Of a stretch of 64,000 nucleotides of DNA, positions 1-64,000 are shown one piece after another. The DNA is taken from the NCBI RefSeq assembly GCF_003201475.1, contig NZ_QJJK01000012.1, positions 124,001 to 188,000 on the forward strand, read 5' to 3'. Below the pieces are notes generated by a model. The model ran no database searches. It saw nothing but the letters and a program-made list of their open reading frames with translations, and was not told the origin of the DNA. Made by a program: the position numbers and the translations under genes. Position 1 is the stretch's first letter. Each line of letters opens with the position of its first letter. The stretch comes from Chelatococcus asaccharovorans. Lineage in GTDB: Bacteria > Pseudomonadota > Alphaproteobacteria > Rhizobiales > Beijerinckiaceae.

Positions 1-20
1 GGCCTTGGCCGGCATCGGAA

Positions 21-1334
21 TCAGTTGACCGGGCAAGCACCCTGGCTCGGCTTGTCCGGCGCCCAGCACGGCGCCTTGGTCGCTTCCATCAGGCCCTTCA
101 GCACGGATGCCTGGGCCGCCAGCACGGTCTTGATGTCCTCGCCGCGCAGGACGATGCGCTGGAAGGTGTCGGAATAGACCTTGTTGAACTCGCCGCCCTT
201 GTCGCCAAGGCCGACCGGCAGCAGCGCCGGCAGGGCATCCTTGGCGTTCTGCGTCTTGTCGACGCCCTCGGCGATCAGCTTGATGCCGGGCGAGAGATCC
301 GCCGGCAGCGTTGCCTTGACCACCGGGAAGAAGCCGACCTCGGCCGCCGTCTTCACCTGCGTCTCCGGCTTCGAGATGAAATCGATGAGTGCCGCCGCGC
401 CCGCCGCATCGGGTGCGTTCTTCGGCACGGCGAGGCCGGCGATGACCGGCATGTAGCCGCGCCCCTTGGGGCCGGCGGGCGCCGGGAAGGTGACGAATTC
501 CTCGGGAGCCTGGGTGAGGGCATCCTTGACGCGGGCCACATGGTCGAAGGCCACCCAGACCTCCTCCGCCATCAGCGGCTCCTGCATGAAGTCGTAGCTC
601 GTGGAGTTCGGATTGACGTATTGCCAGAGGCCCTTGAACTTGGCCCACATGGCTTGCGCCTCCGCCGACTGGAAGGGCGTGACCACGCCGCCGGTAAAGG
701 ACGGATAGAGATAGCCCTGGTAGAAGCGCGGCATCAGCCCCTTTGGCCCGGCCGGGAAGCCGATGAGGCGCTTGCCGGTCTTCTCGGTGATCGCCTTGCC
801 CCAGGCCTCGAGCTGGTCATAGGTCAGAGCGTTGATATCGGCGCCGGCCGGCAGATAGGGCAGCGCCTTCTTGTTGGCGACCATGATGTAGGTGGCCTGC
901 ATCCAGGGGATATACATCTGCTGCTGGGTGCCGAGCTTGCCGAGATCCATCAGGCTCGCCGGAATGCCGCGGTCCTTCAGCTTGGCGGCGATGTCGTCGA
1001 TCGGCGTGAGATCGCCGGAGGCGACCAGCGGCTGCAGTTCGCCGTGCAGGGCGCCGGCGAGGCTGATGGTGCGCTTGCCGGCCTGGCCCTCGGCCTTCAT
1101 GCGCACGTCGAAGGCCGGGGGCTCCTCGACGAGATAGGTCACCTTGCCGGGGAAGCCCTTGAGGATGACGCTGCGGACCTTCTGCGCCTCCTCGATCGGC
1201 CGCAACTGCGTCGACAGGAACACGACGTCCTGCTGCTGGGCGCTGGCCGGGACCATGGGACCCAGAAGCGCGCCGGCGACGATGCCCGCACCCATCAGGC
1301 GTGCGGCTGGGGAAAGTCTCCGCGTGAATGTCAT
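21..1334 (-). CDS. Sugar ABC transporter substrate-binding protein (family 1)
   Basis: A 437-residue periplasmic binding protein of the extracellular solute-binding family 1 (maltose-binding-like) type, which captures a sugar for an ABC importer. Residues 1-32 form a classical Sec signal peptide (RR near the N terminus, a hydrophobic core, then a PASA cleavage motif). The mature protein has the two-lobed family 1 pattern. The last 15 residues contain two cysteines (about C423 and C434) that could form a disulfide. The ATG overlaps the stop of the upstream LacI gene by 4 bases (ATGA), and an AGGGAGG ribosome site precedes it, so translation is probably coupled to the regulator. Permease genes would be expected to the left of the window. 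The ligand cannot be told from sequence. Confidence 0.88.
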   Translation of the reverse strand: MTFTRRLSPAARLMGAGIVAGALLGPMVPASAQQQDVVFLSTQLRPIEEAQKVRSVILKGFPGKVTYLVEEPPAFDVRMKAEGQAGKRTISLAGALHGELQPLVASGDLTPIDDIAAKLKDRGIPASLMDLGKLGTQQQMYIPWMQATYIMVANKKALPYLPAGADINALTYDQLEAWGKAITEKTGKRLIGFPAGPKGLMPRFYQGYLYPSFTGGVVTPFQSAEAQAMWAKFKGLWQYVNPNSTSYDFMQEPLMAEEVWVAFDHVARVKDALTQAPEEFVTFPAPAGPKGRGYMPVIAGLAVPKNAPDAAGAAALIDFISKPETQVKTAAEVGFFPVVKATLPADLSPGIKLIAEGVDKTQNAKDALPALLPVGLGDKGGEFNKVYSDTFQRIVLRGEDIKTVLAAQASVLKGLMEATKAPCWAPDKPSQGACPVN

Positions 1335-2407
1335 GTTTTCCTCCCTTCGGTTACCTCAAACACTGCTTCTTGCGCGTCGGCCGTCCGGACAACGCCCTCA
1401 AGGTTCGTCTCGCCCGACGAGCCGCGCGGCATCTGGACAAGACCGTGTATTTCGGTGAGATCGCGCAGATCGGCCCCGCCGAGCCGTGCGAGCACCATGT
1501 CGGCGAGCCGCGCGCCAATGAGGCGCGTCGGCAGTTCCATGGTGGTCAGCGATGGCTGGCAGTAGGACGCGGCCGGGATGTTGTCGTGACCGGTAATGGC
1601 GATATCAGACCCGACCGTAAGGCCCCGGTCCGCTGCCGCGCGGATGGCGCCGATCGCCATCCTGTCCGTCGCGCAGATCAGTGCCGTGGGGCGCGCGTGG
1701 CTGTCGAGAACGCGATGGGCCAGGGCGAAACCGCCCTCCTCGGTCGGTTCAGCCTCTTCCACGATATCCGCTGCAAGATCGGCGGCCTGCATGGCGCGGC
1801 GCCAGCCGGCGAGCCTGAGGCCGGCAAAGGTGAGATGGGTCGGCGCGGACAGGAAGGCGATACGCCGGTGCCCCCGCGCCACGAGCCGCTGCGTCAGCGA
1901 ATGGAACCCCTCCTCGCCATCGCCGTCGATGAAGGCGTAGGGCTCGGCCGTATCGGTGCGCCCATGGCAAACGAAGGGCACGCCCTTCGCCATGAGATAG
2001 GCGATGCGCTCGTCCTGGTGGCGCGTGCGCACGATGATGAAGGCGTCGGCGCGCCGGCCTTCGACGAGACGGTGGTAGACCGCCATCTCGTCCTTGCCGG
2101 GACGAGCCGCGAGCAGCATCAGGTCATGCTCGTGCCGCGCCAGTTCCTCACCCACCGTGACGAGAAGCTCGCTGAAGACCGGCTCGTGGAAATGCCCGGG
2201 GTCGGTGGGCAAAACGAAGGCCACGGTCTCACCCACCCCGCGCCGCAGCCGCCGCGCCGCCGGGTTGGGGCGATAGCCCATCGCCTTGGCGGCCTGCTCG
2301 ACCCGCTCGCGGGTCGCGACGGCAACGTCCGCATAGCCGTCGAGCGCCCGCGACACCGTCGTGATCGACAAACCGAGATGCGACGCGAGCTTGCGCAGTG
2401 AGGTCAT
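1331..2407 (-). CDS. LacI-family transcriptional regulator
   Basis: A 358-residue LacI/GalR-type repressor. The N-terminal helix-turn-helix is at about residues 3-24 (LRKLASHLGLSITTVSRALD), followed by the hinge helix (NPAARRLRRG) and a periplasmic-binding-like effector domain. I place the start at the ATG just before TSLRKLASHLG. The open frame continues 36 codons further upstream, but that stretch crosses the palindromic operator at 2458-2475 and has no LacI homology. The gene is the first of an operon with the overlapping sugar-binding protein, so the likely inducer is the imported sugar or a derivative. Autoregulation is inferred from the operator about 50 bases upstream of the start. Confidence 0.88.
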   Translation of the reverse strand: MTSLRKLASHLGLSITTVSRALDGYADVAVATRERVEQAAKAMGYRPNPAARRLRRGVGETVAFVLPTDPGHFHEPVFSELLVTVGEELARHEHDLMLLAARPGKDEMAVYHRLVEGRRADAFIIVRTRHQDERIAYLMAKGVPFVCHGRTDTAEPYAFIDGDGEEGFHSLTQRLVARGHRRIAFLSAPTHLTFAGLRLAGWRRAMQAADLAADIVEEAEPTEEGGFALAHRVLDSHARPTALICATDRMAIGAIRAAADRGLTVGSDIAITGHDNIPAASYCQPSLTTMELPTRLIGARLADMVLARLGGADLRDLTEIHGLVQMPRGSSGETNLEGVVRTADAQEAVFEVTEGRKT

Positions 2408-2457
2408 GCCGTCCTTCCAGGCCCCTTCCCAACTGGGCGCGCCTGCTGAGGGGCGCT

Positions 2458-2475
2458 TTCCAAAACGTTTTGGAA
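2458..2475. promoter_or_regulatory. Perfect 18-bp palindromic LacI-type operator
   Basis: TTCCAAAACGTTTTGGAA is a perfect palindrome with the central CG typical of LacI/GalR operators. It sits 51 bases upstream of the LacI start codon, so it probably mediates autorepression of the regulator-transporter operon. Confidence 0.75.
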
Positions 2476-2703
2476 GACAATCGCCAAGTCGCGTGCTTGT
2501 CAAGACGCAGCGCACAAAGCGGGGCGGGTCCCGTTTCCGCAGGCGCGAAAGCCGCGCCGGACAGATCCGCGCACGAGCGGAGGCCGGGGCGTGATGTCGC
2601 GCCGGTCGTGGTGTGGGGAGAATGTCGGGCCCAGCTCTTGCCGGGTGGGTCAGGCAGGCGTTGCGCGCAGGCCGAACTTGGCGCGGGGCAGCCGATGACG
2701 AAA

Positions 2704-2722
2704 GCGGGCCCTCAGGACCCGC
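2704..2722 (-). terminator. Possible terminator of the MFS gene
   Basis: On the minus strand the sequence GCGGGTCCTGAGGGCCCGC forms a GC-rich stem with one internal mismatch and is followed by TTTCG. It lies about 150 bases beyond the MFS stop codon. The loop is very short and the T run is weak, so this is tentative. Confidence 0.35.
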
Positions 2723-2833
2723 GCATCATTCTTGAGGAGAGGATCATTGTCTGCAGAAGCGGAATGCGCCGGTCACCGACGAACCCGAATAACAGCGTGC
2801 GAGGACGCGGGCTCGACGACCCGCGCTTCTCAG

Positions 2834-2872
2834 GCATGCATCTCACGCATGCATCTCACGCATGCATCTCAC
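2834..2872. repeat. Three perfect 13-bp tandem repeats
   Basis: GCATGCATCTCAC occurs three times in perfect tandem (2834-2846, 2847-2859, 2860-2872). A degenerate fourth unit (TCATGCGCCTCGG) continues into the end of the MFS gene. The MFS stop codon (2869-2871) lies inside the third copy. Confidence 0.9.
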
Positions 2873-4206
2873 TCATGCGCCTCGGAATGCCAGTTCAGCC
2901 GGAGGGCAACGATTGTGCAGATGGCTCCCGACAGCAGATAGGCACCGGCCGACAGGAGCCCGAAATTGCTGGAGAGCAGCAACGCGACCAACGGGGCGAA
3001 TCCGGCACCGAACAGCCAGGCGAGATCCGAGGTCAGCGCCGAGCCCGTATAGCGATACTGGGTCAAGAAACTGGAAGCCAGCGAGCCCGAGGACTGGCCG
3101 AATGACAGGCCGAGCAGGATGAAGCCGAGAACCATGAAGACGGTCTCGCCGACCGGGCCCGCGTCGAGCAACTGCGGAGCAAAGCCGCTGAATGCCGCGA
3201 TTGCGATCGCAGAGCCCATCAGGAGGGCGGGTCGCCCGACGCGATCCGCGACAAGGCCGGAAACGAGGATCGCGACGATGCCGAACATGGCCGCTATCCC
3301 CTCGATGATCAGGAAGCGCGTCGGATTCTCCTTCGTGAACAGATAAATCCACGACAGGGGAAAAACCGTGACCATGTGGAACAAAGCAAAGCTGGCGAGG
3401 GGAGCGAATGTACCACTCGCGACGATATGGCCTTGCTTGCGCAGCGTCTCGAAGACAGGTGACGGCTCAAGCGCGCGGCTTTCGAAAAGCTGCGTATATT
3501 CCGGCGTGACAACGATGCGCAGCCGCGCAAAGAGGGCCACGACATTGATCGCGAAGGCGACGAAGAACGGATAGCGCCAGCCCCAGGAGTAGAAATCCTC
3601 CGCGGACAGGTTGCCGACGAAAAAGGCGAACAGCATACTCGCCACAATCAGGCCGAGCGGCGCGCCCAATTGCGGCAGCATGGCGTACCAGCCCCGTCGC
3701 TCCTGCGGCGCGTTCATCGCCAGAAGGGAGGCCAGGCCATCCCACGTACCGCCCAAGGCGAGGCCCTGACCGATTCGCAAGATGGCGAGCACCCAGACAA
3801 CCGCGATCCCGACCCGGTCATAGCTCGGAAGGAACGCGATGGCGACGGTGGAGCAGCCCAGCAGGAACAGCGCGATCGTCATCTTCGCGCTTTTTCCGTA
3901 AGCCCTGTCGACCGCAGTAAATATCGTGGTACCGATGGGGCGGGCCACGAACGCCAACGCGAAAATCGCGAAAGAATAGATCGTGCCCGTCAGAGGATCG
4001 ACGAAGGGAAATACAAGTCGCGGGAAGACGATGACAGAGGCGATTGCATAGACGAAGAAGTCGAAGAACTCCGACGTTCGTCCGATAACGACCCCGATCG
4101 CAATCTCACCCGGATTGATCGCGCCATGGTTTTGGGCATGCACCCGCCGCGCGTCTCTCTCCAGTGTCGATGACGCAGGCGCCATGATGTTCGCACCGCT
4201 AGCCAA
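2869..4206 (-). CDS. MFS transporter, metabolite:H+ symporter (MHS) type
   Basis: A 445-residue inner-membrane transporter with about 12 hydrophobic segments. It resembles the metabolite:proton symporter branch of the major facilitator superfamily (ShiA/ProP/KgtP-like), with GVVIGRTSEFFDFFVYA near the N terminus where the family has its conserved charged/aromatic first helix. The loop between helices 2 and 3 (AFVARPIGTTIF...DRAYGKSAKM) keeps the family R-P-x-G and D-R-x-G-R/K elements. Substrates in this branch are organic acids, amino acids or osmolytes, and none can be singled out. The gene is monocistronic and transcribed divergently from cyoA across a region rich in inverted repeats. The C-terminal codons run into a 13-bp tandem repeat. 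Confidence 0.85.
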   Translation of the reverse strand: MASGANIMAPASSTLERDARRVHAQNHGAINPGEIAIGVVIGRTSEFFDFFVYAIASVIVFPRLVFPFVDPLTGTIYSFAIFALAFVARPIGTTIFTAVDRAYGKSAKMTIALFLLGCSTVAIAFLPSYDRVGIAVVWVLAILRIGQGLALGGTWDGLASLLAMNAPQERRGWYAMLPQLGAPLGLIVASMLFAFFVGNLSAEDFYSWGWRYPFFVAFAINVVALFARLRIVVTPEYTQLFESRALEPSPVFETLRKQGHIVASGTFAPLASFALFHMVTVFPLSWIYLFTKENPTRFLIIEGIAAMFGIVAILVSGLVADRVGRPALLMGSAIAIAAFSGFAPQLLDAGPVGETVFMVLGFILLGLSFGQSSGSLASSFLTQYRYTGSALTSDLAWLFGAGFAPLVALLLSSNFGLLSAGAYLLSGAICTIVALRLNWHSEAHE

Positions 4207-4255
4207 TGTCGTTCCTCGCTTGGCATCCTGCCGCTATCTGATAGCGTCCGCAAGT

Positions 4256-4333
4256 CTAGTGTTTCGTTTCCAACATTTGCATCCCGTTTTGTATCGGCTC
4301 CGGGGGCAAATGCTGGAAACAGAGAATCACTAG
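4256..4333. repeat. Nested inverted repeat upstream of cyoA
   Basis: A 15-base arm GTTTCCAACATTTGC (4266-4280) pairs with GCAAATGCTGGAAAC (4306-4320), with one mismatch and a 25-base loop. It is flanked by the outer pair CTAGTG (4256-4261) and CACTAG (4328-4333). This could be a large operator or a small mobile palindrome. Confidence 0.8.
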
Positions 4334-4346
4334 GATGTTTACGATT

Positions 4347-4415
4347 CTAGTGGAATTTTCGAATTTGACATTCGGCCTCGCGGCCGACATCAAGCGGGTA
4401 CCGAATGCCAAATTC
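4347..4415. repeat. Second inverted repeat upstream of cyoA
   Basis: GAATTTGACATTCGG (4361-4375) pairs with CCGAATGCCAAATTC (4401-4415), with one mismatch and a 25-base loop. A CTAGTG hexamer (4347-4352) precedes it, matching the flanks of the neighbouring repeat. Arm length, loop length and single mismatch are the same as in the first repeat. Confidence 0.8.
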
Positions 4416-4523
4416 ACTCCACTGGTCTGAAATCGCCTTGTGTCTCATGCCGGCCCGTCATGGGATTGGACATTTTGTCCAATGTCCCTTTTGCTGCAGT
4501 GCAGCTAGCGGTGCCGACGATGG

Positions 4524-5717
4524 ATGGATCTGGCCATGGGTAAGCTTGTGAGCAAACTTCGCCTCTTCGCTCTGTTGCCACTCGCCGCTTTGCTGACGGG
4601 CTGCAACTTCGTGGTTCTCAAGCCCGCTGGCGATGTTGCCGAACAGCAGCGCGATCTCATAATTGCCTCCACGATCCTCATGCTGCTCGTGATCGTCCCG
4701 GTGATGGTGCTCACCGTCATTTTCGCATGGCGCTACCGGCACACGAACAAGGACGCGCCCTACGACCCGGATTGGTCGCATTCGACGCAGCTTGAGCTCG
4801 TGATCTGGGCCGCCCCACTCATGATCATCATCTGCCTCGGCGCGCTCACCTGGATGGGCACGCATCTGCTCGACCCCTACCGCCCGCTGGATCGCATCGC
4901 GCCCGGTGAACCGGTGGCCAAGGACGTGAGGCCCCTTAACGTCGAGGTCGTCGCGCTCGACTGGAAGTGGCTGTTCATCTATCCGGAGCAGAAGATCGCG
5001 CTGGTCAATGAATTCGCGGCACCGGTGGATCGCCCCATCAGTTTCCGCATCACCTCCTCCTCGGTGATGAACTCATTCTATGTGCCGGCGCTCGCCGGAA
5101 TGATCTATGCGATGCCAGGCATGGAGACGAAGCTCCACGCCGTCATCAATAAGGCAGGCGCCTATCAGGGCTTTTCCGCGAACTATAGTGGCGCAGGCTT
5201 TTCCGGAATGCACTTCACCTTCCGCGGACTGTCCGACGCCGATTTCGACGCCTGGATCGCGCAGGCAAGGGCCTCTTCCGACAACCTCGGCCGCCAGGAG
5301 TATCTGCAGCTCGAGCGCCCGAGTGAGAACGTGCCGGTGCGCCGCTACGGCACGGTCGACCCACAGCTCTTCGCGGCCATCGTCAACCGCTGCGTCGAGC
5401 CAGGCAAGATGTGTGCGCATGAGATGATGGCGATCGATGCCAAAGGCGGCCTAGGCCTTGCCGGTATCGATCTGATGCGGCTGCACTACGACAAGACCGT
5501 CAGGCGCGGGGCGGTTTTCGGGCCGACCCCGAGCTATCTCGTCAGCATCTGCACGATCGAAGAGGCCAACGCCGCCCTCGATCAGAGCGCCGTCCTCAAC
5601 CTGCCTATCAACGGCTCGCCGATTCTCGGTGCTGGTCTTCCCCGTCCGTCCTTCACGCCGTTACCGTCGCCACGCTCCACCTGGCTTCTCGACGGACGCC
5701 GGCCGCAAAGATCCTGA
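4524..5717 (+). CDS. cyoA: Cytochrome bo3-type ubiquinol oxidase subunit II
   Basis: Subunit II of a heme-copper quinol oxidase, anchored in the inner membrane and facing the periplasm. A lipobox LLTGC at about residues 23-27 marks a lipoprotein signal, followed by two transmembrane segments (about residues 44-70 and 90-112) and a cupredoxin domain. The CuA ligands of cytochrome c oxidases are absent where expected ([18 protein letters not shown]), which is diagnostic of a quinol oxidase. At 397 residues it is longer than E. coli CyoA (about 315); the extra length is a C-terminal region after about residue 300 that includes two cysteines (RCVEPGKMC). The start could instead be the ATG 4 codons downstream. 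It is the first gene of cyoABCD-SURF1. Confidence 0.93.
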
Positions 5718-5731
5718 TCGGCTCGATTGAT

Positions 5732-7735
5732 ATGTCTGATCCCACAACAACCTACAGCTTTCTCCTCGGGCGTTTCAGCCTTGCCTCGCTGCCGCTGAAC
5801 GAGCACATCGTCGTCGTGACCTTCGTGGTCGTGGCGCTGCTCGGCCTCGCGCTGCTCGGCGCAATCACCTATTTCCGCCTCTGGGGCTATCTCTGGCGGG
5901 AATGGTTCACCACCGTGGATCACAAGCGCGTCGGCATCATGTATATGGTGCTCGGCATCGTCATGCTGCTGCGCGGTTTCTCCGACGCCATCATGATGCG
6001 ACTGCAGCAGGCGATGGCCTTCAATGGCAGTGAAGGCTATCTCAACGCGCATCACTACGATCAGATCTTCACGGCGCATGGCGTCATCATGATCTTTTTC
6101 GTGGCCATGCCGCTCGTGACGGGCCTGATGAACTACGTCGTGCCCCTGCAGATCGGCGCGCGCGACGTGTCCTTCCCGTTCCTGAACAATTTCAGCTTCT
6201 GGATGACGGCGGGTGGCGCGGTCATCGTCATGATGTCGCTGTTCGTCGGCGAATTTGCCAAGACCGGGTGGCTCGCCTATCCGCCCCTGTCGGGGATCCA
6301 GTATAGTCCGGATGTCGGCGTCGATTACTATATATGGGCGCTGCAGGTGGCCGGTGTCGGGACGACGTTATCGGGCATCAATCTGATCTGTACGATCATC
6401 AAGATGCGCTGCCCCGGCATGACCATGATGAAGATGCCCGTCTTCACCTGGACGTCGCTGTGCACCAACGTGCTGATCGTCGCGACCTTCCCGGTCCTGA
6501 CGGCCGTCCTGGTGCTGTTGGCGCTCGACCGTTATCTGGGGATGAATTTCTTCACCAACGATTTCGGCGGCAACCCGATGATGTATGTCAACCTCATCTG
6601 GATCTGGGGCCATCCTGAGGTTTACATTCTCATCCTGCCTGCCTTCGGCATTTTCTCCGAAGTGACATCGACCTTCTCCGGCAAGAGGCTCTTTGGCTAT
6701 ACGTCGATGGTTTATGCGACGGTGTGTATCACCATCCTCTCCTATCTCGTGTGGCTTCACCACTTCTTCACGATGGGCTCCGGCGCCAGCGTCAATTCCT
6801 TCTTCGGCATCACCACGATGATCATCTCGATCCCGACGGGTGCCAAGATGTTCAATTGGCTGTTCACGATGTATCGCGGCCGCGTGCGCTTCGAACTGCC
6901 GATGATGTGGACGCTTGCGTTCATGCTGATCTTCGTCATCGGCGGCATGACGGGCGTGCTGCTTGCCGTGCCACCGGCGGACTTCGTGCTGCATAACAGC
7001 CTGTTCCTGGTTGCGCATTTCCACAACGTCATCATCGGCGGCGTCCTGTTCGGCCTCTTTGCCGGCATGACCTACTGGTTCCCGAAGGCTTTCGGCTTCC
7101 GGCTCGACCCGTTCTGGGGGAAGATGTCCTTCTGGTTCTGGGTCACGGGCTTCTTCTTCGCCTTCATGCCACTCTATGTGCTCGGCCTGATGGGCGTGAC
7201 GCGACGGCTCAGGGTCTTCGATGATCCCTCGCTGCAGATCTGGTTCCTGCTGGCGGGCTTCGGCGCCTTCCTCATCCTGTGCGGCATCCTTTCGTTCCTC
7301 ATGCAGATCGCGGTGAGCATCATGCGGCGCGCATCGCTGCGTGATGTGACGGGCGATCCCTGGCACGGCCGGACGCTCGAATGGGCCACGTCATCGCCAC
7401 CGCCCGACTACAACTTCGCGTTCACGCCTGTCGTCCATGACGGCGATGCGTGGTGGGACATGAAGGCGCGGGGCTATCAGCGGCCGCTGAGCGGCTACAA
7501 GCCCATCCATATGCCGCGGAATACACCGGCCGGCTTGTTCCTCGCCGGGTTCAGCGTCGTCCTCGCGGTCGCGTTGATCTGGTATGTGTGGTGGCTCGCA
7601 GCGATCGCCTTCGTGGGTCTCCTGACGACTGCGATCGGTCACACGTTCAACTACAAGCGCGATTTCTACATTCCCGCCGATGAGGTTGCGCATACCGAGG
7701 GCGAGCGCACACGCCTTCTCGCGGCGCAGGTGTAA
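5732..7735 (+). CDS. cyoB: Cytochrome bo3-type ubiquinol oxidase subunit I
   Basis: The catalytic subunit, 667 residues, carrying the low-spin heme and the heme-copper center where oxygen is reduced and protons are pumped. Visible metal and heme ligands are the His in TAHGVIM, WGHPEVY (His-Tyr crosslink pair), the HH pair in WLHHFFTMG and the two His in VAHFHNV. The quinol-oxidase signature [10 protein letters not shown], followed by a downstream His-Asp, matches the R-D-H quinone site of E. coli CyoB (LRGFADAIMMR). About 15 membrane helices are evident. It follows cyoA by 14 bases. Confidence 0.96.
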
Positions 7736-7738
7736 GCC

Positions 7739-8374
7739 ATGACAACAGCCCTCAGCACCGCGAAGGTCGAGCAAGGCGCCACCATCTTCCATCTCGCGGA
7801 GGATCACCATCAGGAAGAGGGGTCGAGCACACTGCTCGGCTTCTGGATCTATTTGATGAGCGATTGCCTCATCTTCGCGGTCCTGTTCGCGACCTATGGC
7901 GTGCTCGGCGGCAACTTTGCGGCGGGACCAGGACCGAAGGATCTCTTTGAGCTCCCGCTGGTCGCGCTGAACACGTCGATGCTCCTGTTCTCATCGATCA
8001 CATACGGCTTCGCCATGCTGACGATGGCGCAGGGGCGGGTTGCAGCCACGCAGATCTGGCTTGCGGTCACAGGCCTGTTCGGCCTCGCCTTTCTCTCGAT
8101 CGAACTCTATGAGTTCACCCACATGTTTCACATCGGCGCGACCCCGCAGCGCAGCGCCTTCCTGTCATCCTTCTTCACGCTCGTCGGCACCCACGGACTT
8201 CACGTGACATTCGGTACGATCTGGCTCATCACCCTGATGGTCCAGGTCGGGCGATATGGCCTGATTGCGGCCAACCGGCGGCGCCTGACGTGCCTCAGCA
8301 TGTTCTGGCACTTCCTGGACGTGATCTGGATCGGTGTCTTCACCTTCGTCTATCTCATGGGGATGCTTCGATGA
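7739..8374 (+). CDS. cyoC: Cytochrome bo3-type ubiquinol oxidase subunit III
   Basis: A 211-residue, five-helix membrane protein of the cytochrome oxidase subunit III family. Family features include GFWIYLMSDCLIFAVLFATY in the first helix and the ELYEFTHM and GTHGLHV segments of the later helices. It stabilises the oxidase core. It starts 3 bases after the cyoB stop and overlaps cyoD by 4 bases (ATGA), consistent with translational coupling. Confidence 0.94.
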   Translation: MTTALSTAKVEQGATIFHLAEDHHQEEGSSTLLGFWIYLMSDCLIFAVLFATYGVLGGNFAAGPGPKDLFELPLVALNTSMLLFSSITYGFAMLTMAQGRVAATQIWLAVTGLFGLAFLSIELYEFTHMFHIGATPQRSAFLSSFFTLVGTHGLHVTFGTIWLITLMVQVGRYGLIAANRRRLTCLSMFWHFLDVIWIGVFTFVYLMGMLR

Positions 8375-8766
8375 GCTCCGATAGTCACGCCGCCCCCGCG
8401 CACGGCCACGACGGCCACGGCGAGAGCCACGCGGCCGGCCCCTCACACGGGACCCTGCGGAGCTATCTCGTCGGTTTTGTGCTGTCGGTCATCCTGACCG
8501 CCGTTCCGTTCTGGCTGGTGATGGCCCGTCCCATCGCCAGCAACGAGATCACAGCGGTTGCCATCATGGCCTTTGCCGTCGTGCAGATCGTGGTCCACAT
8601 GATCTACTTCCTGCACATGGACTTCCACTCGGAAGGCGGCTGGACGATGATGGCCCTCATTTTCACGCTCGTCATTGTCTTTATCGCACTCTCCGGCTCG
8701 CTCTGGGTCATGTATCACCTCGATACCAACATGATGCCTGGCCAGACGATGGGACAGGCTCCGTGA
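8371..8766 (+). CDS. cyoD: Cytochrome bo3-type ubiquinol oxidase subunit IV
   Basis: A 131-residue small subunit of the quinol oxidase with three predicted membrane helices and the typical VQIVVHMIYFLHMDFHSE segment. The N terminus is rich in His, Gly and Ala (HAAPAHGHDGHGESHAAG), as in many proteobacterial homologues. The start is the ATG overlapping the cyoC stop (ATGA at 8371-8374). The frame is open further upstream, but that part is out of frame within cyoC. The stop overlaps the SURF1 GTG start. Confidence 0.93.
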   Translation: MSSDSHAAPAHGHDGHGESHAAGPSHGTLRSYLVGFVLSVILTAVPFWLVMARPIASNEITAVAIMAFAVVQIVVHMIYFLHMDFHSEGGWTMMALIFTLVIVFIALSGSLWVMYHLDTNMMPGQTMGQAP

Positions 8767-9605
8767 CAGGCTCACCCGGCACGGTGATGTCTCCCGGTCT
8801 TATCGATGGGGAGAGGCACCCTGCCGGTCGCGGCGGCAGCGCGGACACCGCCGTTGCCGTGGGGCACCGCTCCTCATGGCTGCTCGCACTGCTCGTCATC
8901 ATCGCGCTCATCGGCGCGGCCGGCTTCACGGCCCTCGGTATCTGGCAAATTGAACGGCGCGCCTGGAAACGCGACCTGATCGCGCGCGTCGAGGGTCGCA
9001 TCCATGCCCCGGCGGTCACCGCGCCGGGACCGGCGGCCTGGCCTCAGATCAGCATTGCCAATGACGAGTACCGCCGTGTCACGGCCAAAGGCGAATTCCT
9101 TAACGACCGCGAAACGCTGGTCCAGGCGGTCACGGCGTTGGGCGGCGGCTACTGGGTGCTGACGCCTTTCCGTACCGCCGACGGCTTCACTGTCCTCGTC
9201 AATCGGGGTTTCGTGCCGCCGGAACTCCGAGATCCGGCGACACGCCCGACCGGGCAGGTCGGCGGCGAGACTACAGTCACCGGCGTCCTGCGCCTGACAG
9301 AGCCGAAGGGCGCCCTCCTCCGCGAGAATGATCCGGCCGGCGATCGCTGGTATTCACGGGATGTCGCCGCCATTGCCAAGGCGAGGCACCTGCCAGATGC
9401 GGCCCCTTATTTCATTGATGCGGACCGCATCGTCCCGCCGAACCCCGGACCGGTCGGCGGCCTGACGGTTACGGCTTTTTCCAACAACCATCTCGTCTAT
9501 GCGCTCACATGGTTCAGTCTGGCGCTGATGGTGCTCTGGGCGGCTGCCTTCGTACTGCACAGAGACTATCGCTTGCGGCACCAGCCTGCCGGCACGATCA
9601 ACTGA
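8763..9605 (+). CDS. SURF1-family oxidase assembly protein
   Basis: A 280-residue SURF1/Shy1 homologue, an inner-membrane factor assisting heme insertion into heme-copper oxidases. It shows the family plan: an N-terminal helix (about residues 38-60) ending in LGIWQIERRAWK, a periplasmic domain with GGGYWVLTPF and VNRGFVP, and a C-terminal helix preceded by NNHLVYALTWF. The GTG start overlaps the cyoD stop (GTGA). There is no cyoE (heme O synthase) here, so that function must be elsewhere. The last 8 bases overlap the 3' end of the convergent regA gene. Confidence 0.92.
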   Translation: MTGSPGTVMSPGLIDGERHPAGRGGSADTAVAVGHRSSWLLALLVIIALIGAAGFTALGIWQIERRAWKRDLIARVEGRIHAPAVTAPGPAAWPQISIANDEYRRVTAKGEFLNDRETLVQAVTALGGGYWVLTPFRTADGFTVLVNRGFVPPELRDPATRPTGQVGGETTVTGVLRLTEPKGALLRENDPAGDRWYSRDVAAIAKARHLPDAAPYFIDADRIVPPNPGPVGGLTVTAFSNNHLVYALTWFSLALMVLWAAAFVLHRDYRLRHQPAGTIN

Positions 9606-10131
9606 CCTGCTTTTTCTCGAGCTTGCGCGCAAGCGTACGCCGGTGCATCCCGAGCCGCCGCGCGGCTTCGGAAATGTTGAAGTCCACTTCCACGAGCGTT
9701 TCGTGGATACGTTCCCATTCCAGCGTCTTGATCGATGTCGGCCTGACCGTCATGGGGACGGTGGGGTCCCCTGCGCCCCGGCCCAGTGCCGCCTCGATTT
9801 CATCGGTATTGGCGGGCTTCGCCAGATAGTGGCAGGCCCCGAGCTTGATCGCCTCGACGGCCGTCGCGATGCTCGCAAAACCCGTCAGCACGACGATCTT
9901 CATGTCCGGATCGTGGTCATGAAGCATCTTCACGCATTCGAGGCCGGAGCCGCTGGCCAGCTTGAGGTCGACCACCGCATAATCAGGCGCGGCCTGCTGC
10001 AGGACAGCGCGCGCGGCATCGATGCCGTCACTCACGGAGACAACATAACCACGGCGCTCGAACGACTTGCGCAAGGCCTTGGCAAAGGACGCATCGTCTT
10101 CAATGATGAGAAGAACGGGCTCAGCGTTCAC
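9598..10131 (-). CDS. regA: RegA/ActR/PrrA-family redox response regulator
   Basis: A 177-residue response regulator controlling respiratory and other redox genes. The receiver domain shows the acidic pocket E11-D12-D13, phosphoacceptor D55 (VVDLKL), T83 and K105 (LAKPAN). A proline-rich linker leads to a C-terminal Fis-type helix-turn-helix (NISEAARRLGMHRRTLARKL) that is nearly invariant in RegA, ActR and PrrA proteins. It is co-transcribed with the kinase gene regB, overlapping it by 11 bases, and converges on the SURF1 gene with an 8-base overlap. Known regulators of this family control terminal oxidase genes, so the neighbouring cyo operon is a natural target; this is inference. Confidence 0.93.
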   Translation of the reverse strand: MNAEPVLLIIEDDASFAKALRKSFERRGYVVSVSDGIDAARAVLQQAAPDYAVVDLKLASGSGLECVKMLHDHDPDMKIVVLTGFASIATAVEAIKLGACHYLAKPANTDEIEAALGRGAGDPTVPMTVRPTSIKTLEWERIHETLVEVDFNISEAARRLGMHRRTLARKLEKKQVS

Positions 10132-11422
10132 GGCTGCCTCCGGAGGAAAGCGATGCGATCGGCAGCGTGAGTGTCACCGATGCGCCGCCACGCGGATGAT
10201 TCTCGGCCTTGACGGTGCCGCCCAGCTTGCGCACGACATTGATCACGAGGAACAGCCCGAGGCCGCCGCCCGGCCTGTTCTTGCTGGAACGATAGGGCTT
10301 TCCGAGCTCCGCCAGAATCCTGTCGTCAAATCCGGACCCCACGTCGCTGACCGAAAGAACGAGATCGTCCTCATGGCGCCGGACTGTCACGCCGATCCAG
10401 TTTGGCGAAGCCTCGTGGGCATTGTCAAAGACGTTGAAGATGACCTGCTTCAGGGCCGGGTCGGAGATGATGGCGGCATCGGGGCTGAAGGCGCTGACAT
10501 AGTCGATATGGGTTGGCGAACGGCTCGACCGCCACTCGGCAACAAGATCATCGATGAAGGCATTGACCGTCGTCCGGACCGTGCCCTCGCCCCTTGCCTC
10601 CCCTGACGACATGAGGATGCCCGATACGATCTGCTTGCAGCGATCGACCTGGCTCTGCATCTCACCAATTTCCTCGAGCAGGTCGGCGTCGGCCTTGAAC
10701 TCCGGCATGCGCCGCCAGTCGTTCAGAATGACCGAGAGCGTGGCAAGCGGCGTTCCCAGTTCATGGGCTGCACCCGATGCGAGCAAGCCCATGCGGACGA
10801 TGAGATTTTCCTCGGCAGACTGCTGGCGCATCGCCGCCAGCCGCGCATCGCGGTCCCGCAGATTGCGATTGATCCGCGTGGTGAACAGCACGAGCAGGCA
10901 GGCCGCCAGGATGAAGCATACGAACATGCCCTGGATATGCAGGCTGAAAAGCGCGTGCACGTCACTGTGTGGAATGAGGAGCGGCCGATAGATCGCTGTG
11001 AGCGCGAAAAAGCAGCCGCTGGCAACAGCGAGAAGCGCCCAGACAAGGCGTTCCTGCAGGAGCGCGGCCCCCAGTGTGATCTGCAGAAGATAGAGAGATA
11101 TGAAGGGATTGGACGCACCGCCGCTGAGAAAGAGCTGTACGGTGAGCGCCGCGACATCAAGGATGAGCGCCAGGAACAGTTCGGTATCCGATATCGCGGG
11201 CGCGAGACGGTGGCGGATCAGACTGCCGATATTGAGCGCCACCAGGAAGAGGAGCACCGCGACCATCGGCGCAAGCGGCAGCGGGATGCCGAACCAGAAC
11301 TGAACGAAGAGGATGGTGATGACCTGACCGCATACCGCCAGCCACCGCAGATGGATGAGCAGCAGCAGGTTCTTCTTGCTGGTCGTATCGAGAACGGAAA
11401 TCGCCGCTTCCTCGCTGGTCAC
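10121..11422 (-). CDS. regB: RegB/ActS/PrrB-family redox sensor histidine kinase
   Basis: A 433-residue membrane sensor kinase, partner of RegA. Six transmembrane helices span about residues 20-183 and contain the GGASNPF motif (residues 101-107), the conserved quinone-interacting element of RegB. The H-box AAHELGTPLATLS carries the phospho-accepting H220. The redox-active cysteine of the family is present (C262 in VDRCKQIVSGIL). The C-terminal ATPase domain has an N-box (NVFDNAHEAS), a G1 box (DVGSGF) and a G2 box (GGGLGLFL). In the known systems, oxidised quinone and cysteine oxidation inhibit the kinase. Confidence 0.94.
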   Translation of the reverse strand: MTSEEAAISVLDTTSKKNLLLLIHLRWLAVCGQVITILFVQFWFGIPLPLAPMVAVLLFLVALNIGSLIRHRLAPAISDTELFLALILDVAALTVQLFLSGGASNPFISLYLLQITLGAALLQERLVWALLAVASGCFFALTAIYRPLLIPHSDVHALFSLHIQGMFVCFILAACLLVLFTTRINRNLRDRDARLAAMRQQSAEENLIVRMGLLASGAAHELGTPLATLSVILNDWRRMPEFKADADLLEEIGEMQSQVDRCKQIVSGILMSSGEARGEGTVRTTVNAFIDDLVAEWRSSRSPTHIDYVSAFSPDAAIISDPALKQVIFNVFDNAHEASPNWIGVTVRRHEDDLVLSVSDVGSGFDDRILAELGKPYRSSKNRPGGGLGLFLVINVVRKLGGTVKAENHPRGGASVTLTLPIASLSSGGSRER

Positions 11423-11548
11423 TCAAGGCAAGCCGCACGCGTTGCGTCGCCGCGCGCGCTCACATGCCCGCCTTATAGGTGATGCCCAGGGAAAAATCGA
11501 CGCCTGCCCGGGAACGCCTCGCCTGAGGACGATGGCTTCATCGCGAGG

Positions 11549-11577
11549 CAAAAAGAAGCCCGGACAGAAGTCCGGGC
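11549..11577 (-). terminator. Rho-independent terminator of katA
   Basis: On the minus strand, GCCCGGAC and GTCCGGGC form a perfect 8-base stem with a 4-base loop, followed by TTCTTTTTG. It lies 24 bases beyond the katA stop codon. Confidence 0.85.
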
Positions 11578-11600
11578 CCTGGCAAATCTGCGCTGACGCT

Positions 11601-13064
11601 TTACTCAGCGGCGCGCTTGACGACTCTGGCCGAAATGAGATCGCCCGTTGCCTGGTCGATGCTCGTCCAATACCAGATGAAGCGTTCCTTGATGGCGTCC
11701 ACCGTCAGCGCATTGTATTGACCGACGAGGGTATCGACCAGGCGATCACGCTGCTCCTGGGTGAACACCTTGCGGATCAAGGTACCAGCCTGCCCGAAAT
11801 CGTCGTCGTCGCTCCGCAGCGTGTAGGCCGAGCGGACAAACTCTCCGTCCGTCTCCCAACCGCGGCCTTCGGAGGCCAGCGCGGGGTCCGCCTTCGGGCC
11901 AGCGAAGGAGTTCGGTGCGTAGACCGGCTGCGTGTGGGCGGCAAACCCGTGGCGCATGGGGCCGTCCTTGGCATAGGAATGGACCTCGGAGACCGGGCGG
12001 TTGACGGGCAGTTCGTTGTAGTTCGGGCCGATGCGGTAGCGATGGGCATCCGCATAGGAGAACACACGCGCCAACAGCATCTTGTCGGGGCTGACATCGA
12101 CGCCCGGCACGAGGTTCGAGGGCGCGAAGGCGGCCTGTTCGATCTGCGCGAAGTAGTTCTCCGGGTTGCGGTTCAGCACGTACTCGCCGACCGGGATGAG
12201 CGGATAGTCGGCATGTGGCCAGATCTTCGTGAGATCGAACGGGTTGAACCGGTAGGTCTTGGCGTCCTCATAGGGCATGATCTGCACGGAGACCTTCCAC
12301 CGCGGGAAATCACCGCGCTCGATCGCCTCGTAGAGGTCACGCAGATAATAGTCGGCATCCGTCCCGGCGATCTGCGCCGCCACATCACCGGAGATGTTCT
12401 GCTCGCCCTGCTGGTTGTGGAAGTGATACTTCACCCACACGCGCTCGCCGGCCGCATTGATCCACTGGTAAGTGTGCGACGAGTAGCCGTTGAGGTGGCG
12501 CCAGGACGAGGGCAGGCCGCGGTCGCCCATGAGATAGGTGACCTGGTGGGCGCTCTCCGGAGACAGGGTCCAGAAATCCCATTGCATGTCGGCATCGCGC
12601 AGGTGACTGCCGGGCAGGCGTTTCTGAGAGCGGATGAAATCCGGGAACTTGATTCCGTCGCGGATGAAGAACACCGGCGTGTTGTTGCCGACGAGGTCGT
12701 AATTGCCCTCGGTCGTATAGAACTTGAGCGCGAAGCCGCGGACATCGCGCCAGGTGTCGGGCGAGCCCAGTTCGCCGGCAACGGAGGAGAAGCGCTGCAG
12801 CATCGGCGTTCTCACGCCCTTCTGGAACAGTGCCGCCTTCGTGTATTTGGACATGTCCTCGGTCACGACGAGCTCGCCGAAGGCGCCGCCGCCCTTGGCA
12901 TGCACGACGCGTTCGGGCACCCGCTCACGGTTGAACTGCGCGAGCTTCTCCACAAGATAGACGTCGTGCAGGACGACCGGCCCATCCGGCCCAACGCTGC
13001 GGGAATGCTCGTCAGACGCGACAGGCGCGCCAGCGTTGGTGGTCGTGAAATTCTTCGCAGCCAT
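11601..13064 (-). CDS. katA: Monofunctional heme catalase
   Basis: A 487-residue small-subunit catalase that breaks hydrogen peroxide down to water and oxygen in the cytoplasm. The catalytic His is H55 ([14 protein letters not shown]), the distal Asn is N128 ([15 protein letters not shown]), and the proximal heme-ligand Tyr is Y337 in [15 protein letters not shown]. Length and motifs fit clade 3 catalases. It has its own terminator and is divergent from an OxyR-type regulator, a classical peroxide-response pairing. The start ATG is preceded by GAAAGAGG on the coding strand. Confidence 0.96.
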
Positions 13065-13207
13065 GGCCCTCTTTCCTCAAGCAAGCGAACGCCTCGGCGC
13101 GTATCCCCCGCCGGTCGACGACCGCGGATCTCGCGCCTGGAATTTTTCTAAGGAGATTTCTGGCACAGCACGTCCATAGGTTCAAATTGCATTTTCCGCA
13201 ATCTATG

Positions 13208-13222
13208 ATAGGATTTTCCTAT
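13208..13222. promoter_or_regulatory. OxyR-type site ATAG-N7-CTAT between katA and oxyR
   Basis: ATAGGATTTTCCTAT is a perfect inverted repeat (ATAGGA-N3-TCCTAT) that fits the OxyR half-site ATAG-N7-CTAT. It ends one base before the oxyR GTG start and is 144 bases from the katA start, well placed for autorepression of oxyR and activation of katA. A second half-site with the usual 7-base spacing was not found. Confidence 0.7.
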
Positions 13223-13223
13223 T

Positions 13224-14147
13224 GTGATAACCATCAAGCAAATGAGATATTTCGACGCATTGGCCCAGGCTCGGCATTTCGGCCGCGCGGCCCAGCTTGT
13301 GCATGTCAGCCAGCCGGCCTTGTCGGCGCAGATCATGGACCTTGAAGCTGCGCTGGGGGTAAAGCTCGTCGAACGGAACAGGTCGCGCATTCTTCTGACA
13401 CGCGACGGCGAGGCCCTTCTGCCGCGCATCCAGCATATCCTCGCGCAGGTCGCGGAGCTTGAACAGGCGAGCCAGCACAAGCACGGCCCGCTCTCCGGCG
13501 TGGCGCGCATCGGGGCTATTCCAACCGTTGCCCCCTATCTCGTGCCGAAGCTCGTTCCTTATCTCCGCGCCGTTTATCCGCGCATCGAGATCGAGCTGCG
13601 TGAAGCGACTACGGACAAGCTTCTGTTGGAACTCGAAGAAGGACGCCTTGATGCGGTCGTTGCCGCGCTTCCCGTCGCGGGCGATGGACTGTCCGTGCGT
13701 CCCCTTCTGAAAGACCGCTTCTACATGGCCGTGGCGGAGACAAGCCGGGACGTGCTCGCCTCGCCGCTGACGGGCGCGGCGATCGATCCGGGGCGGTTGT
13801 TGCTGCTGGAAGAAGGCCATTGCCTGCGCGACCAGGCCCTCGAGGTCTGCAGTGCGGCGCGCCCCAACACCGTGATCAATATCAGCGCGACCTCAATGAC
13901 CACGCTGTTGCAGATGGTGAACCATGATCTCGGGATCACACTCGTTCCGGAAATGGCGCTGGACGCCGAGGTTTCCCATCACCGCCTGCGGGTCGTGCCC
14001 TTCGCGCCGCCTGTGCCTGCCCGCGAGATCGGACTGATATGGCGGCGCAGCAATCCTGATATCGCCGATATCGATGCGCTCGCCGAAGCGATCATCGCCA
14101 CGACGCCCCATGTGGAAAATGACGCCCCGTGTGGTCAATCAGGATAG
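13224..14147 (+). CDS. oxyR: OxyR-type LysR-family peroxide sensor
   Basis: A 307-residue LysR-family activator. The N-terminal winged helix-turn-helix is at about residues 5-60 (MRYFDALAQARHFGRAAQLVHVSQPALS). The effector domain carries two cysteines in the OxyR context, C200 and C209 (LLEEGHCLRDQALEVC), corresponding to C199/C208 of E. coli OxyR, which form a disulfide on peroxide oxidation. The start used is GTG at 13224; the ATG six codons later is an alternative. It is divergent from katA, its likely main target. Confidence 0.92.
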   Translation: MITIKQMRYFDALAQARHFGRAAQLVHVSQPALSAQIMDLEAALGVKLVERNRSRILLTRDGEALLPRIQHILAQVAELEQASQHKHGPLSGVARIGAIPTVAPYLVPKLVPYLRAVYPRIEIELREATTDKLLLELEEGRLDAVVAALPVAGDGLSVRPLLKDRFYMAVAETSRDVLASPLTGAAIDPGRLLLLEEGHCLRDQALEVCSAARPNTVINISATSMTTLLQMVNHDLGITLVPEMALDAEVSHHRLRVVPFAPPVPAREIGLIWRRSNPDIADIDALAEAIIATTPHVENDAPCGQSG

Positions 14148-14300
14148 CGCCTGAGCGCACGAACCGGGCCGCGCCTTTTGTCGAACGGCCCTCCAGTATC
14201 CATGCTCTGAACGCCCTCCTTATTGCATGGAATGGCGATGATAGCCCCCGAATATAATTCATAATTGCCACTCGGTATTTCTCTTATTGGGGTGTGTATC

Positions 14301-15275
14301 ATGCCTTCCTATACATTCAACGACTTTATCGATGAGCTTGGCCTCTATCATTCATCCAATCGCTACGATGCGGTCAACAGCACCAATCATTTAGGGCGCT
14401 TCCAGTTCGGGGAGGCCGCTCTCATCGACATCGGCATGGTGCGGAACGACGGGAAGCCGTTCGACAACGACTTCAGCGGCGGGTGGACGGGAAAGCACGG
14501 AATCAACAGCAAGGAGGAGTTCCTCGCCTCGCATGTGGCGCAAGACACGGCCATCCATGACTTTCTCGGTAAGCAAGCCCATTTTCTGAGGAACTACCTG
14601 CATTATGATGGTCAGAGCATTGATGGCCAGGAGATCTCTCTCTCAGGCCTCCTGGGGGCCGCGCATCTCGCCGGAGCAGGCGGGGTCAGGCGCTTCCTGA
14701 ATTCAGGCGGCGATTACAACCCCAAGGATGCCAACGGTGCCTCGCTCACCGACAGTCTCAATCATTTCAACGGTTACGATGTTCCCTACACGGTCGACCC
14801 AAGCCGAAACTATACATTTGTCGGCAGCAACGGGCCCGATACCATCCGTGGCTATGACGGCAATGATTATTTCGCTGCAGGGGCCGGCAGGGACACCTTC
14901 GATGGTGGCGACGGTGAAGACACCATCGCATTGTCGGGGCTCAAGTCGGAATTCACGATCACACGCGGCGAGGCACCCGCCACCTGGGAGATCGCGCGCC
15001 AGCTGGACGATGGCCGCAGCGACCTCAAGAGCCTGCGGAATGTCGAGCTGGTCAGGTTCGAAGACGACGAGATTGTCGACTTGCGCACCATGCCGTCCGC
15101 CGCGCCCGGCGAAGAGCAGATCGTCGCGCCACAAGCTGGTCTAACACCCACGTCCGTCCGGACCGTCAGGGCACTGCCGTCAACGCCGAACGATCCGGGC
15201 TTCGACGAAGATGTATCGGTGACACCGGTCGGCTTGCCGGCGAGCTTTGACGCGAGCGACATGCCGATCCTGTGA
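14301..15275 (+). CDS. Lysozyme-like domain protein with RTX repeat
   Basis: A 324-residue protein of unassigned function. The first half has NSTNHLGRFQFGEAALIDIG, reminiscent of the G-x-Y/F-Q-F motif of lysozyme/transglycosylase-like folds, where the preceding region would supply a catalytic acid. Residues about 180-220 contain RTX-type calcium-binding nonapeptides (GSNGPDTIRGYDGNDYF, GGDGEDTIAL). The C-terminal 60 residues are low in structure. There is no N-terminal signal peptide, as expected if it leaves through a type I secretion system. The start is the ATG after TTGGGGTGTGT rather than a longer frame. It stands alone between oxyR and a convergent oxidoreductase. A secreted cell-wall or polymer-degrading role is a guess. 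Confidence 0.65.
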   Translation: MPSYTFNDFIDELGLYHSSNRYDAVNSTNHLGRFQFGEAALIDIGMVRNDGKPFDNDFSGGWTGKHGINSKEEFLASHVAQDTAIHDFLGKQAHFLRNYLHYDGQSIDGQEISLSGLLGAAHLAGAGGVRRFLNSGGDYNPKDANGASLTDSLNHFNGYDVPYTVDPSRNYTFVGSNGPDTIRGYDGNDYFAAGAGRDTFDGGDGEDTIALSGLKSEFTITRGEAPATWEIARQLDDGRSDLKSLRNVELVRFEDDEIVDLRTMPSAAPGEEQIVAPQAGLTPTSVRTVRALPSTPNDPGFDEDVSVTPVGLPASFDASDMPIL

Positions 15276-15377
15276 TGCAGCAATCGTTCCCCGCGGCAGG
15301 TCCGATACTCACACCAGCGCTCGGTCCCGCAGCTTAGGGCAAGTCCGTCTTTTGCGGATTGGCTCCGCTCAGAAATA

Positions 15378-15393
15378 GACGAGCAAATTCACC
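15378..15393. repeat. Partial copy of dispersed repeat (gagcaaattcacc)
   Basis: GACGAGCAAATTCACC is identical to 28012-28027 in the longer palindromic repeat near 28.0 kb. It abuts the 3' end of the oxidoreductase gene, and the rest of the element is missing here. Confidence 0.55.
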
Positions 15394-15394
15394 A

Positions 15395-16390
15395 CTAGCC
15401 GATGGCTTTTTCCAGCAAAGCCATCGCGCGCGCGCCATCCGCCGCGTTCGGGACGGGCACGCGCTCCCCGCGCGCCGCGCGTATGAATTCGCCGAGAAGA
15501 GCGTGATAGCCCTTGTGGTCCTCGTTCGCCGCGGCGGTGAGGTTTGGTTCCCAGACGAGCGTATCCTCGCCGTCGACGAGGCTCGCGTCGAGCTTGGCGA
15601 CCTTGAATGGTGGATTGCGGTAGTAGCGCACCTCATGGACGTTGCGCACTTCGACCCGGCGATGGTCGCCCATCACCTGCCACCATTCCATCGGCGTGCC
15701 GCGCGACTGGTGGGTCCCCATCACCAGGGTGCCGATACCGCCATTGACGAAGCGGAAATCGACATGCAGCAGCAACTTGCCCGGTTCGATCTCGTGGCGC
15801 CGCGCGCTGATGTCCGCGACCTCACCCATAAGATGCGGCACGAGATCAAAGTAATGCACGCAATGGTGCAGGTAGAAGCCTGTATAGTCGACGTCTTTGG
15901 CGAAATAAGTCGGCGCCGTCATATATTGACCGAGGAAGCTGGCGGTCGCGCCGAATTCCCCGGAATGGATGACGTTCGCCGCAATGCGGTTGGCTGTCGA
16001 ATAGCGCTTCATGAAGCCGAGAACCACGGGCACACCGCGGGCTTCGGCCGCATCCGCCAGTTCCTGCGCCTGGCGGGCCGTCGGTGCCGGCGGCTTCTCG
16101 ATGAAGATCGGCAGGCCCCGGGCGACAGCGGCGAGGCCGATCTCGTAGTGGAGCTGCGGCCCGACGGCGAGGCCGACGGCGTCGATATCGTCGCGCGCGA
16201 GCAGCGCCCGCCAGTCGGTCAGCTGGTTCTCCGGCGCAACGCCGTAACGCCGGCCGGTTGTCGCCAGCCGCTCGGTGGACATGTCGCACAGCGCTTGAAT
16301 CACCGCGTCGTGGCGGGTGAGCTGGGGCAGCAGCATCTCATTGGCATGGGTGCCGCAGCCGATCCAGCCGATACGCAGGGGGGTGGTCAT
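15395..16390 (-). CDS. Gfo/Idh/MocA-family oxidoreductase
   Basis: A 331-residue NAD(P)-dependent dehydrogenase of the glucose-fructose oxidoreductase/inositol dehydrogenase type. The N-terminal Rossmann motif is GWIGCGTHAN, and the family EKP motif (FIEKPPAPT) carries the catalytic-site lysine. The C-terminal alpha/beta domain includes HHCVHYFDLVPHLMG. The ATG before TTPLRI is chosen; a GTG 4 codons upstream is also possible. It is the last gene of an operon with an ABC sugar importer and a TIM-barrel epimerase, and probably oxidises the imported sugar, inositol or amino sugar, as such pairs do in rhizobia. Confidence 0.87.
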   Translation of the reverse strand: MTTPLRIGWIGCGTHANEMLLPQLTRHDAVIQALCDMSTERLATTGRRYGVAPENQLTDWRALLARDDIDAVGLAVGPQLHYEIGLAAVARGLPIFIEKPPAPTARQAQELADAAEARGVPVVLGFMKRYSTANRIAANVIHSGEFGATASFLGQYMTAPTYFAKDVDYTGFYLHHCVHYFDLVPHLMGEVADISARRHEIEPGKLLLHVDFRFVNGGIGTLVMGTHQSRGTPMEWWQVMGDHRRVEVRNVHEVRYYRNPPFKVAKLDASLVDGEDTLVWEPNLTAAANEDHKGYHALLGEFIRAARGERVPVPNAADGARAMALLEKAIG

Positions 16391-16423
16391 GTCAGTTCTC
16401 ACGCGACAGGGTGAATGGACAGG

Positions 16424-17317
16424 TCAGGCCGTCTGGCGCGCAAAGGCGAGCGCGGCCTTGAGATAGGCGATGCTGGCGGCGAGCTCGCCATCTTCGTTCA
16501 CGGTGGGAGCCCGCCACTGGGCGAGCGTCACACCCGCGCCCTCGTCGGACCGGCGGAACGGCTCCAGCACGATCGGACCGGTATAGGCCACATCGCGGAT
16601 GGCGCGGGCGACGCTTGCCCAGTCGATATGACCGGACCCCACAAAACCGCGGTTGTTCTCGTTCGCCTGGAAATGGACGATCTTCGATCCCGTCTTGCGG
16701 ATCGCATCGGCGATGTCGAACTCCTCCATATTCATATGGAAGGTATCCAGCATGACGCCGACGGCCGGATTGTCCACGCGGTCGACGATCTCCAGCGCGT
16801 GCCGGGCCGTGTTGCAGACGTCGCTCTCGAAGCGATTGAGCGGCTCCACGCCGAAGGCGACGCCCTGGTCTGCCGCGCGCCGGCCGGCCTGCTTCAGCCC
16901 GGCCACGACCGCATCGACGCGGCGCTTGCGCTCGTCCGCGGTGATGGGTGTGGGCGCGCGGCCGGCGAAGACCATCGGCGCGCCGTAGAGCGGGCCGCCG
17001 ACGATGGTAGCGCCCAGGGCGGCGGCGGTATCGACCGTGCTCTCGAGATAGGCGACACCCCCTTTATAAGCGGCCTCGTCGGCACTGGAGAGATCCCGCG
17101 CCAGGTTGACGCGCGCGGCCAGCACGCAGGAAAGGCCCGCATCGGCAATCGCGGCCTTGGTCTCGCGAAGGTCGAGCTCGCCCGGCTCGGGGACGAGCAG
17201 CTCGACCACATCCGCGCCCGCCTTCTTCATGCGATGGAAGCAGTCGAAGTGGTCGCGCGTGAACGGGCGCGCATAGAACATCGAAATAACACCGATGGCG
17301 TTCTCAGTCTCAATCAT
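16424..17317 (-). CDS. Sugar phosphate isomerase/epimerase (TIM barrel)
   Basis: A 297-residue xylose-isomerase-like TIM-barrel protein (AP endonuclease 2 superfamily), as in IolE/IolI/tagatose epimerase relatives. Metal-binding residues of the family are visible: Glu in FGVEPLNRFE, Asp-His in MLDTFHMN, and Glu in IVLEPF near the C terminus. The start is the ATG overlapping the upstream permease stop (ATGA); the frame is open further upstream, but that region lies within the permease gene. With the downstream oxidoreductase it likely converts the imported sugar or cyclitol. Confidence 0.85.
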   Translation of the reverse strand: MIETENAIGVISMFYARPFTRDHFDCFHRMKKAGADVVELLVPEPGELDLRETKAAIADAGLSCVLAARVNLARDLSSADEAAYKGGVAYLESTVDTAAALGATIVGGPLYGAPMVFAGRAPTPITADERKRRVDAVVAGLKQAGRRAADQGVAFGVEPLNRFESDVCNTARHALEIVDRVDNPAVGVMLDTFHMNMEEFDIADAIRKTGSKIVHFQANENNRGFVGSGHIDWASVARAIRDVAYTGPIVLEPFRRSDEGAGVTLAQWRAPTVNEDGELAASIAYLKAALAFARQTA

Positions 17318-18150
17318 GATTTCACCGCGCCGGCCGTGAGCCCACCCACGAGCCGCTTTTGCACCACAAGGAAAAGAAGTGTCACAGGCAAGGCAATCAA
17401 CGTGCCGCCTGCCGTCAGAAGGCCCCACTGGACCGTGAATTCACCGATGAAGAGCTGCAGCGCCACCGTCACGGTCCTGACAGCCTGCCCCGAGAGCATC
17501 ATCGCGAAGAGATATTCGTTCCAGGACGTAATGAAGATGTAAATTCCCGCCGTGATCAGGCCGGGCAGAATGAGCGGCAACACGACAAGCCGGATCGTCT
17601 CCATCCGAGTTGCGCCATCGATCATGGCAGCTTCATCAAGGTCTTTCGGGATGGCGTTGAAGTAGCTCGTCAGCATCCAGATCGCAAAGGGTATCGAGAA
17701 TGTCGAATGTCCGATGATGACGCCGAGATAGGTATCGATCAGCCCCAGATTCCGCATCATCAGGAAGAGCGGAATGATGAGCAGGACGATCGGGAACATG
17801 TTGATGACCAGGAAACCGGTCATAAGGCCGGTGCGCGCCCGGAAGCGGAACCGTGAAAACGCATAGGCTGCAGGAACCGCGACCCCGAGCCCGAGGACGA
17901 CCGCTCCCGTCGCAATGACGAGGCTGTTGAAGAGGCTTCCGGCGAAAGAGGTTCGGGCGATCAGGTCGCGATAATGGTCGAGCGTCGCGTTCTTCGGCAG
18001 ATACTGGACGGGGAAGACTGCGAGTTCGGCCTGCGGCTTGATCGAGGTCAGGATCATCCAGACATAAGGCGCGATGGCGAAGACTACGATCAGGAGGATC
18101 GGTATCTCGACTTCGATGAGCCTGCGTGTATAGGAGCGGCGTTCGATCAT
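17314..18150 (-). CDS. Sugar ABC transporter permease (MalG type)
   Basis: A 278-residue inner-membrane permease of the carbohydrate uptake CUT1 group, second of a pair. Six membrane helices and the EAA loop (DLDEAAMIDGATRMETIRLVVLPL), which docks the ATPase, are present. It ends in the characteristic RLVGGLTAGAVKS tail. The start overlaps the preceding permease stop by ATGA, and the stop overlaps the epimerase start the same way. No ATPase gene is found in this operon. Confidence 0.93.
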   Translation of the reverse strand: MIERRSYTRRLIEVEIPILLIVVFAIAPYVWMILTSIKPQAELAVFPVQYLPKNATLDHYRDLIARTSFAGSLFNSLVIATGAVVLGLGVAVPAAYAFSRFRFRARTGLMTGFLVINMFPIVLLIIPLFLMMRNLGLIDTYLGVIIGHSTFSIPFAIWMLTSYFNAIPKDLDEAAMIDGATRMETIRLVVLPLILPGLITAGIYIFITSWNEYLFAMMLSGQAVRTVTVALQLFIGEFTVQWGLLTAGGTLIALPVTLLFLVVQKRLVGGLTAGAVKS

Positions 18151-19064
18151 CGCGACAGGTCCCGCGAGGCGCGCCGGACATAGGCCCAGACGACGGCCAT
18201 GAGCAAAAACGTGAGGATCAGGGCAAGCGCGGCGCCATAGCCGAATTCCATGCCCGTATAGGCCCTGATGAAGGCATAGAGCGGCAATGTGTGGGTGTCG
18301 TATCCCGGGCCGCCGCCGGTCATCACCAGGATGACGTCGAGCGAATTCGCCACCCAGATCGTGCGCAGCAGGAGTGCCGTTGCGATGACGTCGGCAATGG
18401 ACGGCAGGGTGATCGAGAACAATTGTTGTCGGGGCGTTGCGCCATCGATTTCCGCGGCCTCGTAGAGCTCCTGCGGGACGGTCTGCAGGCCGGCAAGGAT
18501 CGTCACCGCGAAGAACGGAAACCCCTGCCAGATGAGGGCAAACATGATGGCGTAGAGGGCGGTCGACGGATTGGCGAGCCACGCGATCGGCGTCTCGATG
18601 ACCCCGAAGCGCAGCAGCGCGTCATTGATCACGCCAACATTGAAATCATACATCCAGGTCCACATCAGCCCGATGATCACGCTGGGAAGCGCCCAGGGAA
18701 TGATGACGAGCGAGCGGGCGAGGCTGCGCCACCAGAAGCTCTGGTTGAGGAGCAGCGCGGTCCCGAGCCCGAGCAGAAACTGCAGGCCGACGACACCGAC
18801 GATCCAGATGAAAGAATGGCCGAGCGAAATCCAGAACACCTCGTCGCCGAGGATCGCTCTGAAGTTTCCGAGCCCGATGAAGCGCGTGTCATCGGGGGCG
18901 TAGAGAAGGTAATCGTGCAGGCTGAGCCAAAATGTCTGAAGAACAGGAACCAGAACAACGGCGGCCGTCACCAGCAATGCGGGAAGCAGAAACCAGAACG
19001 GGGTGAAGTTGCGCCGCGATGGCGGCGCAACCGTGTGAGGATAAGACGACGTAATACTCGCCAT
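18147..19064 (-). CDS. Sugar ABC transporter permease (MalF type)
   Basis: A 305-residue CUT1-type permease with six membrane helices and the EAA loop (ELYEAAEIDGATPRQQLFSITLP). It follows the binding-protein gene by 8 bases and overlaps the second permease by 4 bases. Together the two permeases form the membrane channel of the importer. Confidence 0.93.
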   Translation of the reverse strand: MASITSSYPHTVAPPSRRNFTPFWFLLPALLVTAAVVLVPVLQTFWLSLHDYLLYAPDDTRFIGLGNFRAILGDEVFWISLGHSFIWIVGVVGLQFLLGLGTALLLNQSFWWRSLARSLVIIPWALPSVIIGLMWTWMYDFNVGVINDALLRFGVIETPIAWLANPSTALYAIMFALIWQGFPFFAVTILAGLQTVPQELYEAAEIDGATPRQQLFSITLPSIADVIATALLLRTIWVANSLDVILVMTGGGPGYDTHTLPLYAFIRAYTGMEFGYGAALALILTFLLMAVVWAYVRRASRDLSR

Positions 19065-19072
19065 GGGACTCG

Positions 19073-20299
19073 TCAGCCGTGGAAGTGCTGTTCGATGGCC
19101 TTCATCATATCATCGGGCGAGATCTGCCCGGTGAGCGCGCGCTGCATGTTGGTCGGCCAGATGCGGCCGATGAAATCGGGCGTCTTCGGGCTGTCCGGCA
19201 GCGGACCGGCGATCGACACCGACGCGCGGCTTGCGTCGACGAAGCGCTGCGGCACCCAGTCGGCATTGGCCTTCGACGAAACCGGCAGCTGGCCCGTGAG
19301 CTTCGTCAGCGCCGTATTGTTCTCGGCCGTCGACAGGAAGCTGATCCAGCGGAACGTCGCTTCCTTCGCCTTGCTCGCCGCAAAGATCGCGTTGGATTCG
19401 TCGCCGAAATAGGTCCAGCCCTTGCCGTCGGGACCGACCGGCACACGCTTCGCGGAGACCTTGTCGCCCAGCGCCGCCTGAATTTCGGCCGCGGAACCGA
19501 CGTGGTGGATCATCATGCCCGTCCGCCCGGCTTTAAAGGCGTCGACGATCTGCCGGAAGCTGTCGGTCGGAGCGGAGGCCGGCACGATCTTGTCCTTCGT
19601 CGCGAGATCGACATAGAACCGGTTGGCCGCGAGCGCCTTCTCGGTCACCATGCCGCCCTTGTCGAAGCTCGCGCCGCCACCAAGGACGAACGGCCCCCAG
19701 TTGTCGAAGCCGCCGGCGCCGCCGCGCATGCCGAAGCCCGCGACGTCGCCCTTGGTCAAGGCCTTGGCGACGGCCTGGAAGTCCTGGAACGTCTCGGGCG
19801 CCTTCAGGCCGGCTTGCTGCAGCAGGTCCTGACGGTAATACAGATAAATCACGACATATTGCAGAGGCAGATAGTACTTCTGCTGCGACCCGCCGCCGAC
19901 GATTTTCCAAATATTGTCGTCGATATCGGTCCGCGCGTTCCATTTCGCGAGGAACGGGTCCAGCGGCTCAAGCGCCTTCATCGAATGCAGGCGCGCTGCC
20001 CAGGACAGGCGCACCATGGCGCTGTCGGGCGCATTGCCGGCGACGAGGGCGGCAAAGAGCCGGGTCTGATAGTCATTGCCGCCGCCCCACGGGATCGCCT
20101 CGGCCTGGATCTTGATCCCCGGGTTTTCCTTCTCGAATTTGGCAACGAGGTCGGCGGGAGAGTTCTGCGGGTTATCGAAATGATACCACCAGCGCACGGT
20201 CGTCGGCGCCTGCGCGATCGCCGGCGCGGCGAGGGTAGAGGCGAGCGGTGCGCCGACGGCCGCGGCACCCACGAGTTTCAGGAAATCTCTGCGTTCCAT
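19073..20299 (-). CDS. Sugar ABC transporter substrate-binding protein, Tat signal
   Basis: A 408-residue family 1 solute-binding protein. The N terminus MERRDFLKLVGAAAVGAP has the twin-arginine consensus RRxFLK, so export is probably in folded form by Tat, with cleavage after APAIAQA (about residue 31). It is the first gene of a five-gene operon: binding protein, two permeases, epimerase, oxidoreductase. The sugar is not predictable; the enzymes downstream point to a cyclitol, sugar alcohol or rare sugar. Confidence 0.9.
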   Translation of the reverse strand: MERRDFLKLVGAAAVGAPLASTLAAPAIAQAPTTVRWWYHFDNPQNSPADLVAKFEKENPGIKIQAEAIPWGGGNDYQTRLFAALVAGNAPDSAMVRLSWAARLHSMKALEPLDPFLAKWNARTDIDDNIWKIVGGGSQQKYYLPLQYVVIYLYYRQDLLQQAGLKAPETFQDFQAVAKALTKGDVAGFGMRGGAGGFDNWGPFVLGGGASFDKGGMVTEKALAANRFYVDLATKDKIVPASAPTDSFRQIVDAFKAGRTGMMIHHVGSAAEIQAALGDKVSAKRVPVGPDGKGWTYFGDESNAIFAASKAKEATFRWISFLSTAENNTALTKLTGQLPVSSKANADWVPQRFVDASRASVSIAGPLPDSPKTPDFIGRIWPTNMQRALTGQISPDDMMKAIEQHFHG

Positions 20300-20534
20300 G
20301 TGTTTTCTCTCCCAGGATATTGTTCTTCGATTGCCGGGCGATCTCAGCTTCGCCCAACCGTCCCCTCCGGCGCCCCCGCCGATTTTTTGGGCGGAAACGC
20401 CGCGCCTTCCTGTCTCAGCATGTCAGCGCGCCTTGCCACCGCAGGCTCTCAACGGCGCTCGTCATCCTCTCTGACATGAACCAGCCTTGCCGCCGCCCCT
20501 CCTTCGCAGAGCAGAACGGAAGAGGCCATGACGA

Positions 20535-21197
20535 CTATCTGACCGCGTCCGACGGCTCGTCTTCGAGCACGATCGTATCGATATGCAGGCCGAGTTCATC
20601 GGCAAGCCCCTTTCCGTCGCGCGCAGCAAGCCGATCAATCAAGATGTCGTGGCGCCGCGCCGTCTCGTCGAGAGATCGGCGATGGCGCGGCGCCCACAGC
20701 TTGGACCGATGGGTATGCATGATGCACCGCGCGAGGATCTGCTCGAGCGCCTCGAGCTGCGAGAGCCTGAAGATCGCAAGATGAAAATCCTTGTCCGCCT
20801 CGATGAGCTGGAACTCATCGCCGGCGTCCGCGGCTTCGTTCATCGTCTCGCGAATGGCCATGATCGCATCGAGCGAGCGCGCGTCGACATTCCGGGTCGC
20901 GCGCTCCGCGCCGCGCATCTCGAGGCGCCGCCGCAGCGCCAGCATTTCCTCCGCCTCCTCGTCTTCCAGGCGCGTGACAACAGTGCCGCGGCGCCCGGTG
21001 CGAATGACCAGCCCATCTTCCTGCAGGCGCAGCAAGGCCTCCCGTATCGTGCCCTGACTGCAGCCGATCTCATGCGCGAGACCGAGTTCGGTCAGCACGG
21101 ACATCGGCTTGAGCTCGTTCAGCATGATCCGCCGCTTGACGATTCCGTAAACGTGATCGGCTGGACGGATGAGTTTAACGGCTGAGCTGTTCATCAT
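20535..21197 (-). CDS. FadR/GntR-family regulator (FCD domain)
   Basis: A 220-residue regulator with a GntR winged helix-turn-helix (about residues 12-75, LAHEIGCSQGTIREALLRLQEDGLV) and an all-helical FCD effector domain with the metal-binding pattern DKDFHLAIF, HTHR and a late His (ELGLHIDTI). I place the start at one of two adjacent ATGs (21197 or 21194), because a near-perfect palindrome overlaps the longer alternative start at 21218. It lies upstream of, and in the same direction as, the sugar importer operon, 235 bases from its first gene, and is its probable regulator. Confidence 0.85.
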   Translation of the reverse strand: MMNSSAVKLIRPADHVYGIVKRRIMLNELKPMSVLTELGLAHEIGCSQGTIREALLRLQEDGLVIRTGRRGTVVTRLEDEEAEEMLALRRRLEMRGAERATRNVDARSLDAIMAIRETMNEAADAGDEFQLIEADKDFHLAIFRLSQLEALEQILARCIMHTHRSKLWAPRHRRSLDETARRHDILIDRLAARDGKGLADELGLHIDTIVLEDEPSDAVR

Positions 21198-21215
21198 TAT
21201 AGATATCGATAATGA
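21194..21215. promoter_or_regulatory. 22-bp palindrome at the FadR-type regulator start
   Basis: TCATTAT-N8-ATAATGA is a 22-base palindrome with a single mismatched pair that covers the start codon region of the regulator gene. The position suggests autorepression, though the sequence does not match the usual GntR TNGTNNNACNA core. Confidence 0.55.
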
Positions 21216-21359
21216 CATCGAGAACGATCGTCAAGCTGAGTCATCGCGGGACGCGTGCGAAGAAGCGCGACCGCGTCCCCTTTGCGGGAGCTGAAAATGC
21301 GCGCCGGAAAAAGACGAGCGTCCGAAAGCGGGAGCGCAGATTGCCGGGCCGCCGTGCTA

Positions 21360-21394
21360 CCCCCCCCCGGGGGGGGGGGGGGGGGGGGGGGGGG
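21360..21394. repeat. C9-G26 homopolymer tract
   Basis: Nine C (21360-21368) followed directly by 26 G (21369-21394), lying 9 bases beyond the stop of the downstream-reading GntR gene. Runs this long are rare in bacterial chromosomes. It is either an assembly or gap-closing artefact or a highly slippery natural tract. Confidence 0.9.
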
Positions 21395-21403
21395 CAGATG
21401 CGC

Positions 21404-22069
21404 TCACGCCTGGACGCGGGCGCGGACGATCGTGAGGACGGTTTCGAGATGATCCCGGATCGCCGCCTCGGCGCGGGCGGCGTCGCGGGCGACGAGGGCA
21501 TCGGCGATGGCGACATGCTGCTTTTGCAGTTGAACCACCTCGGCAGCGTTACCGGCGGGTGCAAGCTCGCTGTCGGAATATTCGTAGAATTCCTCGATGA
21601 GGTTAGCGAGACGCGTGCTCGCCGACAGTTCACCGAGATGGAGGTGGAACTTCCGGTCGAGATTGGCGCGCTGCTGTACCGCCATCGTCGGCAAGGCCTT
21701 CAGAATGCTCTGGCATTCCGCGCGAAAGGCGGCCAGCTCCGCATCGCTTGCCCGCATGCAGATCAGCCGCGCCGCAGCGCCTTCAAGGCTTTGGCGCAGC
21801 ACGATGACTTCCGAGAGCTTCGAGCTGGTGTCCTCCACCACGACGCCACCGCCGGGCAGGCGACGCACGAGCCCTTCCAGCTCGAGCTTTGAAATGGCCT
21901 CGCGCACCGGGGTGCGACTGACATTCAGGAGTTTCGCGATGGCTGTCTCGACGAGCCTGGACTGGACGGCAAAGCGCCCCTGCAAGATGGCGCGCCGCAG
22001 CTCCCGGTGGACATGCTTGACCACCGGCTCGCGTTGCACAGCTTGCAAAAGCTCGATCTCGCCATTCAT
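21404..22069 (-). CDS. GntR-family regulator (FCD domain) of the 21-33 kb locus
   Basis: A 221-residue regulator with an N-terminal GntR helix-turn-helix (AIAKLLNVSRTPVREAISKLELEGLV at about residues 43-68) and a helical FCD domain with the ligand/metal pattern DRKFHLHLGEL and a later His (DHLETVL). It is the last gene of the leftward unit starting at 27.6 kb, separated from the permease by 106 bases. I propose it binds the ACTGCATGCAG motif found upstream of that unit and in the 29.9-kb divergent region. The effector would be the imported compound or a product. Confidence 0.87.
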   Translation of the reverse strand: MNGEIELLQAVQREPVVKHVHRELRRAILQGRFAVQSRLVETAIAKLLNVSRTPVREAISKLELEGLVRRLPGGGVVVEDTSSKLSEVIVLRQSLEGAAARLICMRASDAELAAFRAECQSILKALPTMAVQQRANLDRKFHLHLGELSASTRLANLIEEFYEYSDSELAPAGNAAEVVQLQKQHVAIADALVARDAARAEAAIRDHLETVLTIVRARVQA

Positions 22070-22175
22070 TGAGAGCCGAACCCCACTCCTTCGTCAGCAT
22101 CATGAAAAGCCATAGCTTCCCCTGCCGTCATCGGCCAGCCCCAAAATTGCGTCGCCGCGCGCCCTGCCATCGCGA

Positions 22176-22994
22176 TCATCCCCGCGATGACAGTTTCTGA
22201 ATGAGGGCGACGAGCCATAACCCGAGAACGGAGATCAGTGTCATCAAGGTGGATACGGCCGCAATGGTCGGATCGATGATCTGCTGAACATTCACCCAGA
22301 TCTGCCGCGGCAAGGTCGGCGCGGTCAGCTTGGTCAAAAACAGGCTGAGGATGATATCGTCGAAGGACGCGATGAAGGCGAACAAGGCTGCGCTGATGAT
22401 CGCCGGGCGCAACATGGGAAAGGTGACATGGCGCAGTGCGGAGAGCGGCGAGGCGCCGAGCCCGCGCGCCGCCCATTCCAGCCGCCTGTCGAAACTGTAG
22501 AGCGCTGCCGAAATGATCATGACGACATAGGGCATGGCGATCAGCGTATGGGCCGCGACGAGCCCGAAGGTCGTCCCGAGGATCCGCATGCGGACATACA
22601 GAAAATAAAGGCCCACGGCGATGATGATCTTCGGGATGATCAGCGGGCTCATCAGGAAGATGCGAACCGCGTTCTTTCCGGGGAAGCTCGAGCGCACGAG
22701 CGCCACCGAAACCATGAAGCCCAGCACGAGGGAGAGGATCGCCGTCAAGGTGGCTACCAGAAAGCTGATGCGCGTCGCGGTCATCCACATGGGGTTCGAG
22801 ACATAGGCCTCATACCAGCGCAGCGAAAAGCCCTGTGGCGGAAACTCCATGATGTCGCCGGGCGAGAACGAGACGACGACGATCACGACGATCGGCGCGA
22901 AGAGGATGGCGAGAACCGTGATCGAGAAGGCCGCCAGAAGAATACTGACGGGCGATCGGCGCGAGGGCGCCAGGGTCATGCGTTGCGTGCTCAT
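22176..22994 (-). CDS. Spermidine/putrescine-type ABC permease (PotC-like)
   Basis: A 272-residue permease with six membrane helices and the EAA-type loop (LEWAARGLGASPLSALRHVTFPML) of the PotC branch. The start overlaps the upstream permease stop by ATGA, which is why the longer open frame is not used. It forms the membrane channel with the PotB-like protein. The substrate class of this branch covers polyamines, opines and related small cations or amides. Confidence 0.91.
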   Translation of the reverse strand: MSTQRMTLAPSRRSPVSILLAAFSITVLAILFAPIVVIVVVSFSPGDIMEFPPQGFSLRWYEAYVSNPMWMTATRISFLVATLTAILSLVLGFMVSVALVRSSFPGKNAVRIFLMSPLIIPKIIIAVGLYFLYVRMRILGTTFGLVAAHTLIAMPYVVMIISAALYSFDRRLEWAARGLGASPLSALRHVTFPMLRPAIISAALFAFIASFDDIILSLFLTKLTAPTLPRQIWVNVQQIIDPTIAAVSTLMTLISVLGLWLVALIQKLSSRG

Positions 22995-23872
22995 CGCGCA
23001 CCTCCCCACATCTTGTCGAAATCGACGTAACGGTTGGCAAAGATCTGGATGGCGACAGAAACGACGAGCAGGATCATCGACAAGGCAGCTGCCAGTGTCC
23101 AGTCCAACGCTTCGTTGATCTGCAACGCGATGACGAGCGGCAGGGTCGTCTGGTCCGGACCGCCGAGCAAGGCCGGCGTGATATACATTCCGACAGCCAG
23201 CATGAAGACAAGAAAGCTGCCCGCGAATACACCAGGCTTCGTCAAGGGGACGAAGATCGCAAAGAACGCGCGTAACGGTGAAGCTCCGAGATTCCGCGCT
23301 GCAAGCATCAGGTTGCGGTCGATATTGTTCATCACACTGAACAGACACAGGATCATATACGGCAGCAAATAATAGGTCAGGCCGACGAGAACGGCCGTAT
23401 GCGTGCCGAGGAAGGGCATGGGCTCATCGATCCAGCCGAAGCTTATCAGGGTCGTGTTCACAAGCCCTTGCCGGCCGAGAATGACAAGCCAGGCATAGGT
23501 GCGCACCAGCCCGCTGCTCCAGAACGGGATGAGCACGAAAGCCATGAGCACGACGGTCCATGTCTTGTTGAGCCCGACGAGCCAATAGGCCACGGGATAG
23601 CCGATGCCCAAGGTCAAGACGAGGGTCACCACGCCGATGACCATCGTATAGCCAAGAACCCACCAGTACACGGGCTCACTGAAGAATTCGGCATAACCGG
23701 CAAACGTAAAGCCATCACTCCATATGCTGCTCCACAGCATTTGCAGAAGTGGCCAACCGAAGAAAACGACATAGAAGACGGCCGCCGGTGCCATGAGCCA
23801 GGGAAAGCGCCCGGCGAGGCGCCTGGGCCCTCGGCCGGCCGCCGCAGGGATCGGGAAGGTGGTATCCGTCAT
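22991..23872 (-). CDS. Spermidine/putrescine-type ABC permease (PotB-like)
   Basis: A 293-residue permease with six membrane helices and the loop LMLAARNLGASPLRAFFAIFVPL. I chose the ATG before TDTTFPIPAAAG over an upstream in-frame start that lacks homology. It is separated from the binding-protein gene by 234 bases containing a perfect 10-base stem-loop. Confidence 0.91.
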   Translation of the reverse strand: MTDTTFPIPAAAGRGPRRLAGRFPWLMAPAAVFYVVFFGWPLLQMLWSSIWSDGFTFAGYAEFFSEPVYWWVLGYTMVIGVVTLVLTLGIGYPVAYWLVGLNKTWTVVLMAFVLIPFWSSGLVRTYAWLVILGRQGLVNTTLISFGWIDEPMPFLGTHTAVLVGLTYYLLPYMILCLFSVMNNIDRNLMLAARNLGASPLRAFFAIFVPLTKPGVFAGSFLVFMLAVGMYITPALLGGPDQTTLPLVIALQINEALDWTLAAALSMILLVVSVAIQIFANRYVDFDKMWGGAR

Positions 23873-24015
23873 CGGTTGCTCAACCTCATGGAGATCCGGC
23901 ACGCCGGGGCAGAAACCCCGGCCCGGCTGCACCCGCCGACATCACGCAAGACCATGGTTTGGATTGCCGCTCTATTTTGCTTGGATGGTCTAATACGAAC
24001 CTGCGTGATCTCTGC

Positions 24016-24047
24016 CCTTCCGGCGTTGCGCGGGCTTCGCCGGAAGG
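24016..24047 (-). promoter_or_regulatory. Stem-loop between binding-protein and permease genes
   Basis: CCTTCCGGCG (24016-24025) and CGCCGGAAGG (24038-24047) form a perfect 10-base stem with a 12-base loop. No T run follows on the minus strand, so it is more likely an mRNA-stabilising or attenuating hairpin, keeping binding protein in excess over permease, than a full terminator. Confidence 0.6.
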
Positions 24048-24106
24048 TCCATTTTCGACTACGCGATCTCGAATGTGCACATACTGGACACGTCCGCTGA
24101 GTTGCT

Positions 24107-25180
24107 TCAGCGGACCGCCAGCCGCGCCCAACCCTTCGCGATATCGGGGCGAGACTTGCTCAGGAACACCGTATCGATGGGACGCCCGAGGGCCACCGTC
24201 TCCGGATTGCCGGGCAGGAGTTTGGCGACCTCCGGCGATATGAACTTATAGGCGTCGACGTTGATCGGCCCGTAATTGGTGGGCGCGGCGATCTTCGCAA
24301 GGACTTCGGGCTGGCACACATAAGCCAGGAACTTCATCGCATTATCCTTGTTAGGCGCACCCTTCGGGATCGCGAAGAAGTTCGGGAAGGTGAGATGCTG
24401 GTTCCAGTTGATCGCAACAGGCCGACCGGCTGCGACCAAAGGCCCGACACGGCCGTTGGGGATGATCACCATGTCGGCCTCGCCGTCGGCAAGGTATTGT
24501 GCGACCTGCGCATAGCCATCGGCGAAGATCATCGCGCTGCCGAGCGACTTGATCTTGTCGAAGGCTGCATTCAGATCGAACGGATAGAGCTTCGCAAGGT
24601 CACCATTGATTGCGAGCGTGGCCTGCTCGACCGGCGGACGGGTCGCGCCGATCGAGGCGCGCTTGCCCGGGAAGGCCTCGACGTTCCAGAAGTCCGCCCA
24701 TGTCTTGGGAGCCTTGTCCTGCGGAACCTTGCTCGTGTTATAGGCCATGACCATAGCCCATTGGATGGTAGGCAGGGCAAAGGCCTTCTTCATGTCAGCC
24801 GGGATCCCGGCCTGACAGGACGCGGGAATCTTCGACCAATCGATCTTCTCGAGAAGTCCGGCCTCAGCCAGTGCGGTCATCGTATCCGCAGAGATATCGA
24901 CGACATCCGCTTCGACATTGCCGGACTCGATCATGACCTTGAGCTTGGCGAAATTATAGCCGGAGGCCTCGGAAACCTTGACGCCGCTCTGTTCCGCGAA
25001 AGGCTTGAACCATTCTTTGCTCTGCGCGTCCTGATAGCTGCCGCCCAGCGAGAGAACGACCAGTTCGCCGGCGTTCTTATCCTGCGCGACCGCGGCCCCC
25101 GCCCCGACCAGCGCAACAGTCACGGAGAGGGCGGCCAAGCTCCGCTTGAGCCGGCCCGAAATCTGACGTCCTTGCAACAT
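24107..25180 (-). CDS. Spermidine/putrescine-type ABC substrate-binding protein
   Basis: A 357-residue periplasmic binding protein of the PotD/extracellular solute-binding family 6-8 type. It has a Sec signal peptide with AAVAQ cleavage near residue 33. The typical early strand ELVVLSLGGSYQDAQSKEW and the hinge TWADFWNVEAFPGKRA are present. The ATG is preceded by AGAGGAGA, and the longer frame upstream lacks homology. It is encoded between the ATPase and the permeases in the 27.6-21.4 kb unit. The ligand is unknown. Confidence 0.9.
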   Translation of the reverse strand: MLQGRQISGRLKRSLAALSVTVALVGAGAAVAQDKNAGELVVLSLGGSYQDAQSKEWFKPFAEQSGVKVSEASGYNFAKLKVMIESGNVEADVVDISADTMTALAEAGLLEKIDWSKIPASCQAGIPADMKKAFALPTIQWAMVMAYNTSKVPQDKAPKTWADFWNVEAFPGKRASIGATRPPVEQATLAINGDLAKLYPFDLNAAFDKIKSLGSAMIFADGYAQVAQYLADGEADMVIIPNGRVGPLVAAGRPVAINWNQHLTFPNFFAIPKGAPNKDNAMKFLAYVCQPEVLAKIAAPTNYGPINVDAYKFISPEVAKLLPGNPETVALGRPIDTVFLSKSRPDIAKGWARLAVR

Positions 25181-25247
25181 GCGAAATCTCCTCTGGATTG
25201 TATTTTTTGGATCAGCGAAATTGCGTCGTTCTCGGCTGCATCCTCTT

Positions 25248-26324
25248 TCAAGTCTGCAGTATGACACTATCGGTCGTTTTCCATCCCACCATCAGTTCAT
25301 CGCCTTCGACAATTGGCATGCCGATGCCGCGATTCGGGCGTTTGACCTTCACTTCCACGCCTTCCGCGATGCGAACCCTGTAAAGGGAGGAATCGCCTAA
25401 ATAGATCTCGCCGGTTATGCGTCCGGGAACCTTGTTGGGGAGCGGATCATCGGCCTTGCACAGCCGCAACCGTTCCGGCCGCAGGAAGATGACGGCGGAA
25501 GACCCGGCCGGTGCATCCGTCGGCGCGATCGCGACGGAGTGACCGGAGATGAGTTCGCATCGGCGCGCCTCCCCCTGGTCGCCGAGACGGCACGGGATGA
25601 AATTCGACTCGCCGATGAAATTGGCAACGAAGCGGTTCTGCGGCCGCTCGTAGATGTCCCGCGGGCTGCCGTAGCTGGAAATGCGCCCGCCATCCATGAC
25701 CGCGACGACGTCCGACATGGTCAGCGCCTCTTCCTGGTCATGGGTGACATAGATCACCGTCAGGCCAAGCTCGCGCTGGATACCCTTGATCTCTTCCTGC
25801 ATCTGCAGGCGCAGTCGCCGGTCGAGCGCGCCGAGCGGTTCATCCATCAGCACGAGCGAGGGACTGAACACCATGGCGCGCGCCAGGGCCACACGCTGCT
25901 GCTGTCCGCCCGACAGCTGTTGCGGATAGCGCTTGGCCAAGGCCTCCAGCCCGACCAGCTTGACGAAGGTGGCTATCCGGTCCTCCGCTTCCGACCGGGC
26001 AACACCGCGCATCCGGAGCGGAAACCCGACATTCTCCCGCACGGTCATATGAGGAAACAGCGCGTAGCTCTGAAAGACCATGCCCATATCCCGCTTGTGG
26101 GCGGGTACGCGCGTCACCGAACGGCCGTTCACGAGAATTTCGCCAGCGGTCGGGTCGACGAAACCGGCTATCATCATCAATGTCGTCGTCTTGCCGGAGC
26201 CGCTCGGTCCGAGCAAGGTGAGAAACTTGCCTGGCTCCAGATCGAGCGAGACGCCGAGCACGGCGCCACTGCCATCGTAGTATTTCTCGAGGTCGCGTAG
26301 GGAAAGGCTTGCACCCTGCGGCAT
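25248..26324 (-). CDS. Spermidine/putrescine-type ABC ATPase (PotA-like)
   Basis: A 358-residue ATPase energising the importer. It has Walker A GPSGSGKT (about residue 39), a Q-loop in MVFQSYALFPHMTV, the signature LSGGQQQRVALARA, Walker B LVLMDEPLGALD and the switch His in YVTHDQEEA. The C-terminal TOBE domain (about residues 280-350) is typical of the PotA/FbpC group. It lies just downstream of the monooxygenase-like gene. Confidence 0.94.
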   Translation of the reverse strand: MPQGASLSLRDLEKYYDGSGAVLGVSLDLEPGKFLTLLGPSGSGKTTTLMMIAGFVDPTAGEILVNGRSVTRVPAHKRDMGMVFQSYALFPHMTVRENVGFPLRMRGVARSEAEDRIATFVKLVGLEALAKRYPQQLSGGQQQRVALARAMVFSPSLVLMDEPLGALDRRLRLQMQEEIKGIQRELGLTVIYVTHDQEEALTMSDVVAVMDGGRISSYGSPRDIYERPQNRFVANFIGESNFIPCRLGDQGEARRCELISGHSVAIAPTDAPAGSSAVIFLRPERLRLCKADDPLPNKVPGRITGEIYLGDSSLYRVRIAEGVEVKVKRPNRGIGMPIVEGDELMVGWKTTDSVILQT

Positions 26325-26375
26325 TTCACCCTCGTCATTCCTGGTCTTCGAACAGATGCGCAGCGCGTATTAGCT

Positions 26376-27635
26376 TCACGCCACAGCTGACGACGGCTCA
26401 CGGGCGATGCCGAGATCGGCCCAGGTCTTGGGCTTGTCGACGAGCGCGCCATATTTCTGTTTCGGCGCGTAGTGCCCTGCAACGTCGGCATCGGCGACGA
26501 GGCGCAGCAACTGCGATGCCCGCGTATGCAGCGAGGCGGTACGCACGTCCCGCCACAAGCGCTCGAGCGGAGCCGTCTTGAAGAGCGCGCGCGTGCCGAC
26601 CATGTCGAACACCTTGGTGATGACGTGGATCGCCGTCTCGCGAGCCGTGTGATGGGCACGCAGCGAGGCGAGCGCAGCGTCACCGAAGCGCTCCTGCTCC
26701 CACAGTGAGTTGGCAATGAGACAGGACCCGCGCGAGGCCTGGACCTCACCCGACAATTCGCCGAGCGTGACCATCAACCCTTCCTCGTTCTGCAGGAACG
26801 GCCGCGCCCTGAGCACCTCCAGCACATAGTCGAGCGCGCCCTGGGCCGCGCCGAGCAGGTGGAACGCCTGCGACAGCTCGAGGGTATAGGGATCCTTCTG
26901 CACGAAATCGCCGGGTTCGCCCAGAACGTTGTCCCAGGGGATGAAGACATTGTCGAGCTTGGCGCTCCAGCTCACGGAGCTGCGCAGCCCGATGATATCG
27001 TCCCAGCCGTGGCGGGAGAAGGTGAGGCCGGGGCTGTCCTTCGTGACGATAGACAGGGTCAGCCCGTCGGTGGCGGCATTGGCCCCCGGGGCAATGCTCC
27101 AGTAGAGCATATAGTCCGCGACCGGCGCATTGGAGCAGAAGTGCTTCGCGGCATTGGCCAGGAAGCCGCCCTTTACCGGCGCCATCTCGGCCTGGAAGAT
27201 CAGCTTCCGCGTCGCATCCTTGGCAGCCGTCTGCTCTTGGTGGTTCACCTCGCTGCCAAGGGAGCCCATGATGGCGCCCTTGGTGACGACATCGCCCAGA
27301 ATGCGGCGCTTCTGCTCGTCGTTGCCGAGGCGCGCGACCGCACCGCACTGGTGATAGTGAATGATGAGATCCCAGCCGGTCGCGGCACAAGCGCGTGAGA
27401 CCTGCTCGGTCACCAGGTAAGCCGTCAGATGTGCGTTGCCGGTGGCAGGCCCCTCCCCGCCGAACTGCCGCGGCACAGCAAGGTTCAAGATTCCCGCCTC
27501 ACGCAGCAGCGCAAATGTCTCGGTCGGAAACGCCGCCGCCTCATCGTCACGGCGCGACGCTTTCGCAATGTCCGGCGCGAGAGAACTGGCAATATCGACC
27601 CAGCGCTGTTGCTCTGCGGTGAGGGTGAAAGCCAT
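26376..27635 (-). CDS. Flavin-dependent monooxygenase, acyl-CoA-dehydrogenase fold
   Basis: A 419-residue protein of the acyl-CoA dehydrogenase type 2 family, close in organisation to group D flavin monooxygenases (DszC/HsaA-like). The N-terminal helical domain, the middle domain (GSLGSEVNHQEQT, the flavin-side loop) and the C-terminal domain ending in PLERLWRDVRTASLHTRA are recognisable. The RDV...H pattern is typical of the oxygenase branch rather than true dehydrogenases. Such enzymes need reduced FMN from a separate reductase, and a flavin reductase lies in the divergent half of this locus (32342-32845). The ATG has AAGGGA upstream. It is the first gene of the leftward ABC-importer unit. 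Confidence 0.82.
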   Translation of the reverse strand: MAFTLTAEQQRWVDIASSLAPDIAKASRRDDEAAAFPTETFALLREAGILNLAVPRQFGGEGPATGNAHLTAYLVTEQVSRACAATGWDLIIHYHQCGAVARLGNDEQKRRILGDVVTKGAIMGSLGSEVNHQEQTAAKDATRKLIFQAEMAPVKGGFLANAAKHFCSNAPVADYMLYWSIAPGANAATDGLTLSIVTKDSPGLTFSRHGWDDIIGLRSSVSWSAKLDNVFIPWDNVLGEPGDFVQKDPYTLELSQAFHLLGAAQGALDYVLEVLRARPFLQNEEGLMVTLGELSGEVQASRGSCLIANSLWEQERFGDAALASLRAHHTARETAIHVITKVFDMVGTRALFKTAPLERLWRDVRTASLHTRASQLLRLVADADVAGHYAPKQKYGALVDKPKTWADLGIAREPSSAVA

Positions 27636-27708
27636 GACACATCCCTTTCGATAGCGGCAGCTTGAGCCCGCCTTGTAAGGCGCTGGCTTCAGGGAAGCGC
27701 GCCGGTTT

Positions 27709-27726
27709 ACTGCATGCAGAATGCAG
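27709..27726. promoter_or_regulatory. Candidate GntR operator 1 (ACTGCATGCAGAATGCAG)
   Basis: Contains the perfect 10-base palindrome CTGCATGCAG (27710-27719), 75 bases upstream of the monooxygenase start. The 16-base stretch ACTGCATGCAG-N-ATGC recurs at 29928-29943 in the divergent promoter region of the same locus. I assign it to the GntR regulator of the locus by inference. Confidence 0.6.
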
Positions 27727-27895
27727 CACTTTGCGACCAAGTCAAACCTGAAATGCACGGATTCTGTGCGAAAGCGGTGAGGCAAATGCCCATGAATGCG
27801 GCGATCTGCGCGCAGGCCAAGTCATCGCCTTGGCATTGCAGGTCTTTTCAAGCTTGCCGTGTGATGTTCCCGCGCGAAAATTCGGCAATACGATT

Positions 27896-28000
27896 TAGAG
27901 CATATTCGGTGAACTCCGGTTCACCGAATATGCTCTAGGCCTTTGTTTTTACGCATTTTCTTCACGCGAACCGATGTCCACTTCGCTCGAAAATGCTCTA
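27896..28000. repeat. Dispersed palindromic repeat, family 1 copy 1
   Basis: TAGAGCATATTCGGTGAA (27896-27913) and its exact complement (27920-27937) form an 18-base perfect stem with a 6-base loop. A conserved tail follows (acgcattttcttcacgcgaacc ... cttcgctcgaaaatgctct). The same element recurs at 46226-46330. The layout resembles RIME-like rhizobial intergenic repeats. The right half is translated as the C terminus of the M20 peptidase gene. Confidence 0.88.
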
Positions 28001-29421
28001 GAGCAAAAATCGACGAGCAAATTCACCGGCTTAGATGGTATCAGACGATTCCATCTAAGCCGGATTTGCTCGAGGAGAAGCGCATAGGCTTCCTGCCCGC
28101 GGCGGAAATTGTCCAGGCGCAGAAATTCGTCCGGCGCATGGAAGTTCTCGTCCGGCAGGCCGAAGCCGTAGATCACCGTATAGGCATCGAGTTCCCGGCG
28201 AAAAAGATCGAGGATCGGAATGGAGCCGCCCGAGCGGGTGTAATAGGGCTCGCGCCCGTAGAGCGTGACAAGAACATCGCGCGCGGCCCGATTAGCGGGA
28301 TGATCCATGGGAATGAGATAAGGCGAGGCGGCATTGGGCAGGATATTGACGGTGATCTCAATACCATTGAGCCGCTGGCTTTCGAGATGGCGCTTGACGG
28401 CCAGCGCGACCGTCTCCGGCGCTTGATCCGGCACCAGCCGACAGGTGACCGCCGCGCGCGCCGACGACGGAATGATCGTCTTCACGCCAGGTCCGGTATA
28501 GCCTCCCGTGATGCCATTGATCTCGAAGGTCGGCCGTATCCCGATGCGTTCGCGGGTCGTGAACCCGACCTCCCCCGCCAGCGCCGACACCCCGATCGCG
28601 CGGCGATAACGGGCTTCGTCGAAGGGAATGGCCGCGAGCCGGCGCCGCTCGTCATCGCTCGGCGCGCGCACATCGTCATAGAAGCCGGGGATCGTCACCC
28701 GGCCGGATGCATCGTGGATACTTGCAAGGAGGGCGACGAGCGCGTGGACCGGATTGGCGACCGCGCCGCCATAGAGGCCTGCGTGAAGGTCTGTCGCAGG
28801 CCCCTGGGCCACGACTTCGAGAGCACAGATACCGCGCAGCCCGACACGGAGATCCGCCTCGGTTGCGCTCCACTGCCAGCCATCGGCACTGATCGCCATG
28901 TCGCAGGCGAGACGCGTGCGATGAAGGGCCACGAAATCCGGCAGATCAGGACTGAGGATTTCTTCCTGGCCTTCGAACAGCACTTTCACATTCACGGGCA
29001 GGCGCCCGTGCGTCTTCAGCAATGCCTCCAGCGCCAGAATAGGCGCCAGCATATTGCCCTTGTCGTCGGAAGCCCCGCGCGCATAGATGCGTCCATCCCG
29101 GATCGTCGGGGAGAACGGCGGATCGGTCCAGGCCTCGACGGGATCCACGGGCTGCACGTCGAAATGCCCGTAGATCAGCACCGTAGGCTGGCCGGGCGCG
29201 CCAAGCCAATCCCCATAGACCATCGGATAGCGCCCGGCGCGGAGCACCTCGACATCGGCGAGGCCAGCGGCTTGTAGCCTCGCCGCGACCCAAGCCGCGG
29301 CGCGATCGACGTCCGGCAGATGGGCCGGATCGGCGGAGATGCTCGGGATACGCAGGAAGTCCTTGAGATCCTCGACAAAGGAGGCCTGTCGCTCCTCGAG
29401 ATAGTCCCGCCAATCCGCCAT
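27949..29421 (-). CDS. M20-family metallopeptidase/dipeptidase
   Basis: A 490-residue cytoplasmic zinc peptidase of the M20/M28 dipeptidase group that hydrolyses a C-terminal peptide or amide bond. Metal-ligand residues are H86 (YGHFDVQP), D119 or D120 (GASDDKG) and the catalytic Glu pair E153-E154 (EGQEEI). The last 40 residues or so are encoded by two repeat elements (28008-28071 and 27896-28000) and look foreign to the family, so the native stop has been replaced. It is transcribed leftward with the SnoaL-like gene, 12 bases downstream of it. It probably hydrolyses the compound taken up by the locus. Confidence 0.88.
   Translation of the reverse strand: MADWRDYLEERQASFVEDLKDFLRIPSISADPAHLPDVDRAAAWVAARLQAAGLADVEVLRAGRYPMVYGDWLGAPGQPTVLIYGHFDVQPVDPVEAWTDPPFSPTIRDGRIYARGASDDKGNMLAPILALEALLKTHGRLPVNVKVLFEGQEEILSPDLPDFVALHRTRLACDMAISADGWQWSATEADLRVGLRGICALEVVAQGPATDLHAGLYGGAVANPVHALVALLASIHDASGRVTIPGFYDDVRAPSDDERRRLAAIPFDEARYRRAIGVSALAGEVGFTTRERIGIRPTFEINGITGGYTGPGVKTIIPSSARAAVTCRLVPDQAPETVALAVKRHLESQRLNGIEITVNILPNAASPYLIPMDHPANRAARDVLVTLYGREPYYTRSGGSIPILDLFRRELDAYTVIYGFGLPDENFHAPDEFLRLDNFRRGQEAYALLLEQIRLRWNRLIPSKPVNLLVDFCSRAFSSEVDIGSREENA
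28015..28071. repeat. Dispersed palindromic repeat, family 2 copy 1
   Basis: Nested arms GAGCAAAT/ATTTGCTC and CCGGCTTAGATGG/CCATCTAAGCCGG enclose a 12-base loop. The right half (28044-28071) is identical over 28 bases to 52414-52441, and the left part is identical over 16 bases to 15378-15393. It lies inside the 3' end of the M20 coding frame. Confidence 0.88.
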
Positions 29422-29433
29422 CGCTATCCCCCC

Positions 29434-29850
29434 TCAGGCTGCGCCGTCGAGCTGGCGCTGGAGCACGAGGCTGTCGCGCAGCACCCAGCTCTCCTGGATC
29501 TGGCCATCGGCCACCCGGTAGATCCCGATGCCCGGAACGGTTACCGCACGGCCCGTCGCCGCGCGCCCCTGAAACTCGCCCTGATGGGTCGCTAGCATCG
29601 TGTAACGGACGACGACCTTCTCGCCGTCAACGAGGACGTCATCCAGCGTGAAGCGCACGTCCGGAAAGGCCGACACGAGCGAATCATAGTTCTTGTGGAT
29701 ACCGGCCGGACCTGCGAGCACGCCGCGGGCACCCGCGTGATTGAGGTATCCGGGGGCGAACAGACTGTCGATGGCATCGGGCTGACGCTTGTCCCAGACC
29801 ACATCATAATAGTTGAGGACGACGGCGCGGGGTGAAGCGGGTTCGTTCAT
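29434..29850 (-). CDS. SnoaL-like polyketide cyclase/ester cyclase family protein
   Basis: A 138-residue protein of the NTF2-like SnoaL fold: NYYDVVWDKRQPDAIDSLFAPGYLNHAG, a conserved FPDVRFTLDDVLVDGEKVVVRYT core and the closing RVADGQIQESWVLRDS. Members act as cyclases, hydrolases or binding proteins on small molecules, and specific chemistry cannot be inferred. The ATG has CGGAG upstream; the longer frame was rejected. It is the first gene of the M20 unit and faces the M24 genes across the 29851-30017 promoter region. Confidence 0.8.
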   Translation of the reverse strand: MNEPASPRAVVLNYYDVVWDKRQPDAIDSLFAPGYLNHAGARGVLAGPAGIHKNYDSLVSAFPDVRFTLDDVLVDGEKVVVRYTMLATHQGEFQGRAATGRAVTVPGIGIYRVADGQIQESWVLRDSLVLQRQLDGAA

Positions 29851-29927
29851 GGGAAACTCCGGAAGAAAGTGGACGACGATCTTGGACGCGCTTGACAATC
29901 GAGAGGCGCCGGTTCCAGATTAAACAC

Positions 29928-29943
29928 ACTGCATGCAGCATGC
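29928..29943. promoter_or_regulatory. Candidate GntR operator 2 (ACTGCATGCAGCATGC)
   Basis: Second copy of the ACTGCATGCAG-N-ATGC motif, in the 167-base region between the divergent SnoaL-like and M24 genes. A TTGACA (29892-29897) lies upstream of it on the plus strand, so the motif could sit at or just beyond a -10 element and block transcription; the -10 itself is not clear. Confidence 0.6.
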
Positions 29944-30017
29944 CATAGCCAATTCGCGATGATTGCCCCTCAATCCGGCTTTAAGGGCAGCCGTCGTTCC
30001 GCCGCGAAAGTGCGTCC

Positions 30018-31118
30018 ATGTCCGACCTGTTCTCCACGCGCCGCGACCGTGCGCGCAGGGCCCTGCGATCCGCCGATATCGACCTGCTGCTTTTGGGGCC
30101 CGGGCCAGGTTTTCGCTATTTCGCGGGGAAAAACGCGATCGCCACCGAGCGCTTCGTCGCGCTCGCGATCGGCGCCGACGGCCGCGACCGGATTTTCACG
30201 CCACGCTTGCAGGCGCCGCTTTATGCAGGCATCGCCGGCGTGGACATCGCGATCTGGGACGAGGCCGAGAATCCGCTGGAGCATGTCGCGCTCGTCGCAC
30301 AGGAGGCCGCCGCCAGGACCGTTGCGGTCAATCCCGAGTTCTGGAGCGGTTTTCTTCTCGCGCTCAAGGCGCTCCTGCCTGACATCGCGCTCCGTAGCGG
30401 CGCCTCGGTCATCGACGGTCAGCGCCGCACCAAGGGCGCGGAGGAAATCGCGGCGTTAGAGGCTGCGGCTGCGCGCATCGATGCCGTATGGGCCCGGTTC
30501 TGCGCGACGACACCCTCCATGCTCGGCCGCACGGAACTGGAGCTCAGGGCCGATATCGACCGGCTCATGCGGCAGGAGGGTTTCAGCGAGGTCAGCTGGG
30601 TCGATGTCGGGGCCGGCGCCAATGGCGCCTCGCCGCTGCACCACGGCAGCGATCATGTGATCCGCGCCGGGGAGCCGGTGGTCTTCGATTTCGCCGGCTG
30701 CTTCGACGGCTACTACGGCGATATCTGCCGCGTCGCGGTTTCCGGCGAACCAAGCCCCGAATTTCAGGCCATTTATGACATCGTCCACGACGCGCAGGAG
30801 GCGGCGTTCCGGGCCGTGCGTCCGGGTGTTCCCGCTGAGGAGATCGATGCGATCGCGCGGCGGATCATCAGCGACAAGGGGTTCGGATCCTACTTTACCC
30901 ATCGCCTCGGCCACGGTATCGGCCTCGCGGCCCATGAGGAACCCTATATCGTGGCGGGCAATGCGACGCCGCTCGCGGCGGGAATGGTTTTCTCCAATGA
31001 ACCCGGCATCTACATTCCGGAGCGCTGGGGCGTTCGCATCGAAGATATCGTTGTCGTCACGGATGACGGCGCCCGGCGCCTGACCCAATCTCCCCGCCAT
31101 CTCGTTCGCCTCGGCTGA
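30018..31118 (+). CDS. M24-family Xaa-Pro-type peptidase
   Basis: A 366-residue aminopeptidase P/prolidase-like enzyme. It has an N-terminal creatinase-like domain (residues 1-130) and a C-terminal pita-bread catalytic domain. All five metal ligands are visible: Asp in VFDFAGC, Asp in YYGDICR, His in RLGHGIG, Glu in FSNEPG and Glu in VRIEDIV. It is the first gene of the rightward unit, followed 18 bases later by a second M24-fold protein. It likely cleaves an imido or amide bond in the substrate imported by the locus. Confidence 0.87.
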   Translation: MSDLFSTRRDRARRALRSADIDLLLLGPGPGFRYFAGKNAIATERFVALAIGADGRDRIFTPRLQAPLYAGIAGVDIAIWDEAENPLEHVALVAQEAAARTVAVNPEFWSGFLLALKALLPDIALRSGASVIDGQRRTKGAEEIAALEAAAARIDAVWARFCATTPSMLGRTELELRADIDRLMRQEGFSEVSWVDVGAGANGASPLHHGSDHVIRAGEPVVFDFAGCFDGYYGDICRVAVSGEPSPEFQAIYDIVHDAQEAAFRAVRPGVPAEEIDAIARRIISDKGFGSYFTHRLGHGIGLAAHEEPYIVAGNATPLAAGMVFSNEPGIYIPERWGVRIEDIVVVTDDGARRLTQSPRHLVRLG

Positions 31119-31136
31119 GCCACCGGAAGTATCGCC

Positions 31137-32270
31137 ATGTCCACACCTAAGGTCTTCGCTTTTCCGCTCGAAGAATATGCCGCGCGCGTGGCAGTCCTAC
31201 GCGAACGCATGAAGGATGTGGGCGCCGATGTGCTCATCATCGATGAATTCGAGCACCTTGCCTATTTCACCGGACATATTCCGACCGCCGCCATGTACCA
31301 GTGCTGCCTGATGCCTGCAGCCGGCGAGCCGGTGATGATCGTGCGCTCCCTCGACGGTCCTATGCTCGAAGAAATGAGCTGGACCAAAGATCATATTCTC
31401 TTCGATGACGGGGACGATCCGATCGCGATCGTCATCGCCGAATTGAAACGCCGCGGCTTCGGGAAAAGCCGCATTGCGGTGGAAACCGACTCTCACATTC
31501 TTCTTCCCAAACGCCTCAAGGCGTTCAAGGCGGCCCTTGATGAGGCGACTTTCATCGATTTCGGTGGCCATATGTGGGAGCAGCGGCTGCGGAAATCGCC
31601 CCGCGAGATCGACTATCTCCGGCGCTGCGCCGGCATCTGCGACGTCGCGACGCTTGCCGGTGCAGAGGCATCGCGCGCCGGCGTGCCCGAACGTGAGGTC
31701 GCGGCCGCCATCACGAGCGCTGCCCTGAAAGCCGGAGCCGATAATACGCGGCTTCTCCTGATGCAGTCCGGTCCCCGCTCCAGCACCCTGCATGGCGGCC
31801 TGGGCAACCGCATCCTGGCCAATGGCGATATCGTCCATATCGAGATGGTGCCGCATCTGCGCGGCTATACCGCGCGCTCCATGCGCCCCGTCTCGGTCGG
31901 CGCCCCCAGCGCGCGACAGCGAGAGGCCGCGCAGGCTCTCATCAGCCTCCAGGATGCGCAGTTCCAGGCCATGCGGCCGGGCGCTCATGCCGGTGAAGTC
32001 GACGCCATTCTGCGCGAGGGCGTCCTGAAGGCAGGCCTGCGCGACAGCTACACCAACATCACGGGCTACACCCTCGGGCTCGTGACGATCCCACGCACCA
32101 GCGATTTCACGCGCGTCTTCCTGGCCAATTCGGCGTGGCGCCTCGAAGAGGGCATGGTGTTTCACATGTATACCTGGGCCGAGGGAATGGCGTTCAGTGA
32201 AACCATGCTGGTCACCGCGACCGGCGCCGAACGACTGACGCAGATCGACAGAAAGCTCTTTATTTCCTAG
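31137..32270 (+). CDS. M24-fold protein lacking canonical metal ligands
   Basis: A 377-residue two-domain protein with the same fold as the preceding gene, but with most metal-ligand positions changed: VHIEMVPHLRGYTARSMRP where the two Asp would be, GYTLGL in place of GHGIG, and HMYTWAEG in place of the NEPG loop. Only the last Glu (FSETML) may remain. Creatinase and related amidinohydrolases use this fold without metal, so a metal-independent hydrolase for a small amidine, urea or amide is possible. The Shine-Dalgarno is GGAAG. It is co-transcribed with the upstream M24 peptidase and the downstream flavin reductase. Confidence 0.78.
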   Translation: MSTPKVFAFPLEEYAARVAVLRERMKDVGADVLIIDEFEHLAYFTGHIPTAAMYQCCLMPAAGEPVMIVRSLDGPMLEEMSWTKDHILFDDGDDPIAIVIAELKRRGFGKSRIAVETDSHILLPKRLKAFKAALDEATFIDFGGHMWEQRLRKSPREIDYLRRCAGICDVATLAGAEASRAGVPEREVAAAITSAALKAGADNTRLLLMQSGPRSSTLHGGLGNRILANGDIVHIEMVPHLRGYTARSMRPVSVGAPSARQREAAQALISLQDAQFQAMRPGAHAGEVDAILREGVLKAGLRDSYTNITGYTLGLVTIPRTSDFTRVFLANSAWRLEEGMVFHMYTWAEGMAFSETMLVTATGAERLTQIDRKLFIS

Positions 32271-32341
32271 TGATCGGCTTGCGCAGGCCGGCAGCCGAGA
32301 GCCCGAAACAGGGCGTCTTTGAGAGCGCATGGAGCACCGAC

Positions 32342-32845
32342 ATGCCCGACATTTCGTTCCCCCCATTTGACAGTGCAAGCTTCCGCCGGGCGCTTGGGCA
32401 TTATGCAACGGGTGTCGCAGTCATCACGGGCCTCGGCGACAAGGATGAGCGCTTCGGACTGACGGTCAGCTCCTTCAACTCCGTCTCGCTCGACCCGCCG
32501 CTTGTCCTTTTCAGCATCGATCGCGCGGCACGCAGCCTCCCCCTGCTCCTGGCGGCCGAAGGTTATGCCGTCAATATCCTGTGCCGGAACCAGGACCACC
32601 TGTCGAACCGCTTCGCGCGATATGGTGGAGACAAATGGACCTCTGTCGAACACACACACGGCCATGCACAGGCGCCTCTCCTGCCAGATACGCTGGCTCA
32701 TTTCGAATGTGTCCATTACGCGCATTACGATGGCGGAGATCATGTGATCTGCGTCGGACGGGTGCTGACATTTTCCTGGAACGAGGCGGAGCGCCCCCTC
32801 ATCTTCTTCCGCGGGGCCTATCGCGACCTTCATCTGGAGGCGTGA
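32342..32845 (+). CDS. Flavin reductase (NADH:FMN oxidoreductase family)
   Basis: A 167-residue flavin-reductase-like FMN-binding domain protein (HpaC/DszD type): ALGHYATGVAVITGLGDKDERFGLTVSSFNSVSLDPPLVLFS in the N-terminal half, then the family CxGRVL strand (VICVGRVLTF). It reduces free FMN with NADH for a partner monooxygenase. The best candidate partner is the acyl-CoA-dehydrogenase-fold protein at 26376-27635, across the locus. The start is the ATG with GGAG upstream. The gene ends just before a truncated gpsA. Confidence 0.88.
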   Translation: MPDISFPPFDSASFRRALGHYATGVAVITGLGDKDERFGLTVSSFNSVSLDPPLVLFSIDRAARSLPLLLAAEGYAVNILCRNQDHLSNRFARYGGDKWTSVEHTHGHAQAPLLPDTLAHFECVHYAHYDGGDHVICVGRVLTFSWNEAERPLIFFRGAYRDLHLEA

Positions 32846-32886
32846 CGGCTGGCGCAGAGCCTCCGTATTCCAACTGCAGGTCGGCC

Positions 32887-33837
32887 GTTGGCGCGCGAAA
32901 CGCGACGGCCACCTGCGTTCGACGCCTGCCGCGCCTGTGGACAACCGGCGATGAGGCCAGCGCAACCCGTGACGCCGATATTGTTCTTCTTGTTGTTCCC
33001 TCGCAACATCTTCGCGCCATTGCCGCGCAACTGCGCGGATTATTGCCGGCGCAGGCGACGGTCGTCATCTGTTCAAAGGGCGTGGAACAGGATACGGGGG
33101 CTTTGCTCTCGGTGGTGGTCGAGGAGGAGTTGCCGGATCACGCTATAGCGGTTCTCTCCGGCCCCACATTCGCCGCCGAAGTCGCCGCGGGAATGCCATC
33201 GGCCGTGACCATTGCATCATCGGATGCAGCCCTCAATCCTGCCCGCTCCCAGGCGGCGCGGGTCGCCAGGGCGCTCGGCACAAAGACGTTCCGCCCCTAT
33301 GTGTCGGACGACGTGATCGGGGTCGAGGTCAGTGGCGCGGTCAAGAACGTGCTCGCCATCGCGAGTGGAATTGCAACGGGATTGGGCTTTGGCGCCAACA
33401 CGCGAGCGGCGCTGGTCAGCCGCGGTCTCCACGAAATCCAGGGGTTGAGTGCAGCGCTCGGCGGCCGCCGCGAAACAGTCACCGGATTGTCGGGTGTGGG
33501 CGACCTCACCTTGACCTGCTCGAGCGAGCAGTCCCGCAACATGCGTTTCGGCATGGCTCTTGCCACCGGTCGCTCGGCGGCGGATGTCTTCGAGGGCCGG
33601 CCCGTCGTCGTCGAAGGCGCAGACAATGCCGTCTCCGTCACCAATCTCGCCCGCCGGCACGCGATCGATATGCCGATCTGCGAGGCCGTTCGCGCCATCG
33701 TCGTGGACCGCCTTCCCATTCCCGATGTGATGAATGCGCTGTTGCAGCGCCCCTTCAAGGATGAGCGGGCGGATCTTGGTCTGTCTATTTCTCACAGTAT
33801 CAGCCGGAATGCTGCCAAGTCCATGGCCGGGATCTGA
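32887..33837 (+). pseudogene. gpsA: 5'-truncated glycerol-3-phosphate dehydrogenase gene
   Basis: The frame matches NAD(P)H:glycerol-3-phosphate dehydrogenase from the middle of the Rossmann domain to the C terminus: ADIVLLVVPSQHLR, VICSKGVEQDTG, LSGPTFAAEVAAGMPSAVTIA, the catalytic-lysine segment VSGAVKNVLAIASG, and TGLSGVGDLTLTCSSEQSRN. The N-terminal GxGxxG dinucleotide motif and roughly the first 50-60 residues are missing; the upstream part of the open frame is the flavin reductase read in another frame. The junction lies within about 40 bases of the flavin reductase stop. It is probably non-functional. Confidence 0.85.
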
Positions 33838-33850
33838 GGCATGCGGGGCA

Positions 33851-34780
33851 ATCTTGAATGCCGGCGTTGGCTTTCACATTCCACGCTACGCGGTAAGTTT
33901 CGTGTCCACGGCGCGCAGTCTCAAGGATGTGGAGATTGTGGAGGAGACCCCGGTGGAGGAGAGCCTGACGCCATGCGGGGCGGCCCTCTCGGAGCCGGTG
34001 ATGCCGACGCGCCTGCGCCACCGCGGCCATGAGATCCAGATCGATGCGTTTCCGGTGGGCGCCAACGCGTCTTACATTCGCGCGCTCTGCCAGCGCGACC
34101 TCACGCGGCAGCGCGAGGAGGCGATCCGCAAGGATCTCGACGGAAAGCGCTTCATCATCTCCGTGGGGCGTACCGACTACACCAAGGGAACGCGGGATAT
34201 GCTGCTCGCCTTCGAGCGGCTTCTGGAGCGGCGGCCGGAACTCCTGGGCACCATCCAGCTCCTCGTGACATCCGTGTCGTCAAACCCCGGCATGAGCGTC
34301 TATCGCAACGTACAGCGCGAGATCGAGCAGATCGCCGGCCGCATCAACGGCCGTTTCGCCACCCTCTCCGGTCAGCCGCTGCTGCTGTTCACGCGCGCGC
34401 TGCCCTTCGAGGAACTCGTCGCCTATTATCGGTGCGCGGACGTCTGCTGGATCACGCCGCTGCGCGACGGCCTCAATCTCGTCGCCAAGGAATATGTGGC
34501 GGCGCGGCTTGGCATGGGCGGGGCGCTCGTGCTGTCCGAATTCACCGGCGCTGCGGTCGAGTTGTCCAGCGCGGTCCTGACAAACCCCTATTCGACCCGC
34601 GCCATGGACGCCGCCATCGACGAGGCGCTCGACATGCCGAAGGATGAGCAGTTGCGGCGGATGGACGTCATGTGGGAGAGCGTCGAGAAATACGACTCGG
34701 CCCACTGGGCGAAACACATCGTAAGCCGCTTCGCATTGCCCCTGAAGACTATCGATCCCACCCGCATAGCCGCCGAGTAG
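33851..34780 (+). pseudogene. ggpS: 5'-truncated glucosylglycerol-phosphate synthase (GT20)
   Basis: The frame matches the C-terminal two-thirds of GT20 enzymes, closest by eye to glucosylglycerol-phosphate synthase: GVGFHIPRYAVSFVSTARSL, IQIDAFPVGANASYI, FIISVGRTDYTKGTRDMLLAFERLL, and the nucleotide-sugar region ITPLRDGLNLVAKEYVA. The first roughly 200 residues, with half of the active site, are absent. The homology begins about 14 bases after the gpsA remnant stop. Intact GgpS joins ADP-glucose to glycerol-3-phosphate, the product of GpsA. It is likely inactive. Confidence 0.82.
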
Positions 34781-34794
34781 ACGGCGCAGGTCAA

Positions 34795-34836
34795 GTGTCC
34801 GGGCTGAGGTGTCCGGGCTGAGGTCTTCGGGCTTCC
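34795..34836. repeat. 14-bp tandem repeat after the ggpS remnant
   Basis: GTGTCCGGGCTGAG occurs twice in tandem (34795-34822), followed by a degenerate third unit (GTCTTCGGGCTTCC). It lies 15 bases after the remnant stop codon. Confidence 0.75.
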
Positions 34837-34988
34837 GTTTTTGCTTGCGCCAGGATCCGCGTCCTGGGCGTCGAGCGTCACCGACAATCGGCGGGAAACC
34901 GTTTCGCGGATAGACCGTTAACGTTGCGGGGGAAACCTTGCAGGAGAGATATCCGGCGTCTCGACTTCGATAAGGGAGCAACGCGACG

Positions 34989-35237
34989 ATGCCCGCCGCC
35001 ATCAAGCCTGCTCTCGTGACGCAACTTCTGGCCAGGGGCGTGTTCGTGCTGATCCTTGCCGTGATCCTGACTGTCGCGTTGTTTCCCTTGTATTACGCCT
35101 TCGTCTCGTCGTTTCGCACTGGTACGGAGCTCTTCGTCCCGCGGCTGTGGCCGGAGCGCTTTGACCTCACGAACTACACGCTGATCTTCCAGCGCAAGAT
35201 TGTGACAGGTCTCACGGCCGGTGCCGTCAAGGGATGA
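34989..35237 (+). pseudogene. Internally deleted sugar ABC permease gene
   Basis: An 82-residue frame joining the N terminus of a MalG-type permease (first membrane helix, then ALFPLYYAFVSSFRTGTELF and FDLTNYTLIF) directly to the normal C-terminal tail of the same family (QRKIVTGLTAGAVKG). About 190 residues with five helices and the EAA loop are missing. A good ribosome site (AAGGGAG) survives. The in-frame deletion probably arose by recombination at a short match around TTCCAG. It sits at the end of the gpsA-ggpS remnants, so the ancestral gene may have been a glucosylglycerol transporter. Confidence 0.85.
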
Positions 35238-35266
35238 TGCCAGTCGTCGCGACGACCATGTTGGCC

Positions 35267-36133
35267 CTACCCGAGGCGTGCCAGCAGCCGCTCGGCGCGC
35301 AGAAGATGGGGGCGGTCGAGCATTTCGCCGTCGACGCCCGTCACACCCGCATCGGGATTGGCGCGAAAAGCCGCGACGACCGCCCGTGCCCGCTGAACCG
35401 CCTCCGCCGACGGCGTGAACGCCGCGTTGATGACAGGCACCTGCGCCGGGTGGATGGCCATCTTGGCGACGAAACCATCGCGGCACGCCTCGCGGCATTC
35501 CGCTTCGAGCCCCGTGAGGTCGCGGAAATTGGTATAGACCGCATCGATGGCATCGACGGATGCGGCAGCCGCGGCAAACAGCGTTAGCGAGCGGGCAAGC
35601 CGGTAAGGCTCCGTATAGGCACCGCGCGCGTCACGGTTGGTCTCCGCCCCGACATCAGCGGACAGATCCTCGCCGCCCCAGGTGAGCCCCATCAGCCGCC
35701 CGCCGGCTTCGGCATAGGTGCCGAGCCCGAAGATGCCGCGCGCACTCTCGGCTGCAAGCGCCAGAATACGGGTGGCGCCATCGGACGCGCCCGCGCGCGC
35801 CTCCCAGACTGCAAGTTTGGCCCCGAGGCGAGCGACGTCTGCGCCACCCGAAGCCTTCGGCAGCACGATGCCGTCGGGCATTGCCATCATCACGCCGGCA
35901 AGGTCCGCATCGGTCAGCCCGGTCTCGAGCGCGTTGACCCGCACATAGAGCCGCGGGCGCTCGGCCTCCGCGGTCGCTTCGGCAAGAAAGGCTGAGACCG
36001 TGCGCCGGGCGCCGTCCTTCGCGGCGGGCGCGACGGCATCCTCCAGGTCGAGCAGGAGGGCGTCCGCCCCTGCGGTGAGCGCCTTTTCGAGCTTGCGCGG
36101 CGAATCCCCGGGGACGAAGAGCAATGACCGCAT
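35267..36133 (-). CDS. CitE-like CoA-ester lyase (HpcH/HpaI family)
   Basis: A 288-residue TIM-barrel lyase resembling citrate lyase beta subunit and malyl-CoA/beta-methylmalyl-CoA lyases. MRSLLFVPGDSPRKLEKAL and LLLDLEDAVAP open the barrel, RVNALET supplies the conserved Arg, and the magnesium ligands lie in AAESARGIF (Glu) and GGEDLSADVG (Asp). It likely cleaves or forms a 3-hydroxyacyl-CoA carbon-carbon bond. It lies 3 bases downstream of a MaoC-like gene in the same direction, so the pair probably acts in one pathway. Confidence 0.87.
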   Translation of the reverse strand: MRSLLFVPGDSPRKLEKALTAGADALLLDLEDAVAPAAKDGARRTVSAFLAEATAEAERPRLYVRVNALETGLTDADLAGVMMAMPDGIVLPKASGGADVARLGAKLAVWEARAGASDGATRILALAAESARGIFGLGTYAEAGGRLMGLTWGGEDLSADVGAETNRDARGAYTEPYRLARSLTLFAAAAASVDAIDAVYTNFRDLTGLEAECREACRDGFVAKMAIHPAQVPVINAAFTPSAEAVQRARAVVAAFRANPDAGVTGVDGEMLDRPHLLRAERLLARLG

Positions 36134-36136
36134 GGT

Positions 36137-36634
36137 TCAGGCCTTCATCGTGCTATTGCGCTTGCGCATGAAGGCTTGCCGTACGCATTCGGCGACAAGG
36201 GCGTCGTCCTGCTTGTAGGCCCGGTGGATGAGCGTGACGATGCCGGCATCCGGCCGCGATCGCGATTCGCGCTTGGATGCGACCTCCGTCGTGACATGGA
36301 CCGTGTCGCCCTCGAAGAGCGGGGTTGGAAACTTCACATCCGTCATCCCGAGATTGGCAATCGTCGTGCCGACGGTGGTGTCGTTCACGGAAATGCCGAC
36401 CATGAGGCCGAGGGTGAAAAACGAGTTCATGAGCGGCCTGCCCCATTCCGTCTCGGTCGCGCAGAAATGGGCGTCGATGTGGAGTGGCTGCGGGTTCAGC
36501 GTCATATTCGAGAACAGCATGTTGTCCATCTGCGTCACGGTACGCGTCAGACGGTGCCTGATGACGGTGCCGACGACGAAATCCTCGAAATAGAGTCCAC
36601 CGCGGGGATGGGGCTGCGGCTGCGCTTCGGACAT
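36137..36634 (-). CDS. MaoC-like dehydratase
   Basis: A 165-residue hot-dog-fold protein of the MaoC/enoyl-CoA hydratase 2 family. The hydratase loop reads SNMTLNPQPLHID, so the usual GD-x-N-P-x-H motif keeps the Asn-Pro and His, but Thr stands where Asp is usual, as I recall for some mesaconyl-CoA hydratase-like members. Together with the adjacent CitE-like lyase it could hydrate an unsaturated CoA ester and then cleave it. The ATG is followed by a Gln/Pro-rich leader. Confidence 0.82.
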   Translation of the reverse strand: MSEAQPQPHPRGGLYFEDFVVGTVIRHRLTRTVTQMDNMLFSNMTLNPQPLHIDAHFCATETEWGRPLMNSFFTLGLMVGISVNDTTVGTTIANLGMTDVKFPTPLFEGDTVHVTTEVASKRESRSRPDAGIVTLIHRAYKQDDALVAECVRQAFMRKRNSTMKA

Positions 36635-36797
36635 GCATCGGCTCCAGGCTGGGTTGGCCGGTAAAGACGAGCATCAGACCGCTTGCCCGCGCCGGCACGG
36701 CTGCGACGCAGGCAGTATGCCACGGCCTGCGCCATCAGGCATGCCGCATAGGGCTTTCATCGGCAATACCGGCGGCCGCACCCGGGTTTGCCGAGGA

Positions 36798-37994
36798 TCA
36801 GATCGGCAAAGACCTCAGTTCGGCGACGGCCGTCATGACACCCCGCAATTCGGCGAGCCCTTTGAGACGGCCGACGGCCGAGTAGCCGGGGAAGGAACCC
36901 TTGCCGACATCGTCCAGGAGCTCGTGGCCGTGGTCCGGACGGAAGGGCAGCCGCCAGCGCGGGTCACCGGCATCCAGGCGGCGCTTCTGTTCGGCGAGCA
37001 AGGTGGCGATGACCGCCACCATATCCGTGTCCCCGCCCAGGTGATCCGCCTCCATGAAGGAGCCGTCCGGCTCCTTGGCGACGTTGCGCAGATGGACGAA
37101 ATGGGTCCGGCTGGCGAACTGCCGCGCGATCGCCGGCACGTCATTCTGCACGCCGGCGCCAAGCGAGCCGGTGCACAGCGTGATGCCATTGGCGACCGAA
37201 TCGACGGCCGCGGTGATGAAGGCGAGATCCTCGGCGCCGGAGACGATGCGCGGCAGGCCCATCAGCGGGCGCGGCGGGTCATCGGGGTGGATCGCCATGC
37301 GGATACCGAGTTCCTCGGCCAGCGGGACCACCGCGCGCAGGAAGCGAACGAGATTGGACCTGAGCCCCTCGGCATCGATGTCCCTGTAACGCTCGAGCAT
37401 CCTGCGCAACGCGGGAATGTCGTAACGGTCGAAAGCACCGGGCAGGCCCGCCATGATGCTTGCGAGCAGCGTCTCCTTCTCGGTGTCCGTCGCCGTGGCG
37501 AACCAGTTGCGCGCGCGGACCAGCACATCCGCGGAATGGTCCGCTTCAGCGCCTGGACGCTCCAGCATGAAGCAATCGAAGGCGGCATATTCATGGGCAT
37601 TGAAACGCAGCGCCCGGCCGCCGCCCGGCAGCGGATGGGCCAATTCCGTCCGCGTCCAATCCACGACCGGCATGAAATTGTAACAGATCGTCTTCACGCC
37701 GCAGGCCGCGAGATTGCGCATGGACTGGCGGTAGTTCTCGAACAGCGGCGTGAGATCCCCCTCCCCGAGCTTGATGCGCTCGTGGATCGGCAGGCTTTCG
37801 ACGACATTCCAGTGGAGCCCGAGGGATGGATCCGCGGCAATCTCCGCCTGCCGCGCCTCGATCGCCTCAACCGTCCAGACCTCACCATAGGGGATCTGGT
37901 GCAGAGCGGTCACGACACCACGCGCGCCCGCCTGACGGATGGCATGCAAGGGGACGACATCACCCGGGCCGAACCAACGCCAGCTTTGTTCCAT
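36798..37994 (-). CDS. uxuA: Mannonate dehydratase
   Basis: A 398-residue enzyme converting D-mannonate to 2-keto-3-deoxygluconate in hexuronate breakdown. It shows the UxuA hallmarks: MEQSWRWFGPGDVVPLHAIRQAGA at the N terminus, NVVESLPIHERIKLG, the metal-binding HPDDPP motif, CTGSLGAGVQND and the terminal RPDHGHELLDD. The chosen start has GGGAAG upstream; a start 5 codons earlier is possible. Neighbouring dehydrogenases, SDRs and the LacI regulator fit a sugar-acid pathway. Confidence 0.93.
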   Translation of the reverse strand: MEQSWRWFGPGDVVPLHAIRQAGARGVVTALHQIPYGEVWTVEAIEARQAEIAADPSLGLHWNVVESLPIHERIKLGEGDLTPLFENYRQSMRNLAACGVKTICYNFMPVVDWTRTELAHPLPGGGRALRFNAHEYAAFDCFMLERPGAEADHSADVLVRARNWFATATDTEKETLLASIMAGLPGAFDRYDIPALRRMLERYRDIDAEGLRSNLVRFLRAVVPLAEELGIRMAIHPDDPPRPLMGLPRIVSGAEDLAFITAAVDSVANGITLCTGSLGAGVQNDVPAIARQFASRTHFVHLRNVAKEPDGSFMEADHLGGDTDMVAVIATLLAEQKRRLDAGDPRWRLPFRPDHGHELLDDVGKGSFPGYSAVGRLKGLAELRGVMTAVAELRSLPI

Positions 37995-38520
37995 ATGCTT
38001 CCCGCCCATGTCTTTCTGCGTCGATCCGGCCTGTGGCCGTTCCCGTCCCGTGGTGCCAAGGCGTCCCCCCGGAACATCGGATATAAGCGCCCGAACCTCC
38101 TTCCGTATAGAGGCGACTGTCCGCCGGGACTGAAATGGCGGTCAACACAAGGCCCAATGCCTGTCGGAGCCGCACCTCGCCCGCCGATTCGCCCTCATGA
38201 TCTGCGCCTCCGGTTCCCGCGCCCCGCGAAAAGCGCATGTCCAGGTGCCGGCAGGCGCGCCTGTTGGACCTCATCCGATGGGCGAGTTCCTCTGGAGATG
38301 CATCGACCGGTACAGGCCTTTCCAGGGCCGGCGATTGCGCGGCGCGGGAAGACGCCGATGCCGACACCGGCCTCCTTTACGTCTCGTTAACGATTGAAGG
38401 CGCTTCCTCGTAGCCAATGAGGTGCGCGGCGGGAGAACCTCTCGCCCCCGTGAGAAGAGCGTGGGCCGGCTCCACAACTCTTCGACAGTGAAAGGACGAC
38501 CGGCAACCCTGGAGGACGAG
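37995..38520. other. Intergenic region between uxuA and the DUF982 gene
   Basis: A 526-base divergent region that must hold the uxuA promoter and that of the small DUF982 gene. Frames crossing it show no recognisable protein family. I see no convincing palindrome or promoter boxes. Confidence 0.5.
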
Positions 38521-38769
38521 ATGAGCGACTGGCGCTTTGCCACCCCTGTTCGCCTGACGTTTGGCCCCTCGCAGCAGCGCACGATCACAAATGCCTGGGA
38601 GGCCGTGGAGCTGCTCCTCAGGGATTGGCCCGGGCGCCGCGATCACAGGTACAAGGTCGCTCTCCTCGCTTGCCAGGATGCGCTGGAAGGTTTTCGCTCC
38701 GGCCGCCTTGCGCGCAAGGCCCTGGTGCGCGCCGCCAAGATGGCCGGCTTCGGCGTGTCATCCACGTAG
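38521..38769 (+). CDS. DUF982 family small protein
   Basis: An 82-residue protein matching DUF982, a family found mainly in rhizobia and relatives: FATPVRLTFGPSQQRTITNAWEAVELLLRDWP, then HRYKVALLACQDALEGFRSG and a closing ARKALVRAAKMAGF. Function is unknown. I chose the ATG preceded by CTGGAGGACGAG over an open frame 33 codons longer that starts without a ribosome site. It converges with the dehydrogenase gene, with a hairpin between them. Confidence 0.78.
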   Translation: MSDWRFATPVRLTFGPSQQRTITNAWEAVELLLRDWPGRRDHRYKVALLACQDALEGFRSGRLARKALVRAAKMAGFGVSST

Positions 38770-38781
38770 GTTGCCGCGCAC

Positions 38782-38822
38782 AAGCCGCGGCCGGCGTGGG
38801 ATGCATCTGCGGGCCGTGGCTT
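38782..38822. terminator. Hairpin between convergent DUF982 and dehydrogenase genes
   Basis: AAGCCGCGGCC (38782-38792) pairs with GGCCGTGGCTT (38812-38822), with one mismatch. It could end transcription from both sides; there is no strong T run. Confidence 0.4.
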
Positions 38823-38836
38823 ATCCCGACAGGGCT

Positions 38837-39853
38837 TCAGGCCATGTTCGGCAGCATGGACTTGGTGACCTCATGGCGCAGAGGCGCGCCGGCGAGAAAC
38901 CGCAGCGCCTCGTCAACCGCGGTCGCGCCCTGGCGCAGATAGGTCTCGTGGGTGTGCCCCGCGGCATGGGGGGCGAGGATCGCATTGGGAAGCGCGCGCA
39001 AGGGGCTGTCGTCGGCGAGGGGCTCCTTCTCATAGACGTCGAGCACGGCGGTGAAGCGTCCCTTCCGCAATTCGGCAATCAGCGCCTCCTCGTCGATCAG
39101 GGCGCCACGCGCCGTGTTGATGAAAAGCGCGCCGTCCTTGACCCGGGCAAGCTGGGCCGCGCCGATCATGTGACGCGTCTCGGGCAGAGACGGCACGTGC
39201 AGCGAAATGATATCGCTTTCGGCGAGGAGTTGATCGAGGCTGACCAGTTCAACGCCGAGCTCCGTGACGCGGGCGTCGTCGAGGAACGGATCGTGCATGA
39301 GGACCCGTGCACTAAAAGCCTTGAACTGCCGCACCATCATGCGGCCGATATAGCCTGCTCCCGCAAGCCCAACGGTCTGTTCGCCGAGGAGGCGGCCGAG
39401 CAGGCGCGAACGCAGCGCAAGCCATGGCTCCCTGGCGCGCATGCCTTCGGCGAGCTCGACAGGGTGACGCAGGGCATTGAACACCTGCGCCATCACGAAT
39501 TCGGCGACGGCCTCGCCGATATGGACCGCTGAATGCGTGACGCGCAGCCTGTCGCTCTCGATCGCTGGGAAAGGAACGAGCTGACGAATGCTGCCGGCGG
39601 CATGTGCGACGAGTTGCAAGTCATCGCGCTGCGCCAGAACCGCCTCATCCAGCCGCGGCGTTCCCCAGCCCGTTATCGCCACCGTCGCGCCCTCCAGAAG
39701 CCCGGGCAAGGCGGCGGCCGACAGTTCACCGTCTGCCGGCGCCACGACGCGGGCCCGCGCTGACAGTTGCGCTTCCGCGCCGGGCGGAATGAGCTGCTTA
39801 CGCATCTGCGGCGTGAGCAGGATGGCGACAGTCGGCTTCGCTGGTTCGGACAT
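38837..39853 (-). CDS. D-2-hydroxyacid dehydrogenase
   Basis: A 338-residue NAD-dependent dehydrogenase of the D-isomer-specific 2-hydroxyacid family (phosphoglycerate dehydrogenase/glyoxylate reductase-like). The NAD-binding motif is GLAGAGYIGRMM, and the catalytic residues are Arg in INTARGALIDE, Glu in DVYEKEPL and His in PHAAGHT. The ATG is preceded by AGGAGG; the longer frame runs into the neighbouring SDR gene. It follows two SDR genes and a LacI regulator in one direction, probably a sugar-acid catabolic operon. Confidence 0.88.
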   Translation of the reverse strand: MSEPAKPTVAILLTPQMRKQLIPPGAEAQLSARARVVAPADGELSAAALPGLLEGATVAITGWGTPRLDEAVLAQRDDLQLVAHAAGSIRQLVPFPAIESDRLRVTHSAVHIGEAVAEFVMAQVFNALRHPVELAEGMRAREPWLALRSRLLGRLLGEQTVGLAGAGYIGRMMVRQFKAFSARVLMHDPFLDDARVTELGVELVSLDQLLAESDIISLHVPSLPETRHMIGAAQLARVKDGALFINTARGALIDEEALIAELRKGRFTAVLDVYEKEPLADDSPLRALPNAILAPHAAGHTHETYLRQGATAVDEALRFLAGAPLRHEVTKSMLPNMA

Positions 39854-39938
39854 GGATCCATTTCCTCCTGGCACGCGAGCGTCGACCGCGCCGGCTCGCG
39901 TTGTTCGTTCTGCATAGCGAAAGGCGTGTCGTGATCGG

Positions 39939-40691
39939 CTAGAAGCCGACACCGCCATTGATCTGCGTGATCTCGCCGGTGATGTAGGAGGCCCGGTCGG
40001 ATGCCAGGAACAAAACGGCGTCGGCCACATCCTGCGGCACGCCCTCGCGCCGCAATGGCGTGCGTTCGACGGATGCGGCACGTCCCTGGGGTGTGTTGAA
40101 AGTGTCATGGAACCGTGTGCCGATGAGGCCCGGCGCCACGCCATTCACGCGGATGCCGATCGGCCCCACCTCCTTCGCCAGCGCCCGCACGAAAGTCGCC
40201 ACCGCCGCCTTGCTGGATGCATAGTGGGCGGCTCCCGGGCCACCGCCATCAAAAGCCGCCAGCGACGACATCATGACGATGGCGCCGCGGCCGCGTGGCT
40301 CCATCGACTTCAGCACGGCTTGCACGACAAGAAAGGTGCTGAAGACATTGACGGAATAGGCTTCCTGCCAGAGTTCCAGACTCGAGTCCACACAGCGCGC
40401 CCGGCGCAGAAGCCCGCCGGCATTGGCAAACAGGACATCGACCGGCCCGAGCTCGCGTTCCGTCCTGGCGACGATCGCGGCGACTTCGTCCGGCTTGCTC
40501 ATATCAGCTTTGAAGCCGCGCGCGACCTGTCCGTTCGCAGCGCATTCCGCCTCCAGCGCGCGGGCCTCCGCCTCGCTGGTGATATAGGTGAACGCGACCT
40601 GGGCGCCCGCCTGCGCGAAGGCCCGCGTCGTGGCGCCACCGATCCCGGAGGCTCCACCCGAAATCAGGACGACCTTCCCAGAAAAATCCAT
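39939..40691 (-). CDS. Short-chain dehydrogenase/reductase
   Basis: A 250-residue classical SDR. It has the cofactor motif SGGASGIGGA (residues 11-20), NAG in LFANAGG, and a catalytic Ser-Tyr-Lys (MMSSLAAF..., HYASSKAAV). The closing TGEITQINGGVGF is typical. It probably oxidises or reduces a sugar-acid intermediate, with the substrate unknown. Confidence 0.9.
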   Translation of the reverse strand: MDFSGKVVLISGGASGIGGATTRAFAQAGAQVAFTYITSEAEARALEAECAANGQVARGFKADMSKPDEVAAIVARTERELGPVDVLFANAGGLLRRARCVDSSLELWQEAYSVNVFSTFLVVQAVLKSMEPRGRGAIVMMSSLAAFDGGGPGAAHYASSKAAVATFVRALAKEVGPIGIRVNGVAPGLIGTRFHDTFNTPQGRAASVERTPLRREGVPQDVADAVLFLASDRASYITGEITQINGGVGF

Positions 40692-40799
40692 CAGTTTCTT
40701 CCCTAGTTCGCGTTCGCGTCTTGCCGATAGGAGCGAAGACTGCGTTTTACGGTCGATGAATTGGGCTTCGCACCCATGAGGACGCCTTTGCGGCGGCGC

Positions 40800-41528
40800 T
40801 CACCGTTGGCTCGGTCCGATATGCAATTCGGCCACATGCGCCCTGGGCGGCAGCCGCAAGACGAACAGGCACGCCGCGGCAACGTCTTCCGGCCGCAGGG
40901 CCGATGCGCGTGCCTCCGGCGTCACGGGCGTCGGCCGGCGATCGAGAAGCGGCGTGTCGGTCATGCCCGGGAGGATCGCCGTGGCGCGAATGCCATTCTG
41001 CCATTCCTCCTCCATAAGCGCGTGGGTCAAGGACAGCACGCCCGCCTTGGTGGCCTGGTAGGCCGCGCCGGATTTGTCCGGCTTCCGTGCGGCTGTCGAT
41101 GCAATATGAATGATCAATCCGTTCTCGCGCGCGCGCATGAGGGGCAGAAAGATCTTGGACAAATTGAACGCGGCCGTCAGGTTGCTGTCGATCATCTGTT
41201 GCCAGCTCTCCGTCGTCAGTTGATCGAAGGCGCGCTCGGGAATGTTCGTGCCCACGGAATTGACCAGAGTGTCGACCTGGCTCAGATCCGTCCCGGCGGT
41301 GGCCTCCGCCAAGGCCGTGGCATCCGATGCATCGGCGACGAGCGTGCGGATGCTACACCCGGGCGCGGCCTCGCGGGCCAAGGTCGCAGTAATATCGAGC
41401 CCGGCCTTGTTGCGTCCGAGCAGGATAAGAGCGGCGCCCGCGCGTGCTGCGGCGATGGCGATCGCGCGCCCCATACCGCTGCTTGCGCCGGCGATGAAGA
41501 CCTCGCGCCCTTCCAAATCGTGACCCAT
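40800..41528 (-). CDS. Short-chain dehydrogenase/reductase
   Basis: A 242-residue classical SDR with cofactor motif AGASSGMGRA, a NAG-loop variant VNSVGTN and a catalytic Ser-Tyr-Lys (HIASTAARKPDKSGAAYQATKAG). It lies between the LacI gene and the second SDR, all in one direction with gaps of about 80-110 bases. Confidence 0.88.
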   Translation of the reverse strand: MGHDLEGREVFIAGASSGMGRAIAIAAARAGAALILLGRNKAGLDITATLAREAAPGCSIRTLVADASDATALAEATAGTDLSQVDTLVNSVGTNIPERAFDQLTTESWQQMIDSNLTAAFNLSKIFLPLMRARENGLIIHIASTAARKPDKSGAAYQATKAGVLSLTHALMEEEWQNGIRATAILPGMTDTPLLDRRPTPVTPEARASALRPEDVAAACLFVLRLPPRAHVAELHIGPSQR

Positions 41529-41546
41529 CTTCCGTCCTCCCTGATC

Positions 41547-41598
41547 CTTGCCACCGTGTCTTGCCGCCGTGTCTTGCCGCCTTGTCTTGCCGCGTGAT
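41547..41598. repeat. Four 13-bp tandem repeats
   Basis: The units CTTGCCACCGTGT, CTTGCCGCCGTGT, CTTGCCGCCTTGT and CTTGCCGCGTGAT run in tandem from 41547 to 41598, between the LacI stop and the SDR start. The period matches the 13-bp tandem repeat near 2.85 kb, but the sequence differs. Confidence 0.8.
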
Positions 41599-41609
41599 GT
41601 CCGGCGGGC

Positions 41610-42659
41610 CTACGTCCGGATTGGTGCGGTCGACCCCCTGACGATCAGCTGCGGGGGCACGTGGATGAAAGCCTCGTCGACGGGGATCTCGTCGCCCTCG
41701 ACGCGGCGGATCAACAGCCCGACGATCTGTTCCGCCATGGCCAGCACCGGCTGACGGATGGTGGTCAGCGGCGGGTAAACGATTTCCGCCATGGCGATGT
41801 CATCGAAGCCGACGATCGAAACATCATCCGGCACGCGGTAGCCGAGATCACGCGCACCGGCATAGGCGCCGAGCGCGTACATATCGTTGCCGCAAATCAC
41901 CGCCGTTGGCGGGTTATCGCGGCTCAAGAGCTCGCGAATGCCGATCCGGCCGAGTTCCGAGCCCTCCATATCGCCGAAGCCGATGACCCCGCCGCCCTGC
42001 CAGCGCAGATCCTCCGGCAGCTCCAGCCTGGCACGCGCGAGCGCCGCACGGACGCCGCTGACACGGTCGATACGGCTGTTCGTCTTGATCGGGCCCGTCA
42101 CCACCCCAATACGCTTGTGGCCGAGACCGATCAGATGCTGGGCGACGAGCATGCCGCTGAGGTGCTGGTCGACGCTGACACTGCAGGCGACACCGTTCTG
42201 CTCGACCTCGGCGACGCGCTGGTCAAAAGCCGCGATCTTCAACCCGCGCCGGATGAGGTCGCGCAGGTGATCGAAATTGAGCGGCGACGAACCGAGGATC
42301 ACCCCCGTGACGCCCGAGCCAAGCAATGTCTCGGCATAGCGCGCCTCGACATCGCGATCGCGTTCCGCGTTGCAGATCAGCAGCCGGTATTGGTGGTTGC
42401 GGGCCGCACGCTCGACATGATGGGCGACCGCGCCCCAGAACGGATTGGCGGCCGATGGAATGATCAGGCCGAGCGTCGTGTTCTGGCCCGATTTCAGCTG
42501 CCGTGCGGCACTGTTGGGCGTGTATTTCAGGCTCTCGATGGCGTCCAGGACGCGCTGCCGCGTTTCGGGGCGCATCTTGTTGCCACGACCATTGATCACG
42601 TTGGACACGGTGCTGGCCGAAACGCCGGCGACCTTCGCCACATCGTGAATTCCAGTCAT
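41610..42659 (-). CDS. LacI-family transcriptional regulator
   Basis: A 349-residue LacI/GalR-type repressor. The helix-turn-helix (IHDVAKVAGVSASTVSNVINGR) is at residues 3-24, followed by the hinge helix (NSAARQLKSG) and a sugar-binding effector domain (VGFDDIAMAEIVYPPLTTIRQP). The ATG before TGIHDVA is used; a second ATG 7 codons upstream is possible. It lies at the head of the SDR/dehydrogenase operon and divergent from a sugar importer operon. Three related motifs (TGCAACG-type) in the 252-base divergent region are candidate binding sites. Confidence 0.9.
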   Translation of the reverse strand: MTGIHDVAKVAGVSASTVSNVINGRGNKMRPETRQRVLDAIESLKYTPNSAARQLKSGQNTTLGLIIPSAANPFWGAVAHHVERAARNHQYRLLICNAERDRDVEARYAETLLGSGVTGVILGSSPLNFDHLRDLIRRGLKIAAFDQRVAEVEQNGVACSVSVDQHLSGMLVAQHLIGLGHKRIGVVTGPIKTNSRIDRVSGVRAALARARLELPEDLRWQGGGVIGFGDMEGSELGRIGIRELLSRDNPPTAVICGNDMYALGAYAGARDLGYRVPDDVSIVGFDDIAMAEIVYPPLTTIRQPVLAMAEQIVGLLIRRVEGDEIPVDEAFIHVPPQLIVRGSTAPIRT

Positions 42660-42679
42660 GTCCCACCGTGTCCGGATCA

Positions 42680-42704
42680 TGCAACAGTTTACTGCAACGA
42701 TTTA
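42680..42704. promoter_or_regulatory. Direct repeat TGCAACAGTTTA / TGCAACGATTTA
   Basis: Two 12-base half-related copies at 42680-42691 and 42693-42704, 13 bases apart, just upstream of the LacI start. A third related copy on the opposite strand is at 42813-42825. They are plausible operators of the adjacent LacI regulator. Confidence 0.45.
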
Positions 42705-42812
42705 CCGATAGGATTGAATGAGCCATTTGTCAAACCCAGAGCCCAGGCGTCGAAGAAATTACGAAAGCCTGAAATCGTCACTATTCGACGGGTTGACGGC
42801 CCTTTCGTTTTG

Positions 42813-42825
42813 GTGTTTCGTTGCA
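42813..42825. promoter_or_regulatory. Third TGCAACG-type motif before the importer
   Basis: On the minus strand this reads TGCAACGAAACAC, sharing TGCAACG and the closing AC with the copies at 42680-42704. It lies 87 bases before the binding-protein start. Confidence 0.4.
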
Positions 42826-42911
42826 CTAATGACGATCGATAACGATGATCGACCGAACGACGATCCACGAAAAGACGACCGCTTAGAGGTCCACATACCC
42901 GGAGGAAAACC

Positions 42912-44213
42912 ATGTCGGTGCATTTGAACCGGCGCGCCCTGTTGCGCCATGGCGCGACCATGATGGGTGGCGCCGCTCTATCCAGCTTACCGCTCGCCTC
43001 CAGTTTCGCTCAGGACAAGGTTCGCGTCCGCTTCGCCGGCTATGTGGAATCGCAGGAGCAGCTCACGCAGACGCTCGCTGTTCTCAAGCTTTACACGCAG
43101 AAACATCCGAATGTCGAAATCATTCCCGAGTTCACCAATTTCGGGGCGTTCACGGACAAGATCGCGACCGAGACCGCGGGTGGAAATGCGCCCGATATGT
43201 TCAGCGTCAACGTCGACCTGCTCGCGGAATACGCGCGAAGGGGCGTGACTACACCGCTCGACAGCTATATTCCGAACCCGATAAACCTTTCCGACTATCT
43301 GCAGAGCGCAGTGAATGCGGCGAAGTTCGATGGCAAGCAGTTTGCGATCCCGAACGATGCGATTGGCCCTGCCATCATCACCAACGCAAGTGCGTTCGAG
43401 AAGGCAGGCATCACGCTTCCGCCCGAGATGTGGACCTGGGAAGAGCTGGCCGAGACGGCGAGCGCCTTCAACAAAGCCTTGGGGCCGCGTTTCTGGGGCG
43501 TCGAAGATGCCGGCGGAAACTATATCCCCTGCGACATTTTCTTGCGGTCACGCGGAAAATCCATGTTCACCCAGGATCATCGCCTCGGCTTTGCGCCGGA
43601 GGATATGGAGGCCTGGTACGCCTATTGGCAAAAGCTCCGCGAGACGCGCGGCACCCCGCCCGGCGACGTGCAGGCGCTGGCGGGCAACGACGATCCGAGC
43701 ACTTCGGGCATTGTTGCCGGCCGCGCCGCGATGAATATCACGCTGACGGACAGCTTTGCCGGCTTCCAGGCGCTGACGCAGGACAACCTCATCTTGCATA
43801 TGATGCCGAACGGGTTCCGCGGCGGAGAGATGAAACAGCGGCATTATTGCTATGCCGGCAATTCAACCACGGTCTCGGCGAAATCACCCAACCAGAAGCA
43901 TGTCATCGACATCATCCGCTTCATGCATTTCGACCCCGAGGGTGCGAAGACCTACTATGTCGGCAGCGGCATGATCCCATGCTCGAAGGCAGGGCGCGAC
44001 GCTTTCGCAGCGACCGGCTCGGAGGCCGATCGCAAGATCATCGCCTATCTCGACGTCCTGCAGAAGGAGCCGGCACCGCCGCGCTATCCCGGCGTCCCTG
44101 GCATGACGGGAATGCTGACCCGCGCCAACGAAGGCGTTGCCTTCGGCAAGCTCACGCCAAAGCAGGCGGCGGAGCAATTCATCAGAGAGGTCAGCGCACG
44201 GCTGAAGAAATAG
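42912..44213 (+). CDS. Sugar ABC transporter substrate-binding protein, Tat signal
   Basis: A 433-residue family 1 solute-binding protein. The N terminus has NRRALLRHG, a twin-arginine type signal, with cleavage near SSFAQ (residue 34). Ribosome site GGAGG precedes the ATG. It is the first gene of an importer operon with two permeases and a TIM-barrel protein, and is separated from the permease gene by a stem-loop. The sugar is not known; the divergent LacI operon encodes sugar-acid enzymes, suggesting a uronate, aldonate or their oligomers. Confidence 0.9.
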   Translation: MSVHLNRRALLRHGATMMGGAALSSLPLASSFAQDKVRVRFAGYVESQEQLTQTLAVLKLYTQKHPNVEIIPEFTNFGAFTDKIATETAGGNAPDMFSVNVDLLAEYARRGVTTPLDSYIPNPINLSDYLQSAVNAAKFDGKQFAIPNDAIGPAIITNASAFEKAGITLPPEMWTWEELAETASAFNKALGPRFWGVEDAGGNYIPCDIFLRSRGKSMFTQDHRLGFAPEDMEAWYAYWQKLRETRGTPPGDVQALAGNDDPSTSGIVAGRAAMNITLTDSFAGFQALTQDNLILHMMPNGFRGGEMKQRHYCYAGNSTTVSAKSPNQKHVIDIIRFMHFDPEGAKTYYVGSGMIPCSKAGRDAFAATGSEADRKIIAYLDVLQKEPAPPRYPGVPGMTGMLTRANEGVAFGKLTPKQAAEQFIREVSARLKK

Positions 44214-44324
44214 CGGGGAACCGTTCCAGAAACCGATCGTCGAAACGCTCGACCACCCTGTCTGCACGGCTCCAAACGGCAAACCGCAGTAGACATGTCC
44301 GGATGTGCGCCTGGCACGGATGCC

Positions 44325-44348
44325 GCGGTGGCTTATCAAAGCCACCGC
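44325..44348 (+). promoter_or_regulatory. Stem-loop between binding-protein and permease genes
   Basis: GCGGTGGCTT and AAGCCACCGC form a perfect 10-base stem with a 4-base loop (ATCA), 111 bases after the binding-protein stop. It is probably an attenuating or mRNA-stabilising hairpin that keeps binding protein in excess, as in many ABC operons. Confidence 0.6.
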
Positions 44349-44374
44349 CCCAATTCTCGTAGGGATGAGCAACC

Positions 44375-45337
44375 ATGAGCATGATCGCGCAGGAGAAGCT
44401 ACCGGTTTCCGCGACGCGACGGCCCGCCCACCGTCAACGCGCGGCAGTCGGCATCAACGCGAACAACAATGCGGCCGCCTTCCTGTTTCTATCGCCGTGG
44501 ATTCTCGGCATGGTATGCCTGACGCTTGGACCCATCCTGGCCTCGTTCTACCTGTCCCTGACAAGCTATGACATGTTCACGGCACCCCAGTGGATCGGCC
44601 TGGACAATTACGTGAAGATGGCTTTCGAGGATAGCCGTTACTATCAATCCCTCAAGGTCACCTTCACCTATGTCTTTCTTTCGGTGCCGCTCAAGCTCGC
44701 TTTTGCATTGGGCATCGCGATGCTGCTGAACCGCGGCTTGCGCGGGCTCGGTTTCTATCGCTCCGTGTTCTACCTGCCCTCCCTGCTTGGCGGCAGCGTC
44801 GCCGTCGCCATCATGTGGCGGCAGGTCTTTTCCTATGACGGGATCATCAACCAGATCCTGCTGAAATTCGGCATCGACGGCCCAAGCTGGATTACCAGCA
44901 CCGACTACGCCCTCTACACATTGGTCGCTCTCGCTGTCTGGCAGTTCGGATCGCCCATGGTGATCTTTCTCGCGGGCCTCAAGCAAATTCCACAAGACAT
45001 CTATGATGCCGCAGAGGTCGATGGTGCCGGCTCGGTTCGCAAATTCGTGAGCATTACGCTTCCGCTGCTCACACCGATTATCTTCTTCAACTTCGTGATG
45101 CAGATCATCGGCGCATTTCAGGCCTTTACGCCGGCCTATATTATCAGCGGCGGCAAGGGCGGCCCCGCAGACGCGACGCTGTTCTATACCCTCTATCTCT
45201 ACGAGCAGGCCTTCACCAATTTTCAGATGGGCTATGCCTCCGCAATGGCCTGGGTTCTGGTCGGCATCATCGGACTGGCCACCGCCATATCCTTTCTCTC
45301 AGCGCGTTACTGGGTGCATTACGGCGACGAACGCTGA
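44375..45337 (+). CDS. Sugar ABC transporter permease (MalF type)
   Basis: A 320-residue CUT1-type permease with six membrane helices (first at about residue 33) and the EAA loop DIYDAAEVDGAGSVRKFVSITLP. It is followed by the second permease after an 18-base gap. Confidence 0.93.
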   Translation: MSMIAQEKLPVSATRRPAHRQRAAVGINANNNAAAFLFLSPWILGMVCLTLGPILASFYLSLTSYDMFTAPQWIGLDNYVKMAFEDSRYYQSLKVTFTYVFLSVPLKLAFALGIAMLLNRGLRGLGFYRSVFYLPSLLGGSVAVAIMWRQVFSYDGIINQILLKFGIDGPSWITSTDYALYTLVALAVWQFGSPMVIFLAGLKQIPQDIYDAAEVDGAGSVRKFVSITLPLLTPIIFFNFVMQIIGAFQAFTPAYIISGGKGGPADATLFYTLYLYEQAFTNFQMGYASAMAWVLVGIIGLATAISFLSARYWVHYGDER

Positions 45338-45355
45338 GCCCGATGGAGTGACAGG

Positions 45356-46228
45356 ATGACCAACGCCGCCACGACCTCACACCACGCCAGGAGCATCGCG
45401 ATAAGCTGGCAGAGCCTGGCAATCCATGCCTGCCTCATCATCGGTGCGCTGGTGATGATCTATCCCTTGCTCTGGCTGGCGAGCAGCTCCGTGAAGCCGC
45501 CCAATCTCATCTTTTCCGATCTCAGCCTGTGGCCGGCACGTTTGAGGCTACAGAACTATGTGGATGGTTGGCGTGGTGCGGCCCTGCCCTTCAGCACGTT
45601 CTTCCTCAATTCCTTCATCATTTCCGGCTTTGCCGTGATCGGCAATGTGTTGGCCTGCAGCATGGTTGCCTACGCTTTCGCGCGTCTCAATTTCGCGCTC
45701 AAGAAGACCTTGTTCGCCTTGATGATGCTGACCATCATGATACCGCTGCACGCGACGCTCATTCCGCAATACGCATTGTTCTACAACCTCGGATGGGTCA
45801 ATACATTTCTGCCGCTTATCGTACCGAAGTTTCTCGCGGTCGATGCCTTCTTCATCTTTCTGATGGTTCAGTTTATTCGCGGCATCCCGCGCGAGCTCGA
45901 CGAAGCAGCGACGGTCGACGGTGCGGGTCCCATACGCATCTACTGGTCCATCATCCTGCCGTTACTTACGCCCGCTTTGGTCACGACGGCAGTTTTTTCT
46001 TTCATCTGGACCTACGAGGATTTCCTTTCGCCGCTGGTCTATTTGACGTCGATGGATAAGTACACGGTCCCGCAGGGCTTGAGCCTCCTGATGTCGTCGA
46101 AGGGCGCTTCCTCCTGGGGACCACTGCTTGCCATGTCTCTCTTGTCGCTGGTGCCACTCTTTCTGGTGTTCTTCATCTTCCAGCGGCGCCTGATCGAGGG
46201 TATCGCGGCCACAGGCCTCAAGGGTTAG
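45356..46228 (+). CDS. Sugar ABC transporter permease (MalG type)
   Basis: A 290-residue CUT1-type permease with six membrane helices, the EAA loop ELDEAATVDGAGPIRIYWSIILP and the family tail FQRRLIEGIAATGLKG. The stop codon TAG is the first three bases of a dispersed palindromic repeat. No ATPase gene follows. Confidence 0.93.
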   Translation: MTNAATTSHHARSIAISWQSLAIHACLIIGALVMIYPLLWLASSSVKPPNLIFSDLSLWPARLRLQNYVDGWRGAALPFSTFFLNSFIISGFAVIGNVLACSMVAYAFARLNFALKKTLFALMMLTIMIPLHATLIPQYALFYNLGWVNTFLPLIVPKFLAVDAFFIFLMVQFIRGIPRELDEAATVDGAGPIRIYWSIILPLLTPALVTTAVFSFIWTYEDFLSPLVYLTSMDKYTVPQGLSLLMSSKGASSWGPLLAMSLLSLVPLFLVFFIFQRRLIEGIAATGLKG

Positions 46229-46330
46229 AGCATTTCCGGCGAACTCCGGTTCACCGGAGATGCTCTACGTCTTTTTATCTACGCATTTTCTTCACGCGAA
46301 CCGGCGTCCACTTCGCTCGAAAATGCTCTG
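46226..46330. repeat. Dispersed palindromic repeat, family 1 copy 2
   Basis: TAGAGCATTTCCGGCGAA pairs with TTCACCGGAGATGCTCTA (two mismatches) and is followed by the same tail as the copy at 27896-28000. It supplies the stop codon of the permease gene and ends just before the ribosome site (GGAGGAG) of the next gene. Confidence 0.88.
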
Positions 46331-46343
46331 GAGGAGATCGTTC

Positions 46344-47162
46344 ATGTCCGCGTTTCCCATCATTGTCTTCACCAAGCCCTGGGTTTCAGAGACTTTGCCC
46401 GAGCTTGCCGACAAGATCGCCGCCGCCGGCCTTGATGGCGTGGAATTGGCGGTACGTCCGGGCTATCAGGTGACGCCGGAGACGGCCGCAGGCGGATTGC
46501 AGGAGGCGGCGCGCATATTTGCAGCGCGCGGATTGAAGATCGCCAGTATTGCCGGCAGCGCGGATGAAGCCATGATTGCCGCCTGCGGCGACGCGGGAAT
46601 ACCCTTGATCCGCGTGATGGCGCCGATCGACATGTCAATCGGATACCACCGCTCGATCGAGAACCATCAGCGTCGGTTCGATGCCGTACTGCCGGCGCTC
46701 CAGCGACACAAGGTCACGATCGGCGTGCAGAACCACTATGGCTTTTTTGTCGGGAGCAGCGCTGGCCTTCTCCATCTCCTTGGGAAATACGAGCCGCGCC
46801 ATATCTGCGCGGTTCTTGACATGGCCCATTGTGCGCTCGACGGTGAGCCCGTGCCCATGGCCGTCGATATCATCAAGGACCATCTCCATGGTTTGGTGAA
46901 TTTCAAGAGCGCCTACAGGGCTCGTGTCAACGGACCTGAAGATGAGGCTATATTCAAGGTCAAATGGACGACGCATCGCCACGGCGCCTATTCATGGGGT
47001 GAATTCGCGGATTGTCTGCGAGCGATCGGGTTCCACGGCACCTTGTGCCTTCCTGCAGAGTATTCCGATCCCGCCAGCGGAACCCAGCGCATGGGCGATG
47101 CGGTTCTCCCCTACCTGAAGAAAGACCTCGCCCATCTCAGCGCGTTGACGTCCGGCTGGTGA
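46344..47162 (+). CDS. Sugar phosphate isomerase/epimerase (TIM barrel)
   Basis: A 272-residue xylose-isomerase-like TIM-barrel protein. Family elements include DGVELAVRPGYQ, GVQNHYGFFVGS and the metal-binding CAVLDMAHCALDGE, then LCLPAEYSDP near the C terminus. GGAGGAG precedes the ATG. Like the similar gene at 16.4 kb it directly follows an ATPase-less sugar importer, so it probably isomerises the imported sugar. Part of the upstream open frame is repeat sequence and is not used. Confidence 0.82.
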   Translation: MSAFPIIVFTKPWVSETLPELADKIAAAGLDGVELAVRPGYQVTPETAAGGLQEAARIFAARGLKIASIAGSADEAMIAACGDAGIPLIRVMAPIDMSIGYHRSIENHQRRFDAVLPALQRHKVTIGVQNHYGFFVGSSAGLLHLLGKYEPRHICAVLDMAHCALDGEPVPMAVDIIKDHLHGLVNFKSAYRARVNGPEDEAIFKVKWTTHRHGAYSWGEFADCLRAIGFHGTLCLPAEYSDPASGTQRMGDAVLPYLKKDLAHLSALTSGW

Positions 47163-47286
47163 CGGCCGCTCTCGGGCCAATCGCCTCCACCACCGTGGCA
47201 GCGGTCCCGCTTTACGATACCGCCCGTCTCATGTCATATTGATAGGACAAGTTACGCCGTTCGGCCGATCTGTCCCGGGGAATGAC

Positions 47287-48120
47287 ATGCTGACGAGAAC
47301 GCTGGGCCGACCATGGCAGGGCCAATCGATGCCGAGAACGGCCTCAGGACGGTCGTCACTCGTGGAGCCATTGCCGCATCACATCAGCTGCGACGCGATC
47401 CACGTTTCGTTTCGGGCAGATCCGGCTGCGATCGCCGCTTTCCTCCCGCCGGGGCTGGAACCGCTGGAAACCGGCGACGGCTGGGCGATGATCGCGGAAA
47501 TGGCCAAGGTCAGTGCGTCGGCGCCTGACCAGGCCTGGGAGAACCCCGCGCGGTCCACTTACAACGAAGGTGTCGTGGGATTTTATTGCAAGTTCGGCGA
47601 CAAGGTCGGCCGCTATAGCGCGCTCGTCTGGGTGGATCGCGACTGGTCGATGGGCATGGGGCCGATCTTCGGCTGGTCGAAACGGCTGGCGCAGGTCGAC
47701 CGCTCCCGCCTCCACGCGCACAACCCGGGCATGGTGAAAGCAGGCCCCGGTGCCGCCGCCGGTGGCACCGTGAGCCGGTACGGAGAAACGGTGCTGCGCC
47801 TGTCTGTCCAGGTTCCCGATGATGCCCAGCCCATGACCGCCTTGCCCGGGCATGCAGCGTCCACGTTCCTTTATCGCTACATTGCCAGCCCGAGCCCGGA
47901 TGTCCCGGACATCGAGCAGCTCTTCGAGCTTGGCCTTGCGAATACATCGATGTCAACCGTCTGGCCCGGCATGGGAACTGTCAGTTTCGGAACAGCGGAG
48001 GACGAGGAGTTGTCCGTGCTGGGGGACGTCACCGTGACGGGGGGATACCTCTATCAGCGTGGCTGGACGACATCCGCCTCGGCCAGGTTACTCCATGACT
48101 ATGGACAAGACGGGCGCTAG
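47287..48120 (+). CDS. Acetoacetate decarboxylase family protein
   Basis: A 277-residue protein with the acetoacetate decarboxylase fold: LPHHISCDAIHVSFRADPAAIAAFLPPGLEP, GFYCKFGDKVGRY and FGWSKRLAQVDRS, in which the Lys lies where the family Schiff-base lysine is expected. The family also contains aldolase-dehydratases, so the exact reaction is open. The start is uncertain: ATG at 47287 has GGGGAA upstream, and a TTG at 47239 or a later ATG at 47329 are alternatives. It precedes an NMT1-type binding protein gene by 187 bases. Confidence 0.78.
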   Translation: MLTRTLGRPWQGQSMPRTASGRSSLVEPLPHHISCDAIHVSFRADPAAIAAFLPPGLEPLETGDGWAMIAEMAKVSASAPDQAWENPARSTYNEGVVGFYCKFGDKVGRYSALVWVDRDWSMGMGPIFGWSKRLAQVDRSRLHAHNPGMVKAGPGAAAGGTVSRYGETVLRLSVQVPDDAQPMTALPGHAASTFLYRYIASPSPDVPDIEQLFELGLANTSMSTVWPGMGTVSFGTAEDEELSVLGDVTVTGGYLYQRGWTTSASARLLHDYGQDGR

Positions 48121-48307
48121 AAAAGCCCGGAGCCTCGCCTGTTACTGATGCACCTTCCAAGGAAACGCGTCGCGAACGAAGACCTGCTTCGTCACTATTC
48201 CTCAAGACCTTTCACGTCGTTTGCCAGGGATCGACGTCTGATAGCAGAAAGCATGGCAGATCTTCGTATCGAAATTAGGTTCGTACAACAACAAGAAGGG
48301 GATATAT

Positions 48308-49321
48308 ATGTCAAAGCTTGATCGGCGCACGTTCGTGAAAGCCACCATGGCCTGCGCGGCAGCAGGCCTCTTGCCCATGAGCGCTGAAGCCCAGTCACTG
48401 CAGAAGATCCGATATCTCACGCCATTCGGCTTCATCTTCGGCTTCTCGGAAGCGCTGTATGGCCGCACGGGGGGCTTCTTTGCAAAGGAAGGTCTGGATG
48501 TCGAGATTGAGGGTGGTCGCGGCTCGGCGATGGCCGTCCAGCAGGTCACGGCAGGTAATACGCTGATCTCGCGCACCGGCGGAACGGATCTCATCAAGGC
48601 TTACGCAAAAGATCCCTCCATCATTGCGGTGGGTGAGTGCTACCAGAAGGATATCTTTCACGTCATCAGCCTCGCGGACAAGCCGATCAAGCGTCCGGAG
48701 GACATGGCGGGCAAGACGATCGGCATCGTCTCGACCGGCGGCGCCACCGAAAATCTGCTCGATATGATGCTGGTGAGCAAGGGCGTTCCGGTCGCGGACG
48801 TGCGCCGCGAAGTCGTCGGCAATGCGCCGCCGGCCTTCGAGTTCATCAAGCTCGGACGCATCGACGCCTTCATTGCAACGAACGACACGCTGTTCTCGCT
48901 GCAATCCGACAAGCAGCCCGTCGCCTCATTTTCCGTAGACGAATTCGCGCCGTCTCCCGGGCAAGTCTACATGGTCTCCAAGCGAGCGCTTGACGCGCAG
49001 GCGGAGACGATCGCGAAATTCATGCGCGGTTGCTATGCGGCCATCGGCGACATGATCGCCAAGAGGGCCGACCTCGCCCCTGTCATCGCCTCGATGACGA
49101 GCGAATTCGATATCGTCGAAGCCAAGCGTCCCGACAAAGGCGTGACGGTGCTCGCCAATGCGGTTACCCAGACATTCGAGCCCGTCTATCGCGATAAGTT
49201 CGCCTCGAAGGAGGGACCGTGGGTTTCGGCGGTGGATCTCATGGTCAAGGCCAAGATCGTTCCGCCGCTCGATCCCAAGAGCCTTTATAACGACTCTGCA
49301 CGAAAGCTGGCTTTCGGCTGA
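48308..49321 (+). CDS. NMT1/SsuA-type ABC substrate-binding protein, Tat signal
   Basis: A 337-residue periplasmic binding protein of the NMT1/THI5/SsuA group (aliphatic sulfonates, thiamine precursors, aromatic acids and the like). The N terminus SKLDRRTFVKATMACAAAG is a twin-arginine signal with cleavage after AEAQ. Then KIRYLTPFGFIFGFSEALYGRTGGFFAKEGLDVEI and the TGGATENLLDMML hinge are typical. No permease or ATPase gene adjoins it, so it must use a transporter encoded elsewhere. It is convergent with an amidohydrolase gene. Confidence 0.86.
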   Translation: MSKLDRRTFVKATMACAAAGLLPMSAEAQSLQKIRYLTPFGFIFGFSEALYGRTGGFFAKEGLDVEIEGGRGSAMAVQQVTAGNTLISRTGGTDLIKAYAKDPSIIAVGECYQKDIFHVISLADKPIKRPEDMAGKTIGIVSTGGATENLLDMMLVSKGVPVADVRREVVGNAPPAFEFIKLGRIDAFIATNDTLFSLQSDKQPVASFSVDEFAPSPGQVYMVSKRALDAQAETIAKFMRGCYAAIGDMIAKRADLAPVIASMTSEFDIVEAKRPDKGVTVLANAVTQTFEPVYRDKFASKEGPWVSAVDLMVKAKIVPPLDPKSLYNDSARKLAFG

Positions 49322-49332
49322 GAAACCTCTCC

Positions 49333-49366
49333 ACGTCGGCCGCCATGGGTTCATGGCGGCCGACGT
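49333..49366. terminator. Perfect 15-bp hairpin between convergent genes
   Basis: ACGTCGGCCGCCATG and CATGGCGGCCGACGT form a perfect 15-base stem with a GGTT loop, 11 bases beyond the binding-protein stop and 8 bases beyond the end of the amidohydrolase gene. It is probably a bidirectional terminator, though T runs are weak. Confidence 0.7.
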
Positions 49367-49374
49367 CCCGAAAT

Positions 49375-50244
49375 TTATCTCTTGGTCAATCGATAGATGC
49401 GTTCGACATTGCCGCGCAGAAACTTCTCTCTGACGACGGACTTCAAGTCGAGCGCGGCGATCTCGCGCAGTGTTCTGGCAAAATCGAGGACAGGGAAGTC
49501 CGTGCCGAAGATGACCTTGTCCTGGCCGTAGCTGTTGAGATAGTTGACGAACGCCTGTGGCCAGTATTTCGGACTATGGGCGTCCGCGCCAATGAATACA
49601 TTCGGATGTTTCCAGGCCATGGCGATCATCTCCTCCACCCAGGGAATACCGACATGGATGCCGATGAGGCGCAATTCGGGGAAATCGCAGGCAACGGCGT
49701 CGAGCGTGATCGGCCGGCCGACGCTGCGGGTGCGATGCTCGGGGGCGTAGATCATGGACTGCCCAACCTGGAGCTGGTAGGGCACGTCGAGTTCGACGCA
49801 TTTGGCATAGAAGGGATAGTATTTGGCATGATCCGGCGCGAGATCGAACCAATGCGGATAGCAATGCGCGCCGATGAACCCATCATCGCGGACGGCGCGC
49901 TCGAGTTGTCGCACTCCCTCCATCCCCTCATAGGGATCGACGCCGGCGAGTCCATAAAAGCGATCCGGATAGCGCTCGACGGCTCTGGCGACAACCGCAT
50001 AGGGCAGATGATAGCAGCCCGGCAGACCGACCCGGCCCGATTTCGGTGCAATGAGAAAGGCCTTCTCGATACCGGCGGCATCCATGCGGTCGATCGTCGC
50101 TTCGAGCGAGATTCCTTCCATCAGGCCCTGGTCGGCCTTCATCTTGCCGACAAAGAAGCCCGGGCCCCAATTGGGCCGGTGGGCAAGCGCCTCCGGCGTC
50201 CAGATATTCACAACGGCGTCGATCGCCTTGATGCTGCCTGACAT
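49375..50244 (-). CDS. Amidohydrolase 2 family protein
   Basis: A 289-residue metal-dependent hydrolase or decarboxylase of the amidohydrolase 2 group (ACMSD/PDC-like TIM barrel). The N-terminal segment AIDAVVNIWTPE replaces the usual DxHxH metal site (Asp present, His-x-His absent). HCYPHWF, LIGIHVGIPW and the catalytic-Asp region FGTDFPVLDF are visible. Loss of the HxH motif suggests altered metal binding, as in lactonase-like members. It sits between the NMT1-type protein and a divergent acyl-CoA ligase gene. Confidence 0.8.
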   Translation of the reverse strand: MSGSIKAIDAVVNIWTPEALAHRPNWGPGFFVGKMKADQGLMEGISLEATIDRMDAAGIEKAFLIAPKSGRVGLPGCYHLPYAVVARAVERYPDRFYGLAGVDPYEGMEGVRQLERAVRDDGFIGAHCYPHWFDLAPDHAKYYPFYAKCVELDVPYQLQVGQSMIYAPEHRTRSVGRPITLDAVACDFPELRLIGIHVGIPWVEEMIAMAWKHPNVFIGADAHSPKYWPQAFVNYLNSYGQDKVIFGTDFPVLDFARTLREIAALDLKSVVREKFLRGNVERIYRLTKR

Positions 50245-50309
50245 TCCCGCGCCAATCCTTCCATGTTGGGATTGAGCCCCTTATACCCAGTCCTGAGGGT
50301 CCAGTTGCA

Positions 50310-51767
50310 ATGAATCTTGCCTCCCTGCTGCAGTCTCATGCAAGAGGTCGACGCAGCCACCCGGCCATCGAACAAGATGGGATCGCAATATCCTACCATG
50401 AGGCGGCCGCGATCACCGGCCGCTATGCAGCCGTGCTTGCCCGTGAAGACATTCGATCAGGCGATCGGGTCGGTCTCTGCCTGCAGGATAGCGCAGACCA
50501 CCTCCTGCTCCATTATGCGGTGGCCTGGCTTGGTGCGACCATCGTTCCGATCGACTATCGCTGGAAGGAGGCCGAGAAAGTCGCGGTCGCACAGGCCTTT
50601 GCCTGCAAGCTGGTCGTCGTCGAGCCGGCGGATGCAGCCATCTCCGCTCTTCCGGCGCTTGCGTTCTCGCCCCATTGGCGCGCGCAAACGGGCGACCTCC
50701 CAGAGCTTGTGGATGACGGCGGTCCGATCGTGCTGTCCCTGTCCTCGGGCACGACGGGCCGGCCGACCGGAGCACTGGTCTCCCACGCTCAACTGTATGA
50801 GCGCTTCATCAGCCAGTGGGTCGGCATGGGCTTCAACGCCAGCGACCGCTATCTCTTGGCCACACCACTCTATTTCGGCGGCGGCCGTTCCTTCGCCATG
50901 AGTACGCTCGCGGCCGGCGGCACGGTCGTTGTCTCCAGCACGCCGCTCAAGGCGGCCGATATCATAGCGACTGTTGCCGACGCCCGGATCACGTCGCTCT
51001 TCCTGGTGCCGACACAGATCGGGCGGATGCTGGAGAGCTGGGACGGGCCGGGGCTCGCGCTCCCCCATATCCGCTGCCTCGTCACAAGCGGCGCGGCCAT
51101 GCGGCCGGGTGAACGCAAGCGCGTGATCGACCACCTGACGCCGATGCTGACCGACTACTATGCGACAAGCGAAGGCGGCGGTATCGCCGTGCTGCTGCCG
51201 CACGAGCAGCTGGACTTCGCGGACACGGTCGGGCGGCCCGCATTCCGGGTGGAGATCGAGGTGGTGGATCCCGATGGTGTCGCCCTATCCGAGGGTGACA
51301 TCGGCATCCTGCGCTATCGCGGTCCCGGTGTGTCGACGCATCTTGTCGACGGCGAGGGGAAGGTCGTCTCCACCGCTCAGGGCGGATGGTTTGCGCCCGG
51401 CGATCTCGCTCAGCTTACCGCCACGGGACACGTACGCCTGGTCGGACGGATCAAGGACGTCATCATTCGCGGGGGCGTGAACATCTATCCGGCAGAGATC
51501 GAAGCCACGCTCGCGACCCATCCCGATATCATCGAAGCCAGCGTATTCGGCATGCCCGACAAGGACCTGGGCGAGGTCATCGCCACAGCTGTGGTTCTGC
51601 GCCAGGGTTCAGCGATCGAAGAGGATGATATCCGTGCTTATGTCAGGGACAGGCTCGCCATCTATAAGACGCCCCAACACGTCATTTTTACGGAAGAGCT
51701 CCCGCGTAATCCCAGCGGAAAGGTCGTGCGTGCAGAGCTCGCCTCCCTCCTCGATCGTCGGCGCTGA
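50310..51767 (+). CDS. Acyl-CoA synthetase / AMP-dependent ligase
   Basis: A 485-residue adenylating enzyme. The P-loop core is VLSLSSGTTGRPTGALVSH, followed by YYATSEGGG, the hinge Asp region WFAPGDLAQL with VGRIKDVIIRGGVNIYPAEIE, and the catalytic Lys in NPSGKVVRAEL. It activates a carboxylic acid, perhaps one released by the neighbouring amidohydrolase; the chain length or aromatic nature is unknown. It is divergent from the amidohydrolase across 65 bases. Confidence 0.9.
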   Translation: MNLASLLQSHARGRRSHPAIEQDGIAISYHEAAAITGRYAAVLAREDIRSGDRVGLCLQDSADHLLLHYAVAWLGATIVPIDYRWKEAEKVAVAQAFACKLVVVEPADAAISALPALAFSPHWRAQTGDLPELVDDGGPIVLSLSSGTTGRPTGALVSHAQLYERFISQWVGMGFNASDRYLLATPLYFGGGRSFAMSTLAAGGTVVVSSTPLKAADIIATVADARITSLFLVPTQIGRMLESWDGPGLALPHIRCLVTSGAAMRPGERKRVIDHLTPMLTDYYATSEGGGIAVLLPHEQLDFADTVGRPAFRVEIEVVDPDGVALSEGDIGILRYRGPGVSTHLVDGEGKVVSTAQGGWFAPGDLAQLTATGHVRLVGRIKDVIIRGGVNIYPAEIEATLATHPDIIEASVFGMPDKDLGEVIATAVVLRQGSAIEEDDIRAYVRDRLAIYKTPQHVIFTEELPRNPSGKVVRAELASLLDRRR

Positions 51768-52020
51768 CCCGCTTATTCGGCCAGACGTCGTGACAGCGAT
51801 CAGCCTGCTGTAAGGCTGTCACCTTCTACGAGGTAAGGCAATATTTTCACGCGATCACCGGACCTGGCTCTCCGCCATTGTCTCTATGAGATTTTAACAT
51901 TTCGGGCCCTTCCGTCTGATCGAATTCATACAATCAGCCGTCTATATTGCAGAATGCGGCGGCAATGAACGTTCCGGCATTGCTGAGCGACGCAACGCCA
52001 GCCAAGGTAAGGAGCAATCC

Positions 52021-52218
52021 ATGCAAGGGCGCGAGCTACATGATTTCCTCCATGGAACGAGTCTAGCCGAACGCAGACATGTACAACGTGAGATGGAAGC
52101 AGCCATTTCCCACCCATCGTCGGAAAACAACAATGATCTCGGCATATTCCTGAGGTTGGGTGTGGTCGTCGCAACGGCTTTCGTCGCCATGAGTTGCGCA
52201 CTCTGGCTGACACAATAG
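52021..52218 (+). CDS. Small single-pass membrane protein, unknown function
   Basis: A 65-residue protein with a charged N-terminal half (RELHDFLHGTSLAERRHVQREMEAA) and one C-terminal transmembrane helix (about residues 41-63). AAGGAG precedes the ATG at a good distance. I recognise no family. The ribosome site and amphipathic layout argue that it is real. It stands alone between the acyl-CoA ligase and the MFS gene. Confidence 0.55.
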   Translation: MQGRELHDFLHGTSLAERRHVQREMEAAISHPSSENNNDLGIFLRLGVVVATAFVAMSCALWLTQ

Positions 52219-52387
52219 GAGCAGATCCAGCGCGGGGGGCGGCCCGATGCTAGTTTTCAATTGCGTTCTGATCCGTCTTTATCGTTACCAGCACGCCATC
52301 GTCAGCGGCCGAGCGCAGCGGGCCTTCACGAACATCGGCGTATCGCGGCAGCGAAATCGAAGTGGCGATGATTTTAAAAACTGATGC

Positions 52388-52441
52388 GAAAATTCAACGA
52401 CTTAGATGGCGATGACGATTCCATCTAAGCCGGATTTGCTC
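52388..52441. repeat. Dispersed palindromic repeat, family 2 copy 2
   Basis: CTTAGATGG (52401-52409) pairs with CCATCTAAG (52421-52429). The right 28 bases (52414-52441) are identical to 28044-28071. The left arm has diverged. It lies between the convergent small-protein and MFS genes and may act as a terminator. Confidence 0.85.
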
Positions 52442-52474
52442 TTGCCTTGCGATACCTCGAGCTTGCGATGGCCG

Positions 52475-53815
52475 TCACCTGCGCGCGGTGTCAGGAAGGA
52501 TCGGCAGAGGCTCCGCCCGGCCGACGATGAAGGCGTAGGAGAACGCGCCGAGAACCGCGAAGCCTGAAGCGACGGCGAAGGACGGCGTATAGTCGCCATG
52601 GAACTTGTCGAGCAGGAAGCCGAACATGAAGGGGCTGACGATGCCGGCGATGTTCGACGCGAAGTTCTGGATACCGCCGATCGACGCGACATGGTGCGAA
52701 CTCGGCGCCACATCCGCCGGCAGGGACCAGATGCCGGTCGCGGCAACGGCGAGGCTGCTGTAGGAGATCGCCAGGAAGAAGAGCGCCATATAAACCGAGG
52801 ACGCGAAGGCGGCCGGGAGGATCGCCGCCCCGCCGAGGAGCCCGCCCACCATCACGACCTTGCGCACGACGGTGACATTGGCGCCACCGCGGATCAGGCG
52901 GTCGGCATAGGCACCGGCGGCCCAGGCCGCGACGACGGCGGCGAGGCCCGGCAGCATGCCCAAGGTCCCGAGCTGTGTCAGGTTCAACCCGCGGGCATTC
53001 TTGAGATAATCCGGGAACCACGTCAGGAAGAAATAGATGACGAAGTTCAGGCAGAAGAAGCCGAGCATCATCCCCCAGACCGTGCGGTAGCGGAACAGCT
53101 GCGACCAGCGGATCTTGGCGGCCTCGCTGTTGTCGCTGGCTTCGCTGCGGCTGCCGTTTTCGGCGATATACTGGCGTTCCAGGTCGTTGGCCGCGGAATG
53201 CTCGCCGGGATCGCGATAATACCAGTACCAGATCCCCGCCCAGACGATGCCGACGGCACCCAGCACGACGAAGGAATAGTGCCAGGTCGTCAGGGCAATC
53301 AGGCTCGTCACGATCGGGAGCGACAGGACCGTGCCGACGCGGGAGCCGGAATCGATCACCGCGGTCGAGAAGGCGCGCTCGCCCACGGGAAACCAGCGCG
53401 ACGCCGCTTTGGTGGCACTCGGATAGGCGGGCGCTTCACCGGCGCCGAGCATGAAGCGGAAGGCGAAGAAGCCCCAGAAACTGCGGGCGAGCGGCGTCAG
53501 CGCCGTGAAGATCGACCACCAGATCGCCGCGATGGTGAAAGCCCGGCGTGAGCCGACCTTGTCCGTAAACCATCCGGCAAACAGCATCATGCCGTCATAG
53601 GCCCAGAAGAACGCCCCGAGAATGAGGCCTTTTTCCGTGTTCGAGAGGTTGAGCTGCAGTTCTGCATCGATATAGGGCAGCGCCACGCTCATATTGGCCC
53701 TATCGAGATAATTGACGACGAGCCCGAAGAAACACAGCGTCAATATCACGTAGCGAACACGCGTGGCCCCGGCTGGCGCCCTGGCGCTGCCCCTGGCGGA
53801 TGCGACATGTGTCAT
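52475..53815 (-). CDS. MFS transporter, anion:cation symporter (ACS) family
   Basis: A 446-residue, 12-helix transporter of the ACS branch (glucarate, galactonate and hexuronate carriers). VNYLDRANMSVALP in helix 1 and FRFMLGAGEAPAYPSATKAASRWFP in helix 4 are family signatures. It lies 136 bases beyond the L-fuconate dehydratase gene on the same strand, so it probably imports L-fuconate or a related sugar acid. Confidence 0.9.
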   Translation of the reverse strand: MTHVASARGSARAPAGATRVRYVILTLCFFGLVVNYLDRANMSVALPYIDAELQLNLSNTEKGLILGAFFWAYDGMMLFAGWFTDKVGSRRAFTIAAIWWSIFTALTPLARSFWGFFAFRFMLGAGEAPAYPSATKAASRWFPVGERAFSTAVIDSGSRVGTVLSLPIVTSLIALTTWHYSFVVLGAVGIVWAGIWYWYYRDPGEHSAANDLERQYIAENGSRSEASDNSEAAKIRWSQLFRYRTVWGMMLGFFCLNFVIYFFLTWFPDYLKNARGLNLTQLGTLGMLPGLAAVVAAWAAGAYADRLIRGGANVTVVRKVVMVGGLLGGAAILPAAFASSVYMALFFLAISYSSLAVAATGIWSLPADVAPSSHHVASIGGIQNFASNIAGIVSPFMFGFLLDKFHGDYTPSFAVASGFAVLGAFSYAFIVGRAEPLPILPDTARR

Positions 53816-53951
53816 GGAAGCTCCCTTGAGTATTTTCGATGTCCCCCATCATCTGGGCGAGACCGGCTATTACCGATCGCGCGCGGTGCCTTGGAGCGAG
53901 GGAATTGATGCTGTTTCGGGCCCTGCCGACGCGGGACCGCTACGGGAGGTA

Positions 53952-55229
53952 TCAGCCCCCGAAACGATAGTCCTTCAGGCTCTCCGGCTTCATTTCGATG
54001 GAGAAACCGGGCGCGGTGGGCGGCCTATAGGCAGCGTCGCGAATGATGCAGGGTTCCTTGAAGTGCTCGTGCAGATGGTCAACATATTCGATGACCCGCC
54101 CCTCGCGCGTGCCTGATACGCAGACGAAATCGATCATCGACAGGTGCTGGACATATTCGCACAAGCCGACGCCACCGGCGTGCGGACATACCGGCAGGCC
54201 GTATTTGGCGGCCATCAGCAGAATGGCCAGGATCTCATTCACGCCGCCAAGACGGCAGGCATCGATCTGCACCACATCGATGGCGCCGCGCATGATGAAC
54301 TGCTTGAACATGATCCGGTTCTGGCACATCTCACCGGTCGCGACCTTGACCGGCGCGACCCCTTCACGGATCTTGCGGTGGCCTTCGATATCGTCGGGGC
54401 TCGTCGGCTCCTCGATGAACCAGGGCTTGGCGAAGGCCAATTCACGCACGTGTTCGATCGCCTCGCCGACCTCCCAGACCTGGTTGGCGTCGATCATCAG
54501 CTGACGATCCGGTCCGATGACGTCCCGGGCGATACGCAGGCGACGCTTGTCGTCGTCAAGGTCTCGCCCAACCTTCAGCTTCACATGGTTGAAGCCTTGG
54601 TCGATGGCCTCCTGACAGAGCCGCCGGAGCTTCTCATCGTCATAGCCGAGCCAACCGGCCGAGGTTGTATAGCAGGGGTAGCCCTCGCGCTCGAGGACCG
54701 CGATCCGCTCCGCCTTGCCGGCCTCCTTATCGCGCAGCATGGCCAAGGCTTCATCAGGCGTGATGCAGTCGGTGAGGTAGCGGAAGTCGATGGCGCGGAC
54801 AAAGTCTTCCGGCGACATATCGCTCACGAGGCGCCAGACCGGCTTGCCGGCCATCTTGGCGATCAGGTCCCAAACGGCATTGACCACGGCCCCGGTCGCC
54901 AAATGGATCGCGCCCTTGTCCGGGCCGATCCAGCGCAATTGACTGTCCGACGTGATGTGACGCCAGAAGGCGCCGAGGTCGGCCCGAATGTCCTCGGCGG
55001 ACAGCCCGACGACGAGATGGCGCATCGCTTCGATGGCGGCGCAGCAGATCTCGTTGCCGCGGCCGATCGTGAAGGTCAGTCCATGCCCTTCGAGGTCCGG
55101 TCGGTCGGTTTTCAGGATGACATAGGCGGCCGAATAGTCCGGATCCGGGTTCATCGCATCCGACCCGTCGAGATGCCGGGAGGTCGGAAAGCGAAGGTCG
55201 ATCACCTCGATGTCGACGATCTTGGTCAT
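53952..55229 (-). CDS. L-fuconate dehydratase (enolase superfamily)
   Basis: A 425-residue mandelate-racemase/enolase superfamily dehydratase, closest by eye to L-fuconate dehydratase. Catalytic lysines are K217 and K219 (NHVKLKVG), metal ligands D247 (IDANQ), E273/E274 (FIEEPTSPDD) and E300 (TGEMCQN), and the general base is H350 (CPHAGGVGL). It dehydrates L-fuconate to 2-keto-3-deoxy-L-fuconate. It is paired with an ACS-family MFS carrier downstream and a divergent IclR regulator. Confidence 0.92.
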   Translation of the reverse strand: MTKIVDIEVIDLRFPTSRHLDGSDAMNPDPDYSAAYVILKTDRPDLEGHGLTFTIGRGNEICCAAIEAMRHLVVGLSAEDIRADLGAFWRHITSDSQLRWIGPDKGAIHLATGAVVNAVWDLIAKMAGKPVWRLVSDMSPEDFVRAIDFRYLTDCITPDEALAMLRDKEAGKAERIAVLEREGYPCYTTSAGWLGYDDEKLRRLCQEAIDQGFNHVKLKVGRDLDDDKRRLRIARDVIGPDRQLMIDANQVWEVGEAIEHVRELAFAKPWFIEEPTSPDDIEGHRKIREGVAPVKVATGEMCQNRIMFKQFIMRGAIDVVQIDACRLGGVNEILAILLMAAKYGLPVCPHAGGVGLCEYVQHLSMIDFVCVSGTREGRVIEYVDHLHEHFKEPCIIRDAAYRPPTAPGFSIEMKPESLKDYRFGG

Positions 55230-55503
55230 GTCGAGTTCTCCGATGCGGCGACAGGCGCATAGGTCACGCGCAGATGCACAGCCCCCGACCGTCTGCGGCG
55301 CCGTGGCCGGACAGGCAGGTCAATTGCGTCCATGGGAGCTTCCAGCTCGCATCGCCGCCCGTGCGTGTTGCACACCGCGCAGCTTGGCCAGATGGTCGCG
55401 CCCGATTCCCCGACCGGTTTGATGATGAAGGTGCGTTTCCGAATTCTGGCGCATGACGCTGCCTCCCTCGTGAACGCGCTTTCTCATCGTTGACGGATCA
55501 AAT

Positions 55504-56349
55504 ATGAACATTGTATTCACCTGTCAACAAGAGACCACGCCGCACGGCGTGAATGGGGGAAATGCTGCATTGGCGAAATCTGCCGTCAATTCGTCCAGAC
55601 TGTCGAGCCGGGAGGAGCTCTACCGCGCGCCCGCGCTCGACAAGGGCCTGGATATTCTGGAATTGCTCGCCTCCCGTTCCGGCGCGCTCACCCGCGCTGA
55701 AATCGTCAAGGAACTGGGCCGTGGTGCAAGCGAGATCTATCGCATGCTCGAGCGGCTCGTCGCGCGGGGGTATGTCTACCGGTCTGCGGAAGGGGATCGC
55801 TTCGCCCTGAGCATGAAACTCTTCGTGCTCGGCCAGCGCCATCCGCCGTTGCGCCGCCTTACGGCCCGCGCTGCGCCCATGATGGATGCATTCGCCTTGG
55901 AGGCGGGACAATCATGCCATCTCGTCGTGCGCGAGCGCGATGCCGCGGTCGTCGTGGCGAATGCGGCCGCCTCCGCCGACTGGGTCTTCACCGTCCGGGT
56001 CGGCACGCCGATTGATCTGCTGTCGACGAGTTCGGGACAGCTCCTCCTCGCCTTCCTGGCGGAGGAATGCCAATCCGAACTGATGGCCCACTGGAAGGGG
56101 ACAGAGAAGGAAAGGGTATTCGCTCGCCTCGCGCCGCAACTCGCCCGCTATCGCGACGCTGGCTACCGCATCGACGAGAGCCAGCAGATTTTTGGCGTGA
56201 GCGATATCAGCGTGCCAATTCTGTCGGCGGAAGGCCACACGCTGGCCGTGCTCACCTGTCCCTACATCAGGCGGATGGCGGCGGAGGCCATCGACATGGA
56301 GCGCGCCCTTGCGCTCCTGCAGCGAGTGGCGCGCGAACTGACCGTATAG
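55504..56349 (+). CDS. IclR-family transcriptional regulator
   Basis: A 281-residue IclR-type regulator. The helix-turn-helix spans about residues 42-80 (ALDKGLDILELLASRSGALTRAEIVKELGRGASEIYRML), followed by an effector domain with TSSGQLLLAFL and the C-terminal SDISVPILSAEGHTLAVLTCPY. The N terminus before the HTH is about 40 residues and the exact start is uncertain. It is divergent from the L-fuconate dehydratase gene across 274 bases and is the likely regulator of that locus. An imperfect repeat TGAA-N7-TTCA (55504-55520 region) overlaps the start. Confidence 0.87.
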   Translation: MNIVFTCQQETTPHGVNGGNAALAKSAVNSSRLSSREELYRAPALDKGLDILELLASRSGALTRAEIVKELGRGASEIYRMLERLVARGYVYRSAEGDRFALSMKLFVLGQRHPPLRRLTARAAPMMDAFALEAGQSCHLVVRERDAAVVVANAAASADWVFTVRVGTPIDLLSTSSGQLLLAFLAEECQSELMAHWKGTEKERVFARLAPQLARYRDAGYRIDESQQIFGVSDISVPILSAEGHTLAVLTCPYIRRMAAEAIDMERALALLQRVARELTV

Positions 56350-56379
56350 TGGGTCGGCCCGAATGCTGATGTTTCCCGG

Positions 56380-56396
56380 CCCGGACGCAATCCGGG
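56380..56396. terminator. Possible hairpin between convergent genes
   Basis: CCCGGA-N5-TCCGGG forms a perfect 6-base stem between the convergent IclR and RidA genes. There is no T run, so confidence is low. Confidence 0.3.
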
Positions 56397-56421
56397 ATGC
56401 GCCCGCACCTTCGCCCGCGTT

Positions 56422-56826
56422 TCAGGAGGCCCGTGAGGCGTCGCCCTGGCCGGTGGCGCAGAGCATGATCATCTCGACCTTGAGATCGGGACTGGCCAGC
56501 GTCGCCTCGAAACAGGCACGCGCCGGCGGGGTGACATCGGACACCCACGCATCCCATACGGCGTTCACCGCATCCTTGTCGTCCATGGTGGCGACGATGA
56601 TCGCGACGAACAAAAGCCTGTCCTTGCCGCTGCCGATCTCGGCGAGCCGGCCGTCGGCCTTCGCCAGGAGCTGGCGTGCCTGTTCCGCAGCGGGCAAAGC
56701 GCCGTCATAGGGCGCCTGCGGCGTCACCGCAAAATAGCCGACGCCGTTATGCGTGACGGCAAGGCTGGCGCGCGCGCCAACGCCGAAATGTTGGACCAGG
56801 CTGGATATGTCACGCGCTGCCGTCAT
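56422..56826 (-). CDS. RidA/YjgF-family protein
   Basis: A 134-residue reactive-intermediate deaminase-like protein. The conserved Arg is in PPARACFEATLA, followed by the KVEMIMLCA strand with the conserved Glu. Family members hydrolyse enamine/imine intermediates; divergent subgroups have other roles. The ATG has GAGAGGA upstream, and a longer frame starting 26 codons earlier was rejected. It follows the second IclR gene on the same strand after 111 bases. Confidence 0.85.
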   Translation of the reverse strand: MTAARDISSLVQHFGVGARASLAVTHNGVGYFAVTPQAPYDGALPAAEQARQLLAKADGRLAEIGSGKDRLLFVAIIVATMDDKDAVNAVWDAWVSDVTPPARACFEATLASPDLKVEMIMLCATGQGDASRAS

Positions 56827-56937
56827 GGCTTTCCTCTCCCAGCGGGCCGACACCGATGCTCCGCCTGTGCGCCCCCTCGTAACCCAGGGATGCGGCGCGC
56901 TCAAGCCAAGGCTTGCAGGAACGGCCTGCCAAACCCG

Positions 56938-57780
56938 TCAGCGCGCCCCGTTGCCGTAACCGAGCTTGCCTGACAATTCGCGCGCGCCTTCGACGACGAT
57001 CTCAGCCAGCCGCTGTTGCTGCTCCTCATCAAAGCGGTATTTCGGGATCGCGATATTGAGAACGGTCGCGACCTTGCCGTGAAAGTCATAGGCCGCAGCT
57101 GCGACGCCACAGGATTCGAGCTCGTTCTCTTCGATATTAAGCGCATAGCCGGCACGCCGGATGCGGCCGATTTCAGTCGCCAGCGCGACAGGATCGACGA
57201 TGGTGAAAGCGGTGTAGCGCTCGAGCGGCGCAGCCAGAACCGCGCGCACCTCATTGTCGGGCAGAAAGGCCAGAAACACCTTGCCCACGGCGGTGGAATG
57301 GGCCGATACCGCCTTGCCACGCCACGTGTAGTGAACGACGGTGCGCGTTCCGAGCACCTGTTCCACCATGACGGCTTCCCGCCCGTTCCAAAGCGCAAGG
57401 CTGACCGTCTCGCCTGTTGTGCTGGCGATACGTTCAAGCACAGGCCGGCCGATAGCGATGACGTCCATCGCCCCAAGCATCGGCCCGGCCAGCGCCACGA
57501 CGCCGAGCCCCAGGCTGATCCGTCCATGGGACGCGTCCCGTTGGATGAAATGGTGATTTTCGAGAGTGCGGAGCAGGCGGGACACCGTGCTCTTATGCAG
57601 CCCGATCCGGCGGGCAAGCTCGTTGACTCCGAGCGGCTCGGCACTTGTCGCGAGCGTCTTCAGGAGCGAAAGCGCATGATCGACTGCGGCGATGCTCTGG
57701 AAGCCGCCCTGCGCGCTCTCGGTCTTCCGATTCAGGCTGCCCTCCATCGATGCCTCGCTTTTTTGCATGGCGGCGCTCAA
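56938..57780 (-). CDS. IclR-family transcriptional regulator
   Basis: A 280-residue IclR-type regulator. The helix-turn-helix is at about residues 32-72 (AVDHALSLLKTLATSAEPLGVNELARRIGLHKSTVSRLLRTLE) and the effector domain includes HSTAVGKVFLAFLP and ELESCGVAAAAYDFHG. M1 or M5 could be the start. It is divergent from the liv-type importer across 406 bases that contain a perfect CGCAACA palindrome, its likely operator. Confidence 0.9.
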   Translation of the reverse strand: MSAAMQKSEASMEGSLNRKTESAQGGFQSIAAVDHALSLLKTLATSAEPLGVNELARRIGLHKSTVSRLLRTLENHHFIQRDASHGRISLGLGVVALAGPMLGAMDVIAIGRPVLERIASTTGETVSLALWNGREAVMVEQVLGTRTVVHYTWRGKAVSAHSTAVGKVFLAFLPDNEVRAVLAAPLERYTAFTIVDPVALATEIGRIRRAGYALNIEENELESCGVAAAAYDFHGKVATVLNIAIPKYRFDEEQQQRLAEIVVEGARELSGKLGYGNGAR

Positions 57781-58186
57781 AGTTACGTTGACATTCTTTT
57801 TAGCTGTAGTTTAGATTTATTGAAGACGCAACACTGTTGCGGCTGACGCAACACTTCAAGATACAACAGCGGTATCCTGTGATCTGCTGATAAAGTCGCG
57901 TTAGACGGGGATCATATTCTCTTTTGTAAAGCCGGCCCGGGAGGGTCGCCGCGCTGTCTTACTGAGACGTGATCACCCGCCGTGGTGGTTTTGAGGCGTA
58001 TAGTTGGCCCGAATTTTCAATGCCATCGTCATTTCGATAGTCGAGCGTCCTTTGGCGGTGGCCATATCTTACTTGATGTAAAGCCGAACATTCACGCATC
58101 AACGTGACCAGTCTTGATGTATTGGACCCGCTCTATGGGTCCGGCCGTGCGAGCATCAGCCCAGTCGACGAGAGAGATGACGTTCG
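57781..58186. promoter_or_regulatory. Divergent promoter region, IclR and LivHM-type importer
   Basis: A 406-base gene-free region. Near the IclR start it holds the palindrome at 57827-57841 and a further half-site at 57847-57854; the remainder shows no repeat or gene I can support. Promoter boxes are not assignable. Confidence 0.55.
57827..57841. promoter_or_regulatory. Perfect palindrome CGCAACA-C-TGTTGCG, likely IclR operator
   Basis: A 7-base inverted repeat around one central base, 46 bases upstream of the IclR start. An extra half-site CGCAACAC follows at 57847-57854, 20 bases from the first half in the same orientation. Confidence 0.65.
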
Positions 58187-60073
58187 ATGGACCTATTACT
58201 GCAGGTAATCGCCAATGGATTGACAGTCGGCGGCACCTATGCGCTAGGCGCCATCGGTGTTTCCCTCGTCTTCGGCGTACTGAATATTATCAATTTCGGC
58301 CAGGGCGCGTCATATACGGTTGCGGCCTATATCGCGATGGTACTCATGGTGAGCGCAGGCGCGCCCGTCGTGGTCGCGTTTGCTGGCGGCATTGTCGCGG
58401 CTTTTGTCGTCGGCTGGATTGTCGAGCGCATCGCCGTCCGGCCGCTCAGGGACCAGCCGCTGCTGATGTCCCTGATCACGACGATGGGCCTGGGGCTCAT
58501 TATTGAAAACCTCGCTCATTTCATCTTTGGCCCGCAAACGCAGCCCCTGTCGCCAACCCTCACGGCCGACGTCTTCCAGCTCGGCATGATCACGGTGAGC
58601 ACCTGGGAGCTCGTGACCCTCGCGGTCGTCGTCGCGGCCATCGCCTGCCTCCATTATGTTCTGCATCATACGGATTTCGGCACGGCGGTCCGTGCCGTCG
58701 CCGAGGACAGGCGCGCCGCCCAACTTCTCGGCATCGACGTCGATCGGCTCATCGTGGTCTCCTTCTGCATCGCATCGGCGATGGGGGGCGCCGCCGGCGT
58801 GCTCGGCGCGGCTCTCTATAATTCGATTTATCCCACAATGGGTTCGCTCAGCATGACGAAGGCCTTCGCAGCCTCGGTGCTGGGCGGAATGGAGCAGATC
58901 GCCGGCGCCATCGTCGGCGGCCTCCTGCTCGGCATCGCTGAATCCGTGACGAGCGTCTACCTGTCGTCGGCCTGGCGCGACGCCATCGCCTTCGGGCTTC
59001 TCGTCGCGGTTCTCGTCGTCAAGCCGACGGGACTGCTCGGCCGGCGTGGGCTCGACAAGGTGGAGCGGACGAACCTCAGCATCTTTCCGCTCCCCCCCGT
59101 GCCCAAGCTCGATCTGCGGCAGCCGCTGCTGGCGCTGCCCATTGCGATCGCGATCGCCCTGCCGCTCGTTGTCACCGATACCTACTACCTGCGCATCCTC
59201 ACCATCATGGCGATGTCGGGCACGATCGCACTCAGCCTCAACCTCATTGCCGGCTTCGCAGGGCTCGTATCATTGGGACACGCCGCCTTCTACGGCTTCG
59301 GCGCCTATGCCACGGCCATTCTGAGCACGCGCTACGGCGTACCGACATGGATCAGCATGGGTATCGCCATCGCGGCGACCGGCGTTTTCGGGGCCTTGTT
59401 CGCCTGGCCGATGATGCGCCTGCGCGGCCACTATGTCGCCATGGGCACCTTCGGATTATCCGGCGTCGTCTGGATGGTCATGCTCAACTGGGTTGACCTG
59501 ACACGCGGTCCCATGGGTATTCGCGCCATCCCAGCGCCCAGTTTCTTCGGAAGCGAGCTGCGTGGCGTCGGCTTCTACTATCTGATACTGGCGATCCTGG
59601 TCATTTCGACCTTTGTCGTGCTGGCGCTGCTCAATTCACCTTTCGGCCGCGCCTTGCGCGCCATGCGCGACGACGAACTCGGAATGGCGAGCGTCGGTGT
59701 CGACCCCCGTGTCATCAAGGCGAAGGTCTTCGTCGTTTCCGCCGCGATCGCCGGGGCCGCCGGCGCGTTCTGGGCGCATTACATCAGCTTCATCAGCCCG
59801 GACAGCTTCACCCCCGTCGCCTCCATCTCCTATCTGGCCATGGTCGTCCTCGGCGGTCTCGGCAGCGTACCCGGTGCCATTTTCGGCGGCGCGGTCCTGG
59901 CGGCCCTCCCCGAACTCCTGCGTTTTGCATCCGAATACAGGCTCGCGATCTACGGGCTCATCATGGTCCTCATCATTCTGTTCCGCACCCAGGGTCTATT
60001 GGGTCGGCGCCATGACATACCCTCCCGCAAGGCGCCTGTAGCGCGCCGCGCCGTTGTGAAGGAGGTCGGCTGA
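58187..60073 (+). CDS. Fused LivH-LivM branched-chain-type ABC permease
   Basis: A 628-residue membrane protein combining both permease subunits of a branched-chain amino acid-type (HAAT) importer. Residues 1-290 match LivH (GLTVGGTYALGAIGVSLVFGVLNIINFGQG, RAVAEDRRAAQLLGIDVDR). Residues about 310-610 match LivM (AGFAGLVSLGHAAFYGFGAYATA, RALRAMRDDELGMASVGVD). The junction falls near residues 290-310. It is the first gene of a unit with LivG and LivF, but no binding protein gene is nearby, so one must be supplied elsewhere. It is probably regulated by the divergent IclR protein. Confidence 0.9.
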   Translation: MDLLLQVIANGLTVGGTYALGAIGVSLVFGVLNIINFGQGASYTVAAYIAMVLMVSAGAPVVVAFAGGIVAAFVVGWIVERIAVRPLRDQPLLMSLITTMGLGLIIENLAHFIFGPQTQPLSPTLTADVFQLGMITVSTWELVTLAVVVAAIACLHYVLHHTDFGTAVRAVAEDRRAAQLLGIDVDRLIVVSFCIASAMGGAAGVLGAALYNSIYPTMGSLSMTKAFAASVLGGMEQIAGAIVGGLLLGIAESVTSVYLSSAWRDAIAFGLLVAVLVVKPTGLLGRRGLDKVERTNLSIFPLPPVPKLDLRQPLLALPIAIAIALPLVVTDTYYLRILTIMAMSGTIALSLNLIAGFAGLVSLGHAAFYGFGAYATAILSTRYGVPTWISMGIAIAATGVFGALFAWPMMRLRGHYVAMGTFGLSGVVWMVMLNWVDLTRGPMGIRAIPAPSFFGSELRGVGFYYLILAILVISTFVVLALLNSPFGRALRAMRDDELGMASVGVDPRVIKAKVFVVSAAIAGAAGAFWAHYISFISPDSFTPVASISYLAMVVLGGLGSVPGAIFGGAVLAALPELLRFASEYRLAIYGLIMVLIILFRTQGLLGRRHDIPSRKAPVARRAVVKEVG

Positions 60074-60846
60074 TGCGGAACGCCCTTCTCGAAGTCACTG
60101 ATCTCAGCCGCCGCTTCGGAGGTCTGACGGCAGTCGACGGGCTCAATTTCCACGTCAATGACGGCGAGATCGTCAGTATTATCGGCCCCAATGGCGCCGG
60201 CAAGACAACGGCGTTCAATCTGATCACCTGCATTTATCCCCCCTCCGCCGGCGCCATCTCTTTCGACGGCCTGAACCTGGTCGGGCTTCCCCTGCACCGG
60301 ATCGCCGCAGCCGGGATCGGCCGGACCTTCCAGAACCTGCGCGTCTTCGCCAATCTCACGGCGCGCGAGAACATTCTGGTCGGGCTGACCCGACACGCGC
60401 GGGCCTCCTTTCTGGAGACCCTGTTCCATGGCGGCCGCTTTCGCGCCGAGGAGGAAGCGCTGGCGGCCGAGGCCGACCGTCTCGTCGCCCTGCTCGACCT
60501 GACCCCGGTGGCAGACCAGTTGGTGCGCAACCTCCCCTATGGCGATCAGCGGCGGGTCGAAATCGCCCGTGCCCTGGCGACCAAGCCCAAGATCCTGCTG
60601 CTGGACGAGCCCGCGGCGGGCATGACCCCGCCGGAGATCGAGGAACTGAACGGGATGATCCGGCGGCTCAGGGACGAACTGGGGAAAACCGTGCTCATGG
60701 TCGAGCATCACATGAGCCTGGTGATGGAAATTTCCGATCGCATCATCGTCATGGACCAGGGACGCAAGATCGCGGAAGGCACCCCCGACGAAGTCCGCAG
60801 CAACCCCCTCGTCATCAGCGCCTATCTCGGATCGGGGGTGGTCTAG
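60073..60846 (+). CDS. livG: Branched-chain-type ABC transporter ATPase LivG
   Basis: A 257-residue ATPase with Walker A GPNGAGKTT, a signature of the LivG type (LPYGDQRRVEIARAL), Walker B ILLLDEPAAGM and the switch His in MVEHHMSLVM. The long insertion between Walker A and signature is typical of LivG. The ATG overlaps the permease stop by one base (TGATG). Confidence 0.94.
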   Translation: MRNALLEVTDLSRRFGGLTAVDGLNFHVNDGEIVSIIGPNGAGKTTAFNLITCIYPPSAGAISFDGLNLVGLPLHRIAAAGIGRTFQNLRVFANLTARENILVGLTRHARASFLETLFHGGRFRAEEEALAAEADRLVALLDLTPVADQLVRNLPYGDQRRVEIARALATKPKILLLDEPAAGMTPPEIEELNGMIRRLRDELGKTVLMVEHHMSLVMEISDRIIVMDQGRKIAEGTPDEVRSNPLVISAYLGSGVV

Positions 60847-60848
60847 CC

Positions 60849-61553
60849 ATGTTGCTTGAAACCCGCGATCTTCATGTCTCCTATGGGCCGATCGTCGCCG
60901 TCCGCGGTGTCTCGCTGGCCATTCCCCAGGGCCAGATCGTCTCGATCGTCGGCGCCAATGGTGCCGGCAAGAGCACGATCGTACGCGCCATCTCGGGTGA
61001 GCTGGCACCGGCGCGCGGCGAGATCGTCTATCGGGGAAGCACCCTCACCGGCTTGCCGGCCTTCCAGGTCGCCCGCCGCGGTATCGTGCAATGCCCGGAG
61101 GGGCGGCGCGTCTTTGCAGGCCTGACCGTCATGGAGAACCTGCGGCTCGGCGCCTATGGCCGGGGTCAGCTCGCCCAGGCCGCCGAGACCCTGGAACGGA
61201 TCTTCACGATCTTCCCGCGGCTCAAGGAACGTCGCACGCAGCTCGCCGGCACCTTGTCCGGCGGCGAGCAGCAGATGCTCGCCATCGGCCGGGCGATGAT
61301 GGCCGCACCCGAGATCCTGCTTCTGGATGAACCCTCCCTGGGGCTGGCCCCCATTCTGGTTCAGACGATGTTCGAGGCCATTCGCGCCATCAATGCGGGC
61401 GGCACCTCGGTCCTCCTCATCGAGCAAAATGCCTTCATGGCCCTGAATATCGCCCATTACGCCTATGTGCTCCGGACTGGAACGGTCGTGGCCGAAGGCA
61501 AGGGCATGGACCTCCTGAAGGACGAAGACACCATCCGTGCGTACCTCGGCTGA
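60849..61553 (+). CDS. livF: Branched-chain-type ABC transporter ATPase LivF
   Basis: A 234-residue ATPase with Walker A GANGAGKST, signature LSGGEQQMLAIGRAMM, Walker B LLLDEPSLGL and the switch region IEQNAFMAL. It starts 2 bases after the LivG stop and completes the ATPase pair. Confidence 0.94.
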   Translation: MLLETRDLHVSYGPIVAVRGVSLAIPQGQIVSIVGANGAGKSTIVRAISGELAPARGEIVYRGSTLTGLPAFQVARRGIVQCPEGRRVFAGLTVMENLRLGAYGRGQLAQAAETLERIFTIFPRLKERRTQLAGTLSGGEQQMLAIGRAMMAAPEILLLDEPSLGLAPILVQTMFEAIRAINAGGTSVLLIEQNAFMALNIAHYAYVLRTGTVVAEGKGMDLLKDEDTIRAYLG

Positions 61554-61581
61554 TATCGCGGCCCGGGCGTCCGCACAAAAA

Positions 61582-63666
61582 ATGGAAATGACACGACAGA
61601 TGGACACGACCCTTTCGATAGCGATCGACGTCGGCGGAACCTTCACCGATGTCGTGGGTATGACCGACAGCGGCGCGATGACGCTGATCAAGGTCCCGAG
61701 CACGCCGGCCAACCCCTCCCTCGGTGTCGTCGATGGCATGACGCGCCTCCTTGGCGGCACGGCGCTGACGCCCGCCAACGTCACGCGCTTCATCCATGGC
61801 ACCACCGTCGCAACCAATGCCGTGGTCGAGCAGAAAGGCGCGGTCACCGGGCTCCTCACGACGGAAGGTTTCGAGGATGTGCTGGTGATCGGACGCCAGA
61901 AGCGCTCCGAACTCTACAATCTGTTCATTGACGCCGAGACGCCGGGCTTCCTGGCGCCGCGGCGACGGCGCATCGGCATCCGCGAACGCATCGCCGCCGA
62001 CGGATCCGTTCTCAAGCCGCTCGACGAGGCAGGCGTGCGCGCTGCCGTGCGCGAACTCGTCGAAAGCCACGGCGTCGAGGTGATCTCGGTCTGCTACCTG
62101 TTCTCATTCCTGCATCCGGCCCATGAGCAGCGGACGAAGGCCATCATCGGCGAGATGTATCCCGATCTGCCGGTCTCGCTGTCCTCGGCGATCGATCCGA
62201 CCTTTCGCGAATATGAACGGACGCTGGTGACGACCTTCGACGCCTATGTCCGTCCGAAGGTGGCCAATTACATCGACGCGCTGGAGGGCAAGCTCACGGA
62301 GACGGGCGTGCCGGCGCGGCTCGAAATCATGCAGTCGCGCGGCGGCATCGCGGCGGCGCGCAGTGCGGTCGAGCGGCCGGTGAGCCTCCTGCGATCCGGC
62401 CCCGCCGCTGGCGTCGTCGCGGCGCAGATGGTCGGCGAGCTCTGCGGTGAGAAAAACCTGATCTCCAATGATATCGGCGGGACGACCGCCGATATCGGCC
62501 TGGTCGTCGACGGCAAGCCGCTCACGTCGGCGGAAGGCAAGGTGCTCAAATATCCGCTGCGTATTCCGATGCTTGACGTCGTCTCCATTGGCGCCGGCGG
62601 CGGCAGCATCGCCTGGCTGGACGATGCCGCGAGCCTCCATGTCGGCCCCCAGAGCGCAGGCTCCGTCCCCGGCCCCGCCTGCTACGGCCAGGGCGGCAGC
62701 GAGCCGACCGTGACAGATGCGAGTATCGTGCTCGGCTATCTCAACGCCGACTATTTCGCCGGCGGCCATGTCAAGCTTGATGCCTCCGCCTCCCACCGCG
62801 TGATCGAGGCGATGGGCGCGAAGCTCGCCATGAGCAAGGTCCGCGTCGCGCATGGCATCCATACCATCCTCAACAACCGCATGGCCGACGAGATCCGTCT
62901 GCTCACCATCGCCCGCGGCTACGATCCGCGCGAGTTCGCGCTCATCGTGCTCGGCGGCGCCGGTCCCCTGCACGGCAGCGCCCTGGCGCGTGCCTTGCGC
63001 ATCCCCCGCGTCATCGTGCCCTTCGCTCCTGGCGTGCTCTCGGCCTTCGGCCTTCTGGTCTCCGATATCGAGCACGACCATACGACGTCTTTCCGACAGC
63101 CGGCTTCCGGCTTGTCTCTGGCTGACCTGGCGGAGGCCTTCGACAAGCTGGACCGCGCCGGGCGCGAGCGCATGCGGCAGGAGAACATCGCCGATGCGCG
63201 TGTCGGCGTGCGCCGCTACGCCGAGATGCGCTACGTCGGCCAGTCGTATGAACTGGAGATCCCGATTACCGAAACCTTCGACGACGGGCTGATCGACGGT
63301 CTTATCGCCGCTTTTCACGAGCAGCATGAGCGCGTCTATCGGCAGCGCAATCCGGCGGCCGCCGTCGAGTTCGTCAACCTGCGCACCGTGCATTTCGCGA
63401 CCGTGCCGAAGATCCGGCTTGAACCGCCGAAGCCCGGGCCCTCCTGGGAGAAGGCGCAGCACGGCGTCCGCTCCGTCTATCTGAGCGATCGTGACCGCCA
63501 CGTCGATATTCCGGTCTACCGCCGCGGCCTGTTGCCGATCGGGGTCAAGCAGGCCGGACCGTTCATCGTCGAACAGCTGGACAGCACCACCGTCGTGCTG
63601 CCGGGCGAAACGGCCTTCGTCGAGCCCAACGGCAACATCATCGTGGAGATGCCGACAGATGCCTGA
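61582..63666 (+). CDS. HyuA-type hydantoinase/5-oxoprolinase subunit A
   Basis: A 694-residue ATP-dependent amidohydrolase subunit (N-methylhydantoinase A/acetophenone carboxylase alpha-like). The actin-like N terminus has IDVGGTFTDVV, then FIHGTTVATNAVVEQKGA and the LRSGPAAGVVAAQ and NDIGGTTADIGLV nucleotide-binding loops, and GAGGGSIAWLD. The start is uncertain among ATGs at 61582, 61588 and 61600; an upstream GTG would overlap livF. The usual HyuB partner does not follow, since an SDR gene comes next. With the liv-type importer it suggests use of a cyclic imide or N-acyl compound. Confidence 0.88.
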   Translation: MEMTRQMDTTLSIAIDVGGTFTDVVGMTDSGAMTLIKVPSTPANPSLGVVDGMTRLLGGTALTPANVTRFIHGTTVATNAVVEQKGAVTGLLTTEGFEDVLVIGRQKRSELYNLFIDAETPGFLAPRRRRIGIRERIAADGSVLKPLDEAGVRAAVRELVESHGVEVISVCYLFSFLHPAHEQRTKAIIGEMYPDLPVSLSSAIDPTFREYERTLVTTFDAYVRPKVANYIDALEGKLTETGVPARLEIMQSRGGIAAARSAVERPVSLLRSGPAAGVVAAQMVGELCGEKNLISNDIGGTTADIGLVVDGKPLTSAEGKVLKYPLRIPMLDVVSIGAGGGSIAWLDDAASLHVGPQSAGSVPGPACYGQGGSEPTVTDASIVLGYLNADYFAGGHVKLDASASHRVIEAMGAKLAMSKVRVAHGIHTILNNRMADEIRLLTIARGYDPREFALIVLGGAGPLHGSALARALRIPRVIVPFAPGVLSAFGLLVSDIEHDHTTSFRQPASGLSLADLAEAFDKLDRAGRERMRQENIADARVGVRRYAEMRYVGQSYELEIPITETFDDGLIDGLIAAFHEQHERVYRQRNPAAAVEFVNLRTVHFATVPKIRLEPPKPGPSWEKAQHGVRSVYLSDRDRHVDIPVYRRGLLPIGVKQAGPFIVEQLDSTTVVLPGETAFVEPNGNIIVEMPTDA

Positions 63667-64000
63667 GATCGCCGAGCCCTGGACGCTGGGACCCGTCGTA
63701 GTCACCGGCGGCACCGGCCATGTCGGAATGGCAATCGCCCGAGCCTTCCTCGCTGCCGGGGCGACCACCATTGCGATCGGCTCGAACCCTCAAAGAACCG
63801 AGGCCGCCGGCGCCGAGCTCGCCGCTCATGGCAAGGCGCATGTCATGGCCGCCGACATCAGCGAGCCGGACAATGTTCGTCTGGTGTTAGACGACGTCGA
63901 ACAGCGCTTCGGGACCCCGGCCGTGCTGGTGAATGGCGCGGGCATCAATTTTCATCGTCTCATCCGCGATCTCACATCCGACGAATTCGACCTGATATTC
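63659..64000 (+). CDS. Short-chain dehydrogenase/reductase (5' part)
   Basis: The first 114 codons of an SDR gene that continues past the window end. The cofactor loop reads VVTGGTGHVGMAIA, with His in place of one usual Gly, and the structural motif is VNGAGIN. The ATG overlaps the HyuA stop region by 8 bases (63659-63666), so the two are coupled. Catalytic residues lie outside the window. Confidence 0.85.
   Translation, partial: MPEIAEPWTLGPVVVTGGTGHVGMAIARAFLAAGATTIAIGSNPQRTEAAGAELAAHGKAHVMAADISEPDNVRLVLDDVEQRFGTPAVLVNGAGINFHRLIRDLTSDEFDLIF

Follow-up and report, generated by a model that had tools for sequence, protein, structure and literature searches.

What links a GntR-family regulator, an importer, a flavin monooxygenase and several peptidase-like hydrolases that lie side by side in Chelatococcus asaccharovorans, and do they act as one regulon? 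An initial annotation of the window, the 64-kb stretch of DNA analyzed here, had proposed that they do, under a shared operator motif. Our analysis indicates that the locus is probably a real, undescribed breakdown pathway for a nitrogen-containing compound, because distantly related bacteria carry its genes and its type of switch as well. We consider it likely that one FCD-GntR repressor controls the whole locus, from import through oxygenation to hydrolysis, via CTGCATGCAG operators. Gene co-conservation, the conservation and placement of the operators, and residue signatures are directly supported; the novelty lies in a new arrangement of known protein families.

Gene content of the locus

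The locus comprises eleven genes in three units that run outward from two intergenic regions (Table 1), with the regulator gene as the last of the monooxygenase-importer unit. Coordinates and Pfam/NCBIfam assignments match the gene content first described, with the second M24 protein as the one refinement.

Table 1. Features of the locus (positions in the window)
Feature	Position	Strand	Basis or remark
GntR-family regulator, FCD effector domain	21404..22069	-	Pfam GntR and FCD; orthologues 50-94% identity
ABC importer permease	22176..22994	-	Pfam BPD_transp_1
ABC importer permease, second	22991..23872	-	Pfam BPD_transp_1
Periplasmic binding protein, PotD-like	24107..25180	-	Comparison with solved relatives
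PotA-type importer ATPase	25248..26324	-	NCBIfam potA, 366.1 bits (cut-off 355.6)
Acyl-CoA-dehydrogenase-fold flavin monooxygenase, DszC-like	26376..27635	-	Fold rank and active-site residues
Predicted operator palindrome CTGCATGCAG, before monooxygenase unit	27710..27719		Third half-site ATGCAG, 27721-27726
Candidate -35 TTGACT, monooxygenase unit	27740..27745	-	Weak consensus match, 4/12 mismatches
M20 dipeptidase-like metallohydrolase	27949..29421	-	Pfam M20; NCBIfam PRK08201 dipeptidase, 540 bits (cut-off 441)
SnoaL-like (ester cyclase) protein	29434..29850	-	Pfam SnoaL
Candidate -35 TTGACA, M24 unit	29892..29897	+	Consensus match, 3/12 mismatches
Predicted operator palindrome CTGCATGCAG, between divergent SnoaL-M20 and M24 units	29929..29938		Partial third half-site ATGC, 29940-29943
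M24a, prolidase-type, metal-ligand positions kept	30018..31118	+	Pfam M24; alignment to PepE
M24b, ectoine hydrolase/creatinase-like, metal-ligand positions changed	31137..32270	+	Alignments and fold comparison
Flavin reductase, proposed monooxygenase partner	32342..32845	+	HpaC/HsaB-type matches below equivalog cut-offs; family search run on 32333-32845

A palindrome at the outward promoters

The motif ACTGCATGCAGNATGC occurs on the forward strand in two exact copies, at 27709-27724 and 29928-29943, and, in line with the initial impression, nowhere else in the 64 kb, against 0.00 copies in 100 dinucleotide shuffles. Its 15-base form, which omits the leading A, has two copies in the whole 7.25-Mb genome, both at this locus. 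In the same genome (7,254,611 bases), the 16-base form gives 2 exact and 12 two-mismatch matches, and CTGCATGCAGNATGC matches exactly at 2 positions and with one mismatch at 2 more. Relaxing the motif further carries little information: when one mismatch is allowed, the window contains 8 matches to the palindrome, the shuffles contain 3.48 on average, and 2 of 100 shuffles reached the window's count.

Both copies noted initially are thus real, but the unit conserved across lineages is only the 10-bp palindrome CTGCATGCAG; the appended -N-ATGC is a third half-site whose center lies 9 nt from that of the palindrome. Additional half-sites 7 to 12 nt from the center are described for GntR sites (PMC4494728). 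In the monooxygenase unit the candidate -10 box CATTCT (27718-27723) shares bases with the palindrome and with its third half-site, and the arrangement of -35 box, -10 box and operator is repeated in 4/4 genus members; in the M24 unit the candidate -10 box, at 29916, lies upstream of the operator. These candidates are weak promoter matches, and no clear promoter emerged for SnoaL in the window.

Conservation of genes and operators

Divergent units are present in all 11 orthologous loci, window included, from Alpha- and Gammaproteobacteria, and in each GntR stands together with the monooxygenase, both M24 genes, M20, SnoaL and all four genes of the importer. The flavin reductase accompanies them in nine; no copy turned up in the stretches of sequence retrieved for Azorhizobium and Ancylobacter. 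Nine of the 11 loci carry CTGCATGCAG: there are two copies at the outward promoters in the window, in each of three congeners, in Azorhizobium and in Ancylobacter, and three in Salipiger, in Maritimibacter and on plasmid pPABY7 (the last read off the printed sequence). The other two, Erwinia and Izhakiella, have the canonical form TGTATACA at equivalent positions. An extra CTGCATGCAG lies within the Ancylobacter M20 gene, and a mixed operator, TGTATGCA, occupies one further Erwinia-family site. The regulon reading is therefore supported: separation of the units in relatives and loss of the motif upstream of orthologues had both been named as outcomes that would speak against it, and neither occurred.

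In 3000 simulations the observed count was never reached, either for CTGCATGCAG at the five loci tested or for TGTATACA at the Erwinia and Izhakiella loci. With the shorter core TGCATGCA, it was reached in 3 of 3000 for the window, 1 for Azorhizobium and 9 for Ancylobacter. Genome counts, shuffles and simulations together reject chance as the origin of the motif. Unit order and orientation vary among lineages, as would be expected if the three units were independent neighbors and their common motif a coincidence or an unrelated palindrome. Such independence is hardly credible and already contradicted, since the motif stands at the promoters of distant lineages, the operators within one locus change together (TGCATGCA or TGTATACA), and the genes are joined in the paralogous operon.

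All four genus members sampled also possess a paralogue of the monooxygenase that has a separate operator; this operator, CTGTATCCCGTATACAG, lies behind a TTGACA box in 4/4. The two paralogous operons examined end to end contain an importer, monooxygenase, flavin reductase, two M24 genes and GntR. The idea of the gene set as one system is qualified in one respect: M20 and SnoaL look like add-ons of this locus variant, outside the core, because both paralogous operons lack them.

The regulator

The regulator combines a GntR winged helix (Pfam, 60.6 bits) with an FCD domain (72.6 bits), and, as for an FCD-GntR repressor, a palindromic site at its predicted target promoters is conserved among orthologues. 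The GntR operator consensus is given as GT...AC (PMC4494728). In nine orthologous loci, the window included, GC...GC takes its place; Erwinia, Izhakiella and, among paralogues, Mesorhizobium have the canonical form. The window motif nevertheless resembles the operators of FCD GntR repressors. As described in PMC7797058, Atu1419 is a VanR-group FCD GntR repressor of a catabolic locus, that for hydroxycinnamic acid breakdown in Agrobacterium fabrum, and binds ATGTATACAT, the core of which is TGTATACA. Both systems place 10-bp palindromic operators on the promoters of a catabolic locus and have the TG....CA frame and a third-position G in common. The Atu1419 looping pair is 190 bp apart, similar to the spacing of the outermost sites in Ancylobacter, Salipiger and Maritimibacter (190, 182 and 182 bp, respectively). 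However, the operator here is CTGCATGCAG rather than ATGTATACAT, with GC...GC replacing the usual GT...AC, and the genes under control are different.

The monooxygenase

Fold comparison ranked DszC, the dibenzothiophene monooxygenase, first, with acyl-CoA dehydrogenases close behind in the list (the structure models are of moderate confidence, with mean pLDDT of 72 and 78). The His, Ser and His positions of DszC-type enzymes, which we take to be catalytic, are kept. At the position of the YEGT-type motif, the Glu of which is presumably the catalytic residue of acyl-CoA dehydrogenases, the protein has SLHTR, with a His invariant in 8/8 sequences of A1 and in 8/8 of A2. A true acyl-CoA dehydrogenase is rejected because this Glu is absent, as it is from DszC. 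Together with the accompanying flavin reductase, fold and residues indicate a DszC-like enzyme that likely shares two-component flavin use with DszC. Unlike DszC, it is accompanied by another importer and other hydrolases, and no DszA/DszB-type gene was recognized among the locus genes.

DszC is a sulfur-oxidizing enzyme, and SfnB, of sulfur acquisition, is among the family matches (91.2 bits, below the cut-off of 430.9). Could the locus scavenge sulfur? The monooxygenase would then oxidize a peptide-like compound at its thioether or thioamide group, one example being an S-substituted cysteine in N-acyl or dipeptide form, and the hydrolases would release the amino acid; peptide-like conjugates fit the M20 and M24 proteins. 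We regard this as unlikely. Amines and aromatic rings are also substrates of this monooxygenase fold, so that a resemblance to DszC of 23% identity does not establish which atom is attacked. Moreover, a sulfonate importer and a CysB-type regulator are absent among the eleven genes, and GntR-FCD control indicates a carbon or nitrogen source.

The hydrolases

Two M24-fold hydrolases had been annotated; both genes are present, but the second encodes a protein without metal ligands. At the positions that we take to bind metal in M24 proteins, M24a retains all of D, D, H, E and E in alignment to PepE, whereas in M24b both Asp residues are replaced and the HGxG-type motif reads GYTLG. The best fold matches of M24b are ectoine hydrolase (DoeA/EutD) and creatinase, in which both prolidase metal-binding Asp residues are likewise changed; identity to them is 20-23%. 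Ectoine catabolism (doe/eut) further involves the DoeB deacylase, DoeC/DoeD and an ectoine importer, none of which was recognized among the locus genes. Ectoine breakdown proper is rejected on this account and because M24b scores far under the curated cut-offs of two ectoine hydrolase models (174.5 bits of 575 and 103.2 of 613).

These low scores also weigh against nitrogen scavenging from an ectoine-like or cyclic amino-acid derivative, in which oxygenation would destabilize the ring and M24b would open it, as DoeA does with ectoine. The fold of M24b speaks for such a route, as do an Aminobacter plasmid on which a related set of monooxygenase, M24a, M24b and reductase has an importer annotated as ectoine-type Ehu, not Pot type, and one Arthrobacter monooxygenase locus that also has an Ehu-annotated importer. 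However, the Ehu annotation may be over-called, and ectoine breakdown is not known to require an oxygenase. We view this route as possible but doubtful.

On plasmids of rhizobia and Pantoea, relatives of M24b adjoin importer, M20, CapA or PuuD-like genes, and these plasmids are absent from the four plasmid records carrying the monooxygenase; no M24 gene was seen at one Arthrobacter monooxygenase locus. Hence, the enzymes are not strictly tied to each other. The M20 gene extends at its end into a dispersed repeat, and matches in three congeners and Azorhizobium cover residues 1-453 of 490.

The importer and the proposed pathway

Among proteins of solved structure, the binding protein is closest to GABA, GABA-sensor and agropine binding proteins; these include Atu4243 (GABA) and AgaA (agropine), which serve Pot-type importers. 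The ligand-site Arg of the GABA protein is kept. Unlike in Atu4243, the amine-binding Asp is replaced by Asn, and the same position holds Ser in Erwinia and Izhakiella and Glu in paralogues. A free GABA-like amine is not favored as the ligand because this Asp is missing. The substrate probably carries a carboxyl group and resembles an amide or amino acid, and the earlier guess of an amide, peptide or amine is plausible.

We hypothesize that the FCD-GntR repressor binds CTGCATGCAG in both intergenic regions and silences all three units, and that an acid of the pathway lifts repression, as the conserved sites on or near candidate promoters suggest. The four-gene importer would take up the small carboxylated compound, and the flavin reductase would keep the DszC-like monooxygenase supplied with reduced flavin. 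Judging from its family, the monooxygenase would add one oxygen. SnoaL might rearrange or hydrolyze the oxygenated intermediate. The metal-free M24b, the metal-dependent M24a and the dipeptidase-like M20 protein would cleave C-N or amide bonds, yielding ordinary amino acids for use as carbon or nitrogen.

We give an even chance to a wider proposal, that the core (DszC-like monooxygenase, flavin reductase, M24b and M24a) forms an oxidative-hydrolytic module, undescribed so far and spread by horizontal transfer, that handles a class of modified amino acids or dipeptides, with interchangeable importers, Pot type here and Ehu type on the Aminobacter plasmid, and a GntR lineage that changed together with its operator (TGTATACA versus TGCATGCA).

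Occurrence and significance

No description of a pathway with this gene set was found among the matches listed in an open-access literature subset and judged by title and start of abstract, consistent with the earlier proposal of an undescribed route. The locus points to a compound that bacteria from scattered and distant lineages, including a marine isolate, are equipped for using, and the genes, promoters and predicted operator named here offer a means of finding it. The regulator could serve as a biosensor for the compound, and the lineage difference in the operator is a natural experiment on the joint change of a GntR repressor and its sites.

A contig scan with two short peptide patterns, which may miss relatives, gave 11 loci, from which four Chloroflexi loci (23-24% identity) were removed. 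The monooxygenase is rare among the species sampled. At thresholds of 1e-60 to 1e-110, in partly overlapping samples of which the large ones had part of their candidates scored and leave distant homologues outside the counts, it was found in 4 of 60 relatives (the own genome and three congeners), 1/397 in the order and 1/385 in the class (the own genome in both). The corresponding counts were 1/295 in the family of Salipiger SY10-16 and 1/247 in that of Mesorhizobium Z1-4 (each the named strain itself), 2/198 in the family of Azorhizobium (Azorhizobium and Ancylobacter), and 2/149 in that of Erwinia typographi (E. typographi and one more). One orthologous locus is plasmid-borne, and 4 of 72,556 plasmid records carry the monooxygenase (E 1e-60).

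Conservation of the locus

The gene identities given for the locus in the initial annotation were correct, and its claim that ACTGCATGCAGNATGC (the putative 10-bp operator palindrome CTGCATGCAG with an -N-ATGC extension) occurs at only two places in the window was confirmed by exact search, with no copy arising in 100 shuffles. In the 7.25-Mb genome of the same strain, searched with 15- and 16-base forms of the motif, the 15-base form matched without mismatch at these two sites only. Both are intergenic, in the two regions where the three outward units begin.

Coordinates of the features discussed
Feature	Replicon	Position	Strand
Whole locus	Window	21404-32845	
GntR regulator (FCD)	Window	21404-22069	-
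Monooxygenase	Window	26376-27635	-
Motif site 1	Window	27709	
Motif site 2	Window	29928	
M24a	Window	30018-31118	+
M24b	Window	31137-32270	+
Dispersed repeat	Window	27896-28000	
Inverted repeat (18 bases)	Window	27897-27914 / 27919-27936	
Second copy of dispersed repeat	Window	46225-46329	
Neighboring GntR-family cluster	Window	15395-21218	
Paralogous operon	Contig C2, same genome	~205464-214469	
Monooxygenase-M24 set	A. niigataensis DMFA1 p1	1914-16512	

The same locus, with both motif sites in place, is found in three congeners at 81-97% protein identity. Two peptide patterns, run against genome_contigs, returned 11 loci; four of these, from Chloroflexi and 23-24% identical, were left out. 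Among the seven kept, six are orthologous (Azorhizobium oxalatiphilum, Erwinia typographi, Izhakiella australiensis, Ancylobacter defluvii, Salipiger abyssi, and Maritimibacter alkaliphilus), and the remaining one, from Mesorhizobium sp. Z1-4, belongs to the paralogue type. With one further locus on Salipiger abyssi plasmid pPABY7, the orthologous loci number 11 (the window, three congeners, six scanned loci, and one plasmid locus). The monooxygenase, four importer genes, GntR, M20, SnoaL, and both M24 genes are present in all 11 and the flavin reductase in 9; it was not found in the fetched stretches of the Azorhizobium and Ancylobacter loci. Gene order differs between the loci, and the positions of the regulator and reductase genes shift along. 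The finding that the genes other than the reductase stay together in every orthologous locus, with palindromes at corresponding promoters, supports the proposal of one regulon.

The monooxygenase is rare among the sampled genomes and plasmids, and its scattered occurrence, in two classes and on a plasmid, suggests that it has spread horizontally. The constituent families are ordinary; their arrangement was not found described in the open-access literature searched by gene set. The genome of the window's strain contains a complete, co-directional paralogous operon (monooxygenase, binding protein, ATPase, two permeases, flavin reductase, M24a, M24b, and GntR; 32-53% identity) without M20 and SnoaL. 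It was also read in one congener (G001) and in Mesorhizobium, and all four sampled members of the genus have its monooxygenase. Because paralogous operons lack both genes, M20 and SnoaL are predicted to be additions to a core of importer, monooxygenase, reductase, M24a, M24b, and GntR.

Putative operators and regulator

CTGCATGCAG occurs twice in the window, in each congener, in Azorhizobium, and in Ancylobacter, and three times in Salipiger SY10-16, in Maritimibacter, and in the pPABY7 promoter region (read from printed sequence). When the intergenic regions of five loci (window, Azorhizobium, Ancylobacter, Salipiger SY10-16, and Maritimibacter) were simulated 3,000 times with a first-order model, the observed count was never reached at any of them; that of the shorter core TGCATGCA was reached in 3, 1, 9, 0, and 0, respectively. 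A further copy of CTGCATGCAG falls within the M20 gene of Ancylobacter. The Erwinia and Izhakiella loci contain no CTGCATGCAG; their corresponding promoters carry two copies of TGTATACA per locus, a count that none of 3,000 simulations reached, and a further Erwinia-family member has a mixed form, TGTATGCA, upstream of the monooxygenase, the promoter read there. The operator overlaps the candidate -10 element of the monooxygenase promoter in the window and Azorhizobium and lies just downstream of that of the window's M24 promoter (weak consensus matches in both cases). The paralogous operator, CTGTATCCCGTATACAG, sits directly before the start codon and behind a TTGACA box in all four genus members.

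Atu1419, an FCD-GntR protein of Agrobacterium fabrum, is described in PMC7797058 as a tetramer that represses a catabolic locus through binding to 10-bp palindromes, ATGTATACAT, two of which lie 190 bp apart, with DNA looping. Compared with that sequence, CTGCATGCAG retains the G of position 3 and a TG....CA frame. It differs from the usual GntR consensus, GT...AC (PMC4494728), in having GC...GC. The -N-ATGC extension is a third half-site centered 9 nt from the palindrome center; GntR sites with additional half-sites at 7-12 nt have been described (PMC4494728). The regulator would probably act like Atu1419, by analogy, with the outermost sites in Ancylobacter (190 bp apart), Salipiger, and Maritimibacter (182 bp each) at a spacing that would suit the same loop. 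In the window, 2.2 kb separate the two sites. The predicted DNA-contacting helix, SRTPVREA, is identical in the window and Erwinia regulators. In the wing, members of the TGCATGCA group have GG, and the Erwinia and Izhakiella proteins have GK, a possible correlate of operator form that, with few independent lineages, is a lead only.

Enzymes and substrate

The nearest relatives of the binding protein are those for GABA and agropine, with mannopine binding proteins next at a greater distance. The Arg of the GABA site presumably holds the carboxylate. In the Pf622 GABA sensor, R205 forms part of the site lining, and the amino group of GABA is bonded by D228 (PMC12999171); relative to this site, the window protein retains the Arg, and Asn replaces the Asp (Ser in Erwinia and Izhakiella, Glu in the paralogues). 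Since the Arg is retained and the Asp replaced, the sequence suggests that the importer ligand is a carboxylate without a GABA-like free amine.

Relatives of M24b were found in 69 plasmid records (E below 1e-50), including pPABY7, Aminobacter, and Arthrobacter. Of eight others inspected, six have genes for an importer (Dpp-type, Pot-type, or unspecified) in the vicinity of M24b; the incomplete gene tables of Mesorhizobium AR10 and Rhizobium binae p4 list none. M20, CapA, PuuD-like, and DdpX genes recur among the eight, none of which the monooxygenase matched at 1e-60. This gene company favors peptide-like or amide substrates for M24b. M20 falls in a dipeptidase family with a score above the cut-off. 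M24a retains the prolidase metal-ligand positions, and M24b has lost them.

An ectoine-like substrate is a rival that the M24b model (pLDDT 78) brings up, its best match being ectoine hydrolase, with creatinases next; in family scoring, M24b is far below the ectoine hydrolase cut-offs. Plasmid p1 of Aminobacter niigataensis DMFA1 combines monooxygenase, reductase, M24a, and M24b with an Ehu-annotated (ectoine type) importer. A sulfur-bearing substrate is a second rival, to be weighed with the monooxygenase model (mean pLDDT 72), which best matches DszC with acyl-CoA dehydrogenases close behind; the sequence profile ranks the latter ahead. Aligned with DszC, the monooxygenase retains the first His of HYH, the Ser of KHFCS, and the His of SLH; it lacks the Glu of acyl-CoA dehydrogenases. 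On one of two Arthrobacter plasmid loci, M24b lies beside the monooxygenase; at the other monooxygenase locus, 25 kb were read and showed no M24 gene.

Further observations

The DMFA1 set also includes LysR regulators and a polysaccharide deacetylase, and after it comes another monooxygenase-M24 pair. On the conjugative rhizobial plasmids Sinorhizobium pHRC017 and Rhizobium pT136b, M24b relatives lie beside dipeptide-type importers, CapA-family genes, and gamma-glutamyl-GABA hydrolase-like genes, perhaps a different peptide-like pathway.

Next to the locus, a second GntR-family gene lies with genes whose translations, judged by eye, resemble an ABC importer of the sugar type, an oxidoreductase of the Gfo/Idh type, and a xylose-isomerase-like protein. 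This stretch has no exact CTGCATGCAG and looks like a separate catabolic cluster.

The M20 gene ends in a dispersed repeat of ~105 bases, which contains an inverted repeat and has 39 other long matches in the genome (40 candidates scored of 121), four on the same contig and one of them in the window. Because the gene ends there and M20 residues 454-490 are unmatched in the three congeners, an insertion may have changed the end of the protein.
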